Assembly (NCBI RefSeq): GCF_009830285.1
Contig: NZ_WUQX01000001.1
Span: 3,224,501 to 3,288,500, forward strand
Reading direction: 5' to 3'
DNA length: 64,000 bases
From: Sporofaciens musculi
Lineage (GTDB): Bacteria; Bacillota; Clostridia; Lachnospirales; Lachnospiraceae
Shown: positions 1 to 64,000 of the stretch, piece by piece
Position numbering within the stretch: position 1 is the first letter of the stretch
Layout: each line of letters begins with the position of its first letter
Program-made: the position numbers and the translations under genes
Notes under the pieces: model-generated
Seen by the model: only the letters and a program-made list of their open reading frames with translations
Databases searched by the model: none
What the model was told of the DNA's origin: nothing

Positions 1-56
1 AATATTTTAGCATATCAACGCGAAAAACACCACATAAAAACAGCCGAATCCTATAT

Positions 57-932
57 TTAGGAAAGGAGCAGTCCCTTTCTCCCTTCAAAAAAATGGGTCA
101 GAAACTCATAAAATTCAATCACATTGCGGCTGTCCATCTTGTTCCTGTTATAGTTAATAATAATATCCCTCCGGCAGATTGGCTCCTCAATCTTTAATAG
201 CCGCACACGCTCATTATCAATACTGCCCCAGGTAAACTCCGGCCAGAAGCCGATTCCCATGTTGGCTGCAATCATATTCTTCACGGCAGAGGGATTGTCA
301 CTCTCAAAAATAATCTTTGGTGTAAAGCCCGCATGCTGGCAGAACCGGTCACAGATATAACGGAACTCCCTGGAGCCAAGAAGGCTTATGAAGCCCTCCT
401 TAGAAGTCTCTGAAAGACATATCGACGTCCTTCCCCTGTATTTTCCATTCTCCGGCACCGCCAGATAAATCTCCTCCCCGCAGGCGAAGCAGCTCTCCTC
501 ATCCCCCTGATAGAACAGCTTCGTTGTCACCGCAATATCATAAAGCTCACTCTCTGAATTCTGCTGCAGTTGGAAATTAATATCCTCATGCTCCTTCTTA
601 TACTCGATAATCGCCTCCATCACAAGCCCTGACGCCGCCAGAACATTCATATGGATCGTTTCTCCCTCCAGGGCTACCATCATCTTAAGCTGCTCCGGAA
701 TTGCGTCCATCTGGCTCATCAGCGGCTCCAATTTTCTCTGCAAATATTTCCCGTACTCTGTCAGCACAATTTTCCTGCCCTTTGCCGCAAACAGCGGCAC
801 ACCCAGATCTTTTTCAAGCCTTCGGATTGCCTGGGTCAGCGCCGGCTGGGTAATATGCAGGTTCTTCGCACTGTTGGTCATATGCTTCGTCCTGGCGGCC
901 TCCAGGAAATAGCGAATCTGCATAAGCTCCAT
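57..932 (-). CDS. LysR-family transcriptional regulator
   Basis: Predicted DNA-binding regulator of 291 residues, the usual LysR length. A winged helix-turn-helix fills about residues 1-60, with the recognition segment NLHITQPALTQAIRRLE and the wing DLGVPLFAAKGRKIVLTE. The rest (about 90-285) looks like the periplasmic-binding-protein-like effector domain. The ATG at 932 is preceded by GGAGG with six bases between. The gene is transcribed away from the PQ-loop/SGNH gene that starts at 1140, an arrangement LysR proteins often use to control the divergent neighbour and themselves. The shared 207-bp gap contains an AT-rich dyad. The effector cannot be read from sequence. Confidence 0.93.
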   Translation of the reverse strand: MELMQIRYFLEAARTKHMTNSAKNLHITQPALTQAIRRLEKDLGVPLFAAKGRKIVLTEYGKYLQRKLEPLMSQMDAIPEQLKMMVALEGETIHMNVLAASGLVMEAIIEYKKEHEDINFQLQQNSESELYDIAVTTKLFYQGDEESCFACGEEIYLAVPENGKYRGRTSICLSETSKEGFISLLGSREFRYICDRFCQHAGFTPKIIFESDNPSAVKNMIAANMGIGFWPEFTWGSIDNERVRLLKIEEPICRRDIIINYNRNKMDSRNVIEFYEFLTHFFEGRKGLLLS

Positions 933-978
933 AAATCTCCTCCATTTCTATAGGGTTTTTAAGGTTCCCTCCCTATTC

Positions 979-994
979 ATAATATAAATATTAT
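979..994. promoter_or_regulatory. AT-rich dyad between divergent genes, possible LysR operator
   Basis: ATAATAT-AA-ATATTAT is a perfect 7+7 dyad. A second, weaker dyad (AATAT-TAT-ATATT) lies at 1005-1017. Both sit in the gap between the LysR gene and its divergent neighbour, where LysR sites of the T-N11-A type are normally found. AT-rich palindromes also occur by chance. Confidence 0.35.
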
Positions 995-1139
995 GATTTT
1001 GATAAATATTATATATTAGACATAATTATAGGTCAATGATAAACTATGTGAGGAACGAAAGAGACAGGGATAAAGGTTCCCTGTCAACCAAAGTTTTTTA
1101 CGCATATTATGTAAGCAAACAGAAAGCGAGGGAATGAAA

Positions 1140-2165
1140 ATGGCTGAACTTTTAGAGTCCACCATGCTGATCTGCTTTGGTCTGTCCTGGCCTATGAACC
1201 TTGCCAAGAACATCAAAGCAAAATCAGCAAGAAACATGAGCCTACAGTTCATACTCCTGATCATCACAGGGTATATTGCTGGAATCTCAGCAAAAATCTA
1301 TAATCACAGATTCAATTATGTACTGGTCGTATACCTGCTGAATTTAATTGTCGTATCTGCAAATGTGGTTGTCTACTTCATTAACTGCCGCTACGACAGA
1401 CAGGCAAAAGAAGCGAATGCCAAACTTGCCAGGCAGATTTCCGGTAATACCGAAAATACATCCGTGGACACAGCGGCTTTGGACGCGCAGAACTCCACAC
1501 CCTTCAAACCATCGATTCACAGTCAAGGAGAAGATGAAATGGAAACATATCGTGAAATGAACAGTATTACAGAAGCCGGCGGCGTCGTGCTATTCGGCTC
1601 CAACACATTTGCCGCCCTCCCTGTGGGAGAGCTGGCACAGGCATTCCGTATCACGGAGCCGATTTATAACCGTAGTATTAAAGACGTTCGCATCGACCAG
1701 ATTGAAAGCTATCTCAAAGTATGTCTGTATGACTTAAATCCCCGTAAGATATTCGTAAATATGGGAGATGTGGATATCCTGGATGAAAATGCTGACATTG
1801 ACAATTTTATTTCCAAATATGAATGGCTGCTGTACATGGTACACACAAAGACAAAGGCCTCCATCTATATTGTGCCGATTGTATCTAATAGCCCCATAGC
1901 CTTCAAAATGAATCAACGTCTGAAAGCCTTAGCTTCACAGACCGGCTGCAAATATATCGACGTTTCCGGCGTGCTGGAATCCAAGCGTCCCACTCTCAGA
2001 CTGTTTGAAATGCTAAAGGTGCATATGCGCAACCATCCGATTAATTTTGCCGATGCCATGGAAGCCGGAGCTTTAAGCAACCGTAAATTAGAAGACGCTC
2101 CAAGCGACGGTCAGGCATCCCCACAGCCAGGGGTAAAAAGTGAGGCAGTATTTGCAAAACACTAA
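1140..2165 (+). CDS. PQ-loop (SemiSWEET-like) membrane domain fused to an SGNH-like domain
   Basis: Unnamed two-part protein of about 341 residues. Residues 1-85 hold three hydrophobic helices with the PQ-loop/SemiSWEET pattern FGLSWPMNLAKN followed by KSARNMSLQF and ITGYIAGI. A polar linker (about 90-140) leads to a soluble domain that begins VVLFGSNTFAALP and contains NRSIKDVRI and KIFVNMGDVDI. That order resembles blocks I-III of SGNH/GDSL hydrolases, but the usual C-terminal DxxH is not obvious, so activity is uncertain. I chose ATG 1140 over ATG 1134 because GCGAGG lies 7 bases before it but only 1 base before the other. The gene ends at a strong terminator and stands alone. Its role is unknown. 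Confidence 0.7.
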   Translation: MAELLESTMLICFGLSWPMNLAKNIKAKSARNMSLQFILLIITGYIAGISAKIYNHRFNYVLVVYLLNLIVVSANVVVYFINCRYDRQAKEANAKLARQISGNTENTSVDTAALDAQNSTPFKPSIHSQGEDEMETYREMNSITEAGGVVLFGSNTFAALPVGELAQAFRITEPIYNRSIKDVRIDQIESYLKVCLYDLNPRKIFVNMGDVDILDENADIDNFISKYEWLLYMVHTKTKASIYIVPIVSNSPIAFKMNQRLKALASQTGCKYIDVSGVLESKRPTLRLFEMLKVHMRNHPINFADAMEAGALSNRKLEDAPSDGQASPQPGVKSEAVFAKH

Positions 2166-2204
2166 TTGGTCAATTATGTTGGTATGTCTGTAAACAGACT
2201 GAAC

Positions 2205-2250
2205 AAATCGGGAATTTCTGTCAATCATGTTCAGAAATCCCCGATTTTTT
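2205..2250. terminator. Bidirectional intrinsic terminator between convergent genes
   Basis: Stem AAATCGGGAATTTCTG (2205-2220) pairs with CAGAAATCCCCGATTT (2232-2247) with one mismatch, and is followed by a T run to 2250. It separates the PQ-loop gene from convergent glmS and can serve both. Confidence 0.85.
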
Positions 2251-2267
2251 ATTCTTTCCAAATTCTG

Positions 2268-4094
2268 CTACTCTACCGTCACCGATTTTGCCAGATTTCT
2301 TGGCTTATCTACATCACAGCCCCGTCCTACTGCAATATAGTAGGCAAAAAGCTGCAAAGGAATAATGGCAAGAGAGTTGGTAAAATACTTGTTCGTCTCT
2401 GGTATGTAGATAACGTAATCTGCCGCTTTCTCCACTTCTGTGTTGCCTTCCACCGTAACGGCCATCACGAAGGCGCCGCGGGTGCGGACCTCCTCCATGT
2501 TGCTGATCATCTTTTTGTAAAGCTCCTTTTGTGTCAATACTGCAGCAACCAAGGTTCCCTCCTCCACCAAAGAGATGGTGCCATGCTTTAACTCTCCGGC
2601 CGCATATGCCTCAGAGTGGATATAGGAAATCTCCTTTAGCTTTAAAGAGCCCTCCATGGAAATCGCATGGTCGATTCCCCGCCCGATAAAAAAGATATCC
2701 CTTGCCGCCAGATAGCGGTTGGCAAACTTCTGAATTTTCTCACGATTGCTCAGAATCATCTCAATCTGGGCAGGCAGGGCTTTTAAGCTTCCAAGCATCT
2801 CTTGAAGCTCATCCTCCCTAAGCAGACCCCTGGCTTTTCCAAACTTCATTGCCAGAAGATACATGGCGGTCAACTGCGCAGAATATGCCTTGGTGGTAGC
2901 CACCGCAATTTCCGGCCCAGCCCAGGTGTACATCACGTTATCTGCCTCCCTGGCAATGGAGCTTCCCACCACATTGACGATTCCCAAAACCCTTGCTCCC
3001 ATCTTCTTAGCCTGCCTGAGCGCGGCAAGGGTATCCGCCGTTTCCCCTGACTGACTGATGACAACCACCAGAGTCTGCTCATCCAGAATAGGGTTACGGT
3101 AACGGAATTCCGACGCCATATCCACCTCCACCGGAAGCCTTGCAAGCCCCTCCAGGATATATTTGCTGGTGTGCCCTACATGGGAGGCCGAGCCGCAGGC
3201 TACAATCATAATCTTGCGAAGCTTACGAATCTCCTCCTCCGTCATACCCAATTCTTCAATTTCTATCTGACTGCCCTTAATCCTTGGAGAAAATGTATCC
3301 ATCACCGCCTTGGGCTGCTCATACATTTCCTTTAACATGAAATGCTCATATCCGCCCTTCTCGGCTGCATTCACATCCCACTCAATCCGCACCGGCTCCT
3401 TGACAATAGGTTCCTCGTCCACGTTGAAAAACTCCATGGAATCCGCAGTCATACGGACAATTTCTTCATTTTCAATAAAATAAACATCCCTGGTATACCG
3501 AAGCACCGCCGGAACGTCTGAGGCAATAATGCAGCCCCCGTCTGTATGTCCCACAATCAAAGGGCTATCCTTGCGCACCGCATAAAGCTGGTCAGGGTGG
3601 TCTTTAAACATAATCCCAAGAGCATAAGAGCCCTCCATACGGTGCATAATCTTCGTAATCGCTTCAAGGGGGTTCCCCTGGTAATAATAGTCCAGAAGGT
3701 GGGCAATAACCTCTGTGTCTGTCTCTGACACAAACTGATAGTCCCGTTTTTTAAGCTTCTTTTTGAGCTTTAAGTAGTTTTCAATGATACCGTTATGTAC
3801 AACCACAATGCTCTTATCCGCATTAAAATGGGGATGGGCATTCACATCCGACGGAGAGCCGTGGGTCGCCCATCGGGTGTGGCCGATTCCCATAGTTCCC
3901 TCCAAAGTGGCGCCGTCATGGGTCAGCTCACTCAATACCTTAAGCCTGCCCTTTGACTTAATCATGTCGATTTTTCCCTCGTTGTAAACGGCGATACCTG
4001 CGGAATCATATCCTCTGTATTCAAGCTTCCCTAATCCGTCCAACAGAATTGGCGCTGCCTGCCGATTTCCTATATATCCTACAATACCACACAT
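2268..4094 (-). CDS. glmS: Glutamine--fructose-6-phosphate aminotransferase (isomerizing)
   Basis: Makes glucosamine-6-phosphate from fructose-6-phosphate and glutamine, the entry step to UDP-GlcNAc for peptidoglycan and surface glycans; cytoplasmic. The mature N-terminus begins CGIVGYIG, where the Cys after the initiator Met is the glutaminase nucleophile. GHTRWATHG and HNGIIENY follow. Two SIS sugar-isomerase domains are visible (ACGSASHVG and SQSGETADT in the first, IGRGIDHAISMEGSLKLKE in the second), and the C-terminus ends DVDKPRNLAKSVTVE, the classic GlmS ending. Length is 608 residues, normal for the family. An upstream in-frame TTG (4103) is rejected because the Cys must follow Met and AAGGAG sits 9 bases before ATG 4094. 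A nested hairpin lies in the leader (4128-4199). I do not see the glmS ribozyme core. Confidence 0.97.
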   Translation of the reverse strand: MCGIVGYIGNRQAAPILLDGLGKLEYRGYDSAGIAVYNEGKIDMIKSKGRLKVLSELTHDGATLEGTMGIGHTRWATHGSPSDVNAHPHFNADKSIVVVHNGIIENYLKLKKKLKKRDYQFVSETDTEVIAHLLDYYYQGNPLEAITKIMHRMEGSYALGIMFKDHPDQLYAVRKDSPLIVGHTDGGCIIASDVPAVLRYTRDVYFIENEEIVRMTADSMEFFNVDEEPIVKEPVRIEWDVNAAEKGGYEHFMLKEMYEQPKAVMDTFSPRIKGSQIEIEELGMTEEEIRKLRKIMIVACGSASHVGHTSKYILEGLARLPVEVDMASEFRYRNPILDEQTLVVVISQSGETADTLAALRQAKKMGARVLGIVNVVGSSIAREADNVMYTWAGPEIAVATTKAYSAQLTAMYLLAMKFGKARGLLREDELQEMLGSLKALPAQIEMILSNREKIQKFANRYLAARDIFFIGRGIDHAISMEGSLKLKEISYIHSEAYAAGELKHGTISLVEEGTLVAAVLTQKELYKKMISNMEEVRTRGAFVMAVTVEGNTEVEKAADYVIYIPETNKYFTNSLAIIPLQLFAYYIAVGRGCDVDKPRNLAKSVTVE

Positions 4095-4127
4095 ATTTTC
4101 CAACTCCTTTTTATTTTCATAAAAAAT

Positions 4128-4199
4128 ATTGCATTAACCTCTGGCCATCAGCACCCCGCCTCCTTGCAAAGCGCTGATTTTATCCGAAATTAATGCAAT
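4128..4199 (-). terminator. Nested hairpin upstream of glmS (terminator or leader element)
   Basis: Perfect 10-bp inverted repeat ATTGCATTAA (4128-4137) with TTAATGCAAT (4190-4199). Inside is a second pair, ATCAGC (4147-4152) with GCTGAT (4173-4178). Read on the minus strand, the outer stem is followed directly by ATTTTTT. It may end transcription from the 4205-5755 gene or act as an attenuator in the glmS leader. Confidence 0.55.
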
Positions 4200-4204
4200 G
4201 ATTG

Positions 4205-5755
4205 TTAATCTAAATCAATAAAATCCACCTGGAACGTATCACCCTTCTTCTGCCCCCGCTTTTTCTGAGACTGCAGATTTAGAAGATCATCCAGATCATC
4301 GATCATATCATTGGAATTGCTGCTATAATCATCATCGTCGTCATAGTCATCATCATAACCATAATCATCATCATAGCCATCCGAGTCATAACCGTCTGAA
4401 TCAAAATCGTCATAGTCGTCGTCATCATCACCCAGATTGTCATAATCATCAAACAGATCTTCTTCCTTCAGACTCATGGTCTTAACCGGAACTCTGACAG
4501 CAGGCTCGTCTGCATTACGTCTTACTGCATTCTTAATCTCTTTTCCCGGCGCCGGCTTCTTTGCCTTCGGCTTTGGCGCCGGCTCATCATCCCGATCCGG
4601 ATCGATGTCATATTCATCATACAGATCGTCCAATTCCAAATTACGATTCCGAAGCTTTACACTAACCACAACCAGGAAAGCAATCAGAACCAGCATGAGC
4701 ATCATAACGATAATCAGCACAATATCCAGGAAATCACCCACAAACTGCAGAAATTTGTTCCACCAGCCCTTGGGAGTCTTCTTCTCCTTCGCCTCCGCCG
4801 TATGTTCTACATATCTCTGGTAGGTCTTATCAACCGTATCATACTGGTACATTCCTTTCTGACCGTCTGCATTCAAGGCATAAAGCACATAATACTCTGC
4901 CATGTCCACATCCTGCCATGCCGGAAATTCCTTGCCGTTTAAGGTAAGCACCGTCTCCTGGTAACGCTTTGGCAGGTTCACAGAACCGTCGTCCCTCAGA
5001 AGGATAATATAACGGTCAGAGGAAATACTGACGGACTCAAAGGGAAGAAACGAGCCTTTATCACCGTCATATAGGAAGAACTCCGGCTCCCCTCCGGCGG
5101 CAGGCGTCAGATAAAAGGCTGACACATTGCTTACAGGCTGCGTTGCCACCTGACAGGCGGCGCCCTCTAAGATCATCTCTCCCCGCGAGAAGCCCTCCGG
5201 TATCAATGCGTCCGAAAAATCATTGGTAACAATATACTGTACCCCGTCAATCTCCACCTGAGGGCCGTTTGCAGCCGCCGTACCGCCCTCGTTGCCTGCC
5301 CCCTCTTCTGGCTGAATCAATGAAGGATCTCCCGGCCCAATCGTGACTGCCGAATTCCCCTCTGTAATATCTAGCTCCGAACCGTCCATATCCGTCCCTG
5401 AGGACTGAGAAATCGTTACCTTTCCGGTCCCTTCCGCAAGAGCCTGAAACTTCAGGGTAAGTCCATCCTCTATGCTTTCTCCGGTACAGTTCATGGTAAT
5501 GGTTCCGCTTCCGCCGGTGGCGCTGTCGCCGCTGATAAACCTTAACTTGTCCGTATCATAGGCCAATGTTAGATTCAGTGATACAATCTCAGCAGAAGAG
5601 CTGACTCTTATATTAACATCAACCTCCGCACCTACCGTTGTAGAAGGATCTGAGAAACGTACTTCCGCAGACGCCGCGTGAACAATCATGGATACACACG
5701 GGCAAAGCATACACACTATAACCAACATAGAAAGTATTTTCTTCCATCTTCTCAT
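4205..5755 (-). CDS. Membrane-anchored cohesin-like protein with poly-Asp cytoplasmic tail
   Basis: Unnamed envelope protein of 516 residues. Residues 1-28 form a signal peptide. Residues about 30-141 look like a cohesin-type beta-sandwich (VRFSDPSTTVGAEVDVNIRV, then LNLTLAYDTDKLRFISG). After an extracellular region to about 335 there is one membrane helix (about 343-366) and a charged cytoplasmic tail. The tail has a Pro/Lys stretch (391-404) and then a run dominated by Asp, Tyr, Ser and Gly (about 430-490). No dockerin or cellulosome gene is visible, so cohesin here describes a fold, not a cellulosome role. It lies upstream of glmS and downstream of an LCP ligase, which suggests a cell-envelope function. 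ATG 5755 follows GAGG at a normal distance. Confidence 0.7.
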   Translation of the reverse strand: MRRWKKILSMLVIVCMLCPCVSMIVHAASAEVRFSDPSTTVGAEVDVNIRVSSSAEIVSLNLTLAYDTDKLRFISGDSATGGSGTITMNCTGESIEDGLTLKFQALAEGTGKVTISQSSGTDMDGSELDITEGNSAVTIGPGDPSLIQPEEGAGNEGGTAAANGPQVEIDGVQYIVTNDFSDALIPEGFSRGEMILEGAACQVATQPVSNVSAFYLTPAAGGEPEFFLYDGDKGSFLPFESVSISSDRYIILLRDDGSVNLPKRYQETVLTLNGKEFPAWQDVDMAEYYVLYALNADGQKGMYQYDTVDKTYQRYVEHTAEAKEKKTPKGWWNKFLQFVGDFLDIVLIIVMMLMLVLIAFLVVVSVKLRNRNLELDDLYDEYDIDPDRDDEPAPKPKAKKPAPGKEIKNAVRRNADEPAVRVPVKTMSLKEEDLFDDYDNLGDDDDDYDDFDSDGYDSDGYDDDYGYDDDYDDDDDYSSNSNDMIDDLDDLLNLQSQKKRGQKKGDTFQVDFIDLD

Positions 5756-5817
5756 GTAAGCTACCTCATTTTTCTAAATTATTATCCAACAGACTTTGTA
5801 CATCAGGCAAATAGACA

Positions 5818-7197
5818 CTATCCTTCATCTGAACCTGACGAATCGTTACCATCCGAAGTTGACGAATCGCTGTCATCGGGTATATACGTATCACCGTCTC
5901 CAGAGGTATCATCGTCATCGTTCCCACTGGAAGCTCCTCCGCTTGTCCCGCTGTTTCCTCCCCCTCCAGTAGAACCTCCGTTATTCCCGCTGGATGATGT
6001 TCCGCTTCCGCTGCTATGGTTTCCACCGCCTCCGCTGCTGGAAGATCCTCTATTATAGTCATAATCATCATCGTCATCGTCGTCCGGCTGACTCATAATA
6101 CTCTGGGTATCTTCATTTACATCTGCCTTACGGTTTCCTGCTTTGTTCACAATCTTATCACTGATAGACGATACGGTGGAGGACACTGAATAGGCTTCGC
6201 TGTCGCCGTAGAAGAACTTATGAAGCTGTTCTACATTGCTCTCAAGAGTAACCGGTATAACTACGCTTCCTATATCCACCAGCTCGTCCGTAGTTTTATC
6301 AAAGGGAAAACCTGTGGTCTCGCCAAGCCGGTAATCAAATGCATCCACCGCATAATCCAGAATCTCCGCCATAGTGAAATTCGTGGCAACCTGGGGAAAT
6401 ACCTTGTCTATAATCTTGTTCAACTGTGCCGGAGACGCCTGCTGAAGCTTCTCCACAATCTTCGCAAGCACCATACGCTGACGCTCTGCCCGCTTAAAAT
6501 CATCCCCCGCCGTATAACGGATTCTGGCATAGGCTGTGGCCTGCAGACCATTCAAAACCTGAGGGCCGGGTTCGGTAACTCCCGCCGACACTCTACCCGT
6601 CGCTTTCATAATCTCAATGGCGTAACCACAGATATAAGGGATCTCTTCTTCAGTAACATCAATCTCAATACCCCCTACTTCATCCACTACATCGATTAAC
6701 GCATCGAAATTAACCGTCACATAATGCTCAATATCCATATCAAGATTCTTATTCAGCATGGCGACCGCTTCTTCCGGTCCACCGTAAGAATATGCCGCAT
6801 TCGCCTTGTTAATCGACCCATCATCCTGCTGCAGCAGGGTGTCTCGGTATACGGAGGAAATCTTTACCTCCAGCGTCTCACGATTCAGACTTGCAATCAT
6901 AATCGTATCACTTCGGGTTCCCTTGCCGAGCTCGCTTTTACGAGAATCGACGCCAAACAGTGCAACGTTCAGATAGCCGGTTCCCCTCTCCCGTGCCTCC
7001 TCCGATACACTTAACTCCATGGGATTAATCGGCGCCTTCTCAATCTTAGACAACTTGCTCGCCAGGATTACGGCTCCTGTCGCTGCCACCAGCGCTACGG
7101 TTCCTCCAAAAATCACTCCAATCTTCTTTCCCAGAGACCATGCGGCAAATCCACGCTTCCTACGACCACGCCTGTAATGATTTTTTTCCCTAGCCAT
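5818..7197 (-). CDS. LytR-CpsA-Psr (LCP) family glycan ligase
   Basis: Predicted enzyme that transfers undecaprenyl-linked glycan to peptidoglycan on the outer face of the membrane. A basic cytoplasmic N-terminus (KNHYRRGRRKR) is followed by one membrane helix (about 27-47) and an LCP domain (about 75-240). Family motifs include FGVDSRKSELGKGTRSDTIM, VYRDTLL, GGIEIDVTEEEIPYI and YARIRYTAGDDFKRAERQR, whose Asp and Arg residues bind the pyrophosphate lipid. The last 85 residues are almost only Asp, Ser, Gly, Asn and Thr, a low-complexity extracellular tail. Start ATG 7197 has AAAGGAC upstream. A second LCP gene lies at 9545-10738 in the same glycan block. Confidence 0.93.
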   Translation of the reverse strand: MAREKNHYRRGRRKRGFAAWSLGKKIGVIFGGTVALVAATGAVILASKLSKIEKAPINPMELSVSEEARERGTGYLNVALFGVDSRKSELGKGTRSDTIMIASLNRETLEVKISSVYRDTLLQQDDGSINKANAAYSYGGPEEAVAMLNKNLDMDIEHYVTVNFDALIDVVDEVGGIEIDVTEEEIPYICGYAIEIMKATGRVSAGVTEPGPQVLNGLQATAYARIRYTAGDDFKRAERQRMVLAKIVEKLQQASPAQLNKIIDKVFPQVATNFTMAEILDYAVDAFDYRLGETTGFPFDKTTDELVDIGSVVIPVTLESNVEQLHKFFYGDSEAYSVSSTVSSISDKIVNKAGNRKADVNEDTQSIMSQPDDDDDDDYDYNRGSSSSGGGGNHSSGSGTSSSGNNGGSTGGGGNSGTSGGASSGNDDDDTSGDGDTYIPDDSDSSTSDGNDSSGSDEG

Positions 7198-7282
7198 TAT
7201 CCAATGTCCTTTCTTTCATTACTCAATTTAACTCATTTTACGATAACATTCTTCAATATATTACCTCATTTTCCTGGAAACT

Positions 7283-8230
7283 TCAATTACAAATATTGTT
7301 TTCTGCATATTTTTCCCAATATGCCTTGCTTGCCGAACATCTTTTCACCATCCACAAAGGCATTTTCCTATAATTCTGTCCCGCTTTATAGCCAAGATAC
7401 TTACAGCCGCTTTTATATAGAAGTACAGGAAGAAGATACCATTTACCTTTTTTCAGTAAGTAAAGGGCCGTATCTCTCACCATCCGGATTCCCTCGGCCT
7501 CGGAACGGATTCCCTTAAACACCTCCGGATGGTCTGCCTGGGAAACCGCCAAATCAAAATTCCTCTGAAACTGCTGCCGCCCTGAATAGTTATGTGAATG
7601 GACAACCCTGGCGTTTGCCGCATAGGCAACCTGGTATCCGGCTTTCACCATCTTAGCCGCAATAACCATATCCTCATTGAAAATGGTCCGTCTGGTAAAT
7701 CCGCCCATTTCCCTGTAAACCGTCCTTTGATAAGCAGCGCACACATCCGAACAGAAAAAGGTCTTGATTCCCATCACGGGCAAATCCTCCTTCCCCTTCA
7801 CCCTGGCCTTGGGCGGATAATTAAAAATTCTGGTATACCGCTCAATCTCATCACAGCCCTTTGCCGGAAGCTGGCGTGCATAGGAAACCCCCACGCCCTT
7901 AGACGCAAGAAGGGGCTTTACCAACTCCCCAATCATATCCTTATCAGCCGGAAGCGCATCCTGAGTCATAAAAACCAGAAGCTCTGCATCAGACAACCGA
8001 AAACCCAGATCCCGCGTCCCACCATGATCGAACTCCTCCGGCTCTATATGGGTCACGGATACTCCCTCCATCCTGGCCACCTCTTTAGGAAAACTCTTTG
8101 ACCTGGTATTTATTACATAAATTTGTCCAACAGGATAACGCTGTTGTTTTAGCCTTCTCAATTCCTCCCTGAACCTTTCGTCCGGCTGGTGGGTCAGTAT
8201 CACCACATCCACACTCTTCTGCTCACTCAT
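7283..8230 (-). CDS. GT2 family glycosyltransferase (rhamnosyltransferase-like)
   Basis: Predicted nucleotide-sugar-dependent transferase of the GT-A fold. It begins SVDVVILTHQPD, has GGTRDLGFRLSDAELLVFMT and then DALPAD as the region for the metal-binding DxD-like site, and later GGFTRRTIFNEDMVIAAKM, which carries the conserved ED. The pattern resembles rhamnosyltransferases such as RfbF/RfbN-type GT2 proteins, but the sugar is inferred. I place the start at ATG 8230 (MSEQKSVDVV), which overlaps the stop of the upstream polymerase gene. In-frame ATGs at 8242 and 8263 would add 4 or 11 residues and cannot be excluded. It is the last gene before a short gap to the first LCP gene. Confidence 0.85.
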   Translation of the reverse strand: MSEQKSVDVVILTHQPDERFREELRRLKQQRYPVGQIYVINTRSKSFPKEVARMEGVSVTHIEPEEFDHGGTRDLGFRLSDAELLVFMTQDALPADKDMIGELVKPLLASKGVGVSYARQLPAKGCDEIERYTRIFNYPPKARVKGKEDLPVMGIKTFFCSDVCAAYQRTVYREMGGFTRRTIFNEDMVIAAKMVKAGYQVAYAANARVVHSHNYSGRQQFQRNFDLAVSQADHPEVFKGIRSEAEGIRMVRDTALYLLKKGKWYLLPVLLYKSGCKYLGYKAGQNYRKMPLWMVKRCSASKAYWEKYAENNICN

Positions 8231-9548
8231 CTCTCTGCACATTTCCTCTCTTATCTCTATCATATCCTACATACAAGTACATCATCCCTGTCAGAATCAA
8301 CCAGAACCAGGTGGTCGGGTTGCTGAACCAAGTGGTGAAAAACGCAAGCCCAAGATAAATGGCAAGCTGTCCATAGAACAGATACACCACCGGATTCTCA
8401 CTTTTTTTCACAAGCTGCATCACCCATTTTGCCGCTGCGCCCACAAGGGCAGCGAACAGAAACACGCCTGGCATCCCAAAATCATAATACGCATCATAGA
8501 ACATAGTAAGGGTTGTAAGCTCTGGCTTCGTCAGATAGACCACCGAGGCCGTCAGCTTCGGGAATACAAACTTAAGCCCAGTCAGGGCAAAAAAGGGAAA
8601 CAGCATACGCACCCCGTAAGTATGCTTTGTAAGCTGCTCCACCATGCAGTTAAAATTCTCAAAATTATTTGCCACATAGATATAAGGCTGTGTGATAAAG
8701 ATTGGCATCTTCTCATATTTCATCTCAAATATACCGTTCAGATAGGCAATGTCATGATGGCGGAACATCGTCAGTATCACGTAGATAGGGATTAGCGCCG
8801 CCCCAATGCCTGCCAGAGTGCGAAGCCTGACTCCCTGGTATACCATAATATATGTAACCACGGCAAAGCCAACGGCAAAGAGGAGCTGGAACCTGGACAC
8901 ACACAGCACAGGAATGACAACTGCCGTCACATTCGCCGCTATAAGCGCCGCCTTCTCTTTCTTACCAAGTCCGTCACTTACCTTCATATACAGAACCGTA
9001 ATAGCCGGAATCAGGATACAGCTAACGGTAAAATAATGCACCCCTGATACATGAAAGTAAGAATAGGCATGAGGCTCCTTAGAGAACAAGGGAATAAATT
9101 TAAGCTTTGCCGCTTCAAAGAGAAAGCATGCCATGGATGTAAGAGCCAGCCCTATGATACATACCAAAAGCCGTTCTGCCAGCACAGGCTTCTTACCAAG
9201 CTCTTTTTTTTCATCCGAATCGTACTTCTGCCCCCACTCATATCCAATCCCAAAACCGATATATATGAGGAAGAAGCAGGCCCAAGTCCTGTAATCCCAG
9301 TCCTTCTGAAGCCTGCTGAGCTTTAAACAGGCAAGCCCCTGGCCACCCACCCATGCAAGGGTAAAGAGCCCCCGAAGCTCTGTCAAATTCTGGGTCTCCT
9401 TCACCCAATGAAGATACAGATACACAGCCTCCAGCACAAGCATTACTCCAGCGAGATAATAAAACCCTGCAAGAGAAGCAATATAACTCATAAAATATAC
9501 CAGCATATATGTGCCATATTCCATTATAATGTCATTGCGTCTCCTCAT
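8223..9548 (-). CDS. Wzy-like polysaccharide polymerase / O-antigen ligase-type membrane protein
   Basis: Hydrophobic protein of 441 residues with about 11-12 membrane helices and a larger outer loop (about 270-330, around HHDIAYLNGIFEMKYEKMPI). This architecture is typical of oligosaccharide repeat-unit polymerases, which join lipid-linked units outside the membrane. Sequence motifs in this class are weak, so the call rests on topology and on its place between an LCP ligase, GT2 genes and an initiating transferase. Its ATG (9548) overlaps the stop of the LCP gene by 4 bases and has AAGGAG seven bases upstream. Its stop overlaps the start of the next GT2 gene, so the three are probably translated as one coupled operon. 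Confidence 0.72.
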   Translation of the reverse strand: MRRRNDIIMEYGTYMLVYFMSYIASLAGFYYLAGVMLVLEAVYLYLHWVKETQNLTELRGLFTLAWVGGQGLACLKLSRLQKDWDYRTWACFFLIYIGFGIGYEWGQKYDSDEKKELGKKPVLAERLLVCIIGLALTSMACFLFEAAKLKFIPLFSKEPHAYSYFHVSGVHYFTVSCILIPAITVLYMKVSDGLGKKEKAALIAANVTAVVIPVLCVSRFQLLFAVGFAVVTYIMVYQGVRLRTLAGIGAALIPIYVILTMFRHHDIAYLNGIFEMKYEKMPIFITQPYIYVANNFENFNCMVEQLTKHTYGVRMLFPFFALTGLKFVFPKLTASVVYLTKPELTTLTMFYDAYYDFGMPGVFLFAALVGAAAKWVMQLVKKSENPVVYLFYGQLAIYLGLAFFTTWFSNPTTWFWLILTGMMYLYVGYDRDKRGNVQRDE

Positions 9549-10738
9549 TGTGTATCTCCTTCAAACGTACCGCCTCCACCAGTATCTCCTTCAAATGTAG
9601 TCTGCATGGCCTGGGCATTTTCAGACACTCCTGTCAGATAGATGATATCGTCATGAATCTGTTTTACCTTGATGGACGGCTCGTACCATTCCTCCGCAAA
9701 AATATTCTGGTGGAGCTGTGACACATTTCCCACAAAGTCAATGGGCACCACATAAGAGCCTGTATGATTCCGGACATCCTCGCTGGTGGTCACCGCATAT
9801 GGAAAGCCTGTGGTTCCTACAATATTATAGTTCAGAATATTTGCCGCGAATCCTAACATATCCGTGATTGACAGACTGGTGGAAATCTGGGGGAATACCT
9901 TATCCACAATCTTATTCAAAGTCAGCAGGTTCGCTTTCTTTGCTTTGTCAACCGTCTTTTGCAGCACCTCTCTCTGACGTGCCGTTCTCTTGAAATCATT
10001 TCCTTCCGTGTAGCGGATTCTGGCATAACCTACTGCATGAACCCCGTCTAACAACTGTGTCCCTGCCACCTCGTCAATCTTCTGCATATCCTTTCCAACA
10101 ACCTGAGCCGTCTCAAATGCGTATCCGTTGCAATAGAACGCCTCCTCCTCTGTCATATCAATCTCAAGCCCTCCAAGAGCGTCGATTACATCCACAAGAG
10201 CGCTGAAATTGACGCTGACATAGTTGCGAATATCCAGGTCAAAGTTGCGGTTTAACAGGCTGATGGCCGCCTCCGGCCCGCCTCTGTTATATGCAGAATT
10301 CGCCTTCTCATAGCTGCCGTCCGCCTGCTGTAATAATGTGTCTCGGTATACGGAGGTCAGTGTCACATCATTGGTCTCGTTGTTGATGCTCACAATCATA
10401 ATACTGTCGCTCTGCACCCCGCCCTCTAGCTCGCCGTTTCTGGAATCCAGCCCAAAACAGGCAATGTTCGTGTAAGGCCCTGTATCCTTATAGACCTCCA
10501 GATTATTTTGGTTTAAAATATTAATATCTAACTTCCCCAATTTCAGCATCCCGTATCCTACGACGCACAAAATAGCCAAAATAAACAGCTCAAAACACAG
10601 AAACAGAACTCTTTTTCTTTTCCTCTTACGCCTTTTCTTCTGACGCTCCTGCGGCGACATTCTCTTATCTTTTCCTCTCCTGTCTGCTTTTCTCTTTTTT
10701 TCTACGCTTCTTCTTTCCACGCTTTTATTCTTACTCAT
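9545..10738 (-). CDS. LytR-CpsA-Psr (LCP) family glycan ligase, second copy
   Basis: Second LCP transferase in the block, 397 residues. A very basic cytoplasmic region (repeated KRK, RRK) precedes one membrane helix (about 43-63). The LCP domain shows FGLDSRNGELEGGVQSDSIM, VYRDTLL, GGLEIDMTEEEAFYCNG and YARIRYTEGNDFKRTARQRE. It is clearly paralogous to the protein at 5818-7197 through the domain, but it lacks the long Asp/Ser/Gly tail and ends with two short TFEGDT repeats. GGGGAG lies 7 bases before ATG 10738. It would attach a finished glycan, perhaps the one made by the neighbouring polymerase and GT2 enzymes, to peptidoglycan. Confidence 0.93.
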   Translation of the reverse strand: MSKNKSVERRSVEKKRKADRRGKDKRMSPQERQKKRRKRKRKRVLFLCFELFILAILCVVGYGMLKLGKLDINILNQNNLEVYKDTGPYTNIACFGLDSRNGELEGGVQSDSIMIVSINNETNDVTLTSVYRDTLLQQADGSYEKANSAYNRGGPEAAISLLNRNFDLDIRNYVSVNFSALVDVIDALGGLEIDMTEEEAFYCNGYAFETAQVVGKDMQKIDEVAGTQLLDGVHAVGYARIRYTEGNDFKRTARQREVLQKTVDKAKKANLLTLNKIVDKVFPQISTSLSITDMLGFAANILNYNIVGTTGFPYAVTTSEDVRNHTGSYVVPIDFVGNVSQLHQNIFAEEWYEPSIKVKQIHDDIIYLTGVSENAQAMQTTFEGDTGGGGTFEGDTQ

Positions 10739-10757
10739 GCCAGTTCTCCCCTACAGG

Positions 10758-12161
10758 CTAATATGCGTTTTTATTCACAAAGCCTTTGAAAAATGTCAAA
10801 AATATAATCTTAAGATCAAACCCAAGCGTCCAGTTCTCGATATAGTACAGGTCATACTCAATCCGTTTGCGAATGGAGGTATCCCCCCGATATCCATTCA
10901 CCTGCGCCCATCCTGTTAGGCCGGGACGCACCTGATGCTTGACTCTGTATCTGGGAATCTCCTCGCTGAACTTCTCCACAAACTGCGGTCTCTCTGGCCT
11001 TGGCCCTACAAGACTCATGTTTCCCTTTAATACATTAAAAAGCTGCGGAAGTTCATCGATACTCGTCTTCCGTATAAACTTGCCGAATCCTGTTACCCTT
11101 GGATCATCTGGGGTTGTCCATCCCCCTTTCTCTTTCTTCTCATCCTGCACCACCATGGAGCGAAACTTATACATCAGAAACGGTCTGTTCTGAAAGCCGA
11201 TTCTTTCCTGCTTGAAAATCAGCGGCCCCGGCGACGTTATCTTAATCACCGCCGCTGTTGCCGCCATGATTGGTGAAAACAGAAGCAGCGCCGTCACCGC
11301 GCCAAACAGGTCTACCCCCCGTTTCAGCAGCGCGTTAAGGGCATTGCTTAAGGGCACATGCCGGATATTCACCACCGGAAGCCCAAGTAAATCCTCTGTG
11401 TAAGGCTTGGTGGGAATAATATTGTTGTAGTCTGGAATAAACTTGGTGTGAACTCCGGATTTCTCACACATCCCTACAATGTGCTCCAGCTTATGATATT
11501 CTGCAAGCCCCAGGGTTATGACAATCTCGTCCAACTTATTCTCCGGCAGTACAATGGAAAGATTCTCTGTCCTTCCAAGCACCTTTACACCTCTGTATTC
11601 CGTTCCCCGCGGCTTGTTGTCCGCCAGGATTCCCCTGACAATATACCCCCACTCAGGATTAGCCCGAATCCTGTCCACATACTGTTCCGCCGCTCTGCTG
11701 TATCCCACCAGCAGGATATGCTTCTGATTGTATCCTTTTTTTCGGATATTCCTCAGTTCTTCCCGCAGAATATTGCGTCCTACCACTTCCACAAACACAT
11801 TGATACAGAAGAACACAAACATCATGGTTCTGGAGAAATCTGTCTCTCTTGCCAGATACAAGACCAAAATAAAGGTCATAAGCCCGATTACATTGGCCTG
11901 TATAATCCGCCATGCCTCAAGCCTCCTGCCCTGTACCCGCTTCGGCGTGTATAATTGGAAGATATAATACAACAGAAGGTATTCCGGCACAAGAAAAATA
12001 AGAACCCTCATATATTCCTGGAGAGACAGATGCCACGCCCCTAATTCAAAGATTCCGCTTCTGAATTTTATATACCACGCCGCCACATAGGAAAAAATGA
12101 TTGCCAGCGCATCTATCACAAAATGAAGTGTATTCAACAATTTTTGATTATTTTTAATCAT
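10758..12161 (-). CDS. Undecaprenyl-phosphate sugar phosphotransferase (initiating transferase)
   Basis: Starts a glycan by moving a sugar-1-phosphate onto undecaprenyl phosphate at the cytoplasmic face. The N-terminal part has four to five membrane helices. The middle has a nucleotide-binding-like domain (HILLVGYSRAAEQYVDRI). The C-terminal bacterial sugar transferase domain shows KRGVDLFGAVTALL, KITSPGPLIFKQERIG, YKFRSM, SIDELPQLFNVLKGNMSLVG, PRPE and RPGLTGWAQVNGYRGDT, all conserved in the WbaP/WcaJ/CpsE group. The sugar (Glc, Gal or other) cannot be read. I prefer ATG 12161, nine bases after AGGTGG. ATG 12167 is possible, and an upstream ATG at 12215 lacks a good ribosome site. It heads the LCP-polymerase-GT2 run. 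Confidence 0.92.
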   Translation of the reverse strand: MIKNNQKLLNTLHFVIDALAIIFSYVAAWYIKFRSGIFELGAWHLSLQEYMRVLIFLVPEYLLLYYIFQLYTPKRVQGRRLEAWRIIQANVIGLMTFILVLYLARETDFSRTMMFVFFCINVFVEVVGRNILREELRNIRKKGYNQKHILLVGYSRAAEQYVDRIRANPEWGYIVRGILADNKPRGTEYRGVKVLGRTENLSIVLPENKLDEIVITLGLAEYHKLEHIVGMCEKSGVHTKFIPDYNNIIPTKPYTEDLLGLPVVNIRHVPLSNALNALLKRGVDLFGAVTALLLFSPIMAATAAVIKITSPGPLIFKQERIGFQNRPFLMYKFRSMVVQDEKKEKGGWTTPDDPRVTGFGKFIRKTSIDELPQLFNVLKGNMSLVGPRPERPQFVEKFSEEIPRYRVKHQVRPGLTGWAQVNGYRGDTSIRKRIEYDLYYIENWTLGFDLKIIFLTFFKGFVNKNAY

Positions 12162-12279
12162 TTTCATCCACCACCTAAACCACACCTTATCATACAATAA
12201 ATTGTCAGATATCACAACCCATCAATTCTATAGTTTTTCTTAACAATTCATTAATATACTGAATTCGCGGGTCTTGGCG

Positions 12280-13254
12280 TCAATAGGCGTCGTCTTTCTC
12301 ACAGTCCTCCTTGGTCCTCTCACTAATAATATACCTGGGTCTTTTCTTTACCTCCAGATAAATCTTTCCGATATATTCGCCCAACACCCCCATACTGACC
12401 AACTGTACTCCGCCAATAAAACAGATGATGCTCACAGTACTTGCCCATCCCACCACACTCTGTCTTGTAAAATACATGATCACTGACCATAACACGCCGA
12501 TAAAACTTAACAGGGAAATCAATAACCCCATCCCTGTGATCATCCTTATGGGCTTAATGCTTAAACTGGTAATCCCGTCAAAGGCAAGGGCCGCCATCCT
12601 CGACAATGGATAGTGGCTTCTGCCCGCAGCTCTCTCTTTACGCTCATAATAGACACTGGTACTCTTAAAGCCCACCAGAGGCAGCATCCCCCGCAAAAAG
12701 ATATTCACTTCTTTAAATTCCGAAAACTCCTTCAAAACTCTGCCGGATACCAGGCGGTAATCCGCATGGTTAAAGACCACCTCCGCCCCCAAAAGCTTCA
12801 ATAATCTGTAAAATCCTTCTGCCGACGTCCTCTTAAAAAACGAATCCGTGTTTCTGTTACTCCTCACCCCGTATACAATGTCACTCCCGTCCAGATATTC
12901 CTCCACCATCCGGTTCATAGCATCTATATCGTCCTGTCCGTCGCAATCTATGGTGATGGTAATATCTGCCCTGTCCTTCACCTCCATCAGACCTGCCAGT
13001 ATTGCATTCTGATGGCCCCGATTCCTGCTCAGGGAGATTCCCATAAAGGCTTCACTGGAATCCGCCAAGCCTTTTATGATCTCCCATGTAGCGTCATGGC
13101 TTCCGTCATTTACAAACAGAAGCCTGCTTTTTGGGTCTGTCAACCCCTTCTCAATCAATTCATCCAGCTTTTTCTTAAACTGACGGCTGGTTATGGGAAG
13201 AACAGCCTCCTCATTATAGCATGGCACTACGATATACAGTATTGGTTTCTTCAT
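12280..13254 (-). CDS. GT2 polyprenyl-phosphate glycosyltransferase, GtrB/DPM1-like
   Basis: Predicted to load a sugar from a nucleotide onto polyprenyl phosphate, providing a lipid-linked donor that is flipped outward. The GT-A domain has LYIVVPCYNEEAVLP, SRLLFVNDGSHDATW, SRNRGHQNAILAG and TIDCDGQDD (the DxD site). RMVEEYLDGSDIVYGVR and HADYRLVSGRVLKEF follow. Two C-terminal membrane helices (about 235-255 and 268-290) match GtrB-type enzymes. AAGGAG precedes ATG 13254 by nine bases. The next gene upstream (13277-14875) is a GtrII-like membrane glucosyltransferase, so the pair resembles the donor and transfer halves of a Gtr glycan-modification system. Confidence 0.9.
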   Translation of the reverse strand: MKKPILYIVVPCYNEEAVLPITSRQFKKKLDELIEKGLTDPKSRLLFVNDGSHDATWEIIKGLADSSEAFMGISLSRNRGHQNAILAGLMEVKDRADITITIDCDGQDDIDAMNRMVEEYLDGSDIVYGVRSNRNTDSFFKRTSAEGFYRLLKLLGAEVVFNHADYRLVSGRVLKEFSEFKEVNIFLRGMLPLVGFKSTSVYYERKERAAGRSHYPLSRMAALAFDGITSLSIKPIRMITGMGLLISLLSFIGVLWSVIMYFTRQSVVGWASTVSIICFIGGVQLVSMGVLGEYIGKIYLEVKKRPRYIISERTKEDCEKDDAY

Positions 13255-13276
13255 CCCGCGTTACTCCTTGACTTTC

Positions 13277-14875
13277 TTATCTGCTCACTCCATTGACATT
13301 GTACCAGTCCTCGGAAGGCTCTGAAAAATAGACGATAATACTGCCCTCCGTTTCCACAATACTTCCTGGCTTGGGCCACGGCGCCATGTCCTTCGTATAA
13401 TCTAAGGCTTTGACGATCTCATAAGGCTCAGGCTGAAGCGTCATGTATCCTTCCGTCACCAGCAGCTCACGAATCCTGGCAATATGTCCCCCATTCCATC
13501 CAAACATAGAGCCATCAATCCCCACATTATCCGAGCTGTCAAAAAAACCGGACGTATCCATCTCATAGGCGCCCACAAACACAATGGGCTTTGCTCTATA
13601 ATCATATCCCAACGCACTGATATCATGCATGACCGCATTGGCCGTAACCTGGTCCTTGTGATAACGGACAGCATCATAGTAATAGAGTGTATTCATATTT
13701 CGGACATTTAAAAATATGAGATACCCCGCCAGTCCCACTGCCGCATATCGAAAAAAGTTCCTCACTTTTAATGTCTCTAATACAAAGTAAATCTCCATAG
13801 CCCCTGCAAGCGGCAAAGCCAACAGCATACGTCCATGGGTCTTATACGTCCCCATCAGAATAAACATGACAAAGGGCGATATCACAAGAGCCACCGTCAG
13901 AAACAGAAGCCGTATCCTTGCCCCCTTTTCCTTTGCCCTGACAAACACATAGACTGACCAGGCAATAAACATCAGTGTGGAGGCCATAATCACAAATCCG
14001 CCATAAATGGACACATCTTTTATGGTAATGCCAAAGGAAACCCTTGCCACATTTGCAACCGCCATAAAAGCCGTATGGAAAACGCTGCTGTCTTCAAACC
14101 ATCCAATATAACTTTCCGTATAGTTGGCCCCATGCCCTGTGACTGTCTGTATCACAAAATTCAACCCATAATAGAGCGCCACGGATATGAGGCTTATACA
14201 TGCTGGTCTGATTATAGTTTTCCAGATTGCCAGCTCTCCTTTTAGGACTTTTCTAAGACAATAGATTACTACCGATGTAACGTACAGGGACAAAATCGCC
14301 TGATACACAGCGACTCCATAGGATAACAAAAGAATCGACAAAAGCAGCTCTCTTTTTGCAGCATGCTTCTCCTCCTTAGTCATTTCCGTTTTTTCCATAT
14401 ATTTTAGGTATCTTGCCGTAAATGCGAACGCAAGAGAGGCAAACGCCATTCCCAGGGACACCTGCAGATTAAACATGGAAAAAGAAAGAATCTCCCCCAC
14501 CACAAAAGGAAGAGTCGTATAGTAGGTTAAAAAGACAAAAAGTTCAAAACGTCCAGTCTTCCATCCGTCCTCCTCCAATAACGTAAATGCGCTGATCAAA
14601 CCGGAAAAAAACCACACGCAGACTGCCAGAAAATCCCACAGAAAAGGGACGTACCGACCGTTGACCGTAAAGAGTTCATTGAACATCTGTATTCCAAATC
14701 TTCCCTGAGGAATCCAAGGCCCGTAGCCCTCCCCCGCAAGAATGGATTTTTCTTCATCTATTCCAATAGTCGGACAGGTAAGCATCACGCCAAATGCAAC
14801 CAACGAAACCATAAACGCCAATAGAATCTCCTGCCTGTGCTCCCCCCACCATGCTTTCACACATATTCTGTCCAT
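13277..14875 (-). CDS. GtrII-like membrane glucosyltransferase
   Basis: Integral membrane protein of 532 residues with about ten to twelve helices. An outer loop near the N-terminus reads CPTIGIDEEKSILAG and GPWIPQGRFGIQMFNELF, and a soluble C-terminal region (about 430-532) follows the last helix. This layout and the early Asp/Glu-containing loop fit the glucosyl transferase GtrII family, which uses a polyprenyl-phosphate sugar to decorate a surface polysaccharide. It lies just upstream of the GtrB-like gene at 12280-13254, which supports the assignment. GGAGG lies 8 bases before ATG 14875. No GtrA-type flippase gene is visible next to the pair. The acceptor is not known. Confidence 0.75.
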   Translation of the reverse strand: MDRICVKAWWGEHRQEILLAFMVSLVAFGVMLTCPTIGIDEEKSILAGEGYGPWIPQGRFGIQMFNELFTVNGRYVPFLWDFLAVCVWFFSGLISAFTLLEEDGWKTGRFELFVFLTYYTTLPFVVGEILSFSMFNLQVSLGMAFASLAFAFTARYLKYMEKTEMTKEEKHAAKRELLLSILLLSYGVAVYQAILSLYVTSVVIYCLRKVLKGELAIWKTIIRPACISLISVALYYGLNFVIQTVTGHGANYTESYIGWFEDSSVFHTAFMAVANVARVSFGITIKDVSIYGGFVIMASTLMFIAWSVYVFVRAKEKGARIRLLFLTVALVISPFVMFILMGTYKTHGRMLLALPLAGAMEIYFVLETLKVRNFFRYAAVGLAGYLIFLNVRNMNTLYYYDAVRYHKDQVTANAVMHDISALGYDYRAKPIVFVGAYEMDTSGFFDSSDNVGIDGSMFGWNGGHIARIRELLVTEGYMTLQPEPYEIVKALDYTKDMAPWPKPGSIVETEGSIIVYFSEPSEDWYNVNGVSR

Positions 14876-14989
14876 CCAGCCAACCTCCGTAACACAATCT
14901 TAAAATAATTAAAAGATATTATAGCGCATTTTTTTATTCTTTGCTATAATAAATCAGTCATTAAAGCGCAGAAAGGCGGATTCATATAT

Positions 14990-15970
14990 ATGAAAGTTAC
15001 AATTATTATCCCCAACTACAATGGATGTCATTTCATGGAGCCCTGTCTTGCCTCCCTCAAGAAGCAGACCTTCAAGGATTATGGAATCCTGGTTGTGGAT
15101 AACGCTTCAACAGACGGAAGCGTTGAGTTTGTGAAGGAGAATTACCCTGAAATCGAAGTCATTGCCCTGAAAGAGAACTACGGTTTCAGCAAGGCGGTAA
15201 ATATTGGGATTCGGCGTTCCAGGACTCCCTATGTCATCCTTTTGAATAACGACACCACCGCAGACCCCCATTATTTAGAGGAGATGGTGAAAGCCATTGA
15301 ACAGTCGCCCCGCATCTTCTCAGTCAGCAGTAAGATGATCCAGATGTACCATCCAGAGCTGATTGACAGCGCCGGCGATCTCTACACCCTGACAGGCTGG
15401 GGGGTATGCCGAGGAGTGGGACGTCCAGTCTCCAATTATAGGGAAAATGATGAAATTTTCAGCGCCTGTGCCGGCGCCGCCATCTACCGCCGACAGGTTT
15501 TTAAGAAGATCGGATTGTTTGATGAGAATCATTTTGCTTATCTGGAGGATATTGACGTGGGATACCGCGCCAAGATTTTCGGGTATCGGAATATGTACTG
15601 CCCCACAGCGCTTATCTACCACGTGGGCAGCGGGACAAGCGGCTCGAAGTATAATTCCTTCAAGGTAAAGCTGTCTGCACGGAATAATGTTTATCTGAAC
15701 TATAAGAATATGCCCTTTTTACAACTAATGATTAATTTTATTCCCCTTCTTTTCGGATATCTGGTGAAGTACGCCTTTTTTGTGAAGATTGGCTTTGGGA
15801 GAGATTACAAGGAGGGGGTATTAGAAGGGCTTAAAACCAGACATGAGCAGCGTAAGGTCCCCTTCCGCATACGGTATCTTCGGAACTATGTACGGATTGA
15901 AGGCGAGCTAATCAGGCATACCTTCTCTTATGTGAAAGACTGGGTAATCCGGAAGACCTCCGGAAGATAA
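14990..15970 (+). CDS. GT2 family glycosyltransferase (rhamnosyltransferase-like)
   Basis: Cytoplasmic GT-A transferase of 326 residues. It begins VTIIIPNYNGCHFMEPCLAS, with VVDNASTDGSVEFV, ILLNNDTTADPHYLEEM (the NND segment of the active site), CAGAAIYRRQVFKKIGLFDE and YLEDIDVGYRAKIFG, whose ED is the usual catalytic acidic pair. The pattern is that of WbbL-like GT2 enzymes, many of which add rhamnose, but the sugar is inferred. It is the only gene of this glycan block on the plus strand and has its own terminator right after the stop. A TATAAT lies at 14945-14950; no convincing -35 box is seen. Confidence 0.9.
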   Translation: MKVTIIIPNYNGCHFMEPCLASLKKQTFKDYGILVVDNASTDGSVEFVKENYPEIEVIALKENYGFSKAVNIGIRRSRTPYVILLNNDTTADPHYLEEMVKAIEQSPRIFSVSSKMIQMYHPELIDSAGDLYTLTGWGVCRGVGRPVSNYRENDEIFSACAGAAIYRRQVFKKIGLFDENHFAYLEDIDVGYRAKIFGYRNMYCPTALIYHVGSGTSGSKYNSFKVKLSARNNVYLNYKNMPFLQLMINFIPLLFGYLVKYAFFVKIGFGRDYKEGVLEGLKTRHEQRKVPFRIRYLRNYVRIEGELIRHTFSYVKDWVIRKTSGR

Positions 15971-15992
15971 GTTTAGATGTGGAATTCGTAAA

Positions 15993-16027
15993 TAGAGGTA
16001 TTCCTTTTGAATACCTCTACTTTTTTT
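15993..16027 (+). terminator. Intrinsic terminator of the plus-strand GT2 gene
   Basis: Perfect 11-bp stem TAGAGGTATTC (15993-16003) and GAATACCTCTA (16009-16019), loop CTTTT, followed by C and seven T. It overlaps the last codons of the convergent Rpn-like gene. Confidence 0.9.
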
Positions 16028-16724
16028 GCTCCTTAAGCTTCTCCAAGGCTTCTTGAAGGGCGACATTCAGCCTCTTATTTTCTTCCCTAAAATGTTCGTT
16101 TTGCTCCTTACAGTGCCTATTTTCTTCCTTGTACCGTTTATTCTCCTCCTGCAGCTCGTCAATCATATACCGTACTGTATTCCTGTCCAACTCATACAAT
16201 TCCTTTGAAAACATACCCATCACCTGCTCGATATTCTGGCAAATCTCATAGATCTGCTCATACATTCCCTTAAAATCCGGATACTTCTTAATCAATGCAA
16301 TGATATCCTCCGGTTTATCGCTGCTTAAAAAGGTAAGCCATCCGCTAAGCCGTTCCTCTATACCCCTATTTTGATGGTTTTCTTTAAAGATGTCAAGCGG
16401 TACAAAGACATATTCCTGCAAAAGATTGATTTTAAGCCCTGTATCTGACATCTGCCGGAATTTATGTATATACTTGTTCGGAAACTCGTGAAACTCCGAC
16501 GTACTCTTTTCAAACAAAACGATAGTGTAGACATTGGAAATCCTTCGATAAGAAAATGTCCTTTTTGTAATCTTATTGCGCACCTGTCTATACTCCCGCA
16601 GCAAAAGGTCCGCCAAGTAACAGGCCCTCATAGGATATTCGCTTCGCAAACGGAAGCTATTGACGCCTCTCGGCTTAAGAATATAGATTACAGAAAATAG
16701 GCTACTACTTTGCCTTTCTATCAT
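16017..16724 (-). pseudogene. Rpn-type PD-(D/E)XK nuclease/transposase, probably N-terminally truncated
   Basis: This 235-residue frame matches the C-terminal part of Rpn-type PD-(D/E)XK proteins common in Clostridia, as I remember the family: EYPMRACYLADLLLREYRQV, VYTIVLFEKSTSEFH, FRQMSDTGLKINLLQEYVFV and EEICQ/MGMFSKELYELDRNT-type segments. Members usually run to about 300 residues or more and start with a segment that begins the nuclease core; here the first 25 residues look unrelated and no such segment is present. A charged coiled coil with repeated EENKR and KEQNE ends the protein. The gene is convergent with the GT2 gene and its stop lies in that gene's terminator. Probably an inactive remnant. 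Confidence 0.6.
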
Positions 16725-16786
16725 AGTTACATTCTACCATCTTTTGACAATAAACTCAATTTCAATCATTCGACTTTTTGACAAAA

Positions 16787-16833
16787 GAGGCTATCAGAAA
16801 ACGCAATTTCAAACAGCGTTTTCTGACAGCCTC
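16787..16833 (-). terminator. Terminator hairpin downstream of the rfb operon
   Basis: An 18-bp near-perfect stem: GAGGCTATCAGAAAACGC (16787-16804) pairs with GCGTTTTCTGACAGCCTC (16816-16833), one mismatch. On the minus strand it is followed by TTTTGTC. It lies 42 bases after the rfbC stop. A related hairpin occurs at 22376-22426. Confidence 0.75.
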
Positions 16834-16874
16834 ACAATGTATCCCCAAGGGCACACCGTAATCCATGGCCCTTC

Positions 16875-17483
16875 TTAAAAATGAAACGTATCCTTAAGCC
16901 CAGCCCACAACTGATCTTTATCGCTTAAATTCAATTTCGTTCCATCCTCCAACTGATACCCTTTTGCCGAAGCATTCCCCTTATACTCACCCAAAAGCTT
17001 CGGCCACTTGATTCCGATTTCAGGGTCGTTCCACGCAAGCCCGCCCTCGTCTCCAGGATGGTAGAAGTCTGTACATTTATAGCAGAACTCAGCCATATCG
17101 CTGAGCACCAGGAAGCCGTGAGCAAAGCCCTCCGGAATATAGAACTGCTTCTTATTCTCCTCTGTCAGCTCAATTCCAAACCATTTCCCAAAAGTGCGGC
17201 TTCCGCTTCTTAAATCAACCGCCACATCATACACAGAGCCCTTGATGACCCTCACCAGCTTTCCCTGGGGGAACTCCTTCTGGAAATGGAGTCCACGTAA
17301 AACACCCTTGACAGAGCAGGACTGGTTGTCCTGAACAAAGTTCATGGTAAGTCCCTCAGCTTCCATATCCCTCTGATTATAGGTCTCCATGAAATAACCT
17401 CTGGCATCTCCGTGAACTGCCGGCTCAATGACACAAAGGCCCTCTATCCCGCCTGCATTTTTTTCTACTTTAATCTGTCCCAT
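16875..17483 (-). CDS. rfbC: dTDP-4-dehydrorhamnose 3,5-epimerase
   Basis: Epimerises dTDP-4-keto-6-deoxyglucose at C3 and C5, the third step to dTDP-L-rhamnose; cytoplasmic. The cupin core is clear: VHGDARGYFMETYNQRD, FVQDNQSCSVKGVLRGLHFQ (with the conserved His), QGKLVRVIKGSVYDVAVDLR, FYIPEGFAHGFLVLSD and AEFCYKCTDFYHP with the catalytic Tyr region. Length is 202 residues. AAAGGAT precedes ATG 17483. It is the last gene of the rfbA-rfbB-rfbD-rfbC operon, with only 23 bases between it and rfbD, and is followed by a strong hairpin. The product feeds the many GT2 enzymes in the window. Confidence 0.97.
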   Translation of the reverse strand: MGQIKVEKNAGGIEGLCVIEPAVHGDARGYFMETYNQRDMEAEGLTMNFVQDNQSCSVKGVLRGLHFQKEFPQGKLVRVIKGSVYDVAVDLRSGSRTFGKWFGIELTEENKKQFYIPEGFAHGFLVLSDMAEFCYKCTDFYHPGDEGGLAWNDPEIGIKWPKLLGEYKGNASAKGYQLEDGTKLNLSDKDQLWAGLKDTFHF

Positions 17484-17506
17484 GGTTTTATCCTTTCTGT
17501 CAAATC

Positions 17507-18448
17507 CTAAAACTCAATTTCCTTCAGATACCTTGCAAGGGCATCCTGCCAGGTCGGAAGGGGAGTAAACCCATTCTCTATAAGCTTGCTCTTATCCAAC
17601 CGGCTGTTAAAGGGCCTTACCGCCTTGGAAACGCCGTATTCCTCTGTGGTTACCGGAACCACGCTTACCTTGTCTTCGGAATATTCCGGATGACCAAGCT
17701 CTACCGCCTGGCGGAAGATTTCTTTGGTAAAATCATACCAGCTAATATAGCCTCCCTCATTGGTCACATGATAGTAGCCGTACTTGTCCGTCTCAATCAT
17801 ATCCACCAAAAGCCTCGCCAAATCAAAGGTATAGGTAGGCGTTCCAATCTGGTCGTTGACCACTGTAATCCTGTCGTGATTCTTTCCCACATTCAACATG
17901 GTTTTGATAAAATTCTTGCCGTTCTTGCCAAATACCCAGGCAATCCGCACGATGAAAAACTTAGACAGCCTCTCGTCTACCGCCTTCTCTCCCTCAAGCT
18001 TGGTCACGCCGTAGACATTCAAGGGCTTATAATCCTTGCAGTCCGGCTGCCAGGGCTTAGTCCCCTGCCCGTCAAATACATAATCAGTGCTTAAATAAAC
18101 AAGTTTACAGTCCAAATTCTTGCAGACCTCTGCTATATATTCCGTACCTTTGGCGTTAATCAAACGTACCTTGTCGATCTTATCCTCATCCTCCGCCAAA
18201 TCCACAGCCGTCCATGCCGCACAGTGTACCACCACATCCGGCGCCGCCTCGGTAATCTTATCTCTCACCGCCTGGGCATCCGTGATATCCATCTGAATAT
18301 AAGGCATGGAGGTGACAGGCGTGCCGTCCGCAATGCCGCTGTACTCCTTAGCAATATCGCTGCCGATTCCTTCGTACCCTCTCTTGTGAAGCTCATTCAT
18401 CACGTCATGGCCCAACTGCCCTGCCACGCCAGTTACCAATACTTTCAT
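17507..18448 (-). CDS. rfbD: dTDP-4-dehydrorhamnose reductase
   Basis: Reduces dTDP-4-keto-L-rhamnose to dTDP-L-rhamnose with NAD(P)H. It is an extended short-chain dehydrogenase: the dinucleotide fold reads VLVTGVAGQLGHDV, the middle has HCAAWTAVDLAEDEDK and YLSTDYVFDGQGTKPW, with the YGVTKLEGE active-site Tyr and Lys and IVRIAWVFGKNGKNF. GTPTYTFDLARLL and RPFNSRLDKSKL are typical of RfbD. I start at ATG 18448, seven bases after AGGAGGG; the nine extra upstream residues of the longer frame have no such site. The gene sits between rfbB and rfbC. Confidence 0.96.
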   Translation of the reverse strand: MKVLVTGVAGQLGHDVMNELHKRGYEGIGSDIAKEYSGIADGTPVTSMPYIQMDITDAQAVRDKITEAAPDVVVHCAAWTAVDLAEDEDKIDKVRLINAKGTEYIAEVCKNLDCKLVYLSTDYVFDGQGTKPWQPDCKDYKPLNVYGVTKLEGEKAVDERLSKFFIVRIAWVFGKNGKNFIKTMLNVGKNHDRITVVNDQIGTPTYTFDLARLLVDMIETDKYGYYHVTNEGGYISWYDFTKEIFRQAVELGHPEYSEDKVSVVPVTTEEYGVSKAVRPFNSRLDKSKLIENGFTPLPTWQDALARYLKEIEF

Positions 18449-18481
18449 ATGATTCCCTCCTGACATTTTCACCAATCCTGA

Positions 18482-19501
18482 TTAACGGTCCGCATACATT
18501 TTCTCGTAATAATTCTGATATTCTCCGGAAATAATCGTCTCCCACCACTCCTTATTGTCCAGATACCACTGAATAGTCTTCTTAATCCCGTCTGCAAACT
18601 TCGTCTCCGGCAGCCATCCCAGCTCACCGTGAATCTTCGTCGGGTCAATGGCATAACGCATGTCATGGCCTTTCCTATCTGTCACATAGGTGATGAGGCT
18701 CTCCGGCTTTCCTAACTCCTTGCAGATAATCTTCACAATGTCAATATTCTTCATCTCATTGTGGCCGCCGATATTGTAAACCTCACCGACGCGTCCCTTG
18801 TGGATAATCAAATCAATGGCCTTACAGTGGTCCTCCACGTAGAGCCAGTCCCGAACATTTTCTCCTTTTCCATATACCGGAAGGGGCTTATCGTTCAGCG
18901 CATTGGCAATCATCAGCGGAATTAATTTCTCCGGAAAATGGTAGGGTCCATAGTTGTTCGAGCATCTGCTGATGGTCACCGGAAGCCCATAAGTCCTATA
19001 ATATGCAAGCACCAGAAGGTCCGCCGCCGCCTTAGATGAGCTGTAAGGGCTGCTGGTGTGAATGGGTGTCTCCTCTGTGAAGAACAGGTCGGGACGATCC
19101 AATGGAAGATCTCCGTATACCTCGTCGGTGGAAACCTGATGGTAGCGGGTAATCCCGTATTTCCGGCAGGCATCCATGAGCACAGCCGTTCCCTTAATAT
19201 TGGTATCCAGGAATACCTCCGGCTCCTCAATGGAACGGTCCACATGGCTCTCCGCCGCAAAATTCACTACAATATCCGGATGCTCCTCCTCAAACAGCTT
19301 GTACACCGCTTCCCTGTCCGTGATGCTTTCCTTCACGAAACGGAAATTAGGGCGGTCCATCACCGGCTCAAGGGTGGACAGATTCCCTGCATAGGTCAGG
19401 CAGTCCAGGCAGATAATCCGGTAATCCGGATATTTGTCCAGCATGTGAAAAATAAAGTTACTTCCGATAAATCCGGCGCCGCCGGTTACGATCATTGTCA
19501 T
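18482..19501 (-). CDS. rfbB: dTDP-glucose 4,6-dehydratase
   Basis: Converts dTDP-glucose to dTDP-4-keto-6-deoxyglucose using bound NAD+. Motifs: IVTGGAGFIGSNFIFHM for NAD binding, NFAAESHVDRSIEEPEVFLD, HQVSTDEVYGDLPLDRPD (active-site Asp-Glu), YSSSKAAADLLVLAYYRTYG (Tyr-x3-Lys) and RCSNNYGPYHFPEKLIPLMI. All are classic for RfbB. AAAGGAG lies before ATG 19501; the longer frame begins with an upstream TTG and is not needed. The rfbA stop-to-start gap is 35 bases. Second gene of the dTDP-rhamnose operon. Confidence 0.97.
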   Translation of the reverse strand: MTMIVTGGAGFIGSNFIFHMLDKYPDYRIICLDCLTYAGNLSTLEPVMDRPNFRFVKESITDREAVYKLFEEEHPDIVVNFAAESHVDRSIEEPEVFLDTNIKGTAVLMDACRKYGITRYHQVSTDEVYGDLPLDRPDLFFTEETPIHTSSPYSSSKAAADLLVLAYYRTYGLPVTISRCSNNYGPYHFPEKLIPLMIANALNDKPLPVYGKGENVRDWLYVEDHCKAIDLIIHKGRVGEVYNIGGHNEMKNIDIVKIICKELGKPESLITYVTDRKGHDMRYAIDPTKIHGELGWLPETKFADGIKKTIQWYLDNKEWWETIISGEYQNYYEKMYADR

Positions 19502-19536
19502 ACTTATTCTCCTTTTCAATTCTGAAACTATTTCTA

Positions 19537-20433
19537 TTAATACAGCCCATCCTGGAATTTTCCGTCCAGAACGTCTTTCAAATACTGTCCATACTGGTTC
19601 TTTTTCAGAACCTCGTACACCTTAAGCACCTCCTCCTTGGTAATCCAGCCATTCAGATAAGCAATCTCCTCCAGACAGCCAATCTTACGGTGCTGGTGGG
19701 ATTCCACCGTCTTTACAAAACTGGTGGCATCCACAAGGCTCTCATGAGTTCCGGTATCCAGCCAGGTGAAGCCCTGTCCCAGAAGCTCTACATTGAGCTT
19801 CTCCGTTTCCAGATACACACGGTTCAAATCCGTAATCTCCAACTCCCCGCGGGCGCTTGGCTTTAAATTCTTCGCATACTCTACCACCTTGTTATCGTAG
19901 AAATAAAGGCCTGTCACACAGTAGTTGCTCTTAGGCTTTTCTGGTTTTTCTTCAATGGAAATGGCCTTGCCCTCATGGTTAAATTCCACAATACCAAAAC
20001 GCTCAGGGTCATCCACATAATATCCGAATACTGTCGCCCCTTTCCCTGACTCTGCATTCTTCACCGCAGCCTTAAGCCGCTTCTTCAGGCCATGACCTGC
20101 GAAAATATTGTCCCCCAATACCATGGCTACCGTATCGTCTCCAACAAAATCCGCCCCGATAATAAATGCCTGGGCCAGCCCGTCCGGACTCGGCTGGACT
20201 TCATAGGATAACTGTACCCCAAACTGATGCCCGTCGCCTAACAGCTCACGAAACCTGGGCGTATCCTGGGGGGTAGAGATAATCAATATCTCCCGAATCC
20301 CTGCATTCATCAATACTGACATTGGATAGTAAATCATGGGCTTGTCGTAAATGGGCAGTAATTGTTTAGACGTTACCATCGTCAGCGGATAAAGCCGTGT
20401 GCCGGAGCCTCCTGCTAAAATAATTCCCTTCAT
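19537..20433 (-). CDS. rfbA: Glucose-1-phosphate thymidylyltransferase
   Basis: Makes dTDP-glucose from dTTP and glucose-1-phosphate, the committed and feedback-inhibited step to dTDP-rhamnose. The start [18 protein letters not shown] is the nucleotide-binding signature. It is followed by [68 protein letters not shown] and [20 protein letters not shown]. Length 298 is typical of the short RmlA form. GAGGAGG precedes ATG 20433. It is the first gene of the operon rfbA-rfbB-rfbD-rfbC on the minus strand. Confidence 0.98.
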
Positions 20434-20578
20434 GTAAAACCTCCTCTTCTTTTTTCAAGACCTATATGATAGTGTTGATAAAATTCTGTCTTTTCATTCT
20501 GTACTTGGGGATTCTGTCTGCAAATATGCGAAAACTTTTGTTTTTACATCCACATTTCTCAATACAAAAGCATTATAA

Positions 20579-20599
20579 AAGGTGACCTAAGGTCACCTT
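20579..20599 (-). terminator. Terminator hairpin after the MerR-methyltransferase gene
   Basis: Perfect stem AAGGTGACC-TAA-GGTCACCTT between the end of the MerR-fusion gene (20632) and rfbA. A T-rich stretch lies on both sides, so it could stop transcription in either direction. Confidence 0.7.
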
Positions 20600-20631
20600 C
20601 AAGTACTTTTTTTATTTTTTTACAAATTATG

Positions 20632-21816
20632 TCAATCCACCTCGCAGACAAACAGCCCTGCTTCTTTCGTAATATAAAACCCACGGTCTGTTTTCCGTTT
20701 TACATAGACACGAAATTCCTTATACCGTTCCGTGATATACTGTCCCTGATTGCCGTGACAGGACAAAACATAGGCAATCAGCGGCTCAGGTTTGGGAACC
20801 ATCAGACAATCCTCGTACTGCCTCCATTTACAGGACGCAAAATACTCTGATAAAATGTCCCTGCCATTCTCCCTGCCGAACCTATCGTATAATTTGTCCG
20901 CCGAAAGCACAATCCTGTCATCAAATCCCTGAACCAGAGCGCTTACCTCCTTCATATGATTTCGTCCATAGGCGCTGCAAAAAAATCTTCCCCCAGGCTT
21001 TAACACCCGCACAACTTCCCTGCATACCCTTGTTATATCCTCGCAGTAGAACAGAACATGGTTTGCGATTACCACATCGAACCTACGGTCTTCACAAGGC
21101 ATCTGGTGACAATCAATCACTTGATAACAAAATCTTTCATCCTCCGCCCCAATGGCCCGACGAGCATCTCTTAACATCCCTTCCGAAAGATCCGAGAGAG
21201 TAATATCCACCTCTTTTGGGAGCTTGTCTATATTTTCCATCCAAAGGGTTCCGTCCCCACATCCAATCTCCAAAATCTTCATCCCTTGATGAACCTCAAG
21301 CTGTTCATAAATCCACGGAAACCACCCTTTTTGATTCTGAGAATAAAGATGATGGAGATGGATTCGAGCCGATATATTGGAGGCATTCTGATACTGGTTC
21401 TTTAAACTCTTCTCCATTCCGGTTAAATGGATCAAGTTCAGCATCTGATTCCAGTCAATGGTATGCTCCTTTCGGATTGCCTCCGACGTATCCCGAATGG
21501 CCCTCTCCACAAGCTGCATCTGCTCAATCCTGTCCTGTACAAGTTTTAACTGGATATTCAGGGAATTTAGCATAAAGTGATAGTCCGTATCGTCAATGAG
21601 CATCTCCCTAATATCCTCCAGGGAAAATCCAAGATATTTCAGCAGCAAAATCTGCTGAAGCCTTGCAAAATCTTTATCCGTGTAAAAACGAGCCCCTGCC
21701 TCACTGACAAAGGACGGTTTTAGGATATCCTGTTTGTCGTAATAGCGGATGGTCCGCAGAGTTACATTTGCCATACGTGCAAATACACCGGAAGAATAAT
21801 AACCTGTTTTTTTCAT
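20632..21816 (-). CDS. MerR-type regulator fused to a SAM-dependent methyltransferase
   Basis: Two-domain protein of 394 residues. Residues about 8-75 are a MerR helix-turn-helix with wing (YSSGVFARMANVTLRTIRYY, then DKQDILKPSF and GARFYTDKDFARLQQI), followed by a dimerisation helix to about 125. Residues about 170-290 are a class I methyltransferase: KILEIGCGDGTLWMENI is the SAM-binding loop, with ITLSDLSEGMLRDARRA, CQVIDCHQMP, FDVVIANHVLFY and VVRVLKPGGRFFCSAYGR. This resembles small-molecule methyltransferases. A MerR sensor joined to a methyltransferase suggests expression is induced by the compound that is methylated, but the substrate is unknown. AGGGGAT precedes ATG 21816. Confidence 0.87.
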   Translation of the reverse strand: MKKTGYYSSGVFARMANVTLRTIRYYDKQDILKPSFVSEAGARFYTDKDFARLQQILLLKYLGFSLEDIREMLIDDTDYHFMLNSLNIQLKLVQDRIEQMQLVERAIRDTSEAIRKEHTIDWNQMLNLIHLTGMEKSLKNQYQNASNISARIHLHHLYSQNQKGWFPWIYEQLEVHQGMKILEIGCGDGTLWMENIDKLPKEVDITLSDLSEGMLRDARRAIGAEDERFCYQVIDCHQMPCEDRRFDVVIANHVLFYCEDITRVCREVVRVLKPGGRFFCSAYGRNHMKEVSALVQGFDDRIVLSADKLYDRFGRENGRDILSEYFASCKWRQYEDCLMVPKPEPLIAYVLSCHGNQGQYITERYKEFRVYVKRKTDRGFYITKEAGLFVCEVD

Positions 21817-21860
21817 CTAAATCCCCTCGTTACTTTTCGGAACACAACCGTTTTAAGCCG

Positions 21861-21875
21861 GAACAATTCATGTTC
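21861..21875. promoter_or_regulatory. GAACA-N5-TGTTC palindrome upstream of the first XRE gene
   Basis: GAACA-ATTCA-TGTTC lies 57 bases before the XRE start at 21933. The same palindrome with a different spacer lies before the second XRE gene at 23158-23172, and both are followed by a shared TGGTAAAATATA-type stretch. A possible promoter TTGCAA-17-TATAGC (21880-21908) follows. It looks like a common operator, perhaps for autoregulation. Confidence 0.55.
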
Positions 21876-21932
21876 TTAATTGCAACAGTTGGTAAAATAT
21901 AGTATAGCTTGATACAAAGGAGGAATCTAACC

Positions 21933-22298
21933 ATGGCTTTCGCAGAAAAATTGAAAGCTCTGCGTCATGAAAAAAATATGACCCAGGAATATGTTGCCGA
22001 ACGCATGAATGTTGCCCGCTCTACAATCGCTGGTTATGAAACAAAAAATCGACAGCCCTCCCACGAGAAGCTGTCAGCCTTCGCCAACCTCTTCCACGTA
22101 ACCATCGATTATCTTCTCGATGACGAGGAACCAAGTTACATCACAGAAGACGAATCAAGAACCATGGACGATGACGCCCAAGAACTCTTAAAGAGATACC
22201 GGCGTCTGTCCATACGCTCAAAAAAAGACCTGTTAAAGCATCTCAATCTTTTGGAACTCCGAGACGGAAGCAAAAAATCGGAAACAGAATCACTCTGA
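21933..22298 (+). CDS. XRE-family helix-turn-helix regulator
   Basis: Predicted DNA-binding regulator of 121 residues. Residues about 6-62 are a Cro/C1-type domain: LKALRHEKNMTQEYVAERMN, then VARSTIAGYE as recognition helix and FANLFHVTIDYLLDDEE. The acidic C-terminus is helical and contains DDDAQELLKRYRRLSIRSKK. ATG 21933 is nine bases after AGGAGG and is preferred over the upstream in-frame ATG at 21909. It is about 65% similar by eye to the gene at 23238 and shares its operator-like palindrome. Targets unknown. Confidence 0.9.
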   Translation: MAFAEKLKALRHEKNMTQEYVAERMNVARSTIAGYETKNRQPSHEKLSAFANLFHVTIDYLLDDEEPSYITEDESRTMDDDAQELLKRYRRLSIRSKKDLLKHLNLLELRDGSKKSETESL

Positions 22299-22375
22299 AC
22301 ATACAATTATACCCTTGTTGGACTATGTCCACCTACCCGCAGAATATACATTACAGCATGCCCTGCGGGTATGAC

Positions 22376-22426
22376 AAAGGGGCTGTCAGGAAATGACATT
22401 TTACAGCATTTTCCGACAGCCCCTTT
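22376..22426. terminator. Bidirectional terminator between convergent genes
   Basis: A 20-bp stem with a mismatch: 22376-22395 (AAAGGGGCTGTCAGGAAATG) pairs with 22407-22426 (CATTTTCCGACAGCCCCTTT). It lies between the XRE gene and the convergent GerMN lipoprotein gene and has a T run on each end. It is related to the hairpin at 16787-16833. Confidence 0.85.
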
Positions 22427-22437
22427 CTAATGCTCAC

Positions 22438-23046
22438 TTATGAAAACTTCCCAAAATATCCCGAATACTCCATATGTCCGGTCTCCAATGTGGCCCCGTC
22501 TACCGTAATCTTAATCTGGTCGCAAAAATATGCGTCCAGGAAGGTGTTGCACACACTTCCCACCGCATAGTATTCTCCCGCAGAACCCATACTTGACACA
22601 TAAGAAGCAAATGCACTGTTAAAATCAATTAGAATCGTATCTTCTCCGTCTACTGTAGACTTCTCCAAAGAATTAATCTTCACATCTGCCGAGACAGCCC
22701 CCTGAACAAACAAAGCGTCCAATACCGCCTGGGGTGTCAGGGAATCAAGCTCTACCTCTGATGTAGCAAATGCGGTAGCATCTTCATTGCAGCTATAAAT
22801 CGTAATCTTCGTCGTTCCCTCTGTATTCTGGTCCGTTCCCTGGTTCTCCTCCCGATCCTTATCCGGCTTCTCCTCCTGAGGCTCTCCGTCCTGGTCGTCC
22901 TCCTCATCCTCATTCATATTATCATCCTCCGGCTTCTCCTGCTCATCCTGGCTTACCGGCTCTGTGGGCGGATTGTCTTGGCTCTGTTCACAGGCTGTCA
23001 GACAAAATAGTCCGGCTAAAATCATTATTAAAATTCTTTTCTTCAT
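22438..23046 (-). CDS. GerMN-domain lipoprotein
   Basis: Secreted lipoprotein of 202 residues. The signal peptide ends in the lipobox LTAC (Cys19), so the protein should be anchored on the outer face of the membrane. A linker of Glu, Asp, Pro and Gln (about 20-80) is followed by a GerMN domain (about 83-185) with ITIYSCNEDATAFATSEVEL, SLTPQAVLDALF, ILIDFNSAF and CNTFLDAYFCDQIKITVDG. GerMN domains occur in the germination protein GerM and in many clostridial lipoproteins of unknown role. AAAGGAG precedes ATG 23046. It is convergent with the first XRE gene. Confidence 0.85.
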   Translation of the reverse strand: MKKRILIMILAGLFCLTACEQSQDNPPTEPVSQDEQEKPEDDNMNEDEEDDQDGEPQEEKPDKDREENQGTDQNTEGTTKITIYSCNEDATAFATSEVELDSLTPQAVLDALFVQGAVSADVKINSLEKSTVDGEDTILIDFNSAFASYVSSMGSAGEYYAVGSVCNTFLDAYFCDQIKITVDGATLETGHMEYSGYFGKFS

Positions 23047-23157
23047 GGTTCCTATACTCCTTTCCCCATTTTAGGATAAACCTACTTTTATTATATCAAT
23101 AAGTCTTTCAAGTGTAAAGAGCAGGTTCCGTTAGATTTTCATTAGAGTTTCTTTTCG

Positions 23158-23172
23158 GAACAATATATGTTC
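23158..23172. promoter_or_regulatory. GAACA-N5-TGTTC palindrome upstream of the second XRE gene
   Basis: GAACA-ATATA-TGTTC, the same palindrome as at 21861-21875, lies 65 bases before the XRE start at 23238. Both copies are followed by TTAA-rich sequence and GGTAAAATATA. Confidence 0.55.
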
Positions 23173-23237
23173 TTTAACGAAACATCTGGTAAAATATACC
23201 AAAAGAAGTATTTATTTTAACAAAGGAGGAATATAGT

Positions 23238-23624
23238 ATGGCTTTTGCTGAAAAACTAAAGGCCCTACGGCATAAGTACAATATGACTCAAGAATATGTG
23301 GCAGAACATATGAATCTCTCTCGAACCACAATCGCAGGCTATGAATCCAAAAACCGTAAGCCCTCTCATGAAAACCTGTTTGCATTCGCCCGATTTTTCC
23401 ATGTGACTGTTGACTATCTTCTCTCAGACAGTGAACCTTCTTATATCAGCCCAGAAGAAGCACAGACCATGCCTGAAGATGCCCAGGAGCTTTTAATCCG
23501 ATACCGTCGGCTTCCCATACGCTTAAAGAAAGACTTATTGAGACAGCTTCGCCTTCTGGAAGTTCAGGACGGAATCGGTATTGCAAAAACGGCAGACGCC
23601 ATATCCGAAAATAGATCGTACTAG
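23238..23624 (+). CDS. XRE-family helix-turn-helix regulator
   Basis: Regulator of 128 residues, a close paralogue of the gene at 21933. The Cro/C1 domain reads LKALRHKYNMTQEYVAEHMN, LSRTTIAGYESKN and FARFFHVTVDYLLSDSE. The C-terminal region YISPEEAQTMPEDAQELLIR is a signature shared with the paralogue and, in decayed form, with a fragment near 32330. AAAGGAGG precedes the ATG. A third XRE gene follows 11 bases after the stop, so the two are probably co-transcribed. Confidence 0.9.
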   Translation: MAFAEKLKALRHKYNMTQEYVAEHMNLSRTTIAGYESKNRKPSHENLFAFARFFHVTVDYLLSDSEPSYISPEEAQTMPEDAQELLIRYRRLPIRLKKDLLRQLRLLEVQDGIGIAKTADAISENRSY

Positions 23625-23635
23625 AGGCTTATCAT

Positions 23636-23896
23636 ATGAATTTTGCTGAAATTCTAAAAACACTACGCCAAAAAAACAACCTGACACAGATTGAACTTGC
23701 ACAGCATACCAATCTTGCACGCTCTACCATAGCAGGTTATGAGAAGAAATACCGCCAGCCTCCTTACGAAACTTTAATCATGCTGGCCGACTTCTTCCAT
23801 GTGTCTATTGATTATCTTCTTACGGGTCGGGAATCCGTTTATACTGCTTCGGATCAAACTTGGGCTACGATTGATGGAGTACGTCACATTTCTTAA
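23636..23896 (+). CDS. Small XRE-family helix-turn-helix protein
   Basis: Compact regulator of 86 residues, nearly all helix-turn-helix: ILKTLRQKNNLTQIELAQHT, LARSTIAGYEKKYRQPPYET and ADFFHVSIDYLLTGRE. It lacks the acidic C-terminal helix of its two neighbours. The start is preceded by GAGGCTTATCAT, a modest ribosome site, and lies 11 bases after the stop of the previous XRE gene. Three related regulators in 2 kb suggest local duplication followed by divergence. Confidence 0.85.
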   Translation: MNFAEILKTLRQKNNLTQIELAQHTNLARSTIAGYEKKYRQPPYETLIMLADFFHVSIDYLLTGRESVYTASDQTWATIDGVRHIS

Positions 23897-23916
23897 AAAT
23901 GTCGCTGAGTAGACTA

Positions 23917-23952
23917 ATACCCCTCACTTCTATGGTGATATGTGAGGGGTAT
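23917..23952 (+). terminator. Terminator-like hairpin after the XRE pair
   Basis: Perfect 11-bp stem ATACCCCTCAC (23917-23927) and GTGAGGGGTAT (23942-23952), 21 bases after the XRE stop. The downstream T content is moderate. Confidence 0.65.
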
Positions 23953-24073
23953 CTCATCCTTGTCTTTTGTTAAAATCTGTTATCTTAAGTACATTCTCCA
24001 TATTTTAATATGGTTTATCTTTTGTAATGAGTTTATTATACTAAATGGGATGGCTGGTTTCAAGGATGAAAAT

Positions 24074-24622
24074 TTATTTAATTTTAATCTCTGAAAAGTC
24101 AATTTCAAAATCATCAAAAATCCCTGCCCTAACCTTATCAGAAAAAGTATATTCCTCTACCGTATCCCACTGGAAATCATATACTGTGACCCTATCCTTT
24201 TCAACATCTACAATCCAGTATTCCCTGACACCTGACGCACTATATTTGAGTAGCTTCTTATAGTAATCTATGGGGCGGCTTGTGGGAGATGCAATTTCAA
24301 TAATCCAATCTGGCGCGCCCATGCATCCTTCTGATGCAATCTTATCTTTATCACATATAACAGAAATATCCGGTTCAAGGTAAATATCCTTCTTTGAATT
24401 TAAAAATACTGCAAAAGGCGAAGGAAATACTTCACAATCACCCTTTTTTTCTCCTATATAGACCCTTATTCTATAAGATATCTCCATTACCAATCGCTGG
24501 TGCAGCATACTGGGAGTCGCCATATAGTATATCTGACCGTCGATTAACTCTGCTCTCTCACCCTCCGGCAAAGCATAAATATCATCTATCGTATAGATTT
24601 GTTCTTTTCTGGCTACATTCAT
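24074..24622 (-). CDS. Uma2-family (DUF820) PD-(D/E)XK endonuclease-like protein
   Basis: Protein of 182 residues of the Uma2 family, which has a restriction-endonuclease-like fold but mostly unknown function. Visible landmarks are YALPEGERAELIDGQIYYMA, HQRLVMEISYRIRVYIGEKK, CEVFPSPFAVFL, YLEPDISVICD and APDWIIEIASPTSRPIDYYK, in which the Glu-Pro-Asp, the Glu of IEIASP and the later Lys fit the PD-(D/E)XK core. GGAGG precedes ATG 24622. It lies just past the end of the HD/Hsp90-like cassette, and its link to that cassette is only positional. These proteins are often found near mobile or defence genes. Confidence 0.88.
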   Translation of the reverse strand: MNVARKEQIYTIDDIYALPEGERAELIDGQIYYMATPSMLHQRLVMEISYRIRVYIGEKKGDCEVFPSPFAVFLNSKKDIYLEPDISVICDKDKIASEGCMGAPDWIIEIASPTSRPIDYYKKLLKYSASGVREYWIVDVEKDRVTVYDFQWDTVEEYTFSDKVRAGIFDDFEIDFSEIKIK

Positions 24623-24657
24623 TTATGCACCTCCATTACACTTGCTTCATATTATAG

Positions 24658-25488
24658 TCAATTTGAATTATCATCAAAAACCCATTCATATATCGAATCT
24701 GCCAGTTTATCGTATTCATTCTGAATCTGAGGAATCGTCAATCGCCTGTCTTTATGAATCTGATAAATATACGTCCATTCATATAGTAATCTTAGCTCAT
24801 TTGGATCCTTCACAATCTCACAAAATTTTTTATATGTAATTCCTCCCTCATTTTCTTCTTTCATAACACGATTCCAGCTTTTGCCCGTAAAAGGAAGGAT
24901 TAAAAAATAACTATAAGATTTTTTATTCACAGTCTTTATAAAACTCACAACATCTTCCTTCAACAAATTCTGATATCTATCTGCAAATACATCCGTAACC
25001 CATATAGGATATTCCTCATAATGATCCTCCCTCTCTCCATTATCACAAATAACTATTGGAAATATCACTGACTGATTCAATGCAGCTTTTAACGTCTTTT
25101 TTATATCATCTCCTATTTTAGATGTACCATTTCTTCTACTCCCTTTTTTCTTTTCCACACATACAATATTCAAATAAAGCTTCCCATTTTCCTTGATTTT
25201 CAAATAGGATACACGCCTGCCATGTTCATAATTATTAACATATTCATTTAAAACATCACATACCTCCGGATCAATTACAATATAAGAATTCTCATTAGTT
25301 AATTTCCAAATCATTTCATCACTCTCGGTATTAAATTCAGGATTTTTCCCATTATTTACATAATTGTCCACAATATATCGACAATCTACCCTGAACAATC
25401 CCATATCTATATCGAATTCTCTATCATCGTCTGCACCGGCAAAGAAGAAACATTCTTTTTCTCTAATATCTTTTAATACTTCATTCAT
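24658..25488 (-). CDS. Hypothetical protein, last gene of the HD/Hsp90-like ATPase cassette
   Basis: I do not recognise this 276-residue protein. It is predicted soluble, with no signal peptide or membrane helix. It begins with a short acidic N-terminus containing CFFFAGADDDREFDIDMG. The middle is mixed alpha/beta with YLKIKENGKLYLNIVCVEKK and IFPIVICDNGERED, and the C-terminal third is mostly helical. No catalytic motif stands out. Its ATG (25488) overlaps the stop of a 40-codon frame by four bases, which hints at translational coupling. It is AT-rich like the genes upstream and unlike the XRE block downstream. Membership in the cassette is inferred from strand, composition and spacing (192 bases from the ATPase stop). 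Confidence 0.6.
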   Translation of the reverse strand: MNEVLKDIREKECFFFAGADDDREFDIDMGLFRVDCRYIVDNYVNNGKNPEFNTESDEMIWKLTNENSYIVIDPEVCDVLNEYVNNYEHGRRVSYLKIKENGKLYLNIVCVEKKKGSRRNGTSKIGDDIKKTLKAALNQSVIFPIVICDNGEREDHYEEYPIWVTDVFADRYQNLLKEDVVSFIKTVNKKSYSYFLILPFTGKSWNRVMKEENEGGITYKKFCEIVKDPNELRLLYEWTYIYQIHKDRRLTIPQIQNEYDKLADSIYEWVFDDNSN

Positions 25489-25607
25489 ATTCTTTTTTCT
25501 TCTTTAAAAAATCCATTTTTAAAAATTATATTTTCAATTTCCTCGCACTTATAAATCTCTGCTTCTTTCACAGCCTTCCTCATAGCTGCTTTTTTATCCA
25601 AGTCCAT
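25485..25607 (-). CDS. Possible 40-residue small protein coupled to the 24658-25488 gene
   Basis: A short frame in the gap after the ATPase gene encodes 40 residues rich in Lys and Glu: MDLDKKAAMRKAVKEAEIYK then CEEIENIIFKNGFFKEEKRI. Its TGA overlaps the next ATG (ATGA). No good ribosome site precedes ATG 25607, so it may be a chance frame, a remnant or the N-terminal relic of the next gene. The tight 4-base overlap is the main reason to list it. Confidence 0.35.
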   Translation of the reverse strand: MDLDKKAAMRKAVKEAEIYKCEEIENIIFKNGFFKEEKRI

Positions 25608-25680
25608 AATTAAAAAAAGTTTTCACTACTAACCTGCTTTTTAATTTTACTGAGTTTTCCTGCATTTACGCTAACGACTC

Positions 25681-28068
25681 CTAAATAGTACCAGGTAAGC
25701 ACTTTTTTATTTCTTTCTGCCGGTTCTCACAATCCGTAAATTCATTAAAATAATTAATAAATAATGAAGCATATAATATTTTTAAAATATATAAATTCTT
25801 CCGGTGCTTATTCCTCATATCACCAATAAAACAATCTCTGCTTACTGACAAATAATGAGTCACATTATCCCCATAATATATCGTCTCTATCGAAAATGGT
25901 TCGTTCGTCTCTATCGCCTCATCACGGATAATAATTCCCTTATAATAACATTTAGATTGATTTATGTCTCCATCTAAAGTCAAAATAGACATAATATAAT
26001 CTTTATTATCCCATAAAACCATTGTATCATCATATACAAAACTTTTTATATTCCAACTCTCATTACCTATTTTCACAGAATTAACAACATTCCTGCCAAC
26101 TTTCTCCAAATTAACAGAAGGAGTAGGAAGCCACCCCATCCCCACTCTCCGTTCAGCCTCATTATCGCATTCTAGGTAAACAGGAATCAAAGAATAAATT
26201 GCCATCTCAGAAATGTAGCGTTCCATTATATCCAGCAAAACTTTTGGCAACTCTTGGCAGTCATAAATATTTCTTTCTATTCTCTCATCCAAGCCGAAAA
26301 ACTTCTTTTTTTCCTGGAGCTCCCGCAAAAACAAACCAAGATTAATATATACCTCAACACGGGTTCCATTTTTTGCATCGCTATCTGAATATTCAGAAAC
26401 CTTCCCGCCTTTTTTCTTACTTTCAATTACAATCTTTTTGCCTCTTGGTTCTTTTTCCGACTTAGTAATAAAAACAACTGCATCTGTAAGCATAAAAGCA
26501 GATTGGATTCCAATTCCAAATCCTCCAGTTGGTCTAAGCCATACAGGCATTTTTTCTATTTCATCTGCATACTCCTTACGGCTTTTCCAATGATTGCCAG
26601 CCACAACTGAAAGTGTAGATATACATTTTTCTTCCATCCCAATCCCATGATCTTGTATTGAAAAAAGAATTTCCTGTTTTTCCCAATTAATCTTAAACTC
26701 CATTTCAATCCTGTTCTGCTCATATACGTCGGAGTTAATGTCAAAAGGTGTGATGTCCTCTGGAGGATACATTTTCAACAACGATTTCTGTTCTTTAAGC
26801 CACAGCCATAACTTCATCTTTGAAGCATCCAGTGCATTCTGCAGATACTCCCTGATAAACTCCAGACGAGTTTTATAAATGTTATTTCCTATCAACATCT
26901 CAAATATTCCGACAGGATCTGCCTGAAAATTAGTCTGCTTATTAGCATCGAACAATTCATCTTTATAGTATATTTTCAGATCACATTTATTCATCCGACA
27001 TCCATATAATTCTTTCGGAACAATCAAATTCCAAGAACAGATAAGATGTACCGTTTCTTCCTCAATCCAGGAAAACCATTGATTCACAGTTTTACACACT
27101 TGAAAATCTTCAGATTTTGCAACCGCCGATATTCCTTCCTCTGTATAAGAAAGATGTGTCATTGCTTTATGTTTCTGTATATGGAGCTGGCTCTCTACAG
27201 GGATCATTCCCATATGATTCAGCATACGGGTATTAAAACGGTTACTGTCCATATCCAGGAGATCACCAAGGCGAATCATCACAGCCGCAAACTGAGGGTG
27301 CATATGATCACAGCTAAACCCATTATCTTCCTGTTTTACCATGCTGTATACTTTCTCAAATTCCTCTCCATGCAATATAGAAATCTGTGCTACAATTTCA
27401 TACATGCGGCTCCTGTCTTTTTTACGTCCATAACCACGGATAAATCCTCCTGAACGTTCTGTATGTCTGCTCCGTATAAACTCAGTATACAATAGCATAA
27501 TATAACGCTGTGCAATAACTGCCCAGCATTCCTGATCCAAAAGGTTATCAAATTCTTTTATAAATTCATTCGGCTCATCGGCATTAGCGGCTCTCACAAA
27601 TTCTGAACGGTTCCTTACAATCTCATCCAATTTTGTATAGATATAAGCTATCTTTCTCGTATCTTCCGATTTAGAATTCATTGATTTTTTTACAAATTCC
27701 TTAAACTCCGACTGTTCCCATATATCACACAGCTCCTCATAGGTAATTGCCATACCAATATCATGACAATAAGCGCTTTCCAATAACAGCCACAAGTCGC
27801 TCACCGAAAGCATTTCTACTCTCTCTTTTCCTAAGATCATTTTAATATTATGCAAAATATTAACAGAATGTGATCTATCGTGCATACTGTAATGCTGAAA
27901 GTCAAACACTGTTGTATCTGTAAAAGAACAGTAGTATTTCTTATCTTCCCTCCACTCATTTATCAGATGATTCCCTATTTTAAATTCCTGACATTTTATC
28001 TCAAAACATTTCTCAATATATGTATCTGCCTGAGAAGCATTCAGAAATCCTTCTCCATCCCTCATCAT
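25681..28068 (-). CDS. HD phosphohydrolase domain fused to an Hsp90-like (GHKL) ATPase
   Basis: Large cytoplasmic protein of 795 residues. The N-terminal half looks like an HD metal-dependent phosphohydrolase: HDRSHS (64-69), CHDIGM (101-106, the His-Asp pair), HGEEF (233-237) and GDLLDMDSNRFN (268-279). The second half is a GHKL/Hsp90-type ATPase: N-box REYLQNALDASK (406-417, with Glu, Asn and Asp in place), G1 box DHGIGM (473-478) and G2 box TGGFGIG (514-520). Both parts keep their key residues, so both may be active. This arrangement points to ATP-driven control of a nucleotide phosphohydrolase, as in conflict systems, but that is inference. It is the fourth gene of a minus-strand run that starts with a phosphoribosyltransferase-like protein. 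Confidence 0.82.
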   Translation of the reverse strand: MMRDGEGFLNASQADTYIEKCFEIKCQEFKIGNHLINEWREDKKYYCSFTDTTVFDFQHYSMHDRSHSVNILHNIKMILGKERVEMLSVSDLWLLLESAYCHDIGMAITYEELCDIWEQSEFKEFVKKSMNSKSEDTRKIAYIYTKLDEIVRNRSEFVRAANADEPNEFIKEFDNLLDQECWAVIAQRYIMLLYTEFIRSRHTERSGGFIRGYGRKKDRSRMYEIVAQISILHGEEFEKVYSMVKQEDNGFSCDHMHPQFAAVMIRLGDLLDMDSNRFNTRMLNHMGMIPVESQLHIQKHKAMTHLSYTEEGISAVAKSEDFQVCKTVNQWFSWIEEETVHLICSWNLIVPKELYGCRMNKCDLKIYYKDELFDANKQTNFQADPVGIFEMLIGNNIYKTRLEFIREYLQNALDASKMKLWLWLKEQKSLLKMYPPEDITPFDINSDVYEQNRIEMEFKINWEKQEILFSIQDHGIGMEEKCISTLSVVAGNHWKSRKEYADEIEKMPVWLRPTGGFGIGIQSAFMLTDAVVFITKSEKEPRGKKIVIESKKKGGKVSEYSDSDAKNGTRVEVYINLGLFLRELQEKKKFFGLDERIERNIYDCQELPKVLLDIMERYISEMAIYSLIPVYLECDNEAERRVGMGWLPTPSVNLEKVGRNVVNSVKIGNESWNIKSFVYDDTMVLWDNKDYIMSILTLDGDINQSKCYYKGIIIRDEAIETNEPFSIETIYYGDNVTHYLSVSRDCFIGDMRNKHRKNLYILKILYASLFINYFNEFTDCENRQKEIKKCLPGTI

Positions 28069-28087
28069 AGCATTTACGACTCTTTCT

Positions 28088-28711
28088 CTAATCTGTATTA
28101 ACTAAATTCCCCTGCCTTCTCTGCATTTCCAGCCATTCCAGTCCACGCAGACAAATACAACGGAGCTGTGTACAATCCCCTAACTTTTTGGGCATTCCTT
28201 TTTTGTGAATCTCTATAATTCTTTCCATCCAAGCGCCTCCAAGATTATTCTCCAATTCCGTCAATTCTTCTGAATCTATCTGCTTCTCAACATCTTTTCC
28301 ACTTTGCATCCTGAACCATTGTACCGTCAAGTACTGTAATGTAATAAAATGATGTATAAACTCCATATTTTCTACACTGTCTTGCAATGCCAAAATGGGT
28401 ATTTCAAAGAAAACATGTGTATTAAACTTAATCTTTTCCTTAGGCTCTTTTATTGAATGTATAATAAATCTATCTCTAAATTTTTCTTTCGTCACATATT
28501 TTTTTACTTCTCTTGAAATGTCTTCCAAGGCTTTTGAATGAAACCTATCGCCAATCTCGCCAATCTCTGTACAATAAATACACTTTTCAAACATGTATAT
28601 ATCTAATATAATTCTCCGACTATCCTTCCTAGCTCCTCCCTCCTTGATCATTGCTATCATGCTCCGGTCATATTCTGCAATCCAAACTGCAACTTTGTCT
28701 CTTGTGTCCAT
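28088..28711 (-). CDS. Hypothetical protein upstream of the HD/Hsp90-like ATPase
   Basis: Unrecognised soluble protein of 207 residues with no signal peptide or membrane segment. It starts VAVWIAEYDRSMIAMIKEGG, has a central FNTHVFFEIPILALQDSVEN and a helical end with CTQLRCICLRGLEWLEMQRR. The cysteines (CIYC, CTQLRCIC) could bind metal, but the spacing is not a known finger. AGGGGAAGAA leads into ATG 28711. It ends 20 bases before the ATPase start and begins 21 bases after the previous gene, so it is almost certainly part of the same transcript. The function cannot be inferred from sequence alone. Confidence 0.68.
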   Translation of the reverse strand: MDTRDKVAVWIAEYDRSMIAMIKEGGARKDSRRIILDIYMFEKCIYCTEIGEIGDRFHSKALEDISREVKKYVTKEKFRDRFIIHSIKEPKEKIKFNTHVFFEIPILALQDSVENMEFIHHFITLQYLTVQWFRMQSGKDVEKQIDSEELTELENNLGGAWMERIIEIHKKGMPKKLGDCTQLRCICLRGLEWLEMQRRQGNLVNTD

Positions 28712-28731
28712 TTCTTCCCCTACTCTGCGAA

Positions 28732-29631
28732 TTAATAATTCACCACGAATTCTTCAATCTTATGCATATATTGCATACGAATTTCCCCTAATTCATTATG
28801 ATAATAAGACTCAAGAATACTGGATTTATTGTAAAGCGAGGACTTATTTTTCAAAGCCTTCTTAAAATATTTCCTATTATTTTCTAAAATGTCTTGATTG
28901 ATTTCATTTCTTAAAAATTCATCTTTAAATATCCATTTTTCAAATGCTTCAGAAAAATCATCGTAACACAACCTTGCTTTTTCAATACCAATCTTTGTAA
29001 CATACAACATTACAGCCCAATAATAGTATAGGTTAAAAAATGGCAAAAACAAATCACTATTTTCTCCATATCGGAACCCCCTCTTAATACCGTCTTCCTC
29101 CATAGTTAATTTATTGCTGCACATACTCAAGTTTAACATTGTAACAATAGTCCTTGTTAAGGCGTACTTTTCCTCATCTCTACTTTTAAAGACAAACTTA
29201 TTACATATAAGCGCTTCTATTTCTTCCAATGATACTACCGTATCTATCTTTTTACCGCAAGGATTTTTACGCCATTCTAAATATCTATCTTTCTTTTCAG
29301 TAAGTAGTACATTGATCATGGTATATGCTTTATCTTCATTATAAGGCTTTTCTATCTTTTCATAAAGACTAGATATTCTTCTTACATTTACTAACTCTTT
29401 ATTTTGCAATCCTTCCATCATTTTAAGTCTTTCATATATGATTCTCGGATTATCCTTCATCTTTTTGTACAATTCATGTACAATATTGATAAAATCCTGT
29501 GAATAATGGTCTTTCATGATGAGATAATTATACACCAGTTCGACGCCACTTTCAATCTTCATATAATTGCAAAAACATTCTGCAATGTACATACTCAAAA
29601 AATAAACACATTCCCTATATTTACCTCTCAA
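28732..29631 (-). CDS. Hypothetical helical protein of the HD/Hsp90-like cassette
   Basis: Unrecognised protein of about 299 residues, mostly helical, with Lys, Glu, Tyr and Asn in abundance. Stretches such as IYERLKMMEGLQNKELVN and LFLPFFNLYYYWAVMLYVTK suggest a repeat-free alpha-helical fold. One hydrophobic patch (about 205-222) is too polar around it for a confident membrane helix. The start is uncertain: the frame opens at TTG 29631 without a clear ribosome site, and the first in-frame ATG is at residue 14. The frame is open further upstream into the end of the phosphoribosyltransferase-like gene. Second gene of the minus-strand run. Confidence 0.62.
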   Translation of the reverse strand: MRGKYRECVYFLSMYIAECFCNYMKIESGVELVYNYLIMKDHYSQDFINIVHELYKKMKDNPRIIYERLKMMEGLQNKELVNVRRISSLYEKIEKPYNEDKAYTMINVLLTEKKDRYLEWRKNPCGKKIDTVVSLEEIEALICNKFVFKSRDEEKYALTRTIVTMLNLSMCSNKLTMEEDGIKRGFRYGENSDLFLPFFNLYYYWAVMLYVTKIGIEKARLCYDDFSEAFEKWIFKDEFLRNEINQDILENNRKYFKKALKNKSSLYNKSSILESYYHNELGEIRMQYMHKIEEFVVNY

Positions 29632-29657
29632 TATGTTTTTTAGCGCACTTTTATCTG

Positions 29658-30596
29658 TTATCTTTTGTATGTTTTTGTATATTCAGTATTTTTACAATCC
29701 CAAAACAAGCTTTCCCATAATTTGCAAAGATACTCTTTATCCATAGAACGCAAAATAGCAAATGGTATCAATATAATCTCAATGTCATCTTCTTCCTTCT
29801 TTACGTATATTCCCTCCATCACAAAATCAACTGCAAACTGGGACGTAATTTGGAATAATTCACAATCTTTCATCTGAAAAATGAAACTTGGAAATATTTC
29901 TTCTTCATTAAATTTGTAAAAATTCTCGTGAAACCTCCAACTTTCATTTCCATTTTTCAGCCTCTCAAACTGCTTTTGGGTTAATCGAATCCGAAAATCC
30001 ATCTCCTCATCGTCTGTTTTACTATCATGTAAGAATGGCAGGTCAATCACAAATGGTATCCCTTGCTTCTGCAGTACTTTCGTCTGTTTCATGCATAGTT
30101 CACCTATCCCATCATCTGACATATGGATAAAATAATTCAATTTCTCCCAAAACCAAACTTCCTCCTCTTGCCCCGCTTGTCTGGCAATCTCTACTTTCTT
30201 CTCAATATCTACTTCTAAAGACATCGCAAATACAAGCGGAAAAATCATTTTCGGCTCAATCCCTAATCCTATTAACAAATAAAATGTTTCCAACAGACTT
30301 GCACCTTGAGATAATGAATCATCCACTAAATAGATGAATTTATCTTTCAATCGTGAAATATCGACAATCTTTCTGACGTATCTGTCGCTATATAACTCTA
30401 TTTTATGGGCATTTTTAGTATTTTTCTCAAACACTTTATAGATCCAATACCCCTTTCGGGTATTCAGCAAGAGCACTGCGTTCTTTTTAGAGGGGTTATT
30501 ATTCACATCCCATATCTCATTATTTAACTTCACCAAAAAATACTTCAGCTTTGCCCCACATGTAGTATTTATGAACTGTTCCCAGCTATTCATCAT
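29658..30596 (-). CDS. Phosphoribosyltransferase-like protein, first gene of the cassette
   Basis: Soluble protein of 312 residues. Residues about 38-150 fit the type I phosphoribosyltransferase fold: AVLLLNTRKGYWIYK, then the PRPP-binding loop FIYLVDDSLSQGASLLETFY (hydrophobic strand, two Asp, small residues SQGAS), then PKMIFPLVFAMSL. The C-terminal half is not recognised. In a standard enzyme the loop reads VDDvxTTGxT, and here SLSQGAS keeps the acidic pair and the Gly, so PRPP binding is plausible but not certain. RBS TTAGGGATGG lies upstream of the ATG. It opens the operon that continues with two unknown proteins and the HD/Hsp90-like ATPase. A nucleotide-linked substrate for the HD domain is one possible link. 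Confidence 0.7.
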   Translation of the reverse strand: MMNSWEQFINTTCGAKLKYFLVKLNNEIWDVNNNPSKKNAVLLLNTRKGYWIYKVFEKNTKNAHKIELYSDRYVRKIVDISRLKDKFIYLVDDSLSQGASLLETFYLLIGLGIEPKMIFPLVFAMSLEVDIEKKVEIARQAGQEEEVWFWEKLNYFIHMSDDGIGELCMKQTKVLQKQGIPFVIDLPFLHDSKTDDEEMDFRIRLTQKQFERLKNGNESWRFHENFYKFNEEEIFPSFIFQMKDCELFQITSQFAVDFVMEGIYVKKEEDDIEIILIPFAILRSMDKEYLCKLWESLFWDCKNTEYTKTYKR

Positions 30597-30756
30597 ACAC
30601 CATCCCTAATTTTAAATTTATATATTTCACTTATCACTTTCATGGCGTATTGTCAATGCTTTCACCCCAGACAAGCAGCATAATATAGCCAGAATACTTG
30701 TCTTTCGCTTCACCTTACACTTTATATATTACACCTCACAAAATGAACTACACAAA

Positions 30757-30780
30757 AGTGAAACGAAACATTCGTTCACT
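30757..30780. promoter_or_regulatory. Dyad operator candidate next to the regulator promoter
   Basis: AGTGAAACGA (30757-30766) faces TCGTTCACT (30772-30780); the arms match apart from one extra A. It touches the -35 box of the regulator promoter, the right place for autorepression and for control of the divergent operon. Confidence 0.6.
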
Positions 30781-30808
30781 TGACCACTCAAAAAATTAAT
30801 GTTATAGT
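30780..30808 (+). promoter_or_regulatory. Sigma-A type promoter for the winged-helix regulator
   Basis: TTGACC (30780-30785), a 17-bp spacer and TATAGT (30803-30808), 34 bases before the start codon. Near consensus. Confidence 0.75.
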
Positions 30809-30841
30809 AATTATACATCTATTACAAGGAAAGGAGTAGCC

Positions 30842-31825
30842 ATGGAGAAATCTAACGCTTATTCATTTGACACTTTTGAATCAGAAACCAGTATAGATAA
30901 AAACATTATGGATGAGCTCAATAGGACGTTGACCAAAAGTCATCGTGAAATTTTAAATGTCCTCCACAGCTCTCCGAACCTTACTCCGAAATCTCTCAGT
31001 GCTAGATTAGGGAAATCGCCAAATAGTCTCTCAAATATGCTTTCGAGGATAAATGAAATTAATCCACACCTCATCCATGATGAAAAAGTAGGACGAGAAA
31101 AGCAATTACGGTTGGGTACTATAGGCATTGCATACTTAGAAGCGCAAGAATCTTCATCTGATAAACCAAAGAAAATACTTAAATTTTCTAACTCTGCACG
31201 TGATGAAGCTTTGAAAAACGCTCTGTTATCTCTTAATAACTTTAAAAAATGCGATCCTGATAATTGGCTCTTAAAATTGGATGATTGTCTAACCGACCAT
31301 ATGAATATAGATGAAAATCCTCTTTTGTATACTGCCTACAATAAATTTATTGATAATATTCGTACATTAAGAATTAAAGGATATCTTCTAACATTACAGA
31401 CTATTTACGACCACTTAAATAACGAAATTATCGTAAAACGGATTCAGGAGACCCTGGATCAGTTATTAAATCATTTTTATCAGTTAGAAACCTTGTTCAA
31501 TCTAACTAATGAAAAACCTCAAATTGCTTTTGAAATTATTGATGATATGTTTCTGAAGATTTTTCCTGACGTTTGGGGCGGTTTGCCAACCGTTTCATCA
31601 ATACCGCACAAAAATCTCTTTCCTGAAGCAACATATGCCTCTACATATTATCAGATTTCAAATATGGTACACACGGCAGTCCTAAATCATTGGGAAAAAA
31701 AACAAGCCATCGAGCAATGGGAAAAAAGTTATTGTACCAGTAATGTAATATTCTATTATATTGCCGAAAAATGTAAGACTATTCAAACCATCCAATCTAT
31801 CAAGCAGGGAAAAAGCATCTTGTAA
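30842..31825 (+). CDS. Winged-helix regulator divergent from the HD/Hsp90-like cassette
   Basis: Predicted DNA-binding protein of 327 residues. Residues about 32-98 form a MarR/ArsR-like winged helix: SHREILNVLHSSPNLTPKSL, ARLGKSPNSLSNMLSRINE and a basic wing VGREKQLRLGTIG. The C-terminal 200 residues are mostly helical, with FIDNIRTLRIKGYLLTLQTI; I do not recognise the domain, which may sense a ligand or a partner. A strong promoter, a dyad over its -35 edge and GGAAAGGAG before the ATG support expression and autoregulation. A terminator hairpin overlaps the stop. Divergent placement suggests it controls the cassette at 24658-30596. Confidence 0.78.
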   Translation: MEKSNAYSFDTFESETSIDKNIMDELNRTLTKSHREILNVLHSSPNLTPKSLSARLGKSPNSLSNMLSRINEINPHLIHDEKVGREKQLRLGTIGIAYLEAQESSSDKPKKILKFSNSARDEALKNALLSLNNFKKCDPDNWLLKLDDCLTDHMNIDENPLLYTAYNKFIDNIRTLRIKGYLLTLQTIYDHLNNEIIVKRIQETLDQLLNHFYQLETLFNLTNEKPQIAFEIIDDMFLKIFPDVWGGLPTVSSIPHKNLFPEATYASTYYQISNMVHTAVLNHWEKKQAIEQWEKSYCTSNVIFYYIAEKCKTIQTIQSIKQGKSIL

Positions 31826-31850
31826 TAGCAGTTGATTTACAAGGTGCTTT
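31812..31850 (+). terminator. Terminator hairpin at the end of the winged-helix gene
   Basis: AAAGCATCTTGTAA (31812-31825) pairs with TTACAAGGTGCTTT (31837-31850), allowing one wobble pair, and is followed by ACTTTT. It starts inside the last codons. Confidence 0.7.
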
Positions 31851-32062
31851 ACTTTTAAGCCTTATAAATGCAAAAATAGTACACAAATAAAGGGAACTGT
31901 CTTCTATAAATTCCCTTACCATTGAGCAACCATTTATATACTATCATACTTTCTGTATAATTTCGACATATTTCGCTAAATTCTTTTAAAATCTTTTAAA
32001 ATGTGATAATCTATTCTTAATGATGTGTATGCAGCCCAAGTTCAGTGATAATATTTTATGTC
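31851..32062. other. Intergenic stretch without a gene
   Basis: No coding frame with a ribosome site is seen. The only structure is a short dyad AAGGGAA...TTCCCTT near 31890-31918. Sequence is AT-rich. Confidence 0.5.
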
Positions 32063-32091
32063 TTTACACCTCATCCACCGATTGATATAAT
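32063..32091 (+). promoter_or_regulatory. Sigma-A promoter of the 60-residue gene
   Basis: TTTACA (32063-32068), a 17-bp spacer and a perfect TATAAT (32086-32091), 43 bases before the start at 32135. Confidence 0.75.
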
Positions 32092-32134
32092 GAAAGTACC
32101 ATATAAACAGCGCTTATAGAAAGTAGGTGAGGAT

Positions 32135-32317
32135 ATGACTGAAAAAGAGCTGATGCAAAAAAATATTGAGGAGTTTGTTCAACTGCAAAGCTATATGCTA
32201 TTAGCTGATAAAGATTCGGAAGTATATAAAGCTATGAAAGTAAGATACAATACTCTAAAAGTTATTTTAACTTCTTCTGGAATCAATCTAACAGAAATTG
32301 ATAGAATCAAAGAATAG
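32135..32317 (+). CDS. Small conserved-looking protein of 60 residues
   Basis: Small, charged, helical protein with no membrane segment: EKELMQKNIEEFVQLQSYML, then KVRYNTLKVILTSSGINLTE. It has a near-consensus promoter and the ribosome site AGGTGAGGAT just before the ATG, so it is probably expressed. It lies directly upstream of a decayed XRE fragment; I recall similar small proteins near XRE genes in related Clostridia, but that is memory rather than evidence here. It does not show the Spo0E signature. Confidence 0.65.
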   Translation: MTEKELMQKNIEEFVQLQSYMLLADKDSEVYKAMKVRYNTLKVILTSSGINLTEIDRIKE

Positions 32318-32328
32318 CTGTCAACTTA

Positions 32329-32383
32329 TATCACTCTGGGGGAAGCAAAGACCATGCCTGAAAATGCGCTTAATCAGGTATGT
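32329..32383 (+). pseudogene. Decayed fragment of an XRE regulator
   Basis: The translation TYITLGEAKTMPENALNQ matches the C-terminal signature YISPEEAQTMPEDAQELL of the XRE protein at 23238-23624. There is no helix-turn-helix in front of it. It is a remnant of a fourth XRE copy. Confidence 0.6.
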
Positions 32384-32477
32384 AAAATGATAATTTTTCG
32401 ACATTACTAAAATCAATTTTCAGTGCCGATTTTTTTACATTTACCGTTTTTTTCGACGCTATTTTCGATTTCCTTAT

Positions 32478-32514
32478 ATGAATAGTATTGCCATTTTCTG
32501 GTGATACTATTCAT
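32478..32514 (+). repeat. Perfect 11-bp inverted repeat, terminator-like
   Basis: ATGAATAGTAT (32478-32488) and ATACTATTCAT (32504-32514) with a 15-base loop, followed by a T-rich stretch. It could end the 60-residue gene transcript or be a relic of a mobile element end. Confidence 0.55.
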
Positions 32515-32552
32515 TTTCATTTCTTTTATTTTTCATTCCCTAGCATTGTTTC

Positions 32553-32790
32553 ACAGGCATACGCTCTGGATATCTTTATAACCGTCTCCATTAATTCCCA
32601 ACGCAACATAGGCTGCTTTTGTTATGATCCGCCCATCTTCACGGACTTTAAAGTGTACTGCATCCAGGAACACGACAGGATAAAAAGAATCCAGTGTTCT
32701 GCAGTACCATTCTTTTGCTTCTTCCATTACTTTATCCGTGATGTTGGAAATGGAGCCGGCTGAAAGTTCTATCCCATAGAGGGACTTTTA
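32553..32790 (-). pseudogene. Fragment of an IS256-type transposase
   Basis: On the minus strand the translation includes LYGIELSAGSISNITDKVME, DSFYPVVFLDAVHFKVRED and ITKAAYVALGINGDGYKDIQ, the central part of an IS256/Mutator transposase with the first catalytic Asp (FLDA). Both ends are missing and no terminal repeats are seen. About 80 codons remain. Confidence 0.8.
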
Positions 32791-32823
32791 CACACCCACA
32801 CATCATCATTCATGGGAAGAATT

Positions 32824-34401
32824 TTAAAATGTTTTCCGGATTTTCTCCACATCCAGCATCCCAAGGTCCCCCGCCAATTCTGTCAACTCTGCCTCCAGAC
32901 AAAACAAATCTACCGCTGTAGCAAAAAAATCCAGTATCACATTTATGGCAACTGCAATCACAATGGCCTGGGCAGGGATTTCAAGCTGTAACAGCAGAAT
33001 CGTATAGCAGGCAAGAGCACCTCCGGGAATGGGCGGTGTAGCCACAGCCAGTACAACTGCAATGACCAGCGCTGTAATCAGCCATACCGGAGATATTTTC
33101 ACACCATAAATCTCCGCCATGCAAATTCCCATTACAAAATATAAAATAGAAAATCCCGGCATGAATACCACCTGGCCAAGAGGAACACCGATATTTACAA
33201 TTTTTTTATCAATCCCCAGCTTTTCTGCGCACACTTTCCTGTTCTCCAAAAATGCGGCGGCAGAAGAAGCTGTTGTCAGACCAATCAAAAAAACTGGAAA
33301 AACTTTTTTCAGGAAGACTGCCATAGAAACTTTTTTACGAATGCATACAAGACCTGTATAAGCTACCATAAGAAAGACATCCCCAAGCAGCATAACCGGC
33401 AGCACTTTATATGCCTTCAGCAGTACAGAAAAGTTTTTACCAATAATCATATTGAAAAGACTGCCAAAAATGAAAACGGGGACAAAAGCGCTGATATTTT
33501 CCTTGATTAGTAATACAATGTCATTTGCCTGTTCTAAAAATAGCGAAACAATTAAAGCCCTGTTCCCCAGAATCAGCATTGCCATCCCTACAAGAGCTGC
33601 AAGAAAAATAATCTGTAAAGGATTTCCCTCCAAAAACGGAGTGAAAAAATTGTCCGGTACAATTCCAAGAACCATTTCCAGAAGTTCCGAAAACCGAAAG
33701 GAACTGCTGCCGCTGCCTGCAAGAGGAAATAAAGGCAGGATGGCAATGCCAAATACTGTGGTAAAAATCAGTGTCATCCATAAAAATCTATAGATCATCC
33801 GCTTTCCGACTTTTCCCAGCGTTGCAATATCCCCAATATTATAAATACCGCCTGCCACCGACAAAAATATAAGGGGCCCTGCAACAGCGCTCAACAGTCC
33901 CATAAATGTGTCAAAAACAGGCGTAATCATTTCCTCTGAAAGAAAATTAACAGTTTTTTCCGGTAGAAAAGTGCTTACCATACCGCAAAAAAGAGCCAGT
34001 GCCACTGCTGCCAGCAGTGATACTGCAGGAGATAATTTTTTCTTTTTTAATGTAAAGGTAAGGTAATTGACTCCGTTTTTGAACTGCCATGTGGGAATTT
34101 CTCCCATACCTGAAAGGATGCCTTTCAGGATAGCGCTTTCTTCACCGCTGTCCATATGAATTGCATCGTTTCTTTCTCCCGGAATAGAAAAACTGGCATA
34201 CAGACGGTTTATCCGCTTTCTGCACTGAAATTGAAAAGTCCCCTTTGTGCCAAAAGCTTCCTGATATTTCAGCAGTATCTCTTCCACAGCCAGCCGTGTG
34301 CGGAGAATGTCTCTTTTTTCCCCATTGGCGCGTTCACAAAATGTATCTACTTGATGACACGCCACATCTATATCATGATTTGTCAGGTTGTAATCCTGCA
34401 T
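32824..34401 (-). CDS. SDF-family amino acid/dicarboxylate symporter with an N-terminal RsbW-like domain
   Basis: Predicted cation-coupled uptake protein of 525 residues. Residues about 125-510 are a GltP/DctA-type symporter with about eight membrane segments plus re-entrant loops: GPLIFLSVAGGIYNIGD, a variant of the serine-rich loop in LTTASSAAAFLENR, and ATPPIPGGALACYTILLLQL. The first about 120 residues are cytoplasmic and resemble a degenerate GHKL/RsbW-type ATPase half: RLAVEEILLKYQEAFG in place of an N-box and NGVNYLTFTLKKK as last strand, but without the Gly boxes. The same extra domain occurs in the neighbouring symporter and at the end of the ABC ATPase. AGGAG precedes ATG 34401. It follows the disrupted paralogue by 17 bases. 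Confidence 0.85.
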   Translation of the reverse strand: MQDYNLTNHDIDVACHQVDTFCERANGEKRDILRTRLAVEEILLKYQEAFGTKGTFQFQCRKRINRLYASFSIPGERNDAIHMDSGEESAILKGILSGMGEIPTWQFKNGVNYLTFTLKKKKLSPAVSLLAAVALALFCGMVSTFLPEKTVNFLSEEMITPVFDTFMGLLSAVAGPLIFLSVAGGIYNIGDIATLGKVGKRMIYRFLWMTLIFTTVFGIAILPLFPLAGSGSSSFRFSELLEMVLGIVPDNFFTPFLEGNPLQIIFLAALVGMAMLILGNRALIVSLFLEQANDIVLLIKENISAFVPVFIFGSLFNMIIGKNFSVLLKAYKVLPVMLLGDVFLMVAYTGLVCIRKKVSMAVFLKKVFPVFLIGLTTASSAAAFLENRKVCAEKLGIDKKIVNIGVPLGQVVFMPGFSILYFVMGICMAEIYGVKISPVWLITALVIAVVLAVATPPIPGGALACYTILLLQLEIPAQAIVIAVAINVILDFFATAVDLFCLEAELTELAGDLGMLDVEKIRKTF

Positions 34402-34418
34402 TTTAAACTCCTAAAAGA

Positions 34419-35982
34419 TTATTTCATATATTTTTCTTCTCTTAGTTTTCTCACATCCAGCATATCAAGACTGGCAGCCAGTTCCACAAGCTCCGCCTGC
34501 AGACAGAACAAGTTCACCGCTGTAGTAATAAATTCCAGTATTACATTGAGGGCAATCGTGATCGCTACAGCCTCCATGGGAATCTTAAGCTGGACAAATA
34601 AAATCGTATAACAGGTCAACGCACCGCCGGGAATAGGAGGCGCCGCCACCGCAAGCACAATAGCAATGAGACCGGCCATAGCCAGCCACGCCGGAGAAAC
34701 CGTCACGCCATAGATTTCAGCCATACAAAATCCCACCGCTAGAAACATAACGGAAACCCCTGGCATAAAAATAACCTGCCCCAAAGGAATACCAAAATTA
34801 ACGATCCTTCTGTCAATCCCAAGGTCTTTTTCACAGCACTCCATATTCACCCCAAATGCGGCTGAAGAAGATGCCGTGGTTAATGCAATCAGAAAAGTGG
34901 GCATCATCTTTTTCAGCAATACCCAAAGCTGCACCTTCCTCCTTGTGCATACTAGCACAAGATACACTGCCAGAAGAATGGCATCTCCCATAAGCATTAC
35001 CAGAACCACCTTATATGCAGGAAGAAATACCGAAAAGTCGTTACCCAGTATCATACTTAAAATACTGCCAAACACAAACACGGGAACAAAAGAACTGACT
35101 GTCTCCATAATAAGCTGTATAATATAATTGGACTGTTCCACAAAAGCCGCGGCAATCGTAGCTTTATTTCCCAGAATCAGCATTGCGATTCCGATTAAAA
35201 CTGCCACAAAAATAATCTGCATAGGATTCCCTTCTGTAAAGGGCGTAAAAAAGTTACCTGGTACAATGTCCAGAACCATTTGATACAATTCAGAAAAATC
35301 AAACTTCCCCCCGTCTCCGGTTTTAAGAGAAAAAAACGGCATGGCAAATACACATACGGGCAGTGTCAGAAGAATCGTCATCAGCATAAAGCGTCCAATC
35401 ATCCTCTTTCCGATTCTGCCCATAGCCGCCATATCCCCAATGCCGTATATTCCCCATACAATTGAAAGAAACACCATAGGACCTGCAATGGCTGATAAAA
35501 GTCCCATAAAACGGTTAAATACCGGGCTGATAAGCTCATTTGCAAGAAAAGTCCTGACACTCTCTGGCAGGAACCTACACACACCGCCGCACAAAAAAGC
35601 CAGTATTACAGACAGTGCCAGTGAAGCCATCTGAGAACGTTTCTTCTTTTTGGGAGTAAATAAAATAAGATTCTCTCCATTTTTGTACTGCCACGAGGGT
35701 GCAACCCCCATATTGGCAAGCAGTCCCCGCATTACCTGGCTTTGTTCTTCCTCCCCTGTATCAAAGGGATCAACCCTTTCCCCCGGCAGGGAAAGTTCCA
35801 AACGGATACGATTAAGACGTTTGATATATTTTTGTACAAATACTGCCTCCATACCGAAAGCCTCCTGGTACTTTAACAGCGTTTCCTCCACTGCAAGCCG
35901 GATTTGGATAATATTTCTAGCATCAACGCCCCATTCTCCAAGTGTTTTTTCTGCAAGACTGCTTGTCTGCGCAATGTTTTCA
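34419..35982 (-). pseudogene. SDF-family symporter gene split by the IS4-type element inside codon 8
   Basis: Paralogue of the downstream symporter, with the same RsbW-like N-terminal region (IRLAVEETLLKYQEAFG) and the same transporter core (GPMVFLSIVWGIYGIGD, LTTASSSAAFG, APPIPGGALTCYTILFVQL). The insertion element at 35991-37579 separates codons 1-7 plus two bases (37580-37602, MEKMKLN) from the rest. Removing the element and one copy of the 8-bp duplication restores one uninterrupted frame of 528 codons that aligns end to end with the 525-residue neighbour. The remaining part could only start at an internal GTG (35891) without a ribosome site, so it is probably not expressed as a full protein. 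Confidence 0.88.
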
Positions 35983-35990
35983 TTATTTAA
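35983..35990. repeat. Target-site duplication, left copy
   Basis: TTATTTAA directly outside the left end of the element. The identical right copy is at 37580-37587. Eight bases fit the range known for some IS4-family groups. Confidence 0.88.
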
Positions 35991-37579
35991 CTCAAACTTC
36001 GCACATAGATTTTAGCTATGCACCTTGAAAATTCAATATCTGGCAGTATTTAGTTGTCAATGTTCAGTCAATTATGCCACTTGCAGCTTCGATTTTAAAA
36101 GTGCAGGTATTGCATCCATAAATGCTTTTACCAGCTCGTCGATTTTTTCATCAGATATATCTATCTGATCCACAAGCAGAGTTCTGAACATTTGAAGCTA
36201 TTTGAAAAGCCTGTATCCATGTGATATCAGACATCTCATCAGAAAAGTATAAAAACAGTTCCCCCATAGAACGGGTATCATTAGATTCCCGGTTCTCCAG
36301 GGAAAGCATCATATATCTTGTAAAAACGATTGCTGTATGGGCAGTCATTGCATCATAAGATAGGGATCTGCATTCTTTACTTAGATTAAGATAGCTCTTG
36401 CAGACTTTAAAGAATACTTCAATATCCCAACGTTTTCCATAAATGCGGATAATCTCTTCTTCACTCAGACTCACGTCTGTGGAAATGAGACAAAGATATT
36501 CCTTTCTCTTGTTTTTGTTACGGATATAGACCACTTTGGCAGGGATGGTTTTTCCTTCCTTTACAACATCTACCATGACGGAAAGCAGATACCGGGAACG
36601 TCCACGCCGTTTCCTGTTTTTCTTGTAAATAGTTGTCAGCGGCATATCTTCGCTGTTATACCGGAAGAACATTTTAGGTGTTTTCTTTACCATTGCAATT
36701 ACATCATATCCGATTTCTTTGACAGCATGAAGAGAGCTTGGAGAAGAGAACCAGCTGTCAAACAGAACGTATTTAGCCGGAATACCAGCCTTTTTAGCAG
36801 ATTTTAAAAGTTCCAGCATGGCGATCGTTCCTTTCTTGACAGCAAGCATACGGCGCTTATATCCAACCGTTCTTTTATCCGTTTCCTTTGCTTCATTGAT
36901 TCTGTTCTTTTTATTTTCGGTGGAGAGAAGGACACTGTTGACCGGGAGAAAAGTGCTTCCGTCTGACCAGCCTAATGTAAGCATGCGAAAACCAAATTTA
37001 TAACAATGTTTTGCATGGTCATATACCTTTGCAAGAAGTTCCACTTTTTTGGAACGGTTACGTTCAAACATGGAATCGTCAATGATCAGTACGTTGACAC
37101 GGTCTGCGGAATCAAGTGGAGCAATGGCATCCCTAATGATTCGGCTGGATAAAACCGTTGTGAACCGAATCCAGTTAATCTGGAGCATTTTCATAAAACG
37201 ATAAACCGTATCTTTTGCAAAATCCGGTGAGTCTTTTCCAATCAGCAGGTTCATATACATACTTCTGTTTGAAAATATCAAAAGAAACAGATACTGAAAA
37301 ATCAGTGCTGCAGAAATTCCCTTCTTTTTGTAGGCATTAGCAGTTTTCAATGCAGAAGAAAGATGAAACCGTGTAAAAAATCTTCTGATAGATTTCGAAA
37401 TCTGGTTATCATTTTGATTGTCTTGTGTTATACTTTTATTCATAGCATGAGCCTCCGGATATATGATTGTTTCTGAACAACTCAATTATATCAAAACCAG
37501 ACGGTTTCATGCTATTTTTATGTCAGTTATTATTGAATTTTCAAGGTGCATAGGTACTTATTCAAGTGCGAAGTTTGAG
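35991..37579 (-). mobile_element. IS4-type insertion sequence, 1589 bp, with two-part terminal inverted repeats
   Basis: The outer ends are perfect 14-bp inverted repeats, CTCAAACTTCGCAC (35991-36004) and GTGCGAAGTTTGAG (37566-37579). Eleven to twelve divergent bases follow on each side, then a second perfect 23-bp inverted repeat (36016-36038 and 37531-37553). An 8-bp direct duplication TTATTTAA flanks the element. Inside is one transposase gene on the minus strand. Precise excision restores the host symporter frame, which confirms the boundaries independently. Confidence 0.92.
36151..37443 (-). CDS. IS4-family transposase with an apparent frameshift near its C-terminus
   Basis: DDE transposase that moves the surrounding element. 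Acidic residues sit in VLIIDDSMFERN, in VLFDSWFSSP and in the YREK region YGKRWDIEVFFKVCKSYLNL. About 430 residues long. I start at ATG 37443 because GGAGG lies 8 bases upstream. The frame ends at 36151 with the odd tail NVQNSACGSDRYI, but the next frame continues with MFRTLLVDQIDISDEKIDEL to a stop at 36072. That is a normal-looking IS4 ending. One extra base near 36197-36200 would explain the shift. The catalytic core is intact, so activity cannot be excluded. Confidence 0.85.
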   Translation of the reverse strand: MNKSITQDNQNDNQISKSIRRFFTRFHLSSALKTANAYKKKGISAALIFQYLFLLIFSNRSMYMNLLIGKDSPDFAKDTVYRFMKMLQINWIRFTTVLSSRIIRDAIAPLDSADRVNVLIIDDSMFERNRSKKVELLAKVYDHAKHCYKFGFRMLTLGWSDGSTFLPVNSVLLSTENKKNRINEAKETDKRTVGYKRRMLAVKKGTIAMLELLKSAKKAGIPAKYVLFDSWFSSPSSLHAVKEIGYDVIAMVKKTPKMFFRYNSEDMPLTTIYKKNRKRRGRSRYLLSVMVDVVKEGKTIPAKVVYIRNKNKRKEYLCLISTDVSLSEEEIIRIYGKRWDIEVFFKVCKSYLNLSKECRSLSYDAMTAHTAIVFTRYMMLSLENRESNDTRSMGELFLYFSDEMSDITWIQAFQIASNVQNSACGSDRYI

Positions 37580-37625
37580 TTATTTAATTTCATCTTTTCC
37601 ATATTTTTTCTCTTATTTTTTTAAT

Positions 37626-38768
37626 CTATATACTTATAATCAATTGATTCATTCCATCCACAAACTTATGCTCCAGCTCTTTGGACATTCCTTTTATCAT
37701 CCTGCCAGACAAATCTTCTTCGTCCCCGAAAGGATGAAAGGAAGGGCCATTATAGGAAAATCGTATCTGCGCCAGATTTTCCCTCTCGCTGTATTCCACA
37801 TCCAGAGAAAGATCCCTTTCCTTTGCTTCTCCTGCCGCAGGCAGAAGTTTTTGCATCAGCATTTCCTCCACAACAAGCTGCATGGCGTAAATCTGTCTCT
37901 GTGAAAACTGCTGCTTACGTCCAAACTCCTCAAGACGTGTCATAAAGGCCGGAAAATCAAAGTCACGTGAAATTTTTTCCACATGGAGCACCTTAAGCTG
38001 CCGGATAAATATCCGGGTTCTCTCCCTCTTTGGATGCTCAAAAATCTGTTCCGGCGTTCCGTCCTCATAGATTTCACCCTGATCCATATAAAATATCCTG
38101 GTGGATACATCCTGGGCAAACTTCATTTCATGGGTCACGATCATCATGGTCATTCCCTGCCCTGCCAGCCTACGGATAACCGAAAGAACTTCCCCTACCA
38201 TAGTTGGATCTAAGGCGGAAGTCGGCTCGTCAAAAAGAATAATTTCCGGATCCATGGCCACCGTCCTTGCAATAGCCGCGCGCTGCTTCTGTCCCCCTGA
38301 AAGTTCATCCGGATAAGAAAAAGCCTTGTCTGCAAGCCCTATGTTAAGCAGCAGTTCCATCCCTCTATCATAGGCCTCCTGCCGGCTTCTGCCAAGAAGA
38401 TCGACCTGCCCCATCATGATATTTTCGATAATGGTCTTGTGTGCAAACAGGTTGAAGGACTGAAATACCATTCCCATTTTCTGCCTCACCAGATTTACCT
38501 TACATTTCTTGTCCGTTGTTACCACACCGTCTACCACAATCTCGCCTTTTGTAGGTGTCTCCAGAAGATTAATACATCGAAGCAGGGTTGACTTTCCTGT
38601 GCCTGACGGGCCTATAACAGAAATCACCTCTCCTTTTTTAATCTCCACGCTTACATCCTTCAAAGGGGTTACGTTTGGATATTCCTTACACAGATGCCGG
38701 ATAGATATTATGCTCGTGTCCATACTTCCCCCGGCACAAACGTCCCGGTTTTCATGCTTTTCTGTCAT
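37626..38768 (-). CDS. Amino acid ABC transporter ATPase with a C-terminal RsbW-like domain
   Basis: Energises uptake of a polar amino acid, by family. Walker A is GPSGTGKST, the signature is LSGGQKQR, Walker B is [12 protein letters not shown] and the switch His is in [10 protein letters not shown]; this is the GlnQ/HisP type. The ATPase part ends near residue 265. The last about 110 residues are extra: [17 protein letters not shown], then [20 protein letters not shown] and [20 protein letters not shown]. These resemble a GHKL/RsbW fold with the ATP-binding boxes worn away. ATG 38768 shares a base with the upstream stop (TAATG) and lies after AAAGGGGG; the GTG at 38777 is less likely. Confidence 0.88.
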
Positions 38769-41020
38769 TACATGCACACCCCCTTTAAGCTGCGTTTATT
38801 CCGCTTCGGTGCAACTTTCCTCTCTGCAAATGAGAGAGCTGCCGTCATCATATTGGCAATAACAAAATAAATTACTGCTGTCATTATCAGTGGAAAGAAC
38901 GCCTCCATGGTACGTGAGCGTATAATGTCGGATACTTTGGTCAAATCCTGTACAGCAATATATCCTACTACTGAAGTCATTTTTACCATGGAAATAAATT
39001 CGCCTTTCAACACAGGAATAAAATTTCTGGCCGCCTGAGGCAATACAATCTTAAAAAATGTCTGGCCTTTCGTATAGCCCATAGCAAGGGCTGCCTCGCT
39101 TTGCCCCTTATCCACAGTTTCTATTCCTGTCCGCATCATCTCCGATGAATAGGCCGCAAAATTAATGGAGAATCCAATAATAGCAACCAGAATTTCAGAA
39201 ATATCCGCCGAACCAAAAATTCCATAGTACAAAATCATCAGAAAGACTACAATAGGGGTTCCCTGAATCACGCGGACAAAGACCGCCCCGAACCACTGAG
39301 TCGGCTTACAATTGATCCGGCGCAGCATACATATCAAAAAGCCAAGGCACAGACCAAAAAGTCCTGAAAAGACAGAAATCAGTATGGTGACGCCAAGCCC
39401 CCGCAAAATCAGCCGCCAGCGCCCCTCTACTATGAAAGTGCTTTGGAAGCTGTCCTCAAGATTTGCCCAGAAACCTTTTTCCTGTAATTCCCCATCCAAA
39501 TCACGCACCAGAAGTACCAAAGCAGAGTCATAATGAGTATCTGCAAAGTCTACCCGCTTCGCTCTTTCTTCCGTGATGGAAAGGCTACCGCTGACCACAT
39601 CCGCCTTCCCGCTTTCAAGGGCGGTTATCAGCGAAGCAAATTCACAGGTTGTCATCTCCACCTTCATATCCAGTTCACGTGCAATCAGAAGCAGCAGATC
39701 TATCTCAAGCCCTAAAGGTTCGCCGCTGCTTCCAAGATAAGTCATAGGCTCATGGGCGCCATCATAGTAGTACCGGATGGTTCCCTTATCCCCCGGCCAG
39801 TCCTGCTCCATTAATACCTTTATGCTCTCATCCGCCCCAAGCCATTTTTCCTTTAAAGATGCGATTGTTCCGTCCTCTTTAAACTTTGCGATAACTTCAT
39901 TAAACTGTTCCCGCAGAGGACTTCCCTTGGGAAAAGCATATCCATATTTATCCCGCACGACAGGTTCTTCAAAAACTTTCAGGCCTTCATTTTTGGCTGC
40001 CGCAAGCTGTGCCAGCGGTTCATCCAACACTCCTGCATCCACCCGATCTGCCTTAAGAGCCGCAACAATATCAGGAACCGAATTGTAGTAGGAAAAGTTT
40101 TCTGCATCCGCAATTACTTCCTGTAAAAGTTTATCGTAAACCCCTCCGCTTAATGATGCAAACCTTGCTCCGGCAAAATCCGAAAGTGTCTCGTATTTTT
40201 TCTCCGTGCTGCCTTTCTGTTCCGACCTTACCATAACGGCAGACACCGAAGGATAAACACAATCTGAAAATTCGATGTGCCTGCGCCTTTCCTCGGTGGC
40301 ATTTAAATTCGCCATAATACAGTCAATGTCGCCGGCCTCGGCCGCGGCAATAATTCCGTCATAGTCGTAAACCTTAATTTCCACTTCCGCATTCAGCCAC
40401 GCTCCAAAACGGTAAATCAGCTCCACATCATATCCGGTAAGAGTCGTCCCCTCGTAGTAGCTGAAAGGCTGAACCATTCCTGTTGTTCCTACCTTAAGCT
40501 TACAGTCCGGCATCTGTGGCGCCTGTATTTCCGGCATAGTTTTCTCCGCCCTGCTTACCCAGCGGTCATACATATCATCCAGCGTCCCCTCGGCTCTTGC
40601 TTCCGACAGAAACTGGTTCACTTTATCTTTTAAATTGTCAACCTGGCTTTTGGGTGAAATTCCCACAGCCACATCCATACTTTCTCCCAGGTTTTCCTCT
40701 AAAATCTCCACATTCTCAAGACCGCTGGCAATAGCAAATTCCATCATTACCCGGTCATAAACAAACCCGTCCAGTTTTCCCTGGGAAATGGCAAGATACC
40801 CCGAAGAGTTGCCGGAAAATGTTTTATGCTCCGCCTCCGGCAGATATTTTTCCGCCATATACATGCCTGCCCCGCCTTCTGGAACACCAATCGTACAGGC
40901 CGGATTGTTGAGCTGTTCTATGCAAGTGATTTTTTCATTTTCTTTCCTTCCACATCCCCCAAGGCAAAGTATCCCTAAAAGGGCAAGTGTTAAAAGCGCT
41001 ATTCCTTTTTGTAAAACCAT
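38768..41020 (-). CDS. Amino acid ABC transporter: lipoprotein binding domains fused to permease
   Basis: One 750-residue chain combines solute capture and translocation. A lipoprotein signal (LCLGGCG, Cys23) is followed by three type 3 binding-protein segments and a permease. Residues about 35-160 look like only the second lobe ([30 protein letters not shown]). About 172-400 is a complete domain ([17 protein letters not shown] to [11 protein letters not shown]). About 412-515 looks like only the first lobe ([36 protein letters not shown]). The permease (about 530-740) has the usual inner-membrane helices and the loop [20 protein letters not shown]. Coupled by TAATG to the ATPase gene. The order lobe 2, whole domain, lobe 1 is unusual. 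Confidence 0.88.
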
Positions 41021-41118
41021 TTTTCCCCACCTTTCGTCCCCGTCACAGAGCTTCTATATATTATAGCAGATAAGAATTTTGCTTTGGTGGGTATGGGATA
41101 ATTTGTATTTTTTCAGGT

Positions 41119-43968
41119 ATGATTTGCTATAAATTCTTCTTAATCTTTCATATATCAGTTAATTCCGGTATCATGACAGTCCATCCCATGATTCAATACC
41201 TGCTTCGTTTTCTATCCGCAGAGCAAGACGATATAACTGAGTACCTGACAGACACAGACGGAAGTTTTCGACTCCCAATACCTTTTGAAGCTATTATTGA
41301 ATCCCTCAAGGCCAATCTTACCTTCAAAAATTCTTCACAGAGCTTTATTGAGGTATTTGCCAAATTGTTTGATGGGAACGAAAATATAAACCACCGCCTG
41401 ATGGCGCAATTACTAAAGAACAGAAAAGTATTTTCAATAGTGACCACCAATTTTGATACCTGTATTGAACAAGCCTTGGGCTGGAATAATGGAGACAGCA
41501 GAATCGTCATCCCTTATATAGAGCCGCTGGACACGCTCAAAGATATGGATATTACAGGAAAACTAATCAAACTCCACGGCTGTAAAAGCCGGCCAGATTA
41601 TTTAGGTATAACGGTAGAACAGATTACCAAAACAGAATATTGGACAAAGACTATGACTGTATTAGATAAAATATTCTGTGCTGATGAATCCAGGACAGTT
41701 TTGTTTCTTGGGTATAGCTGTTCAGATTTGTGGGATGTAGCCGAATACTTTCATAATGCCAGACTTTTAAACAAGCGCCTTGCACACTGTATTTACTGGC
41801 AGCATTCCAATATAGATGATGTATCTATAACTGCCAACGCATACCAAATGCTTGACGGCCATGCCTGCTCGTACTTTAGGGGCGATACAAATCTTCTGAT
41901 ACGCAACCTATATGAGCTTGAAAACCTTCCAATCCAAACCGATGCCATTACCCAAAGATACAATGATTTTGGAAATCTTATTCCCCAGAATCCTGAATTT
42001 GTTCTGGGAAAGCTTTTTGAAGACTCATCCTATTTCGATCTGGCAATTAAATATTTTGAACTTGTTTTAAACAGCAACGAAAAATCATCCAAAGATATAT
42101 ACATACAATCAATATCTGGTCTCGGTAAAATGTACGCTGCTAAAAACAATTTTCAGCAGGCCATAAGAATACTTCGCACAAACATACATTCTATTACTCA
42201 CTCTAATATACAGGAATTAAATCCAGGGCTGCTAATGATGGTCACACAATATGCTAACATTCTTGTAGATATCAATGATTGTTTTACTGCAAAAAAACTC
42301 TATGAAGACACAATTCATTTGATAGCGGATGATTCAAATAATGCCCTGTCCACACCTCCTCTTGCACATTTATATAACGATTTGTCTCTTGTTCTGCAAA
42401 AGTTACAGGATTACAAGAGTGCACAAGAATATTTTGAAAAAGCTCTGAACATTTTTCGTAAATATGCAGAAGAAAGCCCGCAGGCATATTTGCCGAATGT
42501 GGCAATGGTTTTGTGTAATGAAGCAATCATGTTAAATGAAATGGGTGAATTTAATAGGGCAAAACAATTATATGAAGAAGCCCTTAAAATCAGAAAAAAG
42601 CTGCTAAAAACAAACCCAGTATATCTGCACGATTTGGCAACAACATTGAATAATTATGGGGTTGCACAACAATCTACGGGAGATTATGAGTCTGCAAAAA
42701 TACTAATTAATGAGGCCCTGGATATCCGAAGAAATCTTGCTCAGTCAAATGCAAAAGTATATTTACCCTATGTGGCGAGTACACTTTTAAACAAGGCAGC
42801 CAACTCCAAATACCTTCAGGATTATACTACGGCAGAGCAGTCCTGTGTAGAAGCCATTGACATTTACGCACGTTTTTTAAAGGCAGACCCGAATAGTTTT
42901 CCCTTGCAAATGGCTGAAATATTAATAAATCTGTCCGGAATTCTTGTTAGTTCTAACAGATTAATTGAGGCTTTGTCGTACTGCGAAAACGCAGTTAAAT
43001 TATGCGAAAAATCAGTCCATCGAAACCGAATTACCATCCTGCCTGTTCTGGTATTAGGTTATACTATACTGACAACAATCTACCAATATATGAATTCTTT
43101 TAAAACTTCATATAAAATATATAGAAAGCTTCTTCGCATGTCAAATGAATTAGTTAAATTAAACAGACCAGCAAATATCGCACAGCATGCCAAAATTTTG
43201 TTTAACTATGCAAATGCAAATTATACGGATAAAAAATTCAAAAAAGCACAAGAACTATTTGAAGCAGCGCTGAAAATCTTTGAGGAGTTATCCGTTGAGC
43301 ATCCTGCTATTTATTTACATAATGTACGAACGACACTAAAAATGCTGTCCTCAATAGATAAAAATGACGAAGATCATATTCCAAGATGGGAAAGAGTTAT
43401 TTCTATCGACAGATATTTTGCAGAAAAAAATCCGCAGATGTATTTAGAGAATTTAGCCTTGGACTTACGGAAATTTGCAGACATACAGATGCAATTGGGA
43501 TATATTTATCAAGCAGAAAAATTGTATAAAGAGGCTTTGTGTATATTAGATAGTTTTGATTTAAAAGCCTCTCCTGATTATGTTCGGGAGATTATTGGAA
43601 TATTAAACTGCCTTGGAATTGTTAATTTTAAATTTGGTGAGTATGATGAGGCAATTTTGCTATATAGAAAGGCATTAAAATATAATGATGTGTGTCCTGA
43701 CGAATCACTTGAAAAGTATTATTATAATATTTATATGACGTACTATAATATGTCAATTTCTCAGTCTGAGAAGGGAAGTGGCAGACAGCAGATATTGTGT
43801 CTGAAAAAAAGTGTTTCTGCGGCGAGAAGGTTAGTAAATTTGAATGAAACAGAGTATACTCCTACCCTAATAAACGGGCTTCATCAGTTGTCCCATGCAT
43901 GCTACAGTAGTGGGTTGTATAAAATGGGAGAAGAATATTTTGCGGAGGTGGAAAGGCTTATGTACTGA
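41119..43968 (+). CDS. SIR2-like/TPR protein with a degraded N-terminal NAD site
   Basis: 949-residue protein of a kind known from prokaryotic defence: a SIR2-like domain (about 1-260) followed by some fifteen TPR repeats of the kinesin-light-chain type (NYGVAQQSTGDYESAKILIN, SAQEYFEKALNIF). The SIR2 part keeps IVTTNFDTCIEQA (107-119) and KLIKLHGC (148-155, with the catalytic-type His). At the N-terminus, where GAGxSvnSGIPT is expected, the sequence reads FFLIFHISVNSGIMTVHP: SVNSGI is retained but the Gly-Ala-Gly is gone. There is no good ribosome site at ATG 41119. I read this as a 5'-damaged gene, possibly not an active NADase. Confidence 0.75.
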   Translation: MICYKFFLIFHISVNSGIMTVHPMIQYLLRFLSAEQDDITEYLTDTDGSFRLPIPFEAIIESLKANLTFKNSSQSFIEVFAKLFDGNENINHRLMAQLLKNRKVFSIVTTNFDTCIEQALGWNNGDSRIVIPYIEPLDTLKDMDITGKLIKLHGCKSRPDYLGITVEQITKTEYWTKTMTVLDKIFCADESRTVLFLGYSCSDLWDVAEYFHNARLLNKRLAHCIYWQHSNIDDVSITANAYQMLDGHACSYFRGDTNLLIRNLYELENLPIQTDAITQRYNDFGNLIPQNPEFVLGKLFEDSSYFDLAIKYFELVLNSNEKSSKDIYIQSISGLGKMYAAKNNFQQAIRILRTNIHSITHSNIQELNPGLLMMVTQYANILVDINDCFTAKKLYEDTIHLIADDSNNALSTPPLAHLYNDLSLVLQKLQDYKSAQEYFEKALNIFRKYAEESPQAYLPNVAMVLCNEAIMLNEMGEFNRAKQLYEEALKIRKKLLKTNPVYLHDLATTLNNYGVAQQSTGDYESAKILINEALDIRRNLAQSNAKVYLPYVASTLLNKAANSKYLQDYTTAEQSCVEAIDIYARFLKADPNSFPLQMAEILINLSGILVSSNRLIEALSYCENAVKLCEKSVHRNRITILPVLVLGYTILTTIYQYMNSFKTSYKIYRKLLRMSNELVKLNRPANIAQHAKILFNYANANYTDKKFKKAQELFEAALKIFEELSVEHPAIYLHNVRTTLKMLSSIDKNDEDHIPRWERVISIDRYFAEKNPQMYLENLALDLRKFADIQMQLGYIYQAEKLYKEALCILDSFDLKASPDYVREIIGILNCLGIVNFKFGEYDEAILLYRKALKYNDVCPDESLEKYYYNIYMTYYNMSISQSEKGSGRQQILCLKKSVSAARRLVNLNETEYTPTLINGLHQLSHACYSSGLYKMGEEYFAEVERLMY

Positions 43969-43970
43969 TA

Positions 43971-44009
43971 GAGTGTAAGGTCCATTGAATTATCATGGAC
44001 TTTACACTC
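43971..44009 (+). terminator. Hairpin after the SIR2-TPR gene
   Basis: GAGTGTAAGGTCCAT (43971-43985) pairs with ATGGACTTTACACTC (43995-44009), one wobble pair. No strong T run follows on the plus strand. Confidence 0.55.
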
Positions 44010-44178
44010 CCAGACTATACTTCTGTCCTTCCCCAAACCGAACCTCACAATCCTTCCGATAGAACGCTATCCCATAACAGTCAATCTTCCGATACCCTTC
44101 TGTGCTCAATTCTTCCATATACCTTTTATCATAAATCTGCTGCAATGCCTTTTCGATTTCTCGTAAAAAATCGACACA
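44002..44178 (-). pseudogene. C-terminal fragment of a PD-(D/E)XK domain protein (AAA-ATPase-associated type)
   Basis: The minus-strand translation [20 protein letters not shown] followed by [20 protein letters not shown] and a stop at 44002 matches the end of the PD-(D/E)XK domain found in AAA-ATPase-like proteins (DUF1703 type). Nothing of the ATPase is present upstream. About 58 codons remain. Confidence 0.6.
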
Positions 44179-44214
44179 TTTCGTAAAATTTTACAAATAT
44201 TTTTATACCTCTAT

Positions 44215-44454
44215 CTATAATATAATGTCCTGAACTTCATTATCGCAATACAAGTCTCCATTCGCAGCTAATATCATCCCAATATATAGCGGTATCCCAA
44301 CTATTAGCGGGAAATCATACCTCAGCATAGCTACCAGCCCTAACAGGCAGGTTCCCCAATATTCCAACGGTAATACAAACACAGTAATATACGTATACTT
44401 TCTTATATACATTAATATCGAAATACCTATACTGTTCATCATAATAAACAGCAC
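44215..44454 (-). pseudogene. C-terminal remnant of a DUF6020-like membrane protein
   Basis: GISILMYIRKYTYITVFVLP, then YWGTCLLGLVAMLRYDFPLI and VGIPLYIGMILA match the last 75 residues of the protein encoded at 45613-46962 (GISILMYMRKYKYISIFILP, YWGTCLLGPVAMLRYDLPLI). Nucleotide identity by eye is only about three quarters, so it is an older paralogue, not a fresh copy. The rest of that gene is absent. Confidence 0.75.
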
Positions 44455-44478
44455 TGTCCACGCTTTTCATACGAAATC

Positions 44479-45530
44479 TTATTTTAATAATGAACATGCA
44501 AATTTATTATTTGTTTTGTATACTATTAAACAAATCATCATGCTCCCTGAAAAGACAACTACAAAATTAGTAAGTACAGAAAAAGAAACTCCAAACATAT
44601 ATGTAATAATAAATAAGAATGATATAATCATTCTATGTAAAAGGTATATCCCTGTACTTAAATTCCTTAAAATTACAGTCTTTTCATTTTTCATTCTACA
44701 AATAACTAAATTCAAAAGGAAAAGTGGAATAAATGCAATATGTGAAAAATATAAGGCACCATCATCAGCATATTTCAAATTAAATAAACTTATTACCTCA
44801 ACTATATATACAAAATAAAAAAATATACAAAAATATAACAATCCTTTATTGTTCTTGCTTATTCTTGTTTCGATATATAAGTCATAAGTTTTCACACCTA
44901 ATAATAACATAAAGAAGCCTACAAATATACCGTTTCTTGCAGATATAAAGATATATAGATAACTATCTATAAAATCTTTAAGACAATTCAAAACATTATC
45001 TGTAAGAAAATAATAATTATTTGATAATAAAGCAAATAAGTATCCTATAAAACCAATTACTAGAGCTAAATTAATTTTTCGGTTAATAATAAAAGGATAA
45101 GCTAATATTATTCCAACAATGCATGCCTGAATATACCATAAAGCACCATATGGATAAAAACAAATATGCTTAATATTATCTATTATAATTTCATATGTCT
45201 CAATCCCTTGTATACGCATTTTGATTGACTCAAGTATTATATTAATACTTTCAAAGAAAATAAGTGGTCGCAATAATCTCATAACATACTTTTTAACAAA
45301 CACTTTATATTCCTCTATATTAGAAAAATATATCTTTTCCTCAAATAAAAAACCTGATGCGCAAAAAAAAAGAATGGAACTGCCAATCTCAATACACACT
45401 TTTCAAAAAGATATGGTAAATTGTATGGTAATAATGTATATACCCCTGTGTGTAAGACAATAATGCAAATAGAAAAGAAAAACTTTGCAATATCAATAGA
45501 CGAATATAATTCTCTTGTCTTTTTCACCAC
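44479..45530 (-). CDS. Acyltransferase-3 family membrane protein, split by a 9-T run
   Basis: Predicted O-acetyltransferase that modifies a surface glycan. The first reading frame begins MVKKTRELYSSIDIAKFFFS, with IVLHTGVYTLLP holding the conserved His near the N-terminus, and reaches RLAVPFFFF. It then runs into a nine-T tract (A on plus, 45363-45371). The second frame continues CASGFLFEEKIYFSN and spans eight or nine membrane helices, ending KFACSLLK. Adding one base to the tract joins both into 350 codons, a normal length. As written the product would stop after 71 residues. It lies between a DUF6020 remnant and a DUF6020 gene. Confidence 0.78.
45363..45371. repeat. Nine-base A/T homopolymer inside the acyltransferase gene
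   Basis: Nine A on the plus strand. Ten (or seven) would put both halves of the acyltransferase in one frame, so the run decides whether the full protein is made. Confidence 0.85.
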
Positions 45531-45612
45531 AACACCCCCATCCTTGAATTTTAACCTTAATATGTCATTTCAACTGTAAGGAAACCTGATGAAAAATGAT
45601 TAATAGCGAAAC

Positions 45613-46962
45613 TCAAGCAATGACACTATTTAATTTCTCATAGTCTCTTTTCACAGCTAATACTATCCCAATATACAGTGGTATTCCAACAATTAATGGT
45701 AAATCATATCTCAGCATAGCCACCGGCCCTAGTAAACAAGTTCCCCAATATCCTATTGGTAAAATAAAAATAGAAATATACTTATATTTTCTCATATACA
45801 TCAGTATTGATATACCTATGATCATCAACCAGAATGGGAAAGCCATATTCATCACTACTGAAAGAACAGGGAACCTATTATAATCATGACCATTTGACAT
45901 ATTTCTTAAATACTCGTCATAAACTGGCAATAAAGTATGCCTTGTTATTTTTAATGTATCATACTGAGCATCCATAAACGATCCGTCATAAAAAACGCCA
46001 TCGTAGCAGTATAATCTTGGGCCAATATACCAATATTGATATGCCCCACAAAAAAAAGATTCTAAATAAATTACAGGGTTCTTTAATCCAAGATTAATCC
46101 AAATATTCAAAAATTTCAGCATATTCTTTGTAAAGGCTTGACTATTAAAACCCGATTTAACTGGATCAGCGCTATATTCATCATATTGCTCTAAATATTC
46201 CACAGGAATAATACGTGTAATTATATTCTTTTCTTCTTCTGTTATACTTGAAGGATTCTTATTCCAGACACGAGCAATTTGTTGCATAGGTACACTTAAC
46301 ATCTCACGCATATTTCCCTTTTCTATTCCAAATGCTGTTGAAATCGGTCCCATAATCAAATTGACACATATAATTAAACTAATTCCCAAAATTAAGCATT
46401 TCATTCTATAGTTTTTCACACTTATAACCAGAAAAGGAATAAATACTATAAAAACATATTTGCCTTGATTTCTTAGCATACACATTAAAATTACACTGGC
46501 ACCATACCTAATAATATATGTCCTTGTAGAAAAAAATTTTTCAGTATCCTTTATAATTTCAAAAGAAAATACGATAACTAACAAGAACATACCACTAAAC
46601 AATACATCTTTTGTTGTAGTAAAGGCAAATGCTTGAATAATTGGATTAAATGCAAAGAATAAGAATGTCCCTACGACAACTATCGTTCCGGTTCTCCATT
46701 GATATAATTTGTATATACAATAAGTAAAGATTCCACTCAGTAGCACACTTTGAATGATGCAATAAATCAAAACACCTGCATTATAGGATTTAAAAATACA
46801 GTCTCCCGCAAATAAGCAAGCATTGAGAAATAATGTATGAATTATCGGATGTCCTGAATTGAGCTGGTGCATGAGTTTCATTTGAACTACTTGCGGCCAT
46901 GCATCATATGCAAAATTTCCTGGAAACATGGCTAATAACGCTGGAAGCCAACATAAGAGCAT
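45613..46962 (-). CDS. DUF6020-like membrane glycosyltransferase, main part
   Basis: Polytopic membrane protein of 449 residues in this frame. It has CWLPALLAMFPGNFAYDAWP, QLNSGHPIIHTLFLNACLF, FTTTKDVLFSGMFLLVIVFS, an outer domain (about 210-370) and three C-terminal helices ending RYDLPLIVGIPLYIGIVLAV. The early loop with Asp and the His-Pro recall GT-C type transferases that use lipid-linked sugars, but function is inferred. The frame at 46962-47399 looks like its N-terminal helices; one extra base in an eight-T run near 46993-47010 would join the two into 595 codons. Without it, the start ATG overlaps the upstream stop as TAATG, so restart is also possible. Confidence 0.72.
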   Translation of the reverse strand: MLLCWLPALLAMFPGNFAYDAWPQVVQMKLMHQLNSGHPIIHTLFLNACLFAGDCIFKSYNAGVLIYCIIQSVLLSGIFTYCIYKLYQWRTGTIVVVGTFLFFAFNPIIQAFAFTTTKDVLFSGMFLLVIVFSFEIIKDTEKFFSTRTYIIRYGASVILMCMLRNQGKYVFIVFIPFLVISVKNYRMKCLILGISLIICVNLIMGPISTAFGIEKGNMREMLSVPMQQIARVWNKNPSSITEEEKNIITRIIPVEYLEQYDEYSADPVKSGFNSQAFTKNMLKFLNIWINLGLKNPVIYLESFFCGAYQYWYIGPRLYCYDGVFYDGSFMDAQYDTLKITRHTLLPVYDEYLRNMSNGHDYNRFPVLSVVMNMAFPFWLMIIGISILMYMRKYKYISIFILPIGYWGTCLLGPVAMLRYDLPLIVGIPLYIGIVLAVKRDYEKLNSVIA

Positions 46963-47399
46963 TACAGCCCATATCCCAAATATATTTTTCTTTTTATAAA
47001 AAAAATTTTTAAATTATCTTTTCCTATTTTTATTTTAAAAAAATAATCATATAACAACAAGAGTATCGCTTCAATTAAACACCACAATATAAGAAAAACT
47101 ATGAAAGATTTAAGCGACAGATCAAATGCATGTGCTTCAGCAAAGGGTTTACTCAACACAATTATTAATGCAAAACCAAAACTAGCCCAAATAGTAGAAC
47201 AGATTAGCTGACGATCACGTTCCGCCTGTAATCGGCGCAGTAGATAAAATACAATAGCTACTAAAAGAACTGCAAATAATGAATTAGAAGATATAGACAA
47301 ATAGGGATTGTTTATAAAGAAATAATTCGTTAAAATATACGTAAAACAATAACTTATTAACAAAATAAAAAATAAATTTATCCATTCTTTCTTTTTCAT
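46962..47399 (-). CDS. N-terminal part of the DUF6020-like protein, in another frame
   Basis: 145 residues with four to five hydrophobic helices (INLFFILLISYCFTYILTNY, SSNSLFAVLLVAIVFYLLRR, FGFALIIVLSKP, SFIVFLILWCLIEAILLLLY). It ends IGKDNLKIFFIKRKIYLGYG and a stop that overlaps the ATG of the next frame. I start at ATG 47399 with AGGAGG upstream; the longer frame uses TTG at 47423. The position of the helices and the exact joining frame make this the front end of the downstream gene, not an independent protein. Confidence 0.68.
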   Translation of the reverse strand: MKKKEWINLFFILLISYCFTYILTNYFFINNPYLSISSNSLFAVLLVAIVFYLLRRLQAERDRQLICSTIWASFGFALIIVLSKPFAEAHAFDLSLKSFIVFLILWCLIEAILLLLYDYFFKIKIGKDNLKIFFIKRKIYLGYGL

Positions 47400-47475
47400 T
47401 ACAAACAAAACCTCCTTAGACAATTCTACTCTGTCTTATCATCTATTTATTCCCATAAATAATATTTGCAATCTC

Positions 47476-48009
47476 TTAAACTTTCCGCAACACAATCTTG
47501 TCTCCCCATATTTCATCTGTACTGTCCAACAATTGAGAATCATATCCAGCCTGCGGAAAAAAAGTCAACTCTCCAAAATAAATTTTATGATTTGCATAAT
47601 ATAAATCAACCCTCACACATGGAAAATCTTGTGCTAAACTTTCTGCTATTTCAAACATTCTGTCTATACATTCCGGCTTATCCATTGTATATCCTTCTGG
47701 TTCATTTAACCCGCTGATGTTATACCTCTTAAAATTCCAATCCTTATCAAAAAAACGGAATTTAGTATTTCCTTCACGTCTTCCGGTACACACCATCACA
47801 TTATCGGCCACACCACTAAAACACATGAATTTATAATCATCAAACTCACCGTCTCTAAAATCTGTCATATATTCTTCGATCATAATTTTGGGAGCAACAT
47901 TTTTATAAGGCCATTCTCTCCAATAGTAATAATAATTCTGACTTAAATGCTGATTAATTTTCATTTCAGCCTGTTTAATATCAAATGTCTTTTTATCCTC
48001 TGACATCAT
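47476..48009 (-). pseudogene. C-terminal part of a TupA-like ATP-grasp protein
   Basis: 177 residues that match the second half of TupA-like ATP-grasp proteins seen in polysaccharide clusters: INQHLSQNYYYYWREWPYKN, PKIMIEEYM, DYKFMCFSG, CVRVDLYYANHKIYFGELTF and FFPQAGYD. The conserved Arg/Asp and Glu of the ATP-Mg site are present (RVDLY, FGELTF). The N-terminal 110 or so residues expected in this family are missing and are replaced by part of an unrelated gene (48011-48205). No good ribosome site precedes ATG 48009. It is most likely a truncated gene. Confidence 0.72.
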
Positions 48010-48010
48010 T

Positions 48011-48205
48011 ATTTAGACATTCATTACGCGAGCACAGATGACATCCACACTTTAAATATTCATCATCATCAATACATAACCTTCCCCCATATCCTTTTTC
48101 AAAGTATAAATTTTATGGATGCTTCATGTTACGGATATGTTCAGGGACGATCGTTCTTCTATTTTCATTTTCTTTATGGCTTATAGGAAAACCTATTGTT
48201 TTCAT
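48011..48205 (-). pseudogene. N-terminal remnant of N5-(carboxyethyl)ornithine synthase-like gene
   Basis: Minus-strand frame starting MKTIGFPISHKENENRRTIV, then PEHIRNMKHP, a TAA stop, and in the same frame NLYFEKGYGGRLCIDDDEYL and KCGCHLCSRNEC. This looks like the start of N5-(carboxyethyl)ornithine synthase/alanine-dehydrogenase-type enzymes, where HPENLYFEKGYG would be expected, so one base change (GAA to TAA) created the stop. GGAGG lies five bases before the ATG. The rest of the gene is gone, and the sequence runs into the TupA fragment. Confidence 0.65.
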
Positions 48206-48220
48206 CTCATCCTCCAATTT

Positions 48221-49525
48221 TTAATATCTTTTTAAAATCACTTTCCTGATAACTTTAGTTACCAAATCCTGACGTTCACATAAAGGTCTTACTTTATCAT
48301 ATAATGGACTTACTCTGATTTCCTCATAGGGTTTCAAGCGCTTTTCTAATTCAGAACATCTATCTAGCATTTCTTTATATTTCTGATTGATGTTATTGTA
48401 TTCATAATTCATTTTTTGATTTTGCTGTTCCATAGAACGAATAGAATTGTTAAATGTCCGTTTATCATAATAATAACTATCTATAATAGCATCTAAAAAC
48501 TTTTGATCTAAAAAATCATCTGTTCTTGACAAATTGAAAAAAAGTCCTATCTTTTGTCCCAAGCTAAATTTACCTCTAATTCTAATAACCATATCCTCAT
48601 TATCAAACACATGATATTTCAAAACAGGTAATCCCGAATATGATATCTCCGTTACTTCTGATACATCAATACTAAAATTATATATCATTCTCCCAAAATG
48701 TGTGCCAAAATTGATTAGTATATCCTCACATTCCAGAGGCATCACAAATTGTAGTTTACATCCTCTATCATTTTCTTCAATCACATAATCTTGATAGGCA
48801 CAGGATTCTACATCTCTACATTTTCCAAATACAATTCTGCATGACGTAATATCTTTTAATTGTCTATGGGATTTGCTAAAAAAATATGGATTTTCAAACA
48901 CATTCATGTCAATCCATTGTATATTTAACTCCATATTTCTTACAACATACGGAAAATATAATTGATCCCTTTTTGCGTATTTTTTCAATAATTCAAACCA
49001 TAACTTCATTGCCTGTTTGACTAAAATATTATTATGTCTTCGTATCAGAACTGTACATTCTGCAAGCCCATAATGTTCCGGATACTTTTCTTCTCTCAGC
49101 ATTTTAAGTACCGGAACTAGGTTTTCCTTATCCTCTTTTCGTCCAATTATACAGGCGATTGCTTCTTCATATACACAATCCCGAACACTATGTCTAAAAC
49201 AAGCCATATTATACTTGTCTATTTCACAATATTGATTCAAAAAATTCTTTATACTATTTCGCACCTGAACCGCACCATCTATCCATATACTAATATCATA
49301 CCTATCTTTTAAAAGCGGATGACCTAATATCTTTATCTCTCGCGATAACAACATATTTCCAAGATTATTATTATCTTCAATATAGATCATTTCCCATTCA
49401 GCAGATTTTAAATTTCTGTTATTTGTAAAACAGATATAATCAATACCTTCTTCTTGATATACAGGCTGCAATTCATCGTAATCGCCTGTTATACATGTAT
49501 AAACACAGATTTTCTCATTACTCAT
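48221..49525 (-). CDS. Glycosyltransferase of the TOD1/MUCI70 (DUF616) type
   Basis: Predicted cytoplasmic glycosyltransferase of 434 residues. It begins KICVYTCITGDYDELQPVYQ, followed by GIDYICFTNNRNLKSAEWEM, REIKILGHPLL, YDISIWIDGAVQVRNSIKNF (the Asp-containing catalytic segment) and FRHSVRDCVYEEAIACI; the later AECTVLIRRHN fits the same family. After a beta-rich domain (about 215-335) comes a coiled coil (about 365-400), which is common in enzymes of rhamnan-type assembly. Its ATG overlaps the stop of the GT2 gene as TAATG, so it is translated with it. Donor and acceptor sugars are not known. Confidence 0.82.
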   Translation of the reverse strand: MSNEKICVYTCITGDYDELQPVYQEEGIDYICFTNNRNLKSAEWEMIYIEDNNNLGNMLLSREIKILGHPLLKDRYDISIWIDGAVQVRNSIKNFLNQYCEIDKYNMACFRHSVRDCVYEEAIACIIGRKEDKENLVPVLKMLREEKYPEHYGLAECTVLIRRHNNILVKQAMKLWFELLKKYAKRDQLYFPYVVRNMELNIQWIDMNVFENPYFFSKSHRQLKDITSCRIVFGKCRDVESCAYQDYVIEENDRGCKLQFVMPLECEDILINFGTHFGRMIYNFSIDVSEVTEISYSGLPVLKYHVFDNEDMVIRIRGKFSLGQKIGLFFNLSRTDDFLDQKFLDAIIDSYYYDKRTFNNSIRSMEQQNQKMNYEYNNINQKYKEMLDRCSELEKRLKPYEEIRVSPLYDKVRPLCERQDLVTKVIRKVILKRY

Positions 49526-51321
49526 TATCGCTTTCCGCCTTTCAACTTACAATTCGTATTATCTAACGCAAAATTAATATTGAAATAGGGATCGCCTTTT
49601 TTAAGTATCTTTCCCCATCGCCTTTTAAAGATTAGCGACTCCTCGTTAAGTCGATTCATCTTATCTAAAGTATCTTCCTTTCCACGTGTCTTAGATTCAT
49701 AATGATATAATTCGGCATATGGATTATATACTACCAAATATCCCTTTTCCTGAATCCGTAAACATAAATCCACATCATTGTAAGCTACTTTATATCTTTC
49801 GTCAAAGCCTCCAATTTCCTCAAATACCGATTTCTTAACCAGAATACACGCACCCGTAACCGCACTATAATTCTGTTGTGTAATTATTCTTGCGAAATAT
49901 CCCACCTGATCCTTAGGTGTATTTAAAAAGATATGTCCGGCAATTCCGCCTAAGCCAACCACAACACCCGCATGCTGTATTGATCCGTCTTTATAAAATA
50001 ATCTTGCCCCAACAGCGCCAACATCCTGACGCATACAAACTCCAACTAGTTCTTCAATACAATCGCAGTTAATAATCTCTGTATCATTATTCAAAAACAG
50101 TAAATATTCTCCTTGCGCAAATTCACTTCCATAATTGTTAATTGCAGCGTAATTAAATTCTTTGTTCCAAAATTCTACTTTTATCTTATTATCTTCTATT
50201 TCTATCTTCTCATAAAATTCAAATGTTTCTTTCTCACTACTATTATTTTCTATAATAATTATCTCATAATTATTATAGCTACACTTACTAATTGAATGAA
50301 TGCATTTTTTTAAATCATCGACATGATCTTTATTCGGTATAATAATAGATACCTTTGGCTTGTCGTGTAAAATATATTTACTTCTATAAACGCCTAAACA
50401 TTTTGTTTGGCTGACACTTACATCCTTTAATCCTATTCTGTCATAATGCGCTTTTATTGCATTTGTTCCTGCTTCAAATGCATACATTTTGCTTTCCGGC
50501 TTTTCTGCGGTTGAACCCTCGTGCATTCTCCAATGGTATAAAATCTTAGGAATATGATAAATATCTTTCGTTATCTCTGAACATCTGAAAACAAAATCAT
50601 AATCCTGAGCACCATCAAATTCTGAATTAAATTTCCCGACCTGATCTACAATCGTTTTTGCAACTACAACAAGATGACAGAAATAATTTGTAGAATTTAA
50701 TAAATCCTTATTAAAATCTGGTTTAAAATGAGGTTGGAAATGTTTCTTTCCATCCATGGTCACTTTATCCTCATCAGTATAAATAATTTTTATTTCAGGT
50801 TTTTTATTTAATACTTTTACGCACTCATATAGTGCATTAGGCGCAAGTAGATCGTCATGATCTACAAATACAATATAATCACCAGTACATAACTCTAATG
50901 CCCTGTTTGTATTTTCCGAAATATTAAGTTGACAATCACTCATTATAACCTTAATTCTTGAATCATATTGTACATATTTTTTCAAAATTTTCTTTAGTGG
51001 AGAACTCTCTCCGCTTCCATCAGATAGACATAATTCCCAGTTTTGATATGTCTGCTGGCGGACAGAATCTATCATAGTTCTTAAATATTTTTCAGGAGTC
51101 TTGTATAATGGTACAATAATTGAAAATTTAGGCATGGATTGAAACACTCTTTTTGATTGTTTCTTTTTTTCTCTGCGGGTCAGCAACGTTTTTTTATAAA
51201 ATCTTTCATATCTTTTTTCTTCCACTTTAAATAATCTGTATAAAGTAAGCTTAACCACAAATTTTAATCCATATTTACGATAATATCTTATAGCTTTGTT
51301 TATTTTCCTTTTTATCTTCAT
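49525..51321 (-). CDS. Two-domain GT2 glycosyltransferase of rhamnan/glycan assembly
   Basis: 598 residues with two GT-A modules. The first (about 67-300) has FSIIVPLYKTPEKYLRTMID, LCLSDGSGESSP, DYIVFVDHDDLLAPNALYEC and IKIIYTDEDKV. The second (about 325-560) has VSIIIPNKDHVDDLKKCIHS, LFLNNDTEIINCDCIEELVG, HAGVVVGLGGIAGH, GACILVKKSVFEEIGGFDER and YNDVDLCLRIQEKGY. Twin GT2 proteins like this build alternating linkages in rhamnose-rich wall polysaccharides. AGGAGG precedes ATG 51321. It is closely related to the broken gene just upstream (51336-53112) and coupled to the DUF616-type gene downstream. Confidence 0.9.
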   Translation of the reverse strand: MKIKRKINKAIRYYRKYGLKFVVKLTLYRLFKVEEKRYERFYKKTLLTRREKKKQSKRVFQSMPKFSIIVPLYKTPEKYLRTMIDSVRQQTYQNWELCLSDGSGESSPLKKILKKYVQYDSRIKVIMSDCQLNISENTNRALELCTGDYIVFVDHDDLLAPNALYECVKVLNKKPEIKIIYTDEDKVTMDGKKHFQPHFKPDFNKDLLNSTNYFCHLVVVAKTIVDQVGKFNSEFDGAQDYDFVFRCSEITKDIYHIPKILYHWRMHEGSTAEKPESKMYAFEAGTNAIKAHYDRIGLKDVSVSQTKCLGVYRSKYILHDKPKVSIIIPNKDHVDDLKKCIHSISKCSYNNYEIIIIENNSSEKETFEFYEKIEIEDNKIKVEFWNKEFNYAAINNYGSEFAQGEYLLFLNNDTEIINCDCIEELVGVCMRQDVGAVGARLFYKDGSIQHAGVVVGLGGIAGHIFLNTPKDQVGYFARIITQQNYSAVTGACILVKKSVFEEIGGFDERYKVAYNDVDLCLRIQEKGYLVVYNPYAELYHYESKTRGKEDTLDKMNRLNEESLIFKRRWGKILKKGDPYFNINFALDNTNCKLKGGKR

Positions 51322-51335
51322 GCCCTTATAGCCTC

Positions 51336-53112
51336 CTATACTATACGCAGAGAAAAATCATTTTTCGTCAATGTCAAATTGGGATTATAGTAAGGATCTC
51401 CTGCTTCTAGCTCTTGTTTCCACTTTTTTTCAAAATAATGAACTTCTCCATGAAATCTTTCCAGCTTCTCATCTGTATCTTCTATCCCTCTCGACTTGGA
51501 TTCGTAATGATAAAGTTCTGCATACGGCGTATAAACAATCAGTTTGCCTGCCTTTCTAATCCTCATGCACAAATCCACGTCATTGAATGCAACTTTCAAT
51601 TTTTCATCAAACCCACCTAGTTCTTTAAATAAAGTTCTAGGCATCATCATACATGCTGCTGTTACAGCGGTAAGATTCTGTGTACATTGGATACGCCCAA
51701 AATAACCCTTTGCATTATGTCCTTTTCCGCAAAATGCATGTCCGGCAATACCTCCAAGTCCCAGGATAACACCGGCATGCTGAATCGTCCCATCTGGATA
51801 ATATAGCCTTGCACCTACTGCTCCTACTTCGCTTCTAACCACATGGGAAATCATCTCATAAATACAATTTCTATTTATTACCTCTGTATCATTATTAAGA
51901 AAGAGAATATATTCCCCTTTTGTACTATTAACACCATAATTATTTATAGCAGAATAATTAAATTCTTTGCTTTTATTCCATGTCACTATCTGTACATTTT
52001 TATATCGCTCTAACAAAGACATATAGTACTGAAATGTTTCTTTTTCAGTACTTCCATTTTCTACAATGACAACTTCAAAGTTTGAATATTCTGAAATTTC
52101 AAACAATGAACGTATACAGCGTTCTAAATCATCTACATGATCCTTATTTGGAATTAAAATTGAAACCAGTGGTTCTATTTCTAACTGATAATTTACTTTA
52201 CATATTCCTGAATCATGCACATGTACAAAACCTTTCAACTCACATCTTGTCAAATGTTCTTTAATTACTTTTTCCTTCTCTTTAGATTGAATTCCAATAT
52301 TACTATTTTTATTAACCCTTTTATGATACAAAACTTTAGGAATATGCCATATATGCTCGCTTTTCTCAATACACCTTAAGATAAAATCATATTCATATTC
52401 ATAATATAGTTTTTCACAAAATGTTCCTATTTCTTTCTGTAATTCCTTTTTCACAACAAATAAATGTCCTATATAATTTGTACTACGCAACAGATCCAAA
52501 TTAAAATCTGATTTAAAATGCGGATGAAAATATCGCTTCCCATCCACACTAATCCTGTCTTCATCCGTATACAGCATATCGATTTGAGGATACTGATTAA
52601 TTATTTTAACGCACTCATAAAATGCGTCTTTTTCTAACAATCCTTCTGCTTCCACAAAAGTTATAAAATCACCATTGGAAATCTTAAGGGCCCGATTCAT
52701 ATTCTCTGTCACAGAAAGTGAGCTTTTAGAAAATATCACCTTAATTCTTTGATCACTTCTTACTCTTTTAGAGAGAAGGACATCCTTGGACTTCAAAAAT
52801 TCATTTCCACAAGAAAAACATATTTCCCACTTTCTATAAGTCTGTCGTTGTATTGATTCAATCAGTTTTCTTACTTTCTTTGGGTCTGCGCTGCAAACTG
52901 ATATAAGTATACTAAATGTCGGTTCTATTTCAAATGACTTTCTCTGTTTATTGCATTTTTAGTTTGATATAGTTGCTTTTTTTTTACACCAATAATAATT
53001 ACTTTTTCAATATGAAACACATCAAAAAAACATATTGAATAAAACTTAGCACACCAAAATTTTGAATAAGTTCTAATATCCGTCGTATTTTTATTATTAT
53101 TTTCTGCTTCAT
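51336..53112 (-). pseudogene. Two-domain GT2 glycosyltransferase with two frameshifts near the N-terminus
   Basis: The long frame (to 52796 or slightly beyond) carries most of a twin GT2 protein: IYTPYAELYHYESKSRGIED, LFLNNDTEVINRNCIYEMIS, HAGVILGLGGIAGHAF and FNDVDLCMRIRKAGK. The expected first module start lies upstream in the same frame (PTFSILISVCSADPKKVRKL) but without a start codon. A proper start is ATG 53112 (MKQKIIIKIRRILELIQNFG) after GGGGA. Restoring one T in the seven-T run near 53020 and one A near 52940 links everything into 592 codons, close to the 598 of its neighbour. It is therefore a frameshifted or mis-assembled full gene rather than a truncated one. Confidence 0.78.
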
Positions 53113-53121
53113 CTTCGTCCC

Positions 53122-53724
53122 CTATGCAAAAAGCCTATATAAAATACGGAAAAACAAGACAAAATAAACTATAAATCCAAGGGTAACTATAAATGTTTCT
53201 ATATCGAAACGATAAGTTATTGTCCTTAAAATTAAGGTCCCATTGATTTTCTCACCGTTGACATTTAAATCATCAGTAAAATTGCTTTGATTATCATAAT
53301 ATAACCCAACGCTTTCACCTTCACTCATATCTTCTGTCTTAAAATAGATTATATAAAAACCGCTTTCTGTCCCCTCCACGGTCTTATCGAATTTAATCTT
53401 ATTAATTCTTCCATTATCAATATCTGAAAGCGCAATCTTCCCCTCTATTAAAGTTTCTCCATTTAAATCCTGCAAATCATATACTAATTTTCCGCTATCT
53501 GAGATACTGTTTACCAATACTTTAACTGCTATTCCATCAAAACTCTTTTCTGTACATTCAAATACCTGGGAAATTGAAGCGTCCTTATTTATATTGACAG
53601 CTATATACTCACTACTATCACTTTCACCATCGTATATATAGTGCGCCTTATCTACATGAGCATACAAAAAACATAAAATAATTGCTGCCATACTAAATAC
53701 AACATATTTCAACCACTTTTTCAC
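53122..53724 (-). CDS. Hypothetical membrane protein with an extracellular domain between two helices
   Basis: Unrecognised protein of 200 residues. An N-terminal helix (WLKYVVFSMAAIILCFLYAH) and a C-terminal one (TFIVTLGFIVYFVLFFRILY) enclose about 145 residues that look like a beta-rich extracellular domain (VNINKDASISQVFECTEKSF, GFYIIYFKTEDMSEGESVGL). It begins with GTG (53724), seven bases after GGAG. It sits in the operon between the ABC export ATPase and the broken GT2 gene, so a role in handling or sensing the exported polysaccharide is plausible but unproven. Confidence 0.65.
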   Translation of the reverse strand: MKKWLKYVVFSMAAIILCFLYAHVDKAHYIYDGESDSSEYIAVNINKDASISQVFECTEKSFDGIAVKVLVNSISDSGKLVYDLQDLNGETLIEGKIALSDIDNGRINKIKFDKTVEGTESGFYIIYFKTEDMSEGESVGLYYDNQSNFTDDLNVNGEKINGTLILRTITYRFDIETFIVTLGFIVYFVLFFRILYRLFA

Positions 53725-53736
53725 GCTATTACTCCT

Positions 53737-54471
53737 TTATGATTTTTTATACTCATTGCAAATCTCATATGCATCTCCATAACATTTCATATGGCCTTGT
53801 TCTAACCAAACTATCTTATTACAGATTTTCTCTACCTGCTCAATGCTATGGGAAACAAATAAAATAGTCGTCCCCTTTTCCATCATATTATGGATACGTC
53901 TTTCACACTTTTCCTGAAACTGAAAATCTCCAACAGATAATACTTCATCCACAATCAAAATATCCGGTATACCTATTGTTGCGATTGCAAATGCTAAACG
54001 TGATACCATTCCTGAAGAAAAGTTTTTTACCGGCACATCCATGAAATTATCCAACTCCGAAAACCCCACAATATCTTCATAAAAATGATTCATCTCCTTA
54101 CGAGTATATCCCAGTAAAGCTCCGTTTAAGAATACATTCTCACGTGCCGTAAGATCCATATCAAAGCCTGCGCCTAACTCAATCAATGGCGCGATAGTTC
54201 CGGTAGTTTCGACAGCTCCTTCTGTTGGCTTCAAAACGCCTGCAATTGTTTTAAGCATTGTACTTTTACCACTTCCGTTTAAACCAATTAAACCTACGGA
54301 ATCTCCTTTACGCACTTCAAACGAAACATCCTTTAACGCCCAAAATTCCTCCATAGCTACCTGCCCTTTAATGCGCTTAATGACATATTCTTTAAAACTG
54401 TCAAACTTTTCTGAAGACAAATTAAATTTCATGGACACATGATCCACTTTAATAATTACTGGTTGTTCCAT
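53737..54471 (-). CDS. Polysaccharide ABC exporter ATPase (Wzt/TagH/RgpD type)
   Basis: Drives export of a lipid-linked polysaccharide. Walker A GLNGSGKST, signature FSSGM, Walker B ILIVDEVLSVGD and switch VSHSIEQVEKICNKIVWLEQ are of the capsule/teichoic-acid exporter subfamily. There is no C-terminal carbohydrate-binding domain, so chain-end recognition as in Wzt O9a is unlikely. I choose ATG 54471 with AGGTGG five bases before it; a GTG at 54480 begins right after the permease stop. It forms the transporter with the permease gene just upstream. Confidence 0.92.
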   Translation of the reverse strand: MEQPVIIKVDHVSMKFNLSSEKFDSFKEYVIKRIKGQVAMEEFWALKDVSFEVRKGDSVGLIGLNGSGKSTMLKTIAGVLKPTEGAVETTGTIAPLIELGAGFDMDLTARENVFLNGALLGYTRKEMNHFYEDIVGFSELDNFMDVPVKNFSSGMVSRLAFAIATIGIPDILIVDEVLSVGDFQFQEKCERRIHNMMEKGTTILFVSHSIEQVEKICNKIVWLEQGHMKCYGDAYEICNEYKKS

Positions 54472-54480
54472 ATTATCCAC

Positions 54481-55257
54481 CTATAAGTTAAGAATAAATG
54501 TATCCTGGTTACGATAAAATACGAATAATCCAACTGCCAAAGACACACCTGCCTCTAATATTCCAATACATAAATCGCCAACTCCAAATACTGTGTTATT
54601 CAGCATGACATTCCTGAACATCATCAAATAATTTGTCAATGGATTAAATCTAACTATCTTAGAAAGCCAATCAGGCAATATTGACATTGGATAAATAACA
54701 GGGGTTAAATACATCAATGCAGTTATGAATACAGAATATAAATGCATGATGTCCCTAAACTTAACTACTAACGCTGCCAAAAGCAATCCAATCCCTAAAG
54801 AAAATACAATCAACAGCAACACAGGAATAATCGACAAAATAATTGTATAATGTAACTCTACACGCATAGCCATCATGACCAATAACAATGCAGAAAATGA
54901 TGCTGCCAAATTAATTACACTTGAACATATTCGTGACACAACAAACAAATACTTGGGAATATATACTTTTTTAATCAATGATGCGCTCCCTAATATTGAC
55001 GCCATACCGTTATTGGTAGCATCTGAATAAAAATTAAATATAGCCTGTCCACTAAGTATATAAATAGGAAAATTCTCTATATCAAATTTAAACAAGTTTG
55101 TAAATACAACGGACAAAACAACCATCATTAATAACGGATTTAATAATGTCCACAAAACCCCTAATATAGATCTTCTATACTTAATCTTTATATCTCTTGC
55201 CACCAATTCATTGAGCAGCGGTCTAAATTTAAGAAAATTTTGAATATATGTTGACAC
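54481..55257 (-). CDS. Polysaccharide ABC exporter permease (Wzm/TagG/RgpC type)
   Basis: Membrane partner of the ATPase gene next to it. About 258 residues with six membrane helices and the ABC-2 type landmarks ARDIKIKYRRSILGVLWTLL, NPLLMMVVLSVVFTNLF, ASLIKKVYIPKYLFVVSRIC and VVKFRDIMHLYSVFITALMY, then LTPVIYPMSILP and FNPLTNYLMMFRNVML. I take GTG 55257 as start because AGGAGG lies six bases before it; the longer frame begins with TTG. The gene follows the triple glycosyltransferase gene by 14 bases. Confidence 0.92.
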   Translation of the reverse strand: MSTYIQNFLKFRPLLNELVARDIKIKYRRSILGVLWTLLNPLLMMVVLSVVFTNLFKFDIENFPIYILSGQAIFNFYSDATNNGMASILGSASLIKKVYIPKYLFVVSRICSSVINLAASFSALLLVMMAMRVELHYTIILSIIPVLLLIVFSLGIGLLLAALVVKFRDIMHLYSVFITALMYLTPVIYPMSILPDWLSKIVRFNPLTNYLMMFRNVMLNNTVFGVGDLCIGILEAGVSLAVGLFVFYRNQDTFILNL

Positions 55258-55271
55258 GTTAATCCTCCTTC

Positions 55272-58200
55272 TCAATGAATGTCTTTCATAATCTCTTTTT
55301 TCAAATCTTTTATGAAGGCAAACGGTTCCTCCGCATTAACATACTCTTTATTAACATTCTTATGCGGCACAACCGTATGGTATTGGTCACATATCTTCTT
55401 TAATTCATGCGCAATTTGTACAGGACTGGCATTATCTACTGAGATAATATTTTCACTAAAACCAGATATATTTTTATTTCCATAATTATTTGTAATAACC
55501 TTGACATCAAAAACTGACATCTCCAGTGGTGGATAACTTGGATGAGGTGATACCATTAAAGAAATTCCGGCATAGCTCTCCTGCAAAACTTTGGCATATT
55601 CTTCTATTGTTAATTTACCCACTGAATTCAGATATATTCCTTCTCCCAAATGCACAGGGGCATGTTGTTCACCTGCAGATAAAATTGTCCAACTATTAGC
55701 CCCTGGCTGCATAGCCACCCATTTTCTAAGAGCCTCTATTACAATCTCAAAGGCGTTTCTTGGAACTCCAGGTCTTCCATAAATTAATATCTGTTTTCTC
55801 TTAAATACAGTATCTCCCAATAAACATACTTGCCTTTTCAATACTGAATTAATAACTGGTTCAAAACAATATACTGATGAAAATTTATATCCTTTTGACA
55901 TCACATATTCTTTTAATTCATGTGAATTAAAAATTGCAATCTGCGGATAATTACATTTATATGTTGATTCAGCTAACACATATCCTGAAGACCACGAATA
56001 AAATCCAGGTTCGTAATCCTGAATCAGATATAAGAACGGCTTAGGAAATAACTGTTCCCCTTCACTCCAATGTCTATATGCATTCTGAATAATATATGCA
56101 GACCACCAGGATGTAAACATAAATTGATCGTTTTCTGATACTAATAATCTTTTATTCTCTCTCTGAACCATCGATACAATCTGATGCGCCGCGTCACTCT
56201 TTTCCCCTGAAAGAACTAATTGATACCTTTTACTATATTTGACTGCCGCCTTCTTCTCCAGCTTTGCATCAATTAAAATTATTCTTGTATCACATTTCAA
56301 CTCATCTGCCAAAGCTTCAAAACATCTCAATGCTGTTGCAATTCCTCCAAACACATGCTCCTCATTTAATGATGGCAATACCAAATTCAAACGGTATCTC
56401 TCTCTTTGTACTTTTCTAAAATATATTTCTCTAATTGACCCAATTTCTACATCTAAGATATCACTTTCTACAGATTCTGAAGTTTTATCTTCTATCACTT
56501 CCGGTATACATGTATCTATACGCAAATTAATATTATAATAAGGATCGCCGCCTTTTCTATATCCCGAATACATAATATCCGACAGTTCAAAATCTATCTG
56601 TGGTATAAAGGAATCTCTGCTCTTAGATTCGTAATGCCTTAATTGTATCTGAGGGACATATACATTTTTGTACCCTTCGTCAAGCGCACGGATACAGAGT
56701 TCAACGTCGCTTCCACATATAATAAAACGCTCATCAAATGCGCCTATTTCTTCTAATACTTTTCTGGAAATAGCCATACAAGCACCTGTACATGCTGTGA
56801 CATTTCTTACGACCATTGGTGAAATATATGGAGTCCCCTGATGGACTGGCATCATTCCCTTATAAACATGATCCGCCCATCCCCCCATACCAATTACAAC
56901 ACCTGCATGTTGGATCGTTCCATCCTCATATAACAGCAGCCCTCCGACCACTCCCGTCCCAGGCTGCGTTGCATGTTCCACCAAACGTTGCAGCCAACTG
57001 GACGATAAGACTTCTACATCATTGTTTAAAAAAACAAAAACTTCTCCTTTTGCTATTCGGATACCATGATTATTTAATTTAGACCAATTAAATTCATATT
57101 TTGCTTCCTCAACCTTGACATTATTATATTTATTCTGAATTAATTCAAAATAATCCAAAGTTTCCTTTTTCTCTGAGTTATTATCTAAAATTATAATCTC
57201 ATATTCATCATACACTGTCTTTGAAAAAATACTATCTATCGCTGCACGCAGATCATCTACATGATCTTTTGTAGGAATAATAATCGATACCAACGGCTTT
57301 TTCTTAAGGCAATATCTGACATCATATACAAAAAGGTTTTCTGTTTCTTCAACAATGGCGTTTCCTACTCCCAACCTTCTATCCAAATGTGCTTGAATAG
57401 CTTTCTGTCCTGCTATTTGTGCATAAGGCTTTGAATCAGCATTAGCAGCAGTAGACGTCGGTAATGTCCTCCACGAATACAGCACCTTAGGGACGTGCGA
57501 AATATATTTCGCAAACTCTGACATCCGTAAAATCAAATCATAATCCTGGGCGCCGTCAAATTCTGTTTGAAATCCTTTACAAAGCTTGAATAATTCTCGT
57601 TTAAAGCCAACTAAATGTCCTAAATACATTTGAGAAAGCATAAGATCCGGAGACCAATCCGGCTTATATAGTGGTGATGAATGGTTTCCGTCTACATCAA
57701 TCATATCCATATCACTGTATATGATATCTGCTTTTGTTTTCATTATATCCTTAAAAAAATCATATAATGCATCCCGATGTAACTCATCGTCATTATCCAT
57801 TAAAAGTAAGTAATCCCCTGTTGCCATAGAGGCCGCTTCATTAGATGCTCCGGATATGCCTAGATTTTCTTCCAAAAATTTGATTTTCATACGTTTATCA
57901 TCAATATTTTTCAGATATTCCTGCACACTTAAATCAGTAGATGCATCGTCAGCAATACACACTTCCCAATTTTTGTAAGTCTGTGCCTTTATTGACTCAA
58001 GCGCTTTATCCAACCATTTGATTTCAACATTATAGACTGGCATAATAATTGAAAATTTAATACTATATAATATTTTTTTCGATTTAGTTTCCTTACACTC
58101 TTTCTTCTTTCCTCCTTTCTTTTGCGTTTCCCATTCTTTTACAGCAAGTTCTTCTGCACGCGCCTTTACGCCTTCTATTCCATACAATACAGTCGCCTTA

Positions 58201-58307
58201 CTCAAACGTAAAACATCCAAAGGATGCTTTGAACAATGTCGCAAAAACATCTGCCCTTTATCTTTCTTTGACAGCTTCTTTTGTTTCCTGTTTCCAGCCT
58301 CTATCAT
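55272..58307 (-). CDS. Triple glycosyltransferase: two GT2 modules plus a WsaF-like GT4 module
   Basis: 1011-residue enzyme. Module 1 (about 85-330): FSIIMPVYNVEIKWLDKALE, CIADDASTDLSVQEYL, LLLMDNDDELHRDALYDFF, DIIYSDMDMIDVDGNHSSPL. Module 2 (about 340-600): VSIIIPTKDHVDDLRAAIDS, VFLNNDVEVLSSSWLQRLVE, HAGVVIGMGGWADHVYKGM, CTGACMAISRKVLEEIGAFD, CGSDVELCIRALDEGYKNVY. Module 3 (about 640-1005): RLNLVLPSLNEEHVFGGIAT, FLIQDYEPGFYSW-like LYLIQDYEPGFYSWSSGYVL, FNSHELKEYVMSKGY and LMVSPHPSYPPLEMSVFDVK, which resemble the rhamnosyltransferase WsaF. RBS GGAGGAAGG precedes ATG 58307. First gene of the exporter cluster. Confidence 0.88.
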   Translation of the reverse strand: MIEAGNRKQKKLSKKDKGQMFLRHCSKHPLDVLRLSKATVLYGIEGVKARAEELAVKEWETQKKGGKKKECKETKSKKILYSIKFSIIMPVYNVEIKWLDKALESIKAQTYKNWEVCIADDASTDLSVQEYLKNIDDKRMKIKFLEENLGISGASNEAASMATGDYLLLMDNDDELHRDALYDFFKDIMKTKADIIYSDMDMIDVDGNHSSPLYKPDWSPDLMLSQMYLGHLVGFKRELFKLCKGFQTEFDGAQDYDLILRMSEFAKYISHVPKVLYSWRTLPTSTAANADSKPYAQIAGQKAIQAHLDRRLGVGNAIVEETENLFVYDVRYCLKKKPLVSIIIPTKDHVDDLRAAIDSIFSKTVYDEYEIIILDNNSEKKETLDYFELIQNKYNNVKVEEAKYEFNWSKLNNHGIRIAKGEVFVFLNNDVEVLSSSWLQRLVEHATQPGTGVVGGLLLYEDGTIQHAGVVIGMGGWADHVYKGMMPVHQGTPYISPMVVRNVTACTGACMAISRKVLEEIGAFDERFIICGSDVELCIRALDEGYKNVYVPQIQLRHYESKSRDSFIPQIDFELSDIMYSGYRKGGDPYYNINLRIDTCIPEVIEDKTSESVESDILDVEIGSIREIYFRKVQRERYRLNLVLPSLNEEHVFGGIATALRCFEALADELKCDTRIILIDAKLEKKAAVKYSKRYQLVLSGEKSDAAHQIVSMVQRENKRLLVSENDQFMFTSWWSAYIIQNAYRHWSEGEQLFPKPFLYLIQDYEPGFYSWSSGYVLAESTYKCNYPQIAIFNSHELKEYVMSKGYKFSSVYCFEPVINSVLKRQVCLLGDTVFKRKQILIYGRPGVPRNAFEIVIEALRKWVAMQPGANSWTILSAGEQHAPVHLGEGIYLNSVGKLTIEEYAKVLQESYAGISLMVSPHPSYPPLEMSVFDVKVITNNYGNKNISGFSENIISVDNASPVQIAHELKKICDQYHTVVPHKNVNKEYVNAEEPFAFIKDLKKEIMKDIH

Positions 58308-58345
58308 ATCCTTCCTCCATAAAAACCTTACTTTTTTATTCTACT

Positions 58346-58385
58346 AAGTAAACTAGCAGTATCAAACGATACTGCCAGCCTACTT
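58346..58385 (-). terminator. Hairpin between the autolysin gene and the glycan cluster
   Basis: An 18-bp stem with wobble pairs: 58346-58363 (AAGTAAACTAGCAGTATC) and 58368-58385 (GATACTGCCAGCCTACTT), loop AAAC. It lies 56 bases after the stop of the autolysin gene. The T run is weak, so some read-through may occur. Confidence 0.6.
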
Positions 58386-58441
58386 TGAAACAACTCTTAT
58401 AGTTTCTTACATTATAACATTTTTTTCCAAGAATTACAACA

Positions 58442-61400
58442 CTACATTGATTTTAATACTTTAATCTTATCTACAATAATGTAGCCATAATTTTTTGATG
58501 TTGCCCACCCCAGTCCTTGAGGATTCTCTTGTTTTCCAAGATACTCTACATAAGGGGCGTTTCCTCTCTTTACCAGATGAAATCTAGGATCAACACATGG
58601 GTTTTTCAAATTCTCAGTTGATGCATACGCCTTCAAATGTTGAATCTGCGCTCGCACACCTTCTCTAACAGTATAAAAACTTGCACAATTTCCCTGAGAA
58701 TTCCCGTCTAACGCACCAAGTCCTCCAAAGTTAAACTGCCCTACTCTGACAATATTTCCATATCTCAGAAAATCTGTTTCATGCATTGCCTGGGCAAATG
58801 CCACTTCTGCCCTTACTCCTTCTGCTGCTGCTTCTTCATAATAAATCTGGCAAAAATCTTCTATCGTCGGTGCTCCTCCGAGTCCTCCTGCTTCACCAAT
58901 CCCTCCAAACACATCAGAAGGATATCCACTTCCTTTTAACTCATAGTAATCTACCATTTGTTGAACCGTAACCTGGCTTTCGCCCATAATTGTATAGAAC
59001 CTGGTAGATTGTACATTACATGAGGTTGAACCTGTAAGACTCATAATACCATTGTTAGCTGCTACATATACATGTACTTTGTATAACCCTGAATGATATT
59101 TATGATTCATTGGGTCAACATTGGCAACATAAGTTCCATCTTCCTGCTTTACTGCTTTATACCATTTAATATCATTTTGATCTTCCCAACACCATACCGG
59201 TACTTCAACTTTGGAAACTCCTGCTGAGGCAGACACACCCGAAATCACAACTTTAAATGTACCAGTTACACTATCATAATCCTCTACTTTAACTGCAGAC
59301 ACCGACGGTTTAGTTACTTCAAATGATGTTGTTCCAACAAGCTTTGCCATTCCATTCCCTAAAAATACATATACATGTACATTATACTTACCAGCTGTCT
59401 TGTGTTTTCTTATATCAGCCGTTGCACTCCAACTTCCGTCTGCATTTCTGCTTCCATCATACCAGATGAGATCATCCTGTCCTCTATCATCACTCCAGGT
59501 CGCAAATTGTACTCCGCGAATTACTCCTAGCAGACTTGGATTTGATAAATTTAGTGCATACTTTGTTTCTGTACCATCCGTATCTTCTGCACTAATCTTC
59601 AAATCAGGAAGAATTACATTCACATCCTTAGCAACCCCTGCAAGCATAGTTATTCCGTTCCCAGTCCAAATATATGTATGAATTTTATACTTTCCTGTTG
59701 CATATTTGTGATTCGCCATATTTACAGTAACTTTATAGCTTCCATCACTCTGCTTCTCTGCTCCGTACCATTTCATATCACTCTGGTCTGCTGCACACCA
59801 CACAGGCACTTCTATCTTTTTTACTCCGGATATCGATTTAACGTCTTTAACTATAACATCAAATGTTCCTTTATCCGCCTGATAGCTTCCATTTTCTACC
59901 GAAAGCGTTGGTCTTGTCACTTCAAAGGATGTGATGCCTATCAGTTTTGACACGCCATTTCCCAAAAATGCATATACATGTACATTATATTTACCAGCTG
60001 TTTTGTGATTTTTTATATCTGCTATTGCACTCCAGCTTCCATCAGCATCCCTTTTACCATTATACCAGATGAGATCGTCTTGTCCGCCTTCATCACTCCA
60101 AGTTGCAAATTCTACCTTCTTAATCACTCCCAACAGCTCTGGATTTGTTACTCTCAACGCATATTGTGTTTCTGTCTTACTAATATCTTCTGCACTGATT
60201 TTCTGTTCAGGAAGAATCACATTTACACTCTTCCCTTCTCCTGCAAACGTAGTTACTCCGTTCTCAGCCCAAATATATGTATGCACTTTATACATTCCTG
60301 TTGCAAACTTGTGGTTCGCCATACTTACAGTAACCTTATAGCTCCCATCACTCTGTTTTTCTGCACCATACCATTTTATATCGCTTTGATCTGCTGCACA
60401 CCACACAGGCACTTCTATCTTTTTTATTCCGGATATTGATTTAACATCTTTAACTATAACATCAAATGTTCCCTTATCTGCCTGGTAATTCCCACTTTCT
60501 ACTAAAAGTGTTGGTCTTGTCACTTCAAACGAGGCAGTACCTACCAATTTTGATACCCCGTTTCCTAAAAATACATATACATGTACATTATATTTGCCTG
60601 CTGACTTATGATTTCTTATATCTGCTGTTGCGCTCCAGCTTCCATCTGCATCCCTCTTACCACTATACCAGATAAGGTCATCCTGTCCTCCTTCATCGCT
60701 CCAAGTCGCAAATTCTACTTTCTTAATCACTCCAAAAATCTCTGGATTTGTTATCTTTAATGCATATTTTGTCTCTGTCTTATTTGTATCTTCTACGCTG
60801 ATCTTCATTCCCTGAAGATTAACATTCACACTCTTTGCTGCTCCTGCAAATGTTGTTATCCCATTCCCAGCCCAAATATACGTATGCACTTTATACAATC
60901 CTGTTGCATACTTATGATTTGATATATTAACTGTTGTCTTATAGCTTCCGTCGCTTTGCTTTTCTGCTTGATACCATTTTATATCGCTTTGGTCAGCCGC
61001 ACACCACACAGGCACTTCAATCTTACTTACCCCTGATGGTGACTTAACATCTGTAATAACAACATCAAATTTTCCTTTATCTGCATTATACTCTCCACTC
61101 TTAACCGAAAGCGTTGGCTCTGAGACTTCAAATGAAGTTGTCCCTAATACTTTTGACTTTCCACCCGATAAAAATGCATACACATGCACATTATATTTAC
61201 CAGCTTTTCTATAGTCACTAATGTTTATAGTTGCCTGCCACTTTCCATTTGAAAGCTTCTTCGCATTATGCCAAATCATATCACTTTGGTCTTTTGCACA
61301 CCAAGTCGGCATCTCCACCTTTGTAACCTCTGATGGCATATTTGCAAATGTCAAGTTTACTTTGAACTGTTTTTCAGAACCATCCGAATCCACCGATATC

Positions 61401-63169
61401 TCACTACTTACATCTTCTGATACATAAATGGTTTCTTTATACAATGACTGTCCCGAAGAATTAAATACCTCTATATGATATTTTCCACGCTTTTTATCAA
61501 AATCATTAATATTAAATTCTACAACTGCTTTATCTTGTACCTCGTACTCTTTTGTCTTCTTACTGCCTTCATTCGTCACCTTAACTTTTGCATTACGTCC
61601 AACGCCTTTAACATTGATCTGTGCTGTTCCATCAAAATCATCTTTATTCTCAATCTTGACGCTCAAACCCTTGGACAAATTAAAATAATTGGCAATTCCG
61701 GTAGCATCTGCAACACCAAGGCTATTGACAAAATTAGGATCTCTTAATTTTGCAGCATCACCAGAATTCGTCAAAAACGCATGTTCAACAATAATTCCAG
61801 GAATTCCATTAAGCTTGTTATATCGAATTATTTGATAACCATCTACTTTTGAGCCATCAGGGTAGGACGAATTAACAGTTGAAGGGTCTACTTTAATGTT
61901 ACGATTCCCTAACCCAAGACTTACTAACTGCTGCTGAATCTGAGCTGCTAGATTGCGTCCTTCTTCATGTACTTCTTTATTATAATTTGAATTAGGATAA
62001 TATACCTCTACTCCATTAGCAGTAGAATTAGATGCCGAATTCATATGTAAGCTGACGAATATATCTGCCCCCCAGGCTTTTGCCTTATTTGCCCGTTCTT
62101 GCAAACCTACATATACATCCGTACTTCTGGTCATATATACAGTCACGCCATTATATTCTTCTAATTCCTTTTTACATGCCAAAGCAATGCTAAGGTTAAG
62201 ATTTTTCTCAACCAATCCGTTCGCTGAAGCTCCTGCGTCTGATCCGCCATGTCCTGGATCCAAAACTACAACTACATTTTCTGCTGCCTTCGCTGTTGCC
62301 GCTGGCATGAGAAAATTTGCAATAGATGATAACACAGAATCTTTTGCCTGTGATACTTTTTTACTGGATTTTTTTGAAGAATTTTGCTCAGTTTCAACAA
62401 TCTCGACGGTTTCTTCGATTGCTTCTTCAATATCACTTTCCGCATTTCCAACCGCATCTAAATCAACCGTAACTACCGATGCATCCAATTCCTCAGTACT
62501 AATACCTGCTTCTTCTGCAACTACCGCTTGACTTCCCGTATAATCTTCATTTACACCAAACAACGCCTCTATTCCAATTTCCGGCAATTCGATTGATGCT
62601 TCCACCCCATCCTGTACGTATGTAAAATAAGCCAATCGGTATATTCCTGCATCTTTCTCCTCAAACACACGTTTGAATAAATACACTTCATTTTCTTTTA
62701 CATCCAAGCCAAGTTCTATGGTGCTTCCATCATCTTTCTCACATATCACCTTGGCATCCGAAACATTTTCCGTCCCGTCACCATAGGAAAGGACAATCTG
62801 CTGTTCTCCTGGCGCTTCAATATAAGGCTCTACTACTCCTACATAATTAACAAGCCCCTGACTTGCTACAACAGAATCTCCCTGCTCTCCTTCTGGAACT
62901 TCTTGTCCATCATTCTGCTCAAGACTCTCCGTATTCTCATCGGGACCATCTTCATCCTGCGTGGGATATTCTGGAACATCCTCATCTATATCCTGATTGT
63001 CCTCAAATCCCGTTCCGTCCATCTCTGTACTGTTTTCAACATCAGAAACATTGTCCAAAGTACTCTCTGCTGTTGCGTCTTCCGCTACAACATTGCCTGG
63101 AACCATTGTAGTCCCTAACAAAATTGCTGCCAGAAAACCCGCTACTTTTCCCCTTATTCTCTTTCTCAT
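58442..63169 (-). CDS. Secreted amidase-glucosaminidase autolysin with eight GBS-Bsp-like repeats
   Basis: 1575-residue peptidoglycan hydrolase. A signal peptide (residues about 1-30, GKVAGFLAAILLGTTMVPGN) is followed by an acidic linker and a beta-rich region. An amidase_3 domain (about 295-495) has LDPGHGGSDAGA, the metal Glu in NGLVEKNLNLSIA, VSLHMNS and IIVEHAFLTN. A 90-residue linker and eight repeats of about 100 residues (about 590-1390) follow. A C-terminal glucosaminidase-type domain (about 1395-1575) has AQAMHETDFLRYGNIVRVGQ, FNFGGLGALDGN and GVRAQIQHLKAYAS. It should cut both the stem-peptide bond and the glycan. ATG 63169 follows AGGAGG by 8 bases, so the longer frame to 63229 is not used. 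Confidence 0.93.
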   Translation of the reverse strand: MRKRIRGKVAGFLAAILLGTTMVPGNVVAEDATAESTLDNVSDVENSTEMDGTGFEDNQDIDEDVPEYPTQDEDGPDENTESLEQNDGQEVPEGEQGDSVVASQGLVNYVGVVEPYIEAPGEQQIVLSYGDGTENVSDAKVICEKDDGSTIELGLDVKENEVYLFKRVFEEKDAGIYRLAYFTYVQDGVEASIELPEIGIEALFGVNEDYTGSQAVVAEEAGISTEELDASVVTVDLDAVGNAESDIEEAIEETVEIVETEQNSSKKSSKKVSQAKDSVLSSIANFLMPAATAKAAENVVVVLDPGHGGSDAGASANGLVEKNLNLSIALACKKELEEYNGVTVYMTRSTDVYVGLQERANKAKAWGADIFVSLHMNSASNSTANGVEVYYPNSNYNKEVHEEGRNLAAQIQQQLVSLGLGNRNIKVDPSTVNSSYPDGSKVDGYQIIRYNKLNGIPGIIVEHAFLTNSGDAAKLRDPNFVNSLGVADATGIANYFNLSKGLSVKIENKDDFDGTAQINVKGVGRNAKVKVTNEGSKKTKEYEVQDKAVVEFNINDFDKKRGKYHIEVFNSSGQSLYKETIYVSEDVSSEISVDSDGSEKQFKVNLTFANMPSEVTKVEMPTWCAKDQSDMIWHNAKKLSNGKWQATINISDYRKAGKYNVHVYAFLSGGKSKVLGTTSFEVSEPTLSVKSGEYNADKGKFDVVITDVKSPSGVSKIEVPVWCAADQSDIKWYQAEKQSDGSYKTTVNISNHKYATGLYKVHTYIWAGNGITTFAGAAKSVNVNLQGMKISVEDTNKTETKYALKITNPEIFGVIKKVEFATWSDEGGQDDLIWYSGKRDADGSWSATADIRNHKSAGKYNVHVYVFLGNGVSKLVGTASFEVTRPTLLVESGNYQADKGTFDVIVKDVKSISGIKKIEVPVWCAADQSDIKWYGAEKQSDGSYKVTVSMANHKFATGMYKVHTYIWAENGVTTFAGEGKSVNVILPEQKISAEDISKTETQYALRVTNPELLGVIKKVEFATWSDEGGQDDLIWYNGKRDADGSWSAIADIKNHKTAGKYNVHVYAFLGNGVSKLIGITSFEVTRPTLSVENGSYQADKGTFDVIVKDVKSISGVKKIEVPVWCAADQSDMKWYGAEKQSDGSYKVTVNMANHKYATGKYKIHTYIWTGNGITMLAGVAKDVNVILPDLKISAEDTDGTETKYALNLSNPSLLGVIRGVQFATWSDDRGQDDLIWYDGSRNADGSWSATADIRKHKTAGKYNVHVYVFLGNGMAKLVGTTSFEVTKPSVSAVKVEDYDSVTGTFKVVISGVSASAGVSKVEVPVWCWEDQNDIKWYKAVKQEDGTYVANVDPMNHKYHSGLYKVHVYVAANNGIMSLTGSTSCNVQSTRFYTIMGESQVTVQQMVDYYELKGSGYPSDVFGGIGEAGGLGGAPTIEDFCQIYYEEAAAEGVRAEVAFAQAMHETDFLRYGNIVRVGQFNFGGLGALDGNSQGNCASFYTVREGVRAQIQHLKAYASTENLKNPCVDPRFHLVKRGNAPYVEYLGKQENPQGLGWATSKNYGYIIVDKIKVLKSM
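59010..61400 (-). repeat. Eight tandem GBS-Bsp-like repeat units in four alternating pairs
   Basis: The autolysin gene contains two alternating unit types. Type A carries VEMPTWCAKDQSDMIWH or VEFATWSDEGGQDDLIWY and ends GKYNVHVYAFLGNG. Type B carries VEVPVWCAADQSDIKWY and ends YKVHTYIWAGNG. The order is A-B four times, about 590 bases per pair. Pairs two to four are the most alike, which fits recent expansion. Confidence 0.8.
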
Positions 63170-63300
63170 GGTTTGCTCCTCCTTGAATAAATCATCTTCT
63201 GGAAACAAGTTCTCACCGACAACTTTCATTATATATCAAAGCAGGTAATATTTCAAGTCTCAGAAAATATTACCTTTCTCACATTACTTCTCCCGCCATT

Positions 63301-63633
63301 TTATTTCTCATGCTTATACAAAGCCAATTCCTGCGCCAACTCTTTTATTCTTATTGACATTCTCGAAACAGCTACCGTTAATACAAATATAATTCCTAAA
63401 GAAAAACAAAATCCCCAGAAAAAAAGCATATTGATCGGGCTGTATATTCCCATAATAATTGAGATTTTCTCTATTAATTTAGGAAAAATATCTAAAATTA
63501 AGATACATACTCCAACCACGATCCACGCTAATGCATAACGCAATTCTAACGCTTTTTTCTTAACCATATTGATTATTACCAACAAAGCAACTATAATAAT
63601 TACTGCAATTATAACCTGGGTTTTTAAACTCAT
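63301..63633 (-). CDS. DUF2304-family small membrane protein
   Basis: 110-residue protein with three hydrophobic helices: TQVIIAVIIIVALLVIINMV, LAWIVVGVCILILDIFP and SPINMLFFWGFCFSLGIIFV. The Arg/Glu-rich LELRYALAWI between the first two and the helical, charged C-terminus (SRMSIRIKELAQELALYKHE) are typical of DUF2304 proteins, which commonly follow polyprenyl-phosphate GT2 genes in glycan clusters. Its start follows AGGAGG, and it lies 8 bases after the GT2 stop, so the pair is co-transcribed. The function is not known. Confidence 0.88.
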   Translation of the reverse strand: MSLKTQVIIAVIIIVALLVIINMVKKKALELRYALAWIVVGVCILILDIFPKLIEKISIIMGIYSPINMLFFWGFCFSLGIIFVLTVAVSRMSIRIKELAQELALYKHEK

Positions 63634-63641
63634 ACTATATT

Positions 63642-64000
63642 CTACCTCCTAAGCCATTCAATTAAAATTGCCAAAGTAACCTTTATCATATAATAAACAG
63701 ACTTCTTTAAAGATATAGAAGAAACGCCACCCAATCTCTCACGCATAACAACCGGAATCTCTGCAACCCTTTTTCCTCCTCTTAATACAGACACAACACT
63801 TTCTGGTTCCGGATAATCTTTAGGATATTCATATGCAAACATACCCATAATTTCACGATTCACAATTCTCAAACCTGATGTCGGATCGGTAATTTTAACC
63901 CCTGTTAATAATTTAATCAGAATTGTAAAATATTTAATTCCAATCCTGCGTGCTCCTGAAGATTGAAATCCTTCTTTTTCAATAAATCTTGATCCTATCA
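63642..64000 (-). CDS. GT2 glycosyltransferase, DPM1-like, C-terminal part (runs past the window)
   Basis: Only the last 119 or so codons lie in the window. The frame is open to position 64000 and includes GARRIGIKYFTILIKLLTGV, KITDPTSGLRIVNREIMGMF and EPESVVSVLRGGKRVAEIPV, ending YYMIKVTLAILIEWLRR. DPTSGLR and the following acidic residues are characteristic of dolichyl/polyprenyl-phosphate sugar transferases of the GT2 family. It precedes the DUF2304 gene, the usual order. The start codon and the DxD motif are outside the window. Confidence 0.85.
   Translation of the reverse strand, partial: IGSRFIEKEGFQSSGARRIGIKYFTILIKLLTGVKITDPTSGLRIVNREIMGMFAYEYPKDYPEPESVVSVLRGGKRVAEIPVVMRERLGGVSSISLKKSVYYMIKVTLAILIEWLRR

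What the first reader, a model, noticed from the sequence alone, without database searches (positions are those of the whole stretch)
24658..31825. Candidate undescribed conflict or defence cassette: PRTase-like, two unknowns, HD + Hsp90-like ATPase, plus divergent regulator
Four minus-strand genes with gaps of only 20-26 bases (phosphoribosyltransferase-like, two proteins I cannot place, HD-GHKL ATPase) and probably a fifth (24658-25488) form one unit, faced by a winged-helix regulator with a dyad over its promoter edge. HD and GHKL motifs are intact. A nucleotide-type enzyme joined to an ATP-gated HD phosphohydrolase is a logic known from NTP-dependent conflict systems, but I know no described system with this set. 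Uma2, XRE genes, IS relics and a SIR2-TPR gene nearby give the feel of a defence island.
Basis: partly seen in the sequence, partly recalled or inferred. Interest (0 to 1): 0.85.

Follow-up and report, generated by a model that had tools for sequence, protein, structure and literature searches.

The report
HD–HSP90 operon with phosphoribosyltransferase-like enzyme
A rare bacterial gene cluster joins an HSP90-like ATPase/HD hydrolase, usually found as a lone gene, to a phosphoribosyltransferase-like enzyme and helper proteins; it looks like a new version of a suspected conflict or anti-virus protein, but its function is untested.

Summary
The operon is real. Minus-strand genes at 24658-30596 encode a PRTase-like protein (PRT), P4, P3, an HD + HSP90-type ATPase protein (HDG) and P5; a winged-helix gene (REG) faces them, with a dyad at its promoter.

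HDG belongs to a known family: Pfam HD-CE (2e-46) plus an HSP90-type ATPase. HD and GHKL residues are conserved in the 35 proteins aligned. In 48 of 49 genome loci found, no separate PRT, P4, P3 or P5 relative was detected near HDG.

The 49th, a Butyrivibrio MAG, carries the same layout. There PRT and P4 are one 635-aa protein; the window pair aligns to it across one frameshift. P5 resembles, weakly, the C-terminal part of stand-alone HDGs, so it probably belongs to the unit. P3 shows no similarity.

PRT/P4 were found nowhere else in the genomes searched with them. The HDG gene is GC-poorer than its flanks in 48 of 48 stand-alone loci. This fits a horizontally moving conflict cassette grown from a stand-alone HD-HSP90 gene.

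Defence function is inferred, not shown; a defence island is only weakly supported.

The parts
29658..30596 (-). PRT: PRTase-like N-terminal part (312 aa); PRPP-loop VDDSLSQGAS; candidate pyrophosphate loop TRKG (assigned from recall of PRTase motifs)
   Evidence: 28% identity, E=8e-27 (single comparison) to the first half of L055:7314-9221; weak PRPP-motif hits elsewhere; weak PDB hits led by PRPP synthetase, E=0.049; Foldseek of a low-confidence model: 46 of 50 rows shown are PRTases by title, best E 0.042, poor TM-scores
28732..29631 (-). P4 (299 aa), helical in a low-confidence model; C-terminal half of the fused PRT-P4 protein of Butyrivibrio; TTG start without a clear ribosome-binding site
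   Evidence: E=1e-11 (single comparison) to the L055 fused protein; alignment crosses the PRT/P4 junction with one frameshift near 29671; P4 profile match begins at window 29655, upstream of the TTG (G000:C2:3253235-3254155); model
28088..28711 (-). P3: unknown protein (207 aa); same position and similar size as a 216-aa ORF in L055, no detectable similarity
   Evidence: weak PADLOC hit to candidate PDC-M38A, E=0.0014; AlphaFold2 pLDDT 35, uninformative
25681..28068 (-). HDG: HD-CE domain (57-338) + HSP90-type GHKL ATPase (about 376-573) + C-terminal region, 795 aa
   Evidence: PF24391 2e-46; NCBIfam HSP90 family 4.8e-15, below that model's curated cut-off; solved HSP90 N-domains 6.9e-14 for a 4-member family profile; residues conserved
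24658..25488 (-). P5: 276 aa, probably the C-terminal part of the HD-HSP90 protein as a separate ORF, here and in L055
   Evidence: E=9e-7 (single comparison, 50 residues) to L055:12684-13316; 16.9 bits with an HMM of 33 stand-alone C-termini, second of 885 sequences after a fragment of a broken HDG, next 9.7; the L055 counterpart itself scores only 4.7, within noise
30842..31825 (+). REG: divergent winged-helix regulator (327 aa); in L055 an XRE gene lies upstream instead
   Evidence: HTH_24 1.3e-4; PADLOC CARF3-CARF model 1e-5 over residues 14-96, the winged-helix part; own genome plus one weak relative in 299 family genomes
30756..30781 (.). imperfect dyad (operator candidate) overlapping the -35 of a REG promoter-like site
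24074..24622 (-). Uma2-family gene 35 bases downstream of P5; possibly co-transcribed; not at this place in L055
   Evidence: PF05685 6e-31; PADLOC candidate PDC-S03 5.3e-42; L055 ORFs

Best explanation
A horizontally acquired conflict (probably anti-phage, abortive-type) operon that evolved from a stand-alone HD-CE/HSP90-type gene. Likely working: the HSP90-like ATPase clamp of HDG, with its C-terminal recognition region now partly supplied by P5, senses a foreign or stress cue and, on ATP binding, unlocks the HD phosphohydrolase, which cleaves a nucleotide-type substrate. The added PRT-P4 protein binds PRPP or a nucleotide and either makes the nucleotide that the HD enzyme acts on or answers to, or is a second, growth-arresting effector as the PRTase domain is in RqlHI; P3 is an adaptor or inhibitor. 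REG represses its own promoter, and perhaps the operon, through the dyad. Shown by sequence: operon, HD-CE and HSP90-type domains, intact motifs, recurrence in one other genome, one shared PRT-P4 gene in that relative. Supported but weaker: PRTase fold, P5 as the detached HDG C-terminus. Inferred: sensing, nucleotide substrate, direction of control, defence role.
For: Same layout in Butyrivibrio L055, whose HDG is sister to the window HDG (FastTree support 1.0) inside a clade of Clostridia stand-alone HDGs (0.999; midpoint rooting): derived variant. HD and GHKL residues identical in 35 of 35. HDG relatives in records titled Clostridia, Bacteroidetes and Proteobacteria genera. HDG GC below flanks in 48 of 48 stand-alone loci, mean -9.6 points; window operon 33.8% against 45.4% in chosen flanks. 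HD-CE scores against the PADLOC model RT_UG24, filed under DRT (6.3e-16). PRTases as effectors: a DprA-PRTase pair protects against T7 and lambda (PMC9122126, passages); [quoted passage not shown] An HD dNTPase steered by a nucleotide-making partner exists: Clover (PMC12265719, abstract and opening text).
Against: No phage or toxicity data. Only two loci carry the set. PADLOC hits among 126 neighbours of stand-alone HDGs are scattered (of 25 families shown, mad3 in 4 proteins, mad2 in 2, the rest in 1 each), no control. L055's operon GC (35.9%) equals its flanks (36.5%), and other stretches of the window, about 42-56 kb, are as GC-poor as the operon, so low GC there is not special to it. PRTase fold rests on a motif and weak matches. 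PRT against a PRTase-CE protein aligns only over the 14-residue PRPP motif. phmmer with P5 alone finds only the L055 ORF, no stand-alone HDG. [quoted passage not shown]
Confidence: 0.4

Rival explanations
1. The window copy is decaying: PRT-P4 was one gene and is broken by a frameshift, so the operon here is a remnant without function.
For: Frameshift-aware alignment of the L055 fused protein runs through PRT and P4 with a single shift near 29671, score 104; P4 starts with TTG and lacks a clear ribosome-binding site; its profile match extends upstream of that start.
Against: The other frames are long and the HD/GHKL and PRPP motifs are intact; two proteins may simply replace one (gene fission, 26-base gap). 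No shuffle control was run for this junction. For the HDG/P5 junction the same test gave no sign of a frameshift (23 against 25.6 +- 3.5 in 100 shuffles). An assembly error cannot be excluded: 35 ORFs of 250 aa or more in the window hold 106 homopolymers of 6 or more, but long ORFs are unbroken by selection, so this says little.
Confidence: 0.25
2. PRT is a toxin and P3, P4 or HDG its antitoxin or guard: a toxin-antitoxin-like selfish module rather than a nucleotide-signalling pathway.
For: The PRTase domain is needed for RqlH toxicity and DprA homologues are reported as antitoxins in shosTA, syrTA and rqlHI; short gaps; divergent regulator with dyad.
Against: No DprA-like match in any protein of the unit; HDG occurs alone elsewhere and is far larger than usual antitoxins (general knowledge).
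Confidence: 0.2
3. A nucleotide salvage or cofactor-processing operon (metabolic, not conflict).
For: PRTase-like and HD proteins are both commonly nucleotide enzymes (general knowledge); the L055 copy is not compositionally foreign.
Against: Rarity: PRT 1 of 295 genomes, full-length PRT profile 1 of 397, P4 profile 1 of 77 and 1 of 398, each time only the query's own source; divergence (28% between the two PRTs); an HSP90-type ATPase is foreign to known salvage operons (general knowledge).
Confidence: 0.1

Closest known systems
HD-CE domain + HSP90-like ATPase stand-alone proteins (Pfam HD-CE, PF24391)
   Same: HDG carries both domains in the same order with the same conserved residues
   Different: The 33 stand-alones compared have 916-1043 aa in one protein; here a 795-aa protein, a separate C-terminal-like ORF and three upstream genes
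PRTase effectors: RqlHI, shosTA, DprA-PRTase defence system, retron-associated PRTases
   Same: A PRTase-type protein in a toxic or defensive setting
   Different: No DprA or RecQ partner found; PRT is fused or coupled to P4 and stands beside an HD-HSP90 protein
PRTase-CE (Pfam PF24390)
   Same: PRPP motif; one example seen here shares its protein with an HD-type domain (L154; HD read by eye)
   Different: PRT does not match PF24390 and aligns to one member only over 14 columns
Clover (CloA dNTPase + CloB)
   Same: HD-superfamily hydrolase beside a nucleotide-handling partner
   Different: Partner is a Pol-beta-type nucleotidyltransferase, not a PRTase; no HSP90-like ATPase is mentioned in the text seen

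Membership tests
HD-CE / HSP90-type ATPase family | HD-CE domain over Pfam cut-off | tested here: met
   159.2 bits against cut-off 27, profile 1-260 of 263
HD-CE / HSP90-type ATPase family | HD metal ligands and N, G1, G2 boxes (box names recalled) | tested here: met
   identical in 35 of 35 except G475, 34 of 35
HD-CE / HSP90-type ATPase family | C-terminal region after the ATPase within one polypeptide of about 900-1050 aa (usual form) | tested here: not met
   HDG 795 aa with a separate C-terminal-like ORF, P5; L055 also two ORFs, 924 + 210 aa
Type I phosphoribosyltransferase fold | PRPP-binding motif hhhhDDxxxxGxS/T (recalled) | tested here: met
   FIYLVDDSLSQGAS and ICLVDDTISNGYS
Type I phosphoribosyltransferase fold | fold or profile match to solved PRTases | tested here: inconclusive
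   best PDB sequence hit E=0.049; Foldseek best E=0.042, 46 of 50 rows PRTases by title but TM-scores about 0.1/0.3, model mean pLDDT 40.7; NCBIfam PRTase 0.007
PRTase-CE (PF24390) | match to PF24390 | tested here: not met
   no hit at E<=1 for PRT or L055 PRT-P4; none in own genome at E<=0.001
RqlHI / shosTA / DprA-PRTase | DprA-like or RecQ-like partner | tested here: not met
   no such family among matches of the proteins of the unit
Clover | Pol-beta nucleotidyltransferase partner (CloB) | tested here: inconclusive
   none over cut-off; P3 has only a sub-threshold DUF294_C hit (nucleotidyltransferase substrate-binding domain), E=0.054
Anti-phage defence system | protects against phage | not testable with these tools
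   needs an experiment

The most novel reading that the evidence does not exclude
A new conflict-system type: a PRPP-dependent enzyme (PRT-P4) makes a nucleotide that licenses or restrains an HSP90-gated HD hydrolase whose recognition module (P5) has become a separate subunit, linking an HSP90-like clamp to nucleotide signalling.
Probability: 0.17. Interest if true: 0.82.

Novelty: new variant of a known kind. Interest (0 to 1): 0.5.

Why it matters
HD-CE/HSP90-type proteins are spread over several phyla, GC-poor against their flanks, and I found no published function for them in the searches made. A multi-gene derivative names candidate partners (PRTase-like enzyme, detached C-terminal module) and so makes the substrate and trigger of the whole family testable.

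Tried and rejected
Rejected: (1) HDG/P5 as one gene broken by homopolymer frameshifts: I first thought so (note), but the junction test gave 23 against 25.6 +- 3.5 in 100 shuffles; P5 is kept as a separate ORF. (2) P3 as a homologue of the L055 ORF at the same place: BLAST E 1.1, frameshift-aware 33 against 35 +- 5 in 25 shuffles; a MAFFT pair shows 26% identity, which means little. (3) PRT as a PRTase-CE member. (4) Programmed frameshifting at PRT/P4: no canonical slippery site by eye; not tested. (5) AlphaFold of P3 (pLDDT 35.2) told nothing; in the PRT-P4 model 497 of 635 residues are below 50.

Led nowhere: PRT or its profile in viral contigs, plasmids and phages, fused PRT-P4 in plasmids, P4 in plasmids and viral contigs, REG in plasmids, HDG in viral contigs. 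HDG in phage records: 5 records; one unannotated fecal scaffold over 65% of the query, four weak hits over the ATPase region. HDG in 398 phylum genomes: 56 matched; apart from the own genome, four listed rows reach into the HD part and the others lie over the ATPase region, which I take for ordinary HtpG (not tested). PF24391 in 21 relatives: 7 with a match, 4 over cut-off; regions of 7 genomes fetched, no PRT, P3, P4 or P5 relative. Literature: ten searches. For the names PRTase-CE, HD-CE and Calcineurin-CE 31 papers matched, 20 were listed, none of these is about this by its title, and PRTase-CE occurs in none of the 20. No listed paper describes this gene set, judging by titles, abstract starts and the passages read. 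The J Bacteriol 2020 paper that I recalled as a likely source is not held. DefensePredictor (PMC13092281, passages) names a PRTase and, separately, a HATPase in figure legends without sequences, so overlap cannot be excluded.

Limits: the genome scan for HDG used two peptide patterns in 84,980 species genomes (68 stretches, 49 confirmed), so it misses divergent relatives; PRT and P4 were not themselves scanned against that collection. Several of the 49 loci are cut by contig ends. Of 8 plasmid records with an HDG match, 4 were opened. The HDG alignment and the C-terminal HMM use 3 plasmid proteins and 30 of the 48 stand-alone loci; fragments, cut loci and some sister-species copies were left out by hand. 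The neighbour scan used 126 of 169 near ORFs, from 36 of 48 loci: the last loci fell off a printed list of 150 and repeated neighbours of sister species were dropped by hand; no control set was scanned. The HMM control ran with filters off and Z=1, and P5's score carries a bias term of 11.5 bits. The PRT/P4 junction alignment has no shuffle control. Flank GC is that of the fetched stretch, short for some loci.

Full report
Observation. On the minus strand, in order of transcription: PRT 30596-29658 (312 aa), P4 29631-28732 (299 aa, TTG start), P3 28711-28088 (207 aa), HDG 28068-25681 (795 aa), P5 25488-24658 (276 aa); then a Uma2-family gene 24622-24074 after 35 bases. REG (327 aa) faces them from 30842. 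The operon has 33.8% GC against 45.4% in chosen flanks (bases 1-22000 and 34001-40000), but about 42-56 kb of the window is as GC-poor.

Identities. HDG has an HD-CE domain (PF24391, 2e-46) followed by a GHKL ATPase only weakly seen by Pfam but HSP90-like by NCBIfam (4.8e-15, below that model's curated cut-off) and, for a four-member profile, by solved HSP90 N-domains (6.9e-14). PRT, P3, P4 and P5 reach no Pfam or NCBIfam cut-off; in PADLOC only P3 has hits, the best a candidate model at 0.0014. PRT has an NCBIfam PRTase hit at 0.007 and a clear PRPP motif. REG carries a winged-helix motif (HTH_24, 1.3e-4).

Relatives. HDG relatives on plasmids (8 records, 4 opened) and 49 genome loci were inspected. 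In 48 of the 49 loci no PRT, P4 or P3 relative and no separate P5 relative was found among the ORFs of the fetched stretch, which reaches up to 10 kb each side (phmmer, E up to 10; one search lists immediate neighbours). The exception, L055 (Butyrivibrio sp. MAG; HDG best segment 42% identical over 12-586), has XRE - PRT-P4 fused (635 aa) - 216-aa ORF - HDG (924 aa) - 210-aa ORF, all on one strand. PRT matches the first half (E=8e-27), P4 the second (1e-11), P5 the last ORF over 50 residues (9e-7); P3 matches nothing there. A tree of 35 HDGs joins window and L055 with support 1.0 inside a clade of eight whose other six are Clostridia stand-alones (0.999, midpoint rooting), so the multi-gene form is probably the derived one.

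P5. An HMM of the last 280 residues of 33 stand-alone HDGs scores P5 at 16.9 bits, residues 48-268. Among 885 sequences (window ORFs with P5, other ORFs of the loci, 300 shuffles of P5) P5 ranks second, after a fragment of a broken HDG in L097 (173.9); the next is 9.7 bits. Against this: the bias term is large (11.5 bits), L055's P5 scores only 4.7, within the range of shuffles, and phmmer with P5 alone finds no stand-alone HDG. With its place next to HDG in both loci, P5 most likely is the C-terminal part of the HD-HSP90 protein as a separate subunit. Between HDG and P5 a short ORF ends in a 4-base ATGA overlap with P5 (read from the sequence); its meaning is unknown.

PRT and P4. A frameshift-aware alignment of the L055 fused protein with the window runs through both ORFs with one shift near 29671 (score 104, no shuffle control). 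P4 has a TTG start and no clear ribosome-binding site, and its profile match starts upstream of that codon. So P4 is the second half of a PRT-P4 protein, separated here by fission, mutation or assembly error.

Rarity. PRT: 1 of 295 order genomes. P4 profile: 1 of 77 genomes of L055's genus group and 1 of 398 phylum genomes, each the source of a query row. REG: 2 of 299; around the second (L159, 14 kb) no other relative of the unit was found.

PRTase fold. AlphaFold2 on three aligned rows gave mean pLDDT 40.7, with ten-residue blocks from 90 to 170 averaging 55-76 as alternating strands and helices. Foldseek found nothing at E<=0.001; of the 50 rows shown 46 are PRTases by title (EcPPAT counted as one), best E 0.042, with TM-scores of about 0.1 (query) and 0.3 (target). 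I treat the fold as likely, catalysis as possible.

Conflict-system evidence. HDG is GC-poorer than its flanks in 48 of 48 stand-alone loci (mean -9.6 points) and scattered over phyla (record titles). HD-CE overlaps the PADLOC model RT_UG24 (6.3e-16). In the literature seen here a DprA-PRTase pair defends against T7 and lambda (PMC9122126, passages); the RqlH PRTase domain is needed for toxicity, PRPP-pocket mutants had only modest effects, and the domain alone was not sufficient (PMC4670107, passages); Clover pairs an HD dNTPase with a nucleotide-making regulator (PMC12265719, abstract and opening). Against: scattered defence neighbours without a control, no foreign GC in L055 (35.9 against 36.5%), no experiment.

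Regulation. Upstream of REG lies a 26-base imperfect dyad at 30756-30781 that overlaps the -35 of a REG promoter-like site (score 9, best of 40 shuffles 8). Promoter-like sites in this region are hardly more than chance (50 found, 42.1 +- 7.3 expected). Autorepression is the simplest reading. L055 has an XRE gene upstream instead, so the regulator is exchangeable.

Verdict. A real, very rare operon built on a known HD-CE/HSP90-type protein; new variant, function unproven. My estimate that it is a conflict or defence unit of some kind: about 0.6; that the nucleotide-centred model as stated is right: about 0.4.

Noticed in passing
L154:640-3354 (G085:C118) and L153:6590-10362 (G741:C10): Pfam PRTase-CE occurs in one protein together with an HD-type N-terminal domain (read by eye), and in another genome beside a P-loop NTPase-like gene (by eye); PRTase plus HD pairing thus recurs in an apparently unrelated family.
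   Followed up: partly
L073, L076, L079, L080, L081, L089, L099 (Acinetobacter): In these seven loci stand-alone HDG sits 30-53 bases from the same 390-aa gene (starts MATLNPRDVVIVDGVRSAMGK, thiolase-like by recall): a likely integration hotspot. In L075 another gene lies next to HDG.
   Followed up: no
window 25490-25610: A short ORF of about 40 codons between HDG and P5 ends in a 4-base ATGA overlap with the P5 start.
   Followed up: partly
window 41119-43968: 949-aa SIR2_2 + TPR protein (SIR2_2 3.4e-13), possibly an NAD-consuming defence gene, about 10 kb from the operon.
   Followed up: no
window 21909-23896: Three similar XRE-family regulators close together, the first two separated by a Germane-domain gene on the other strand.
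   Followed up: no
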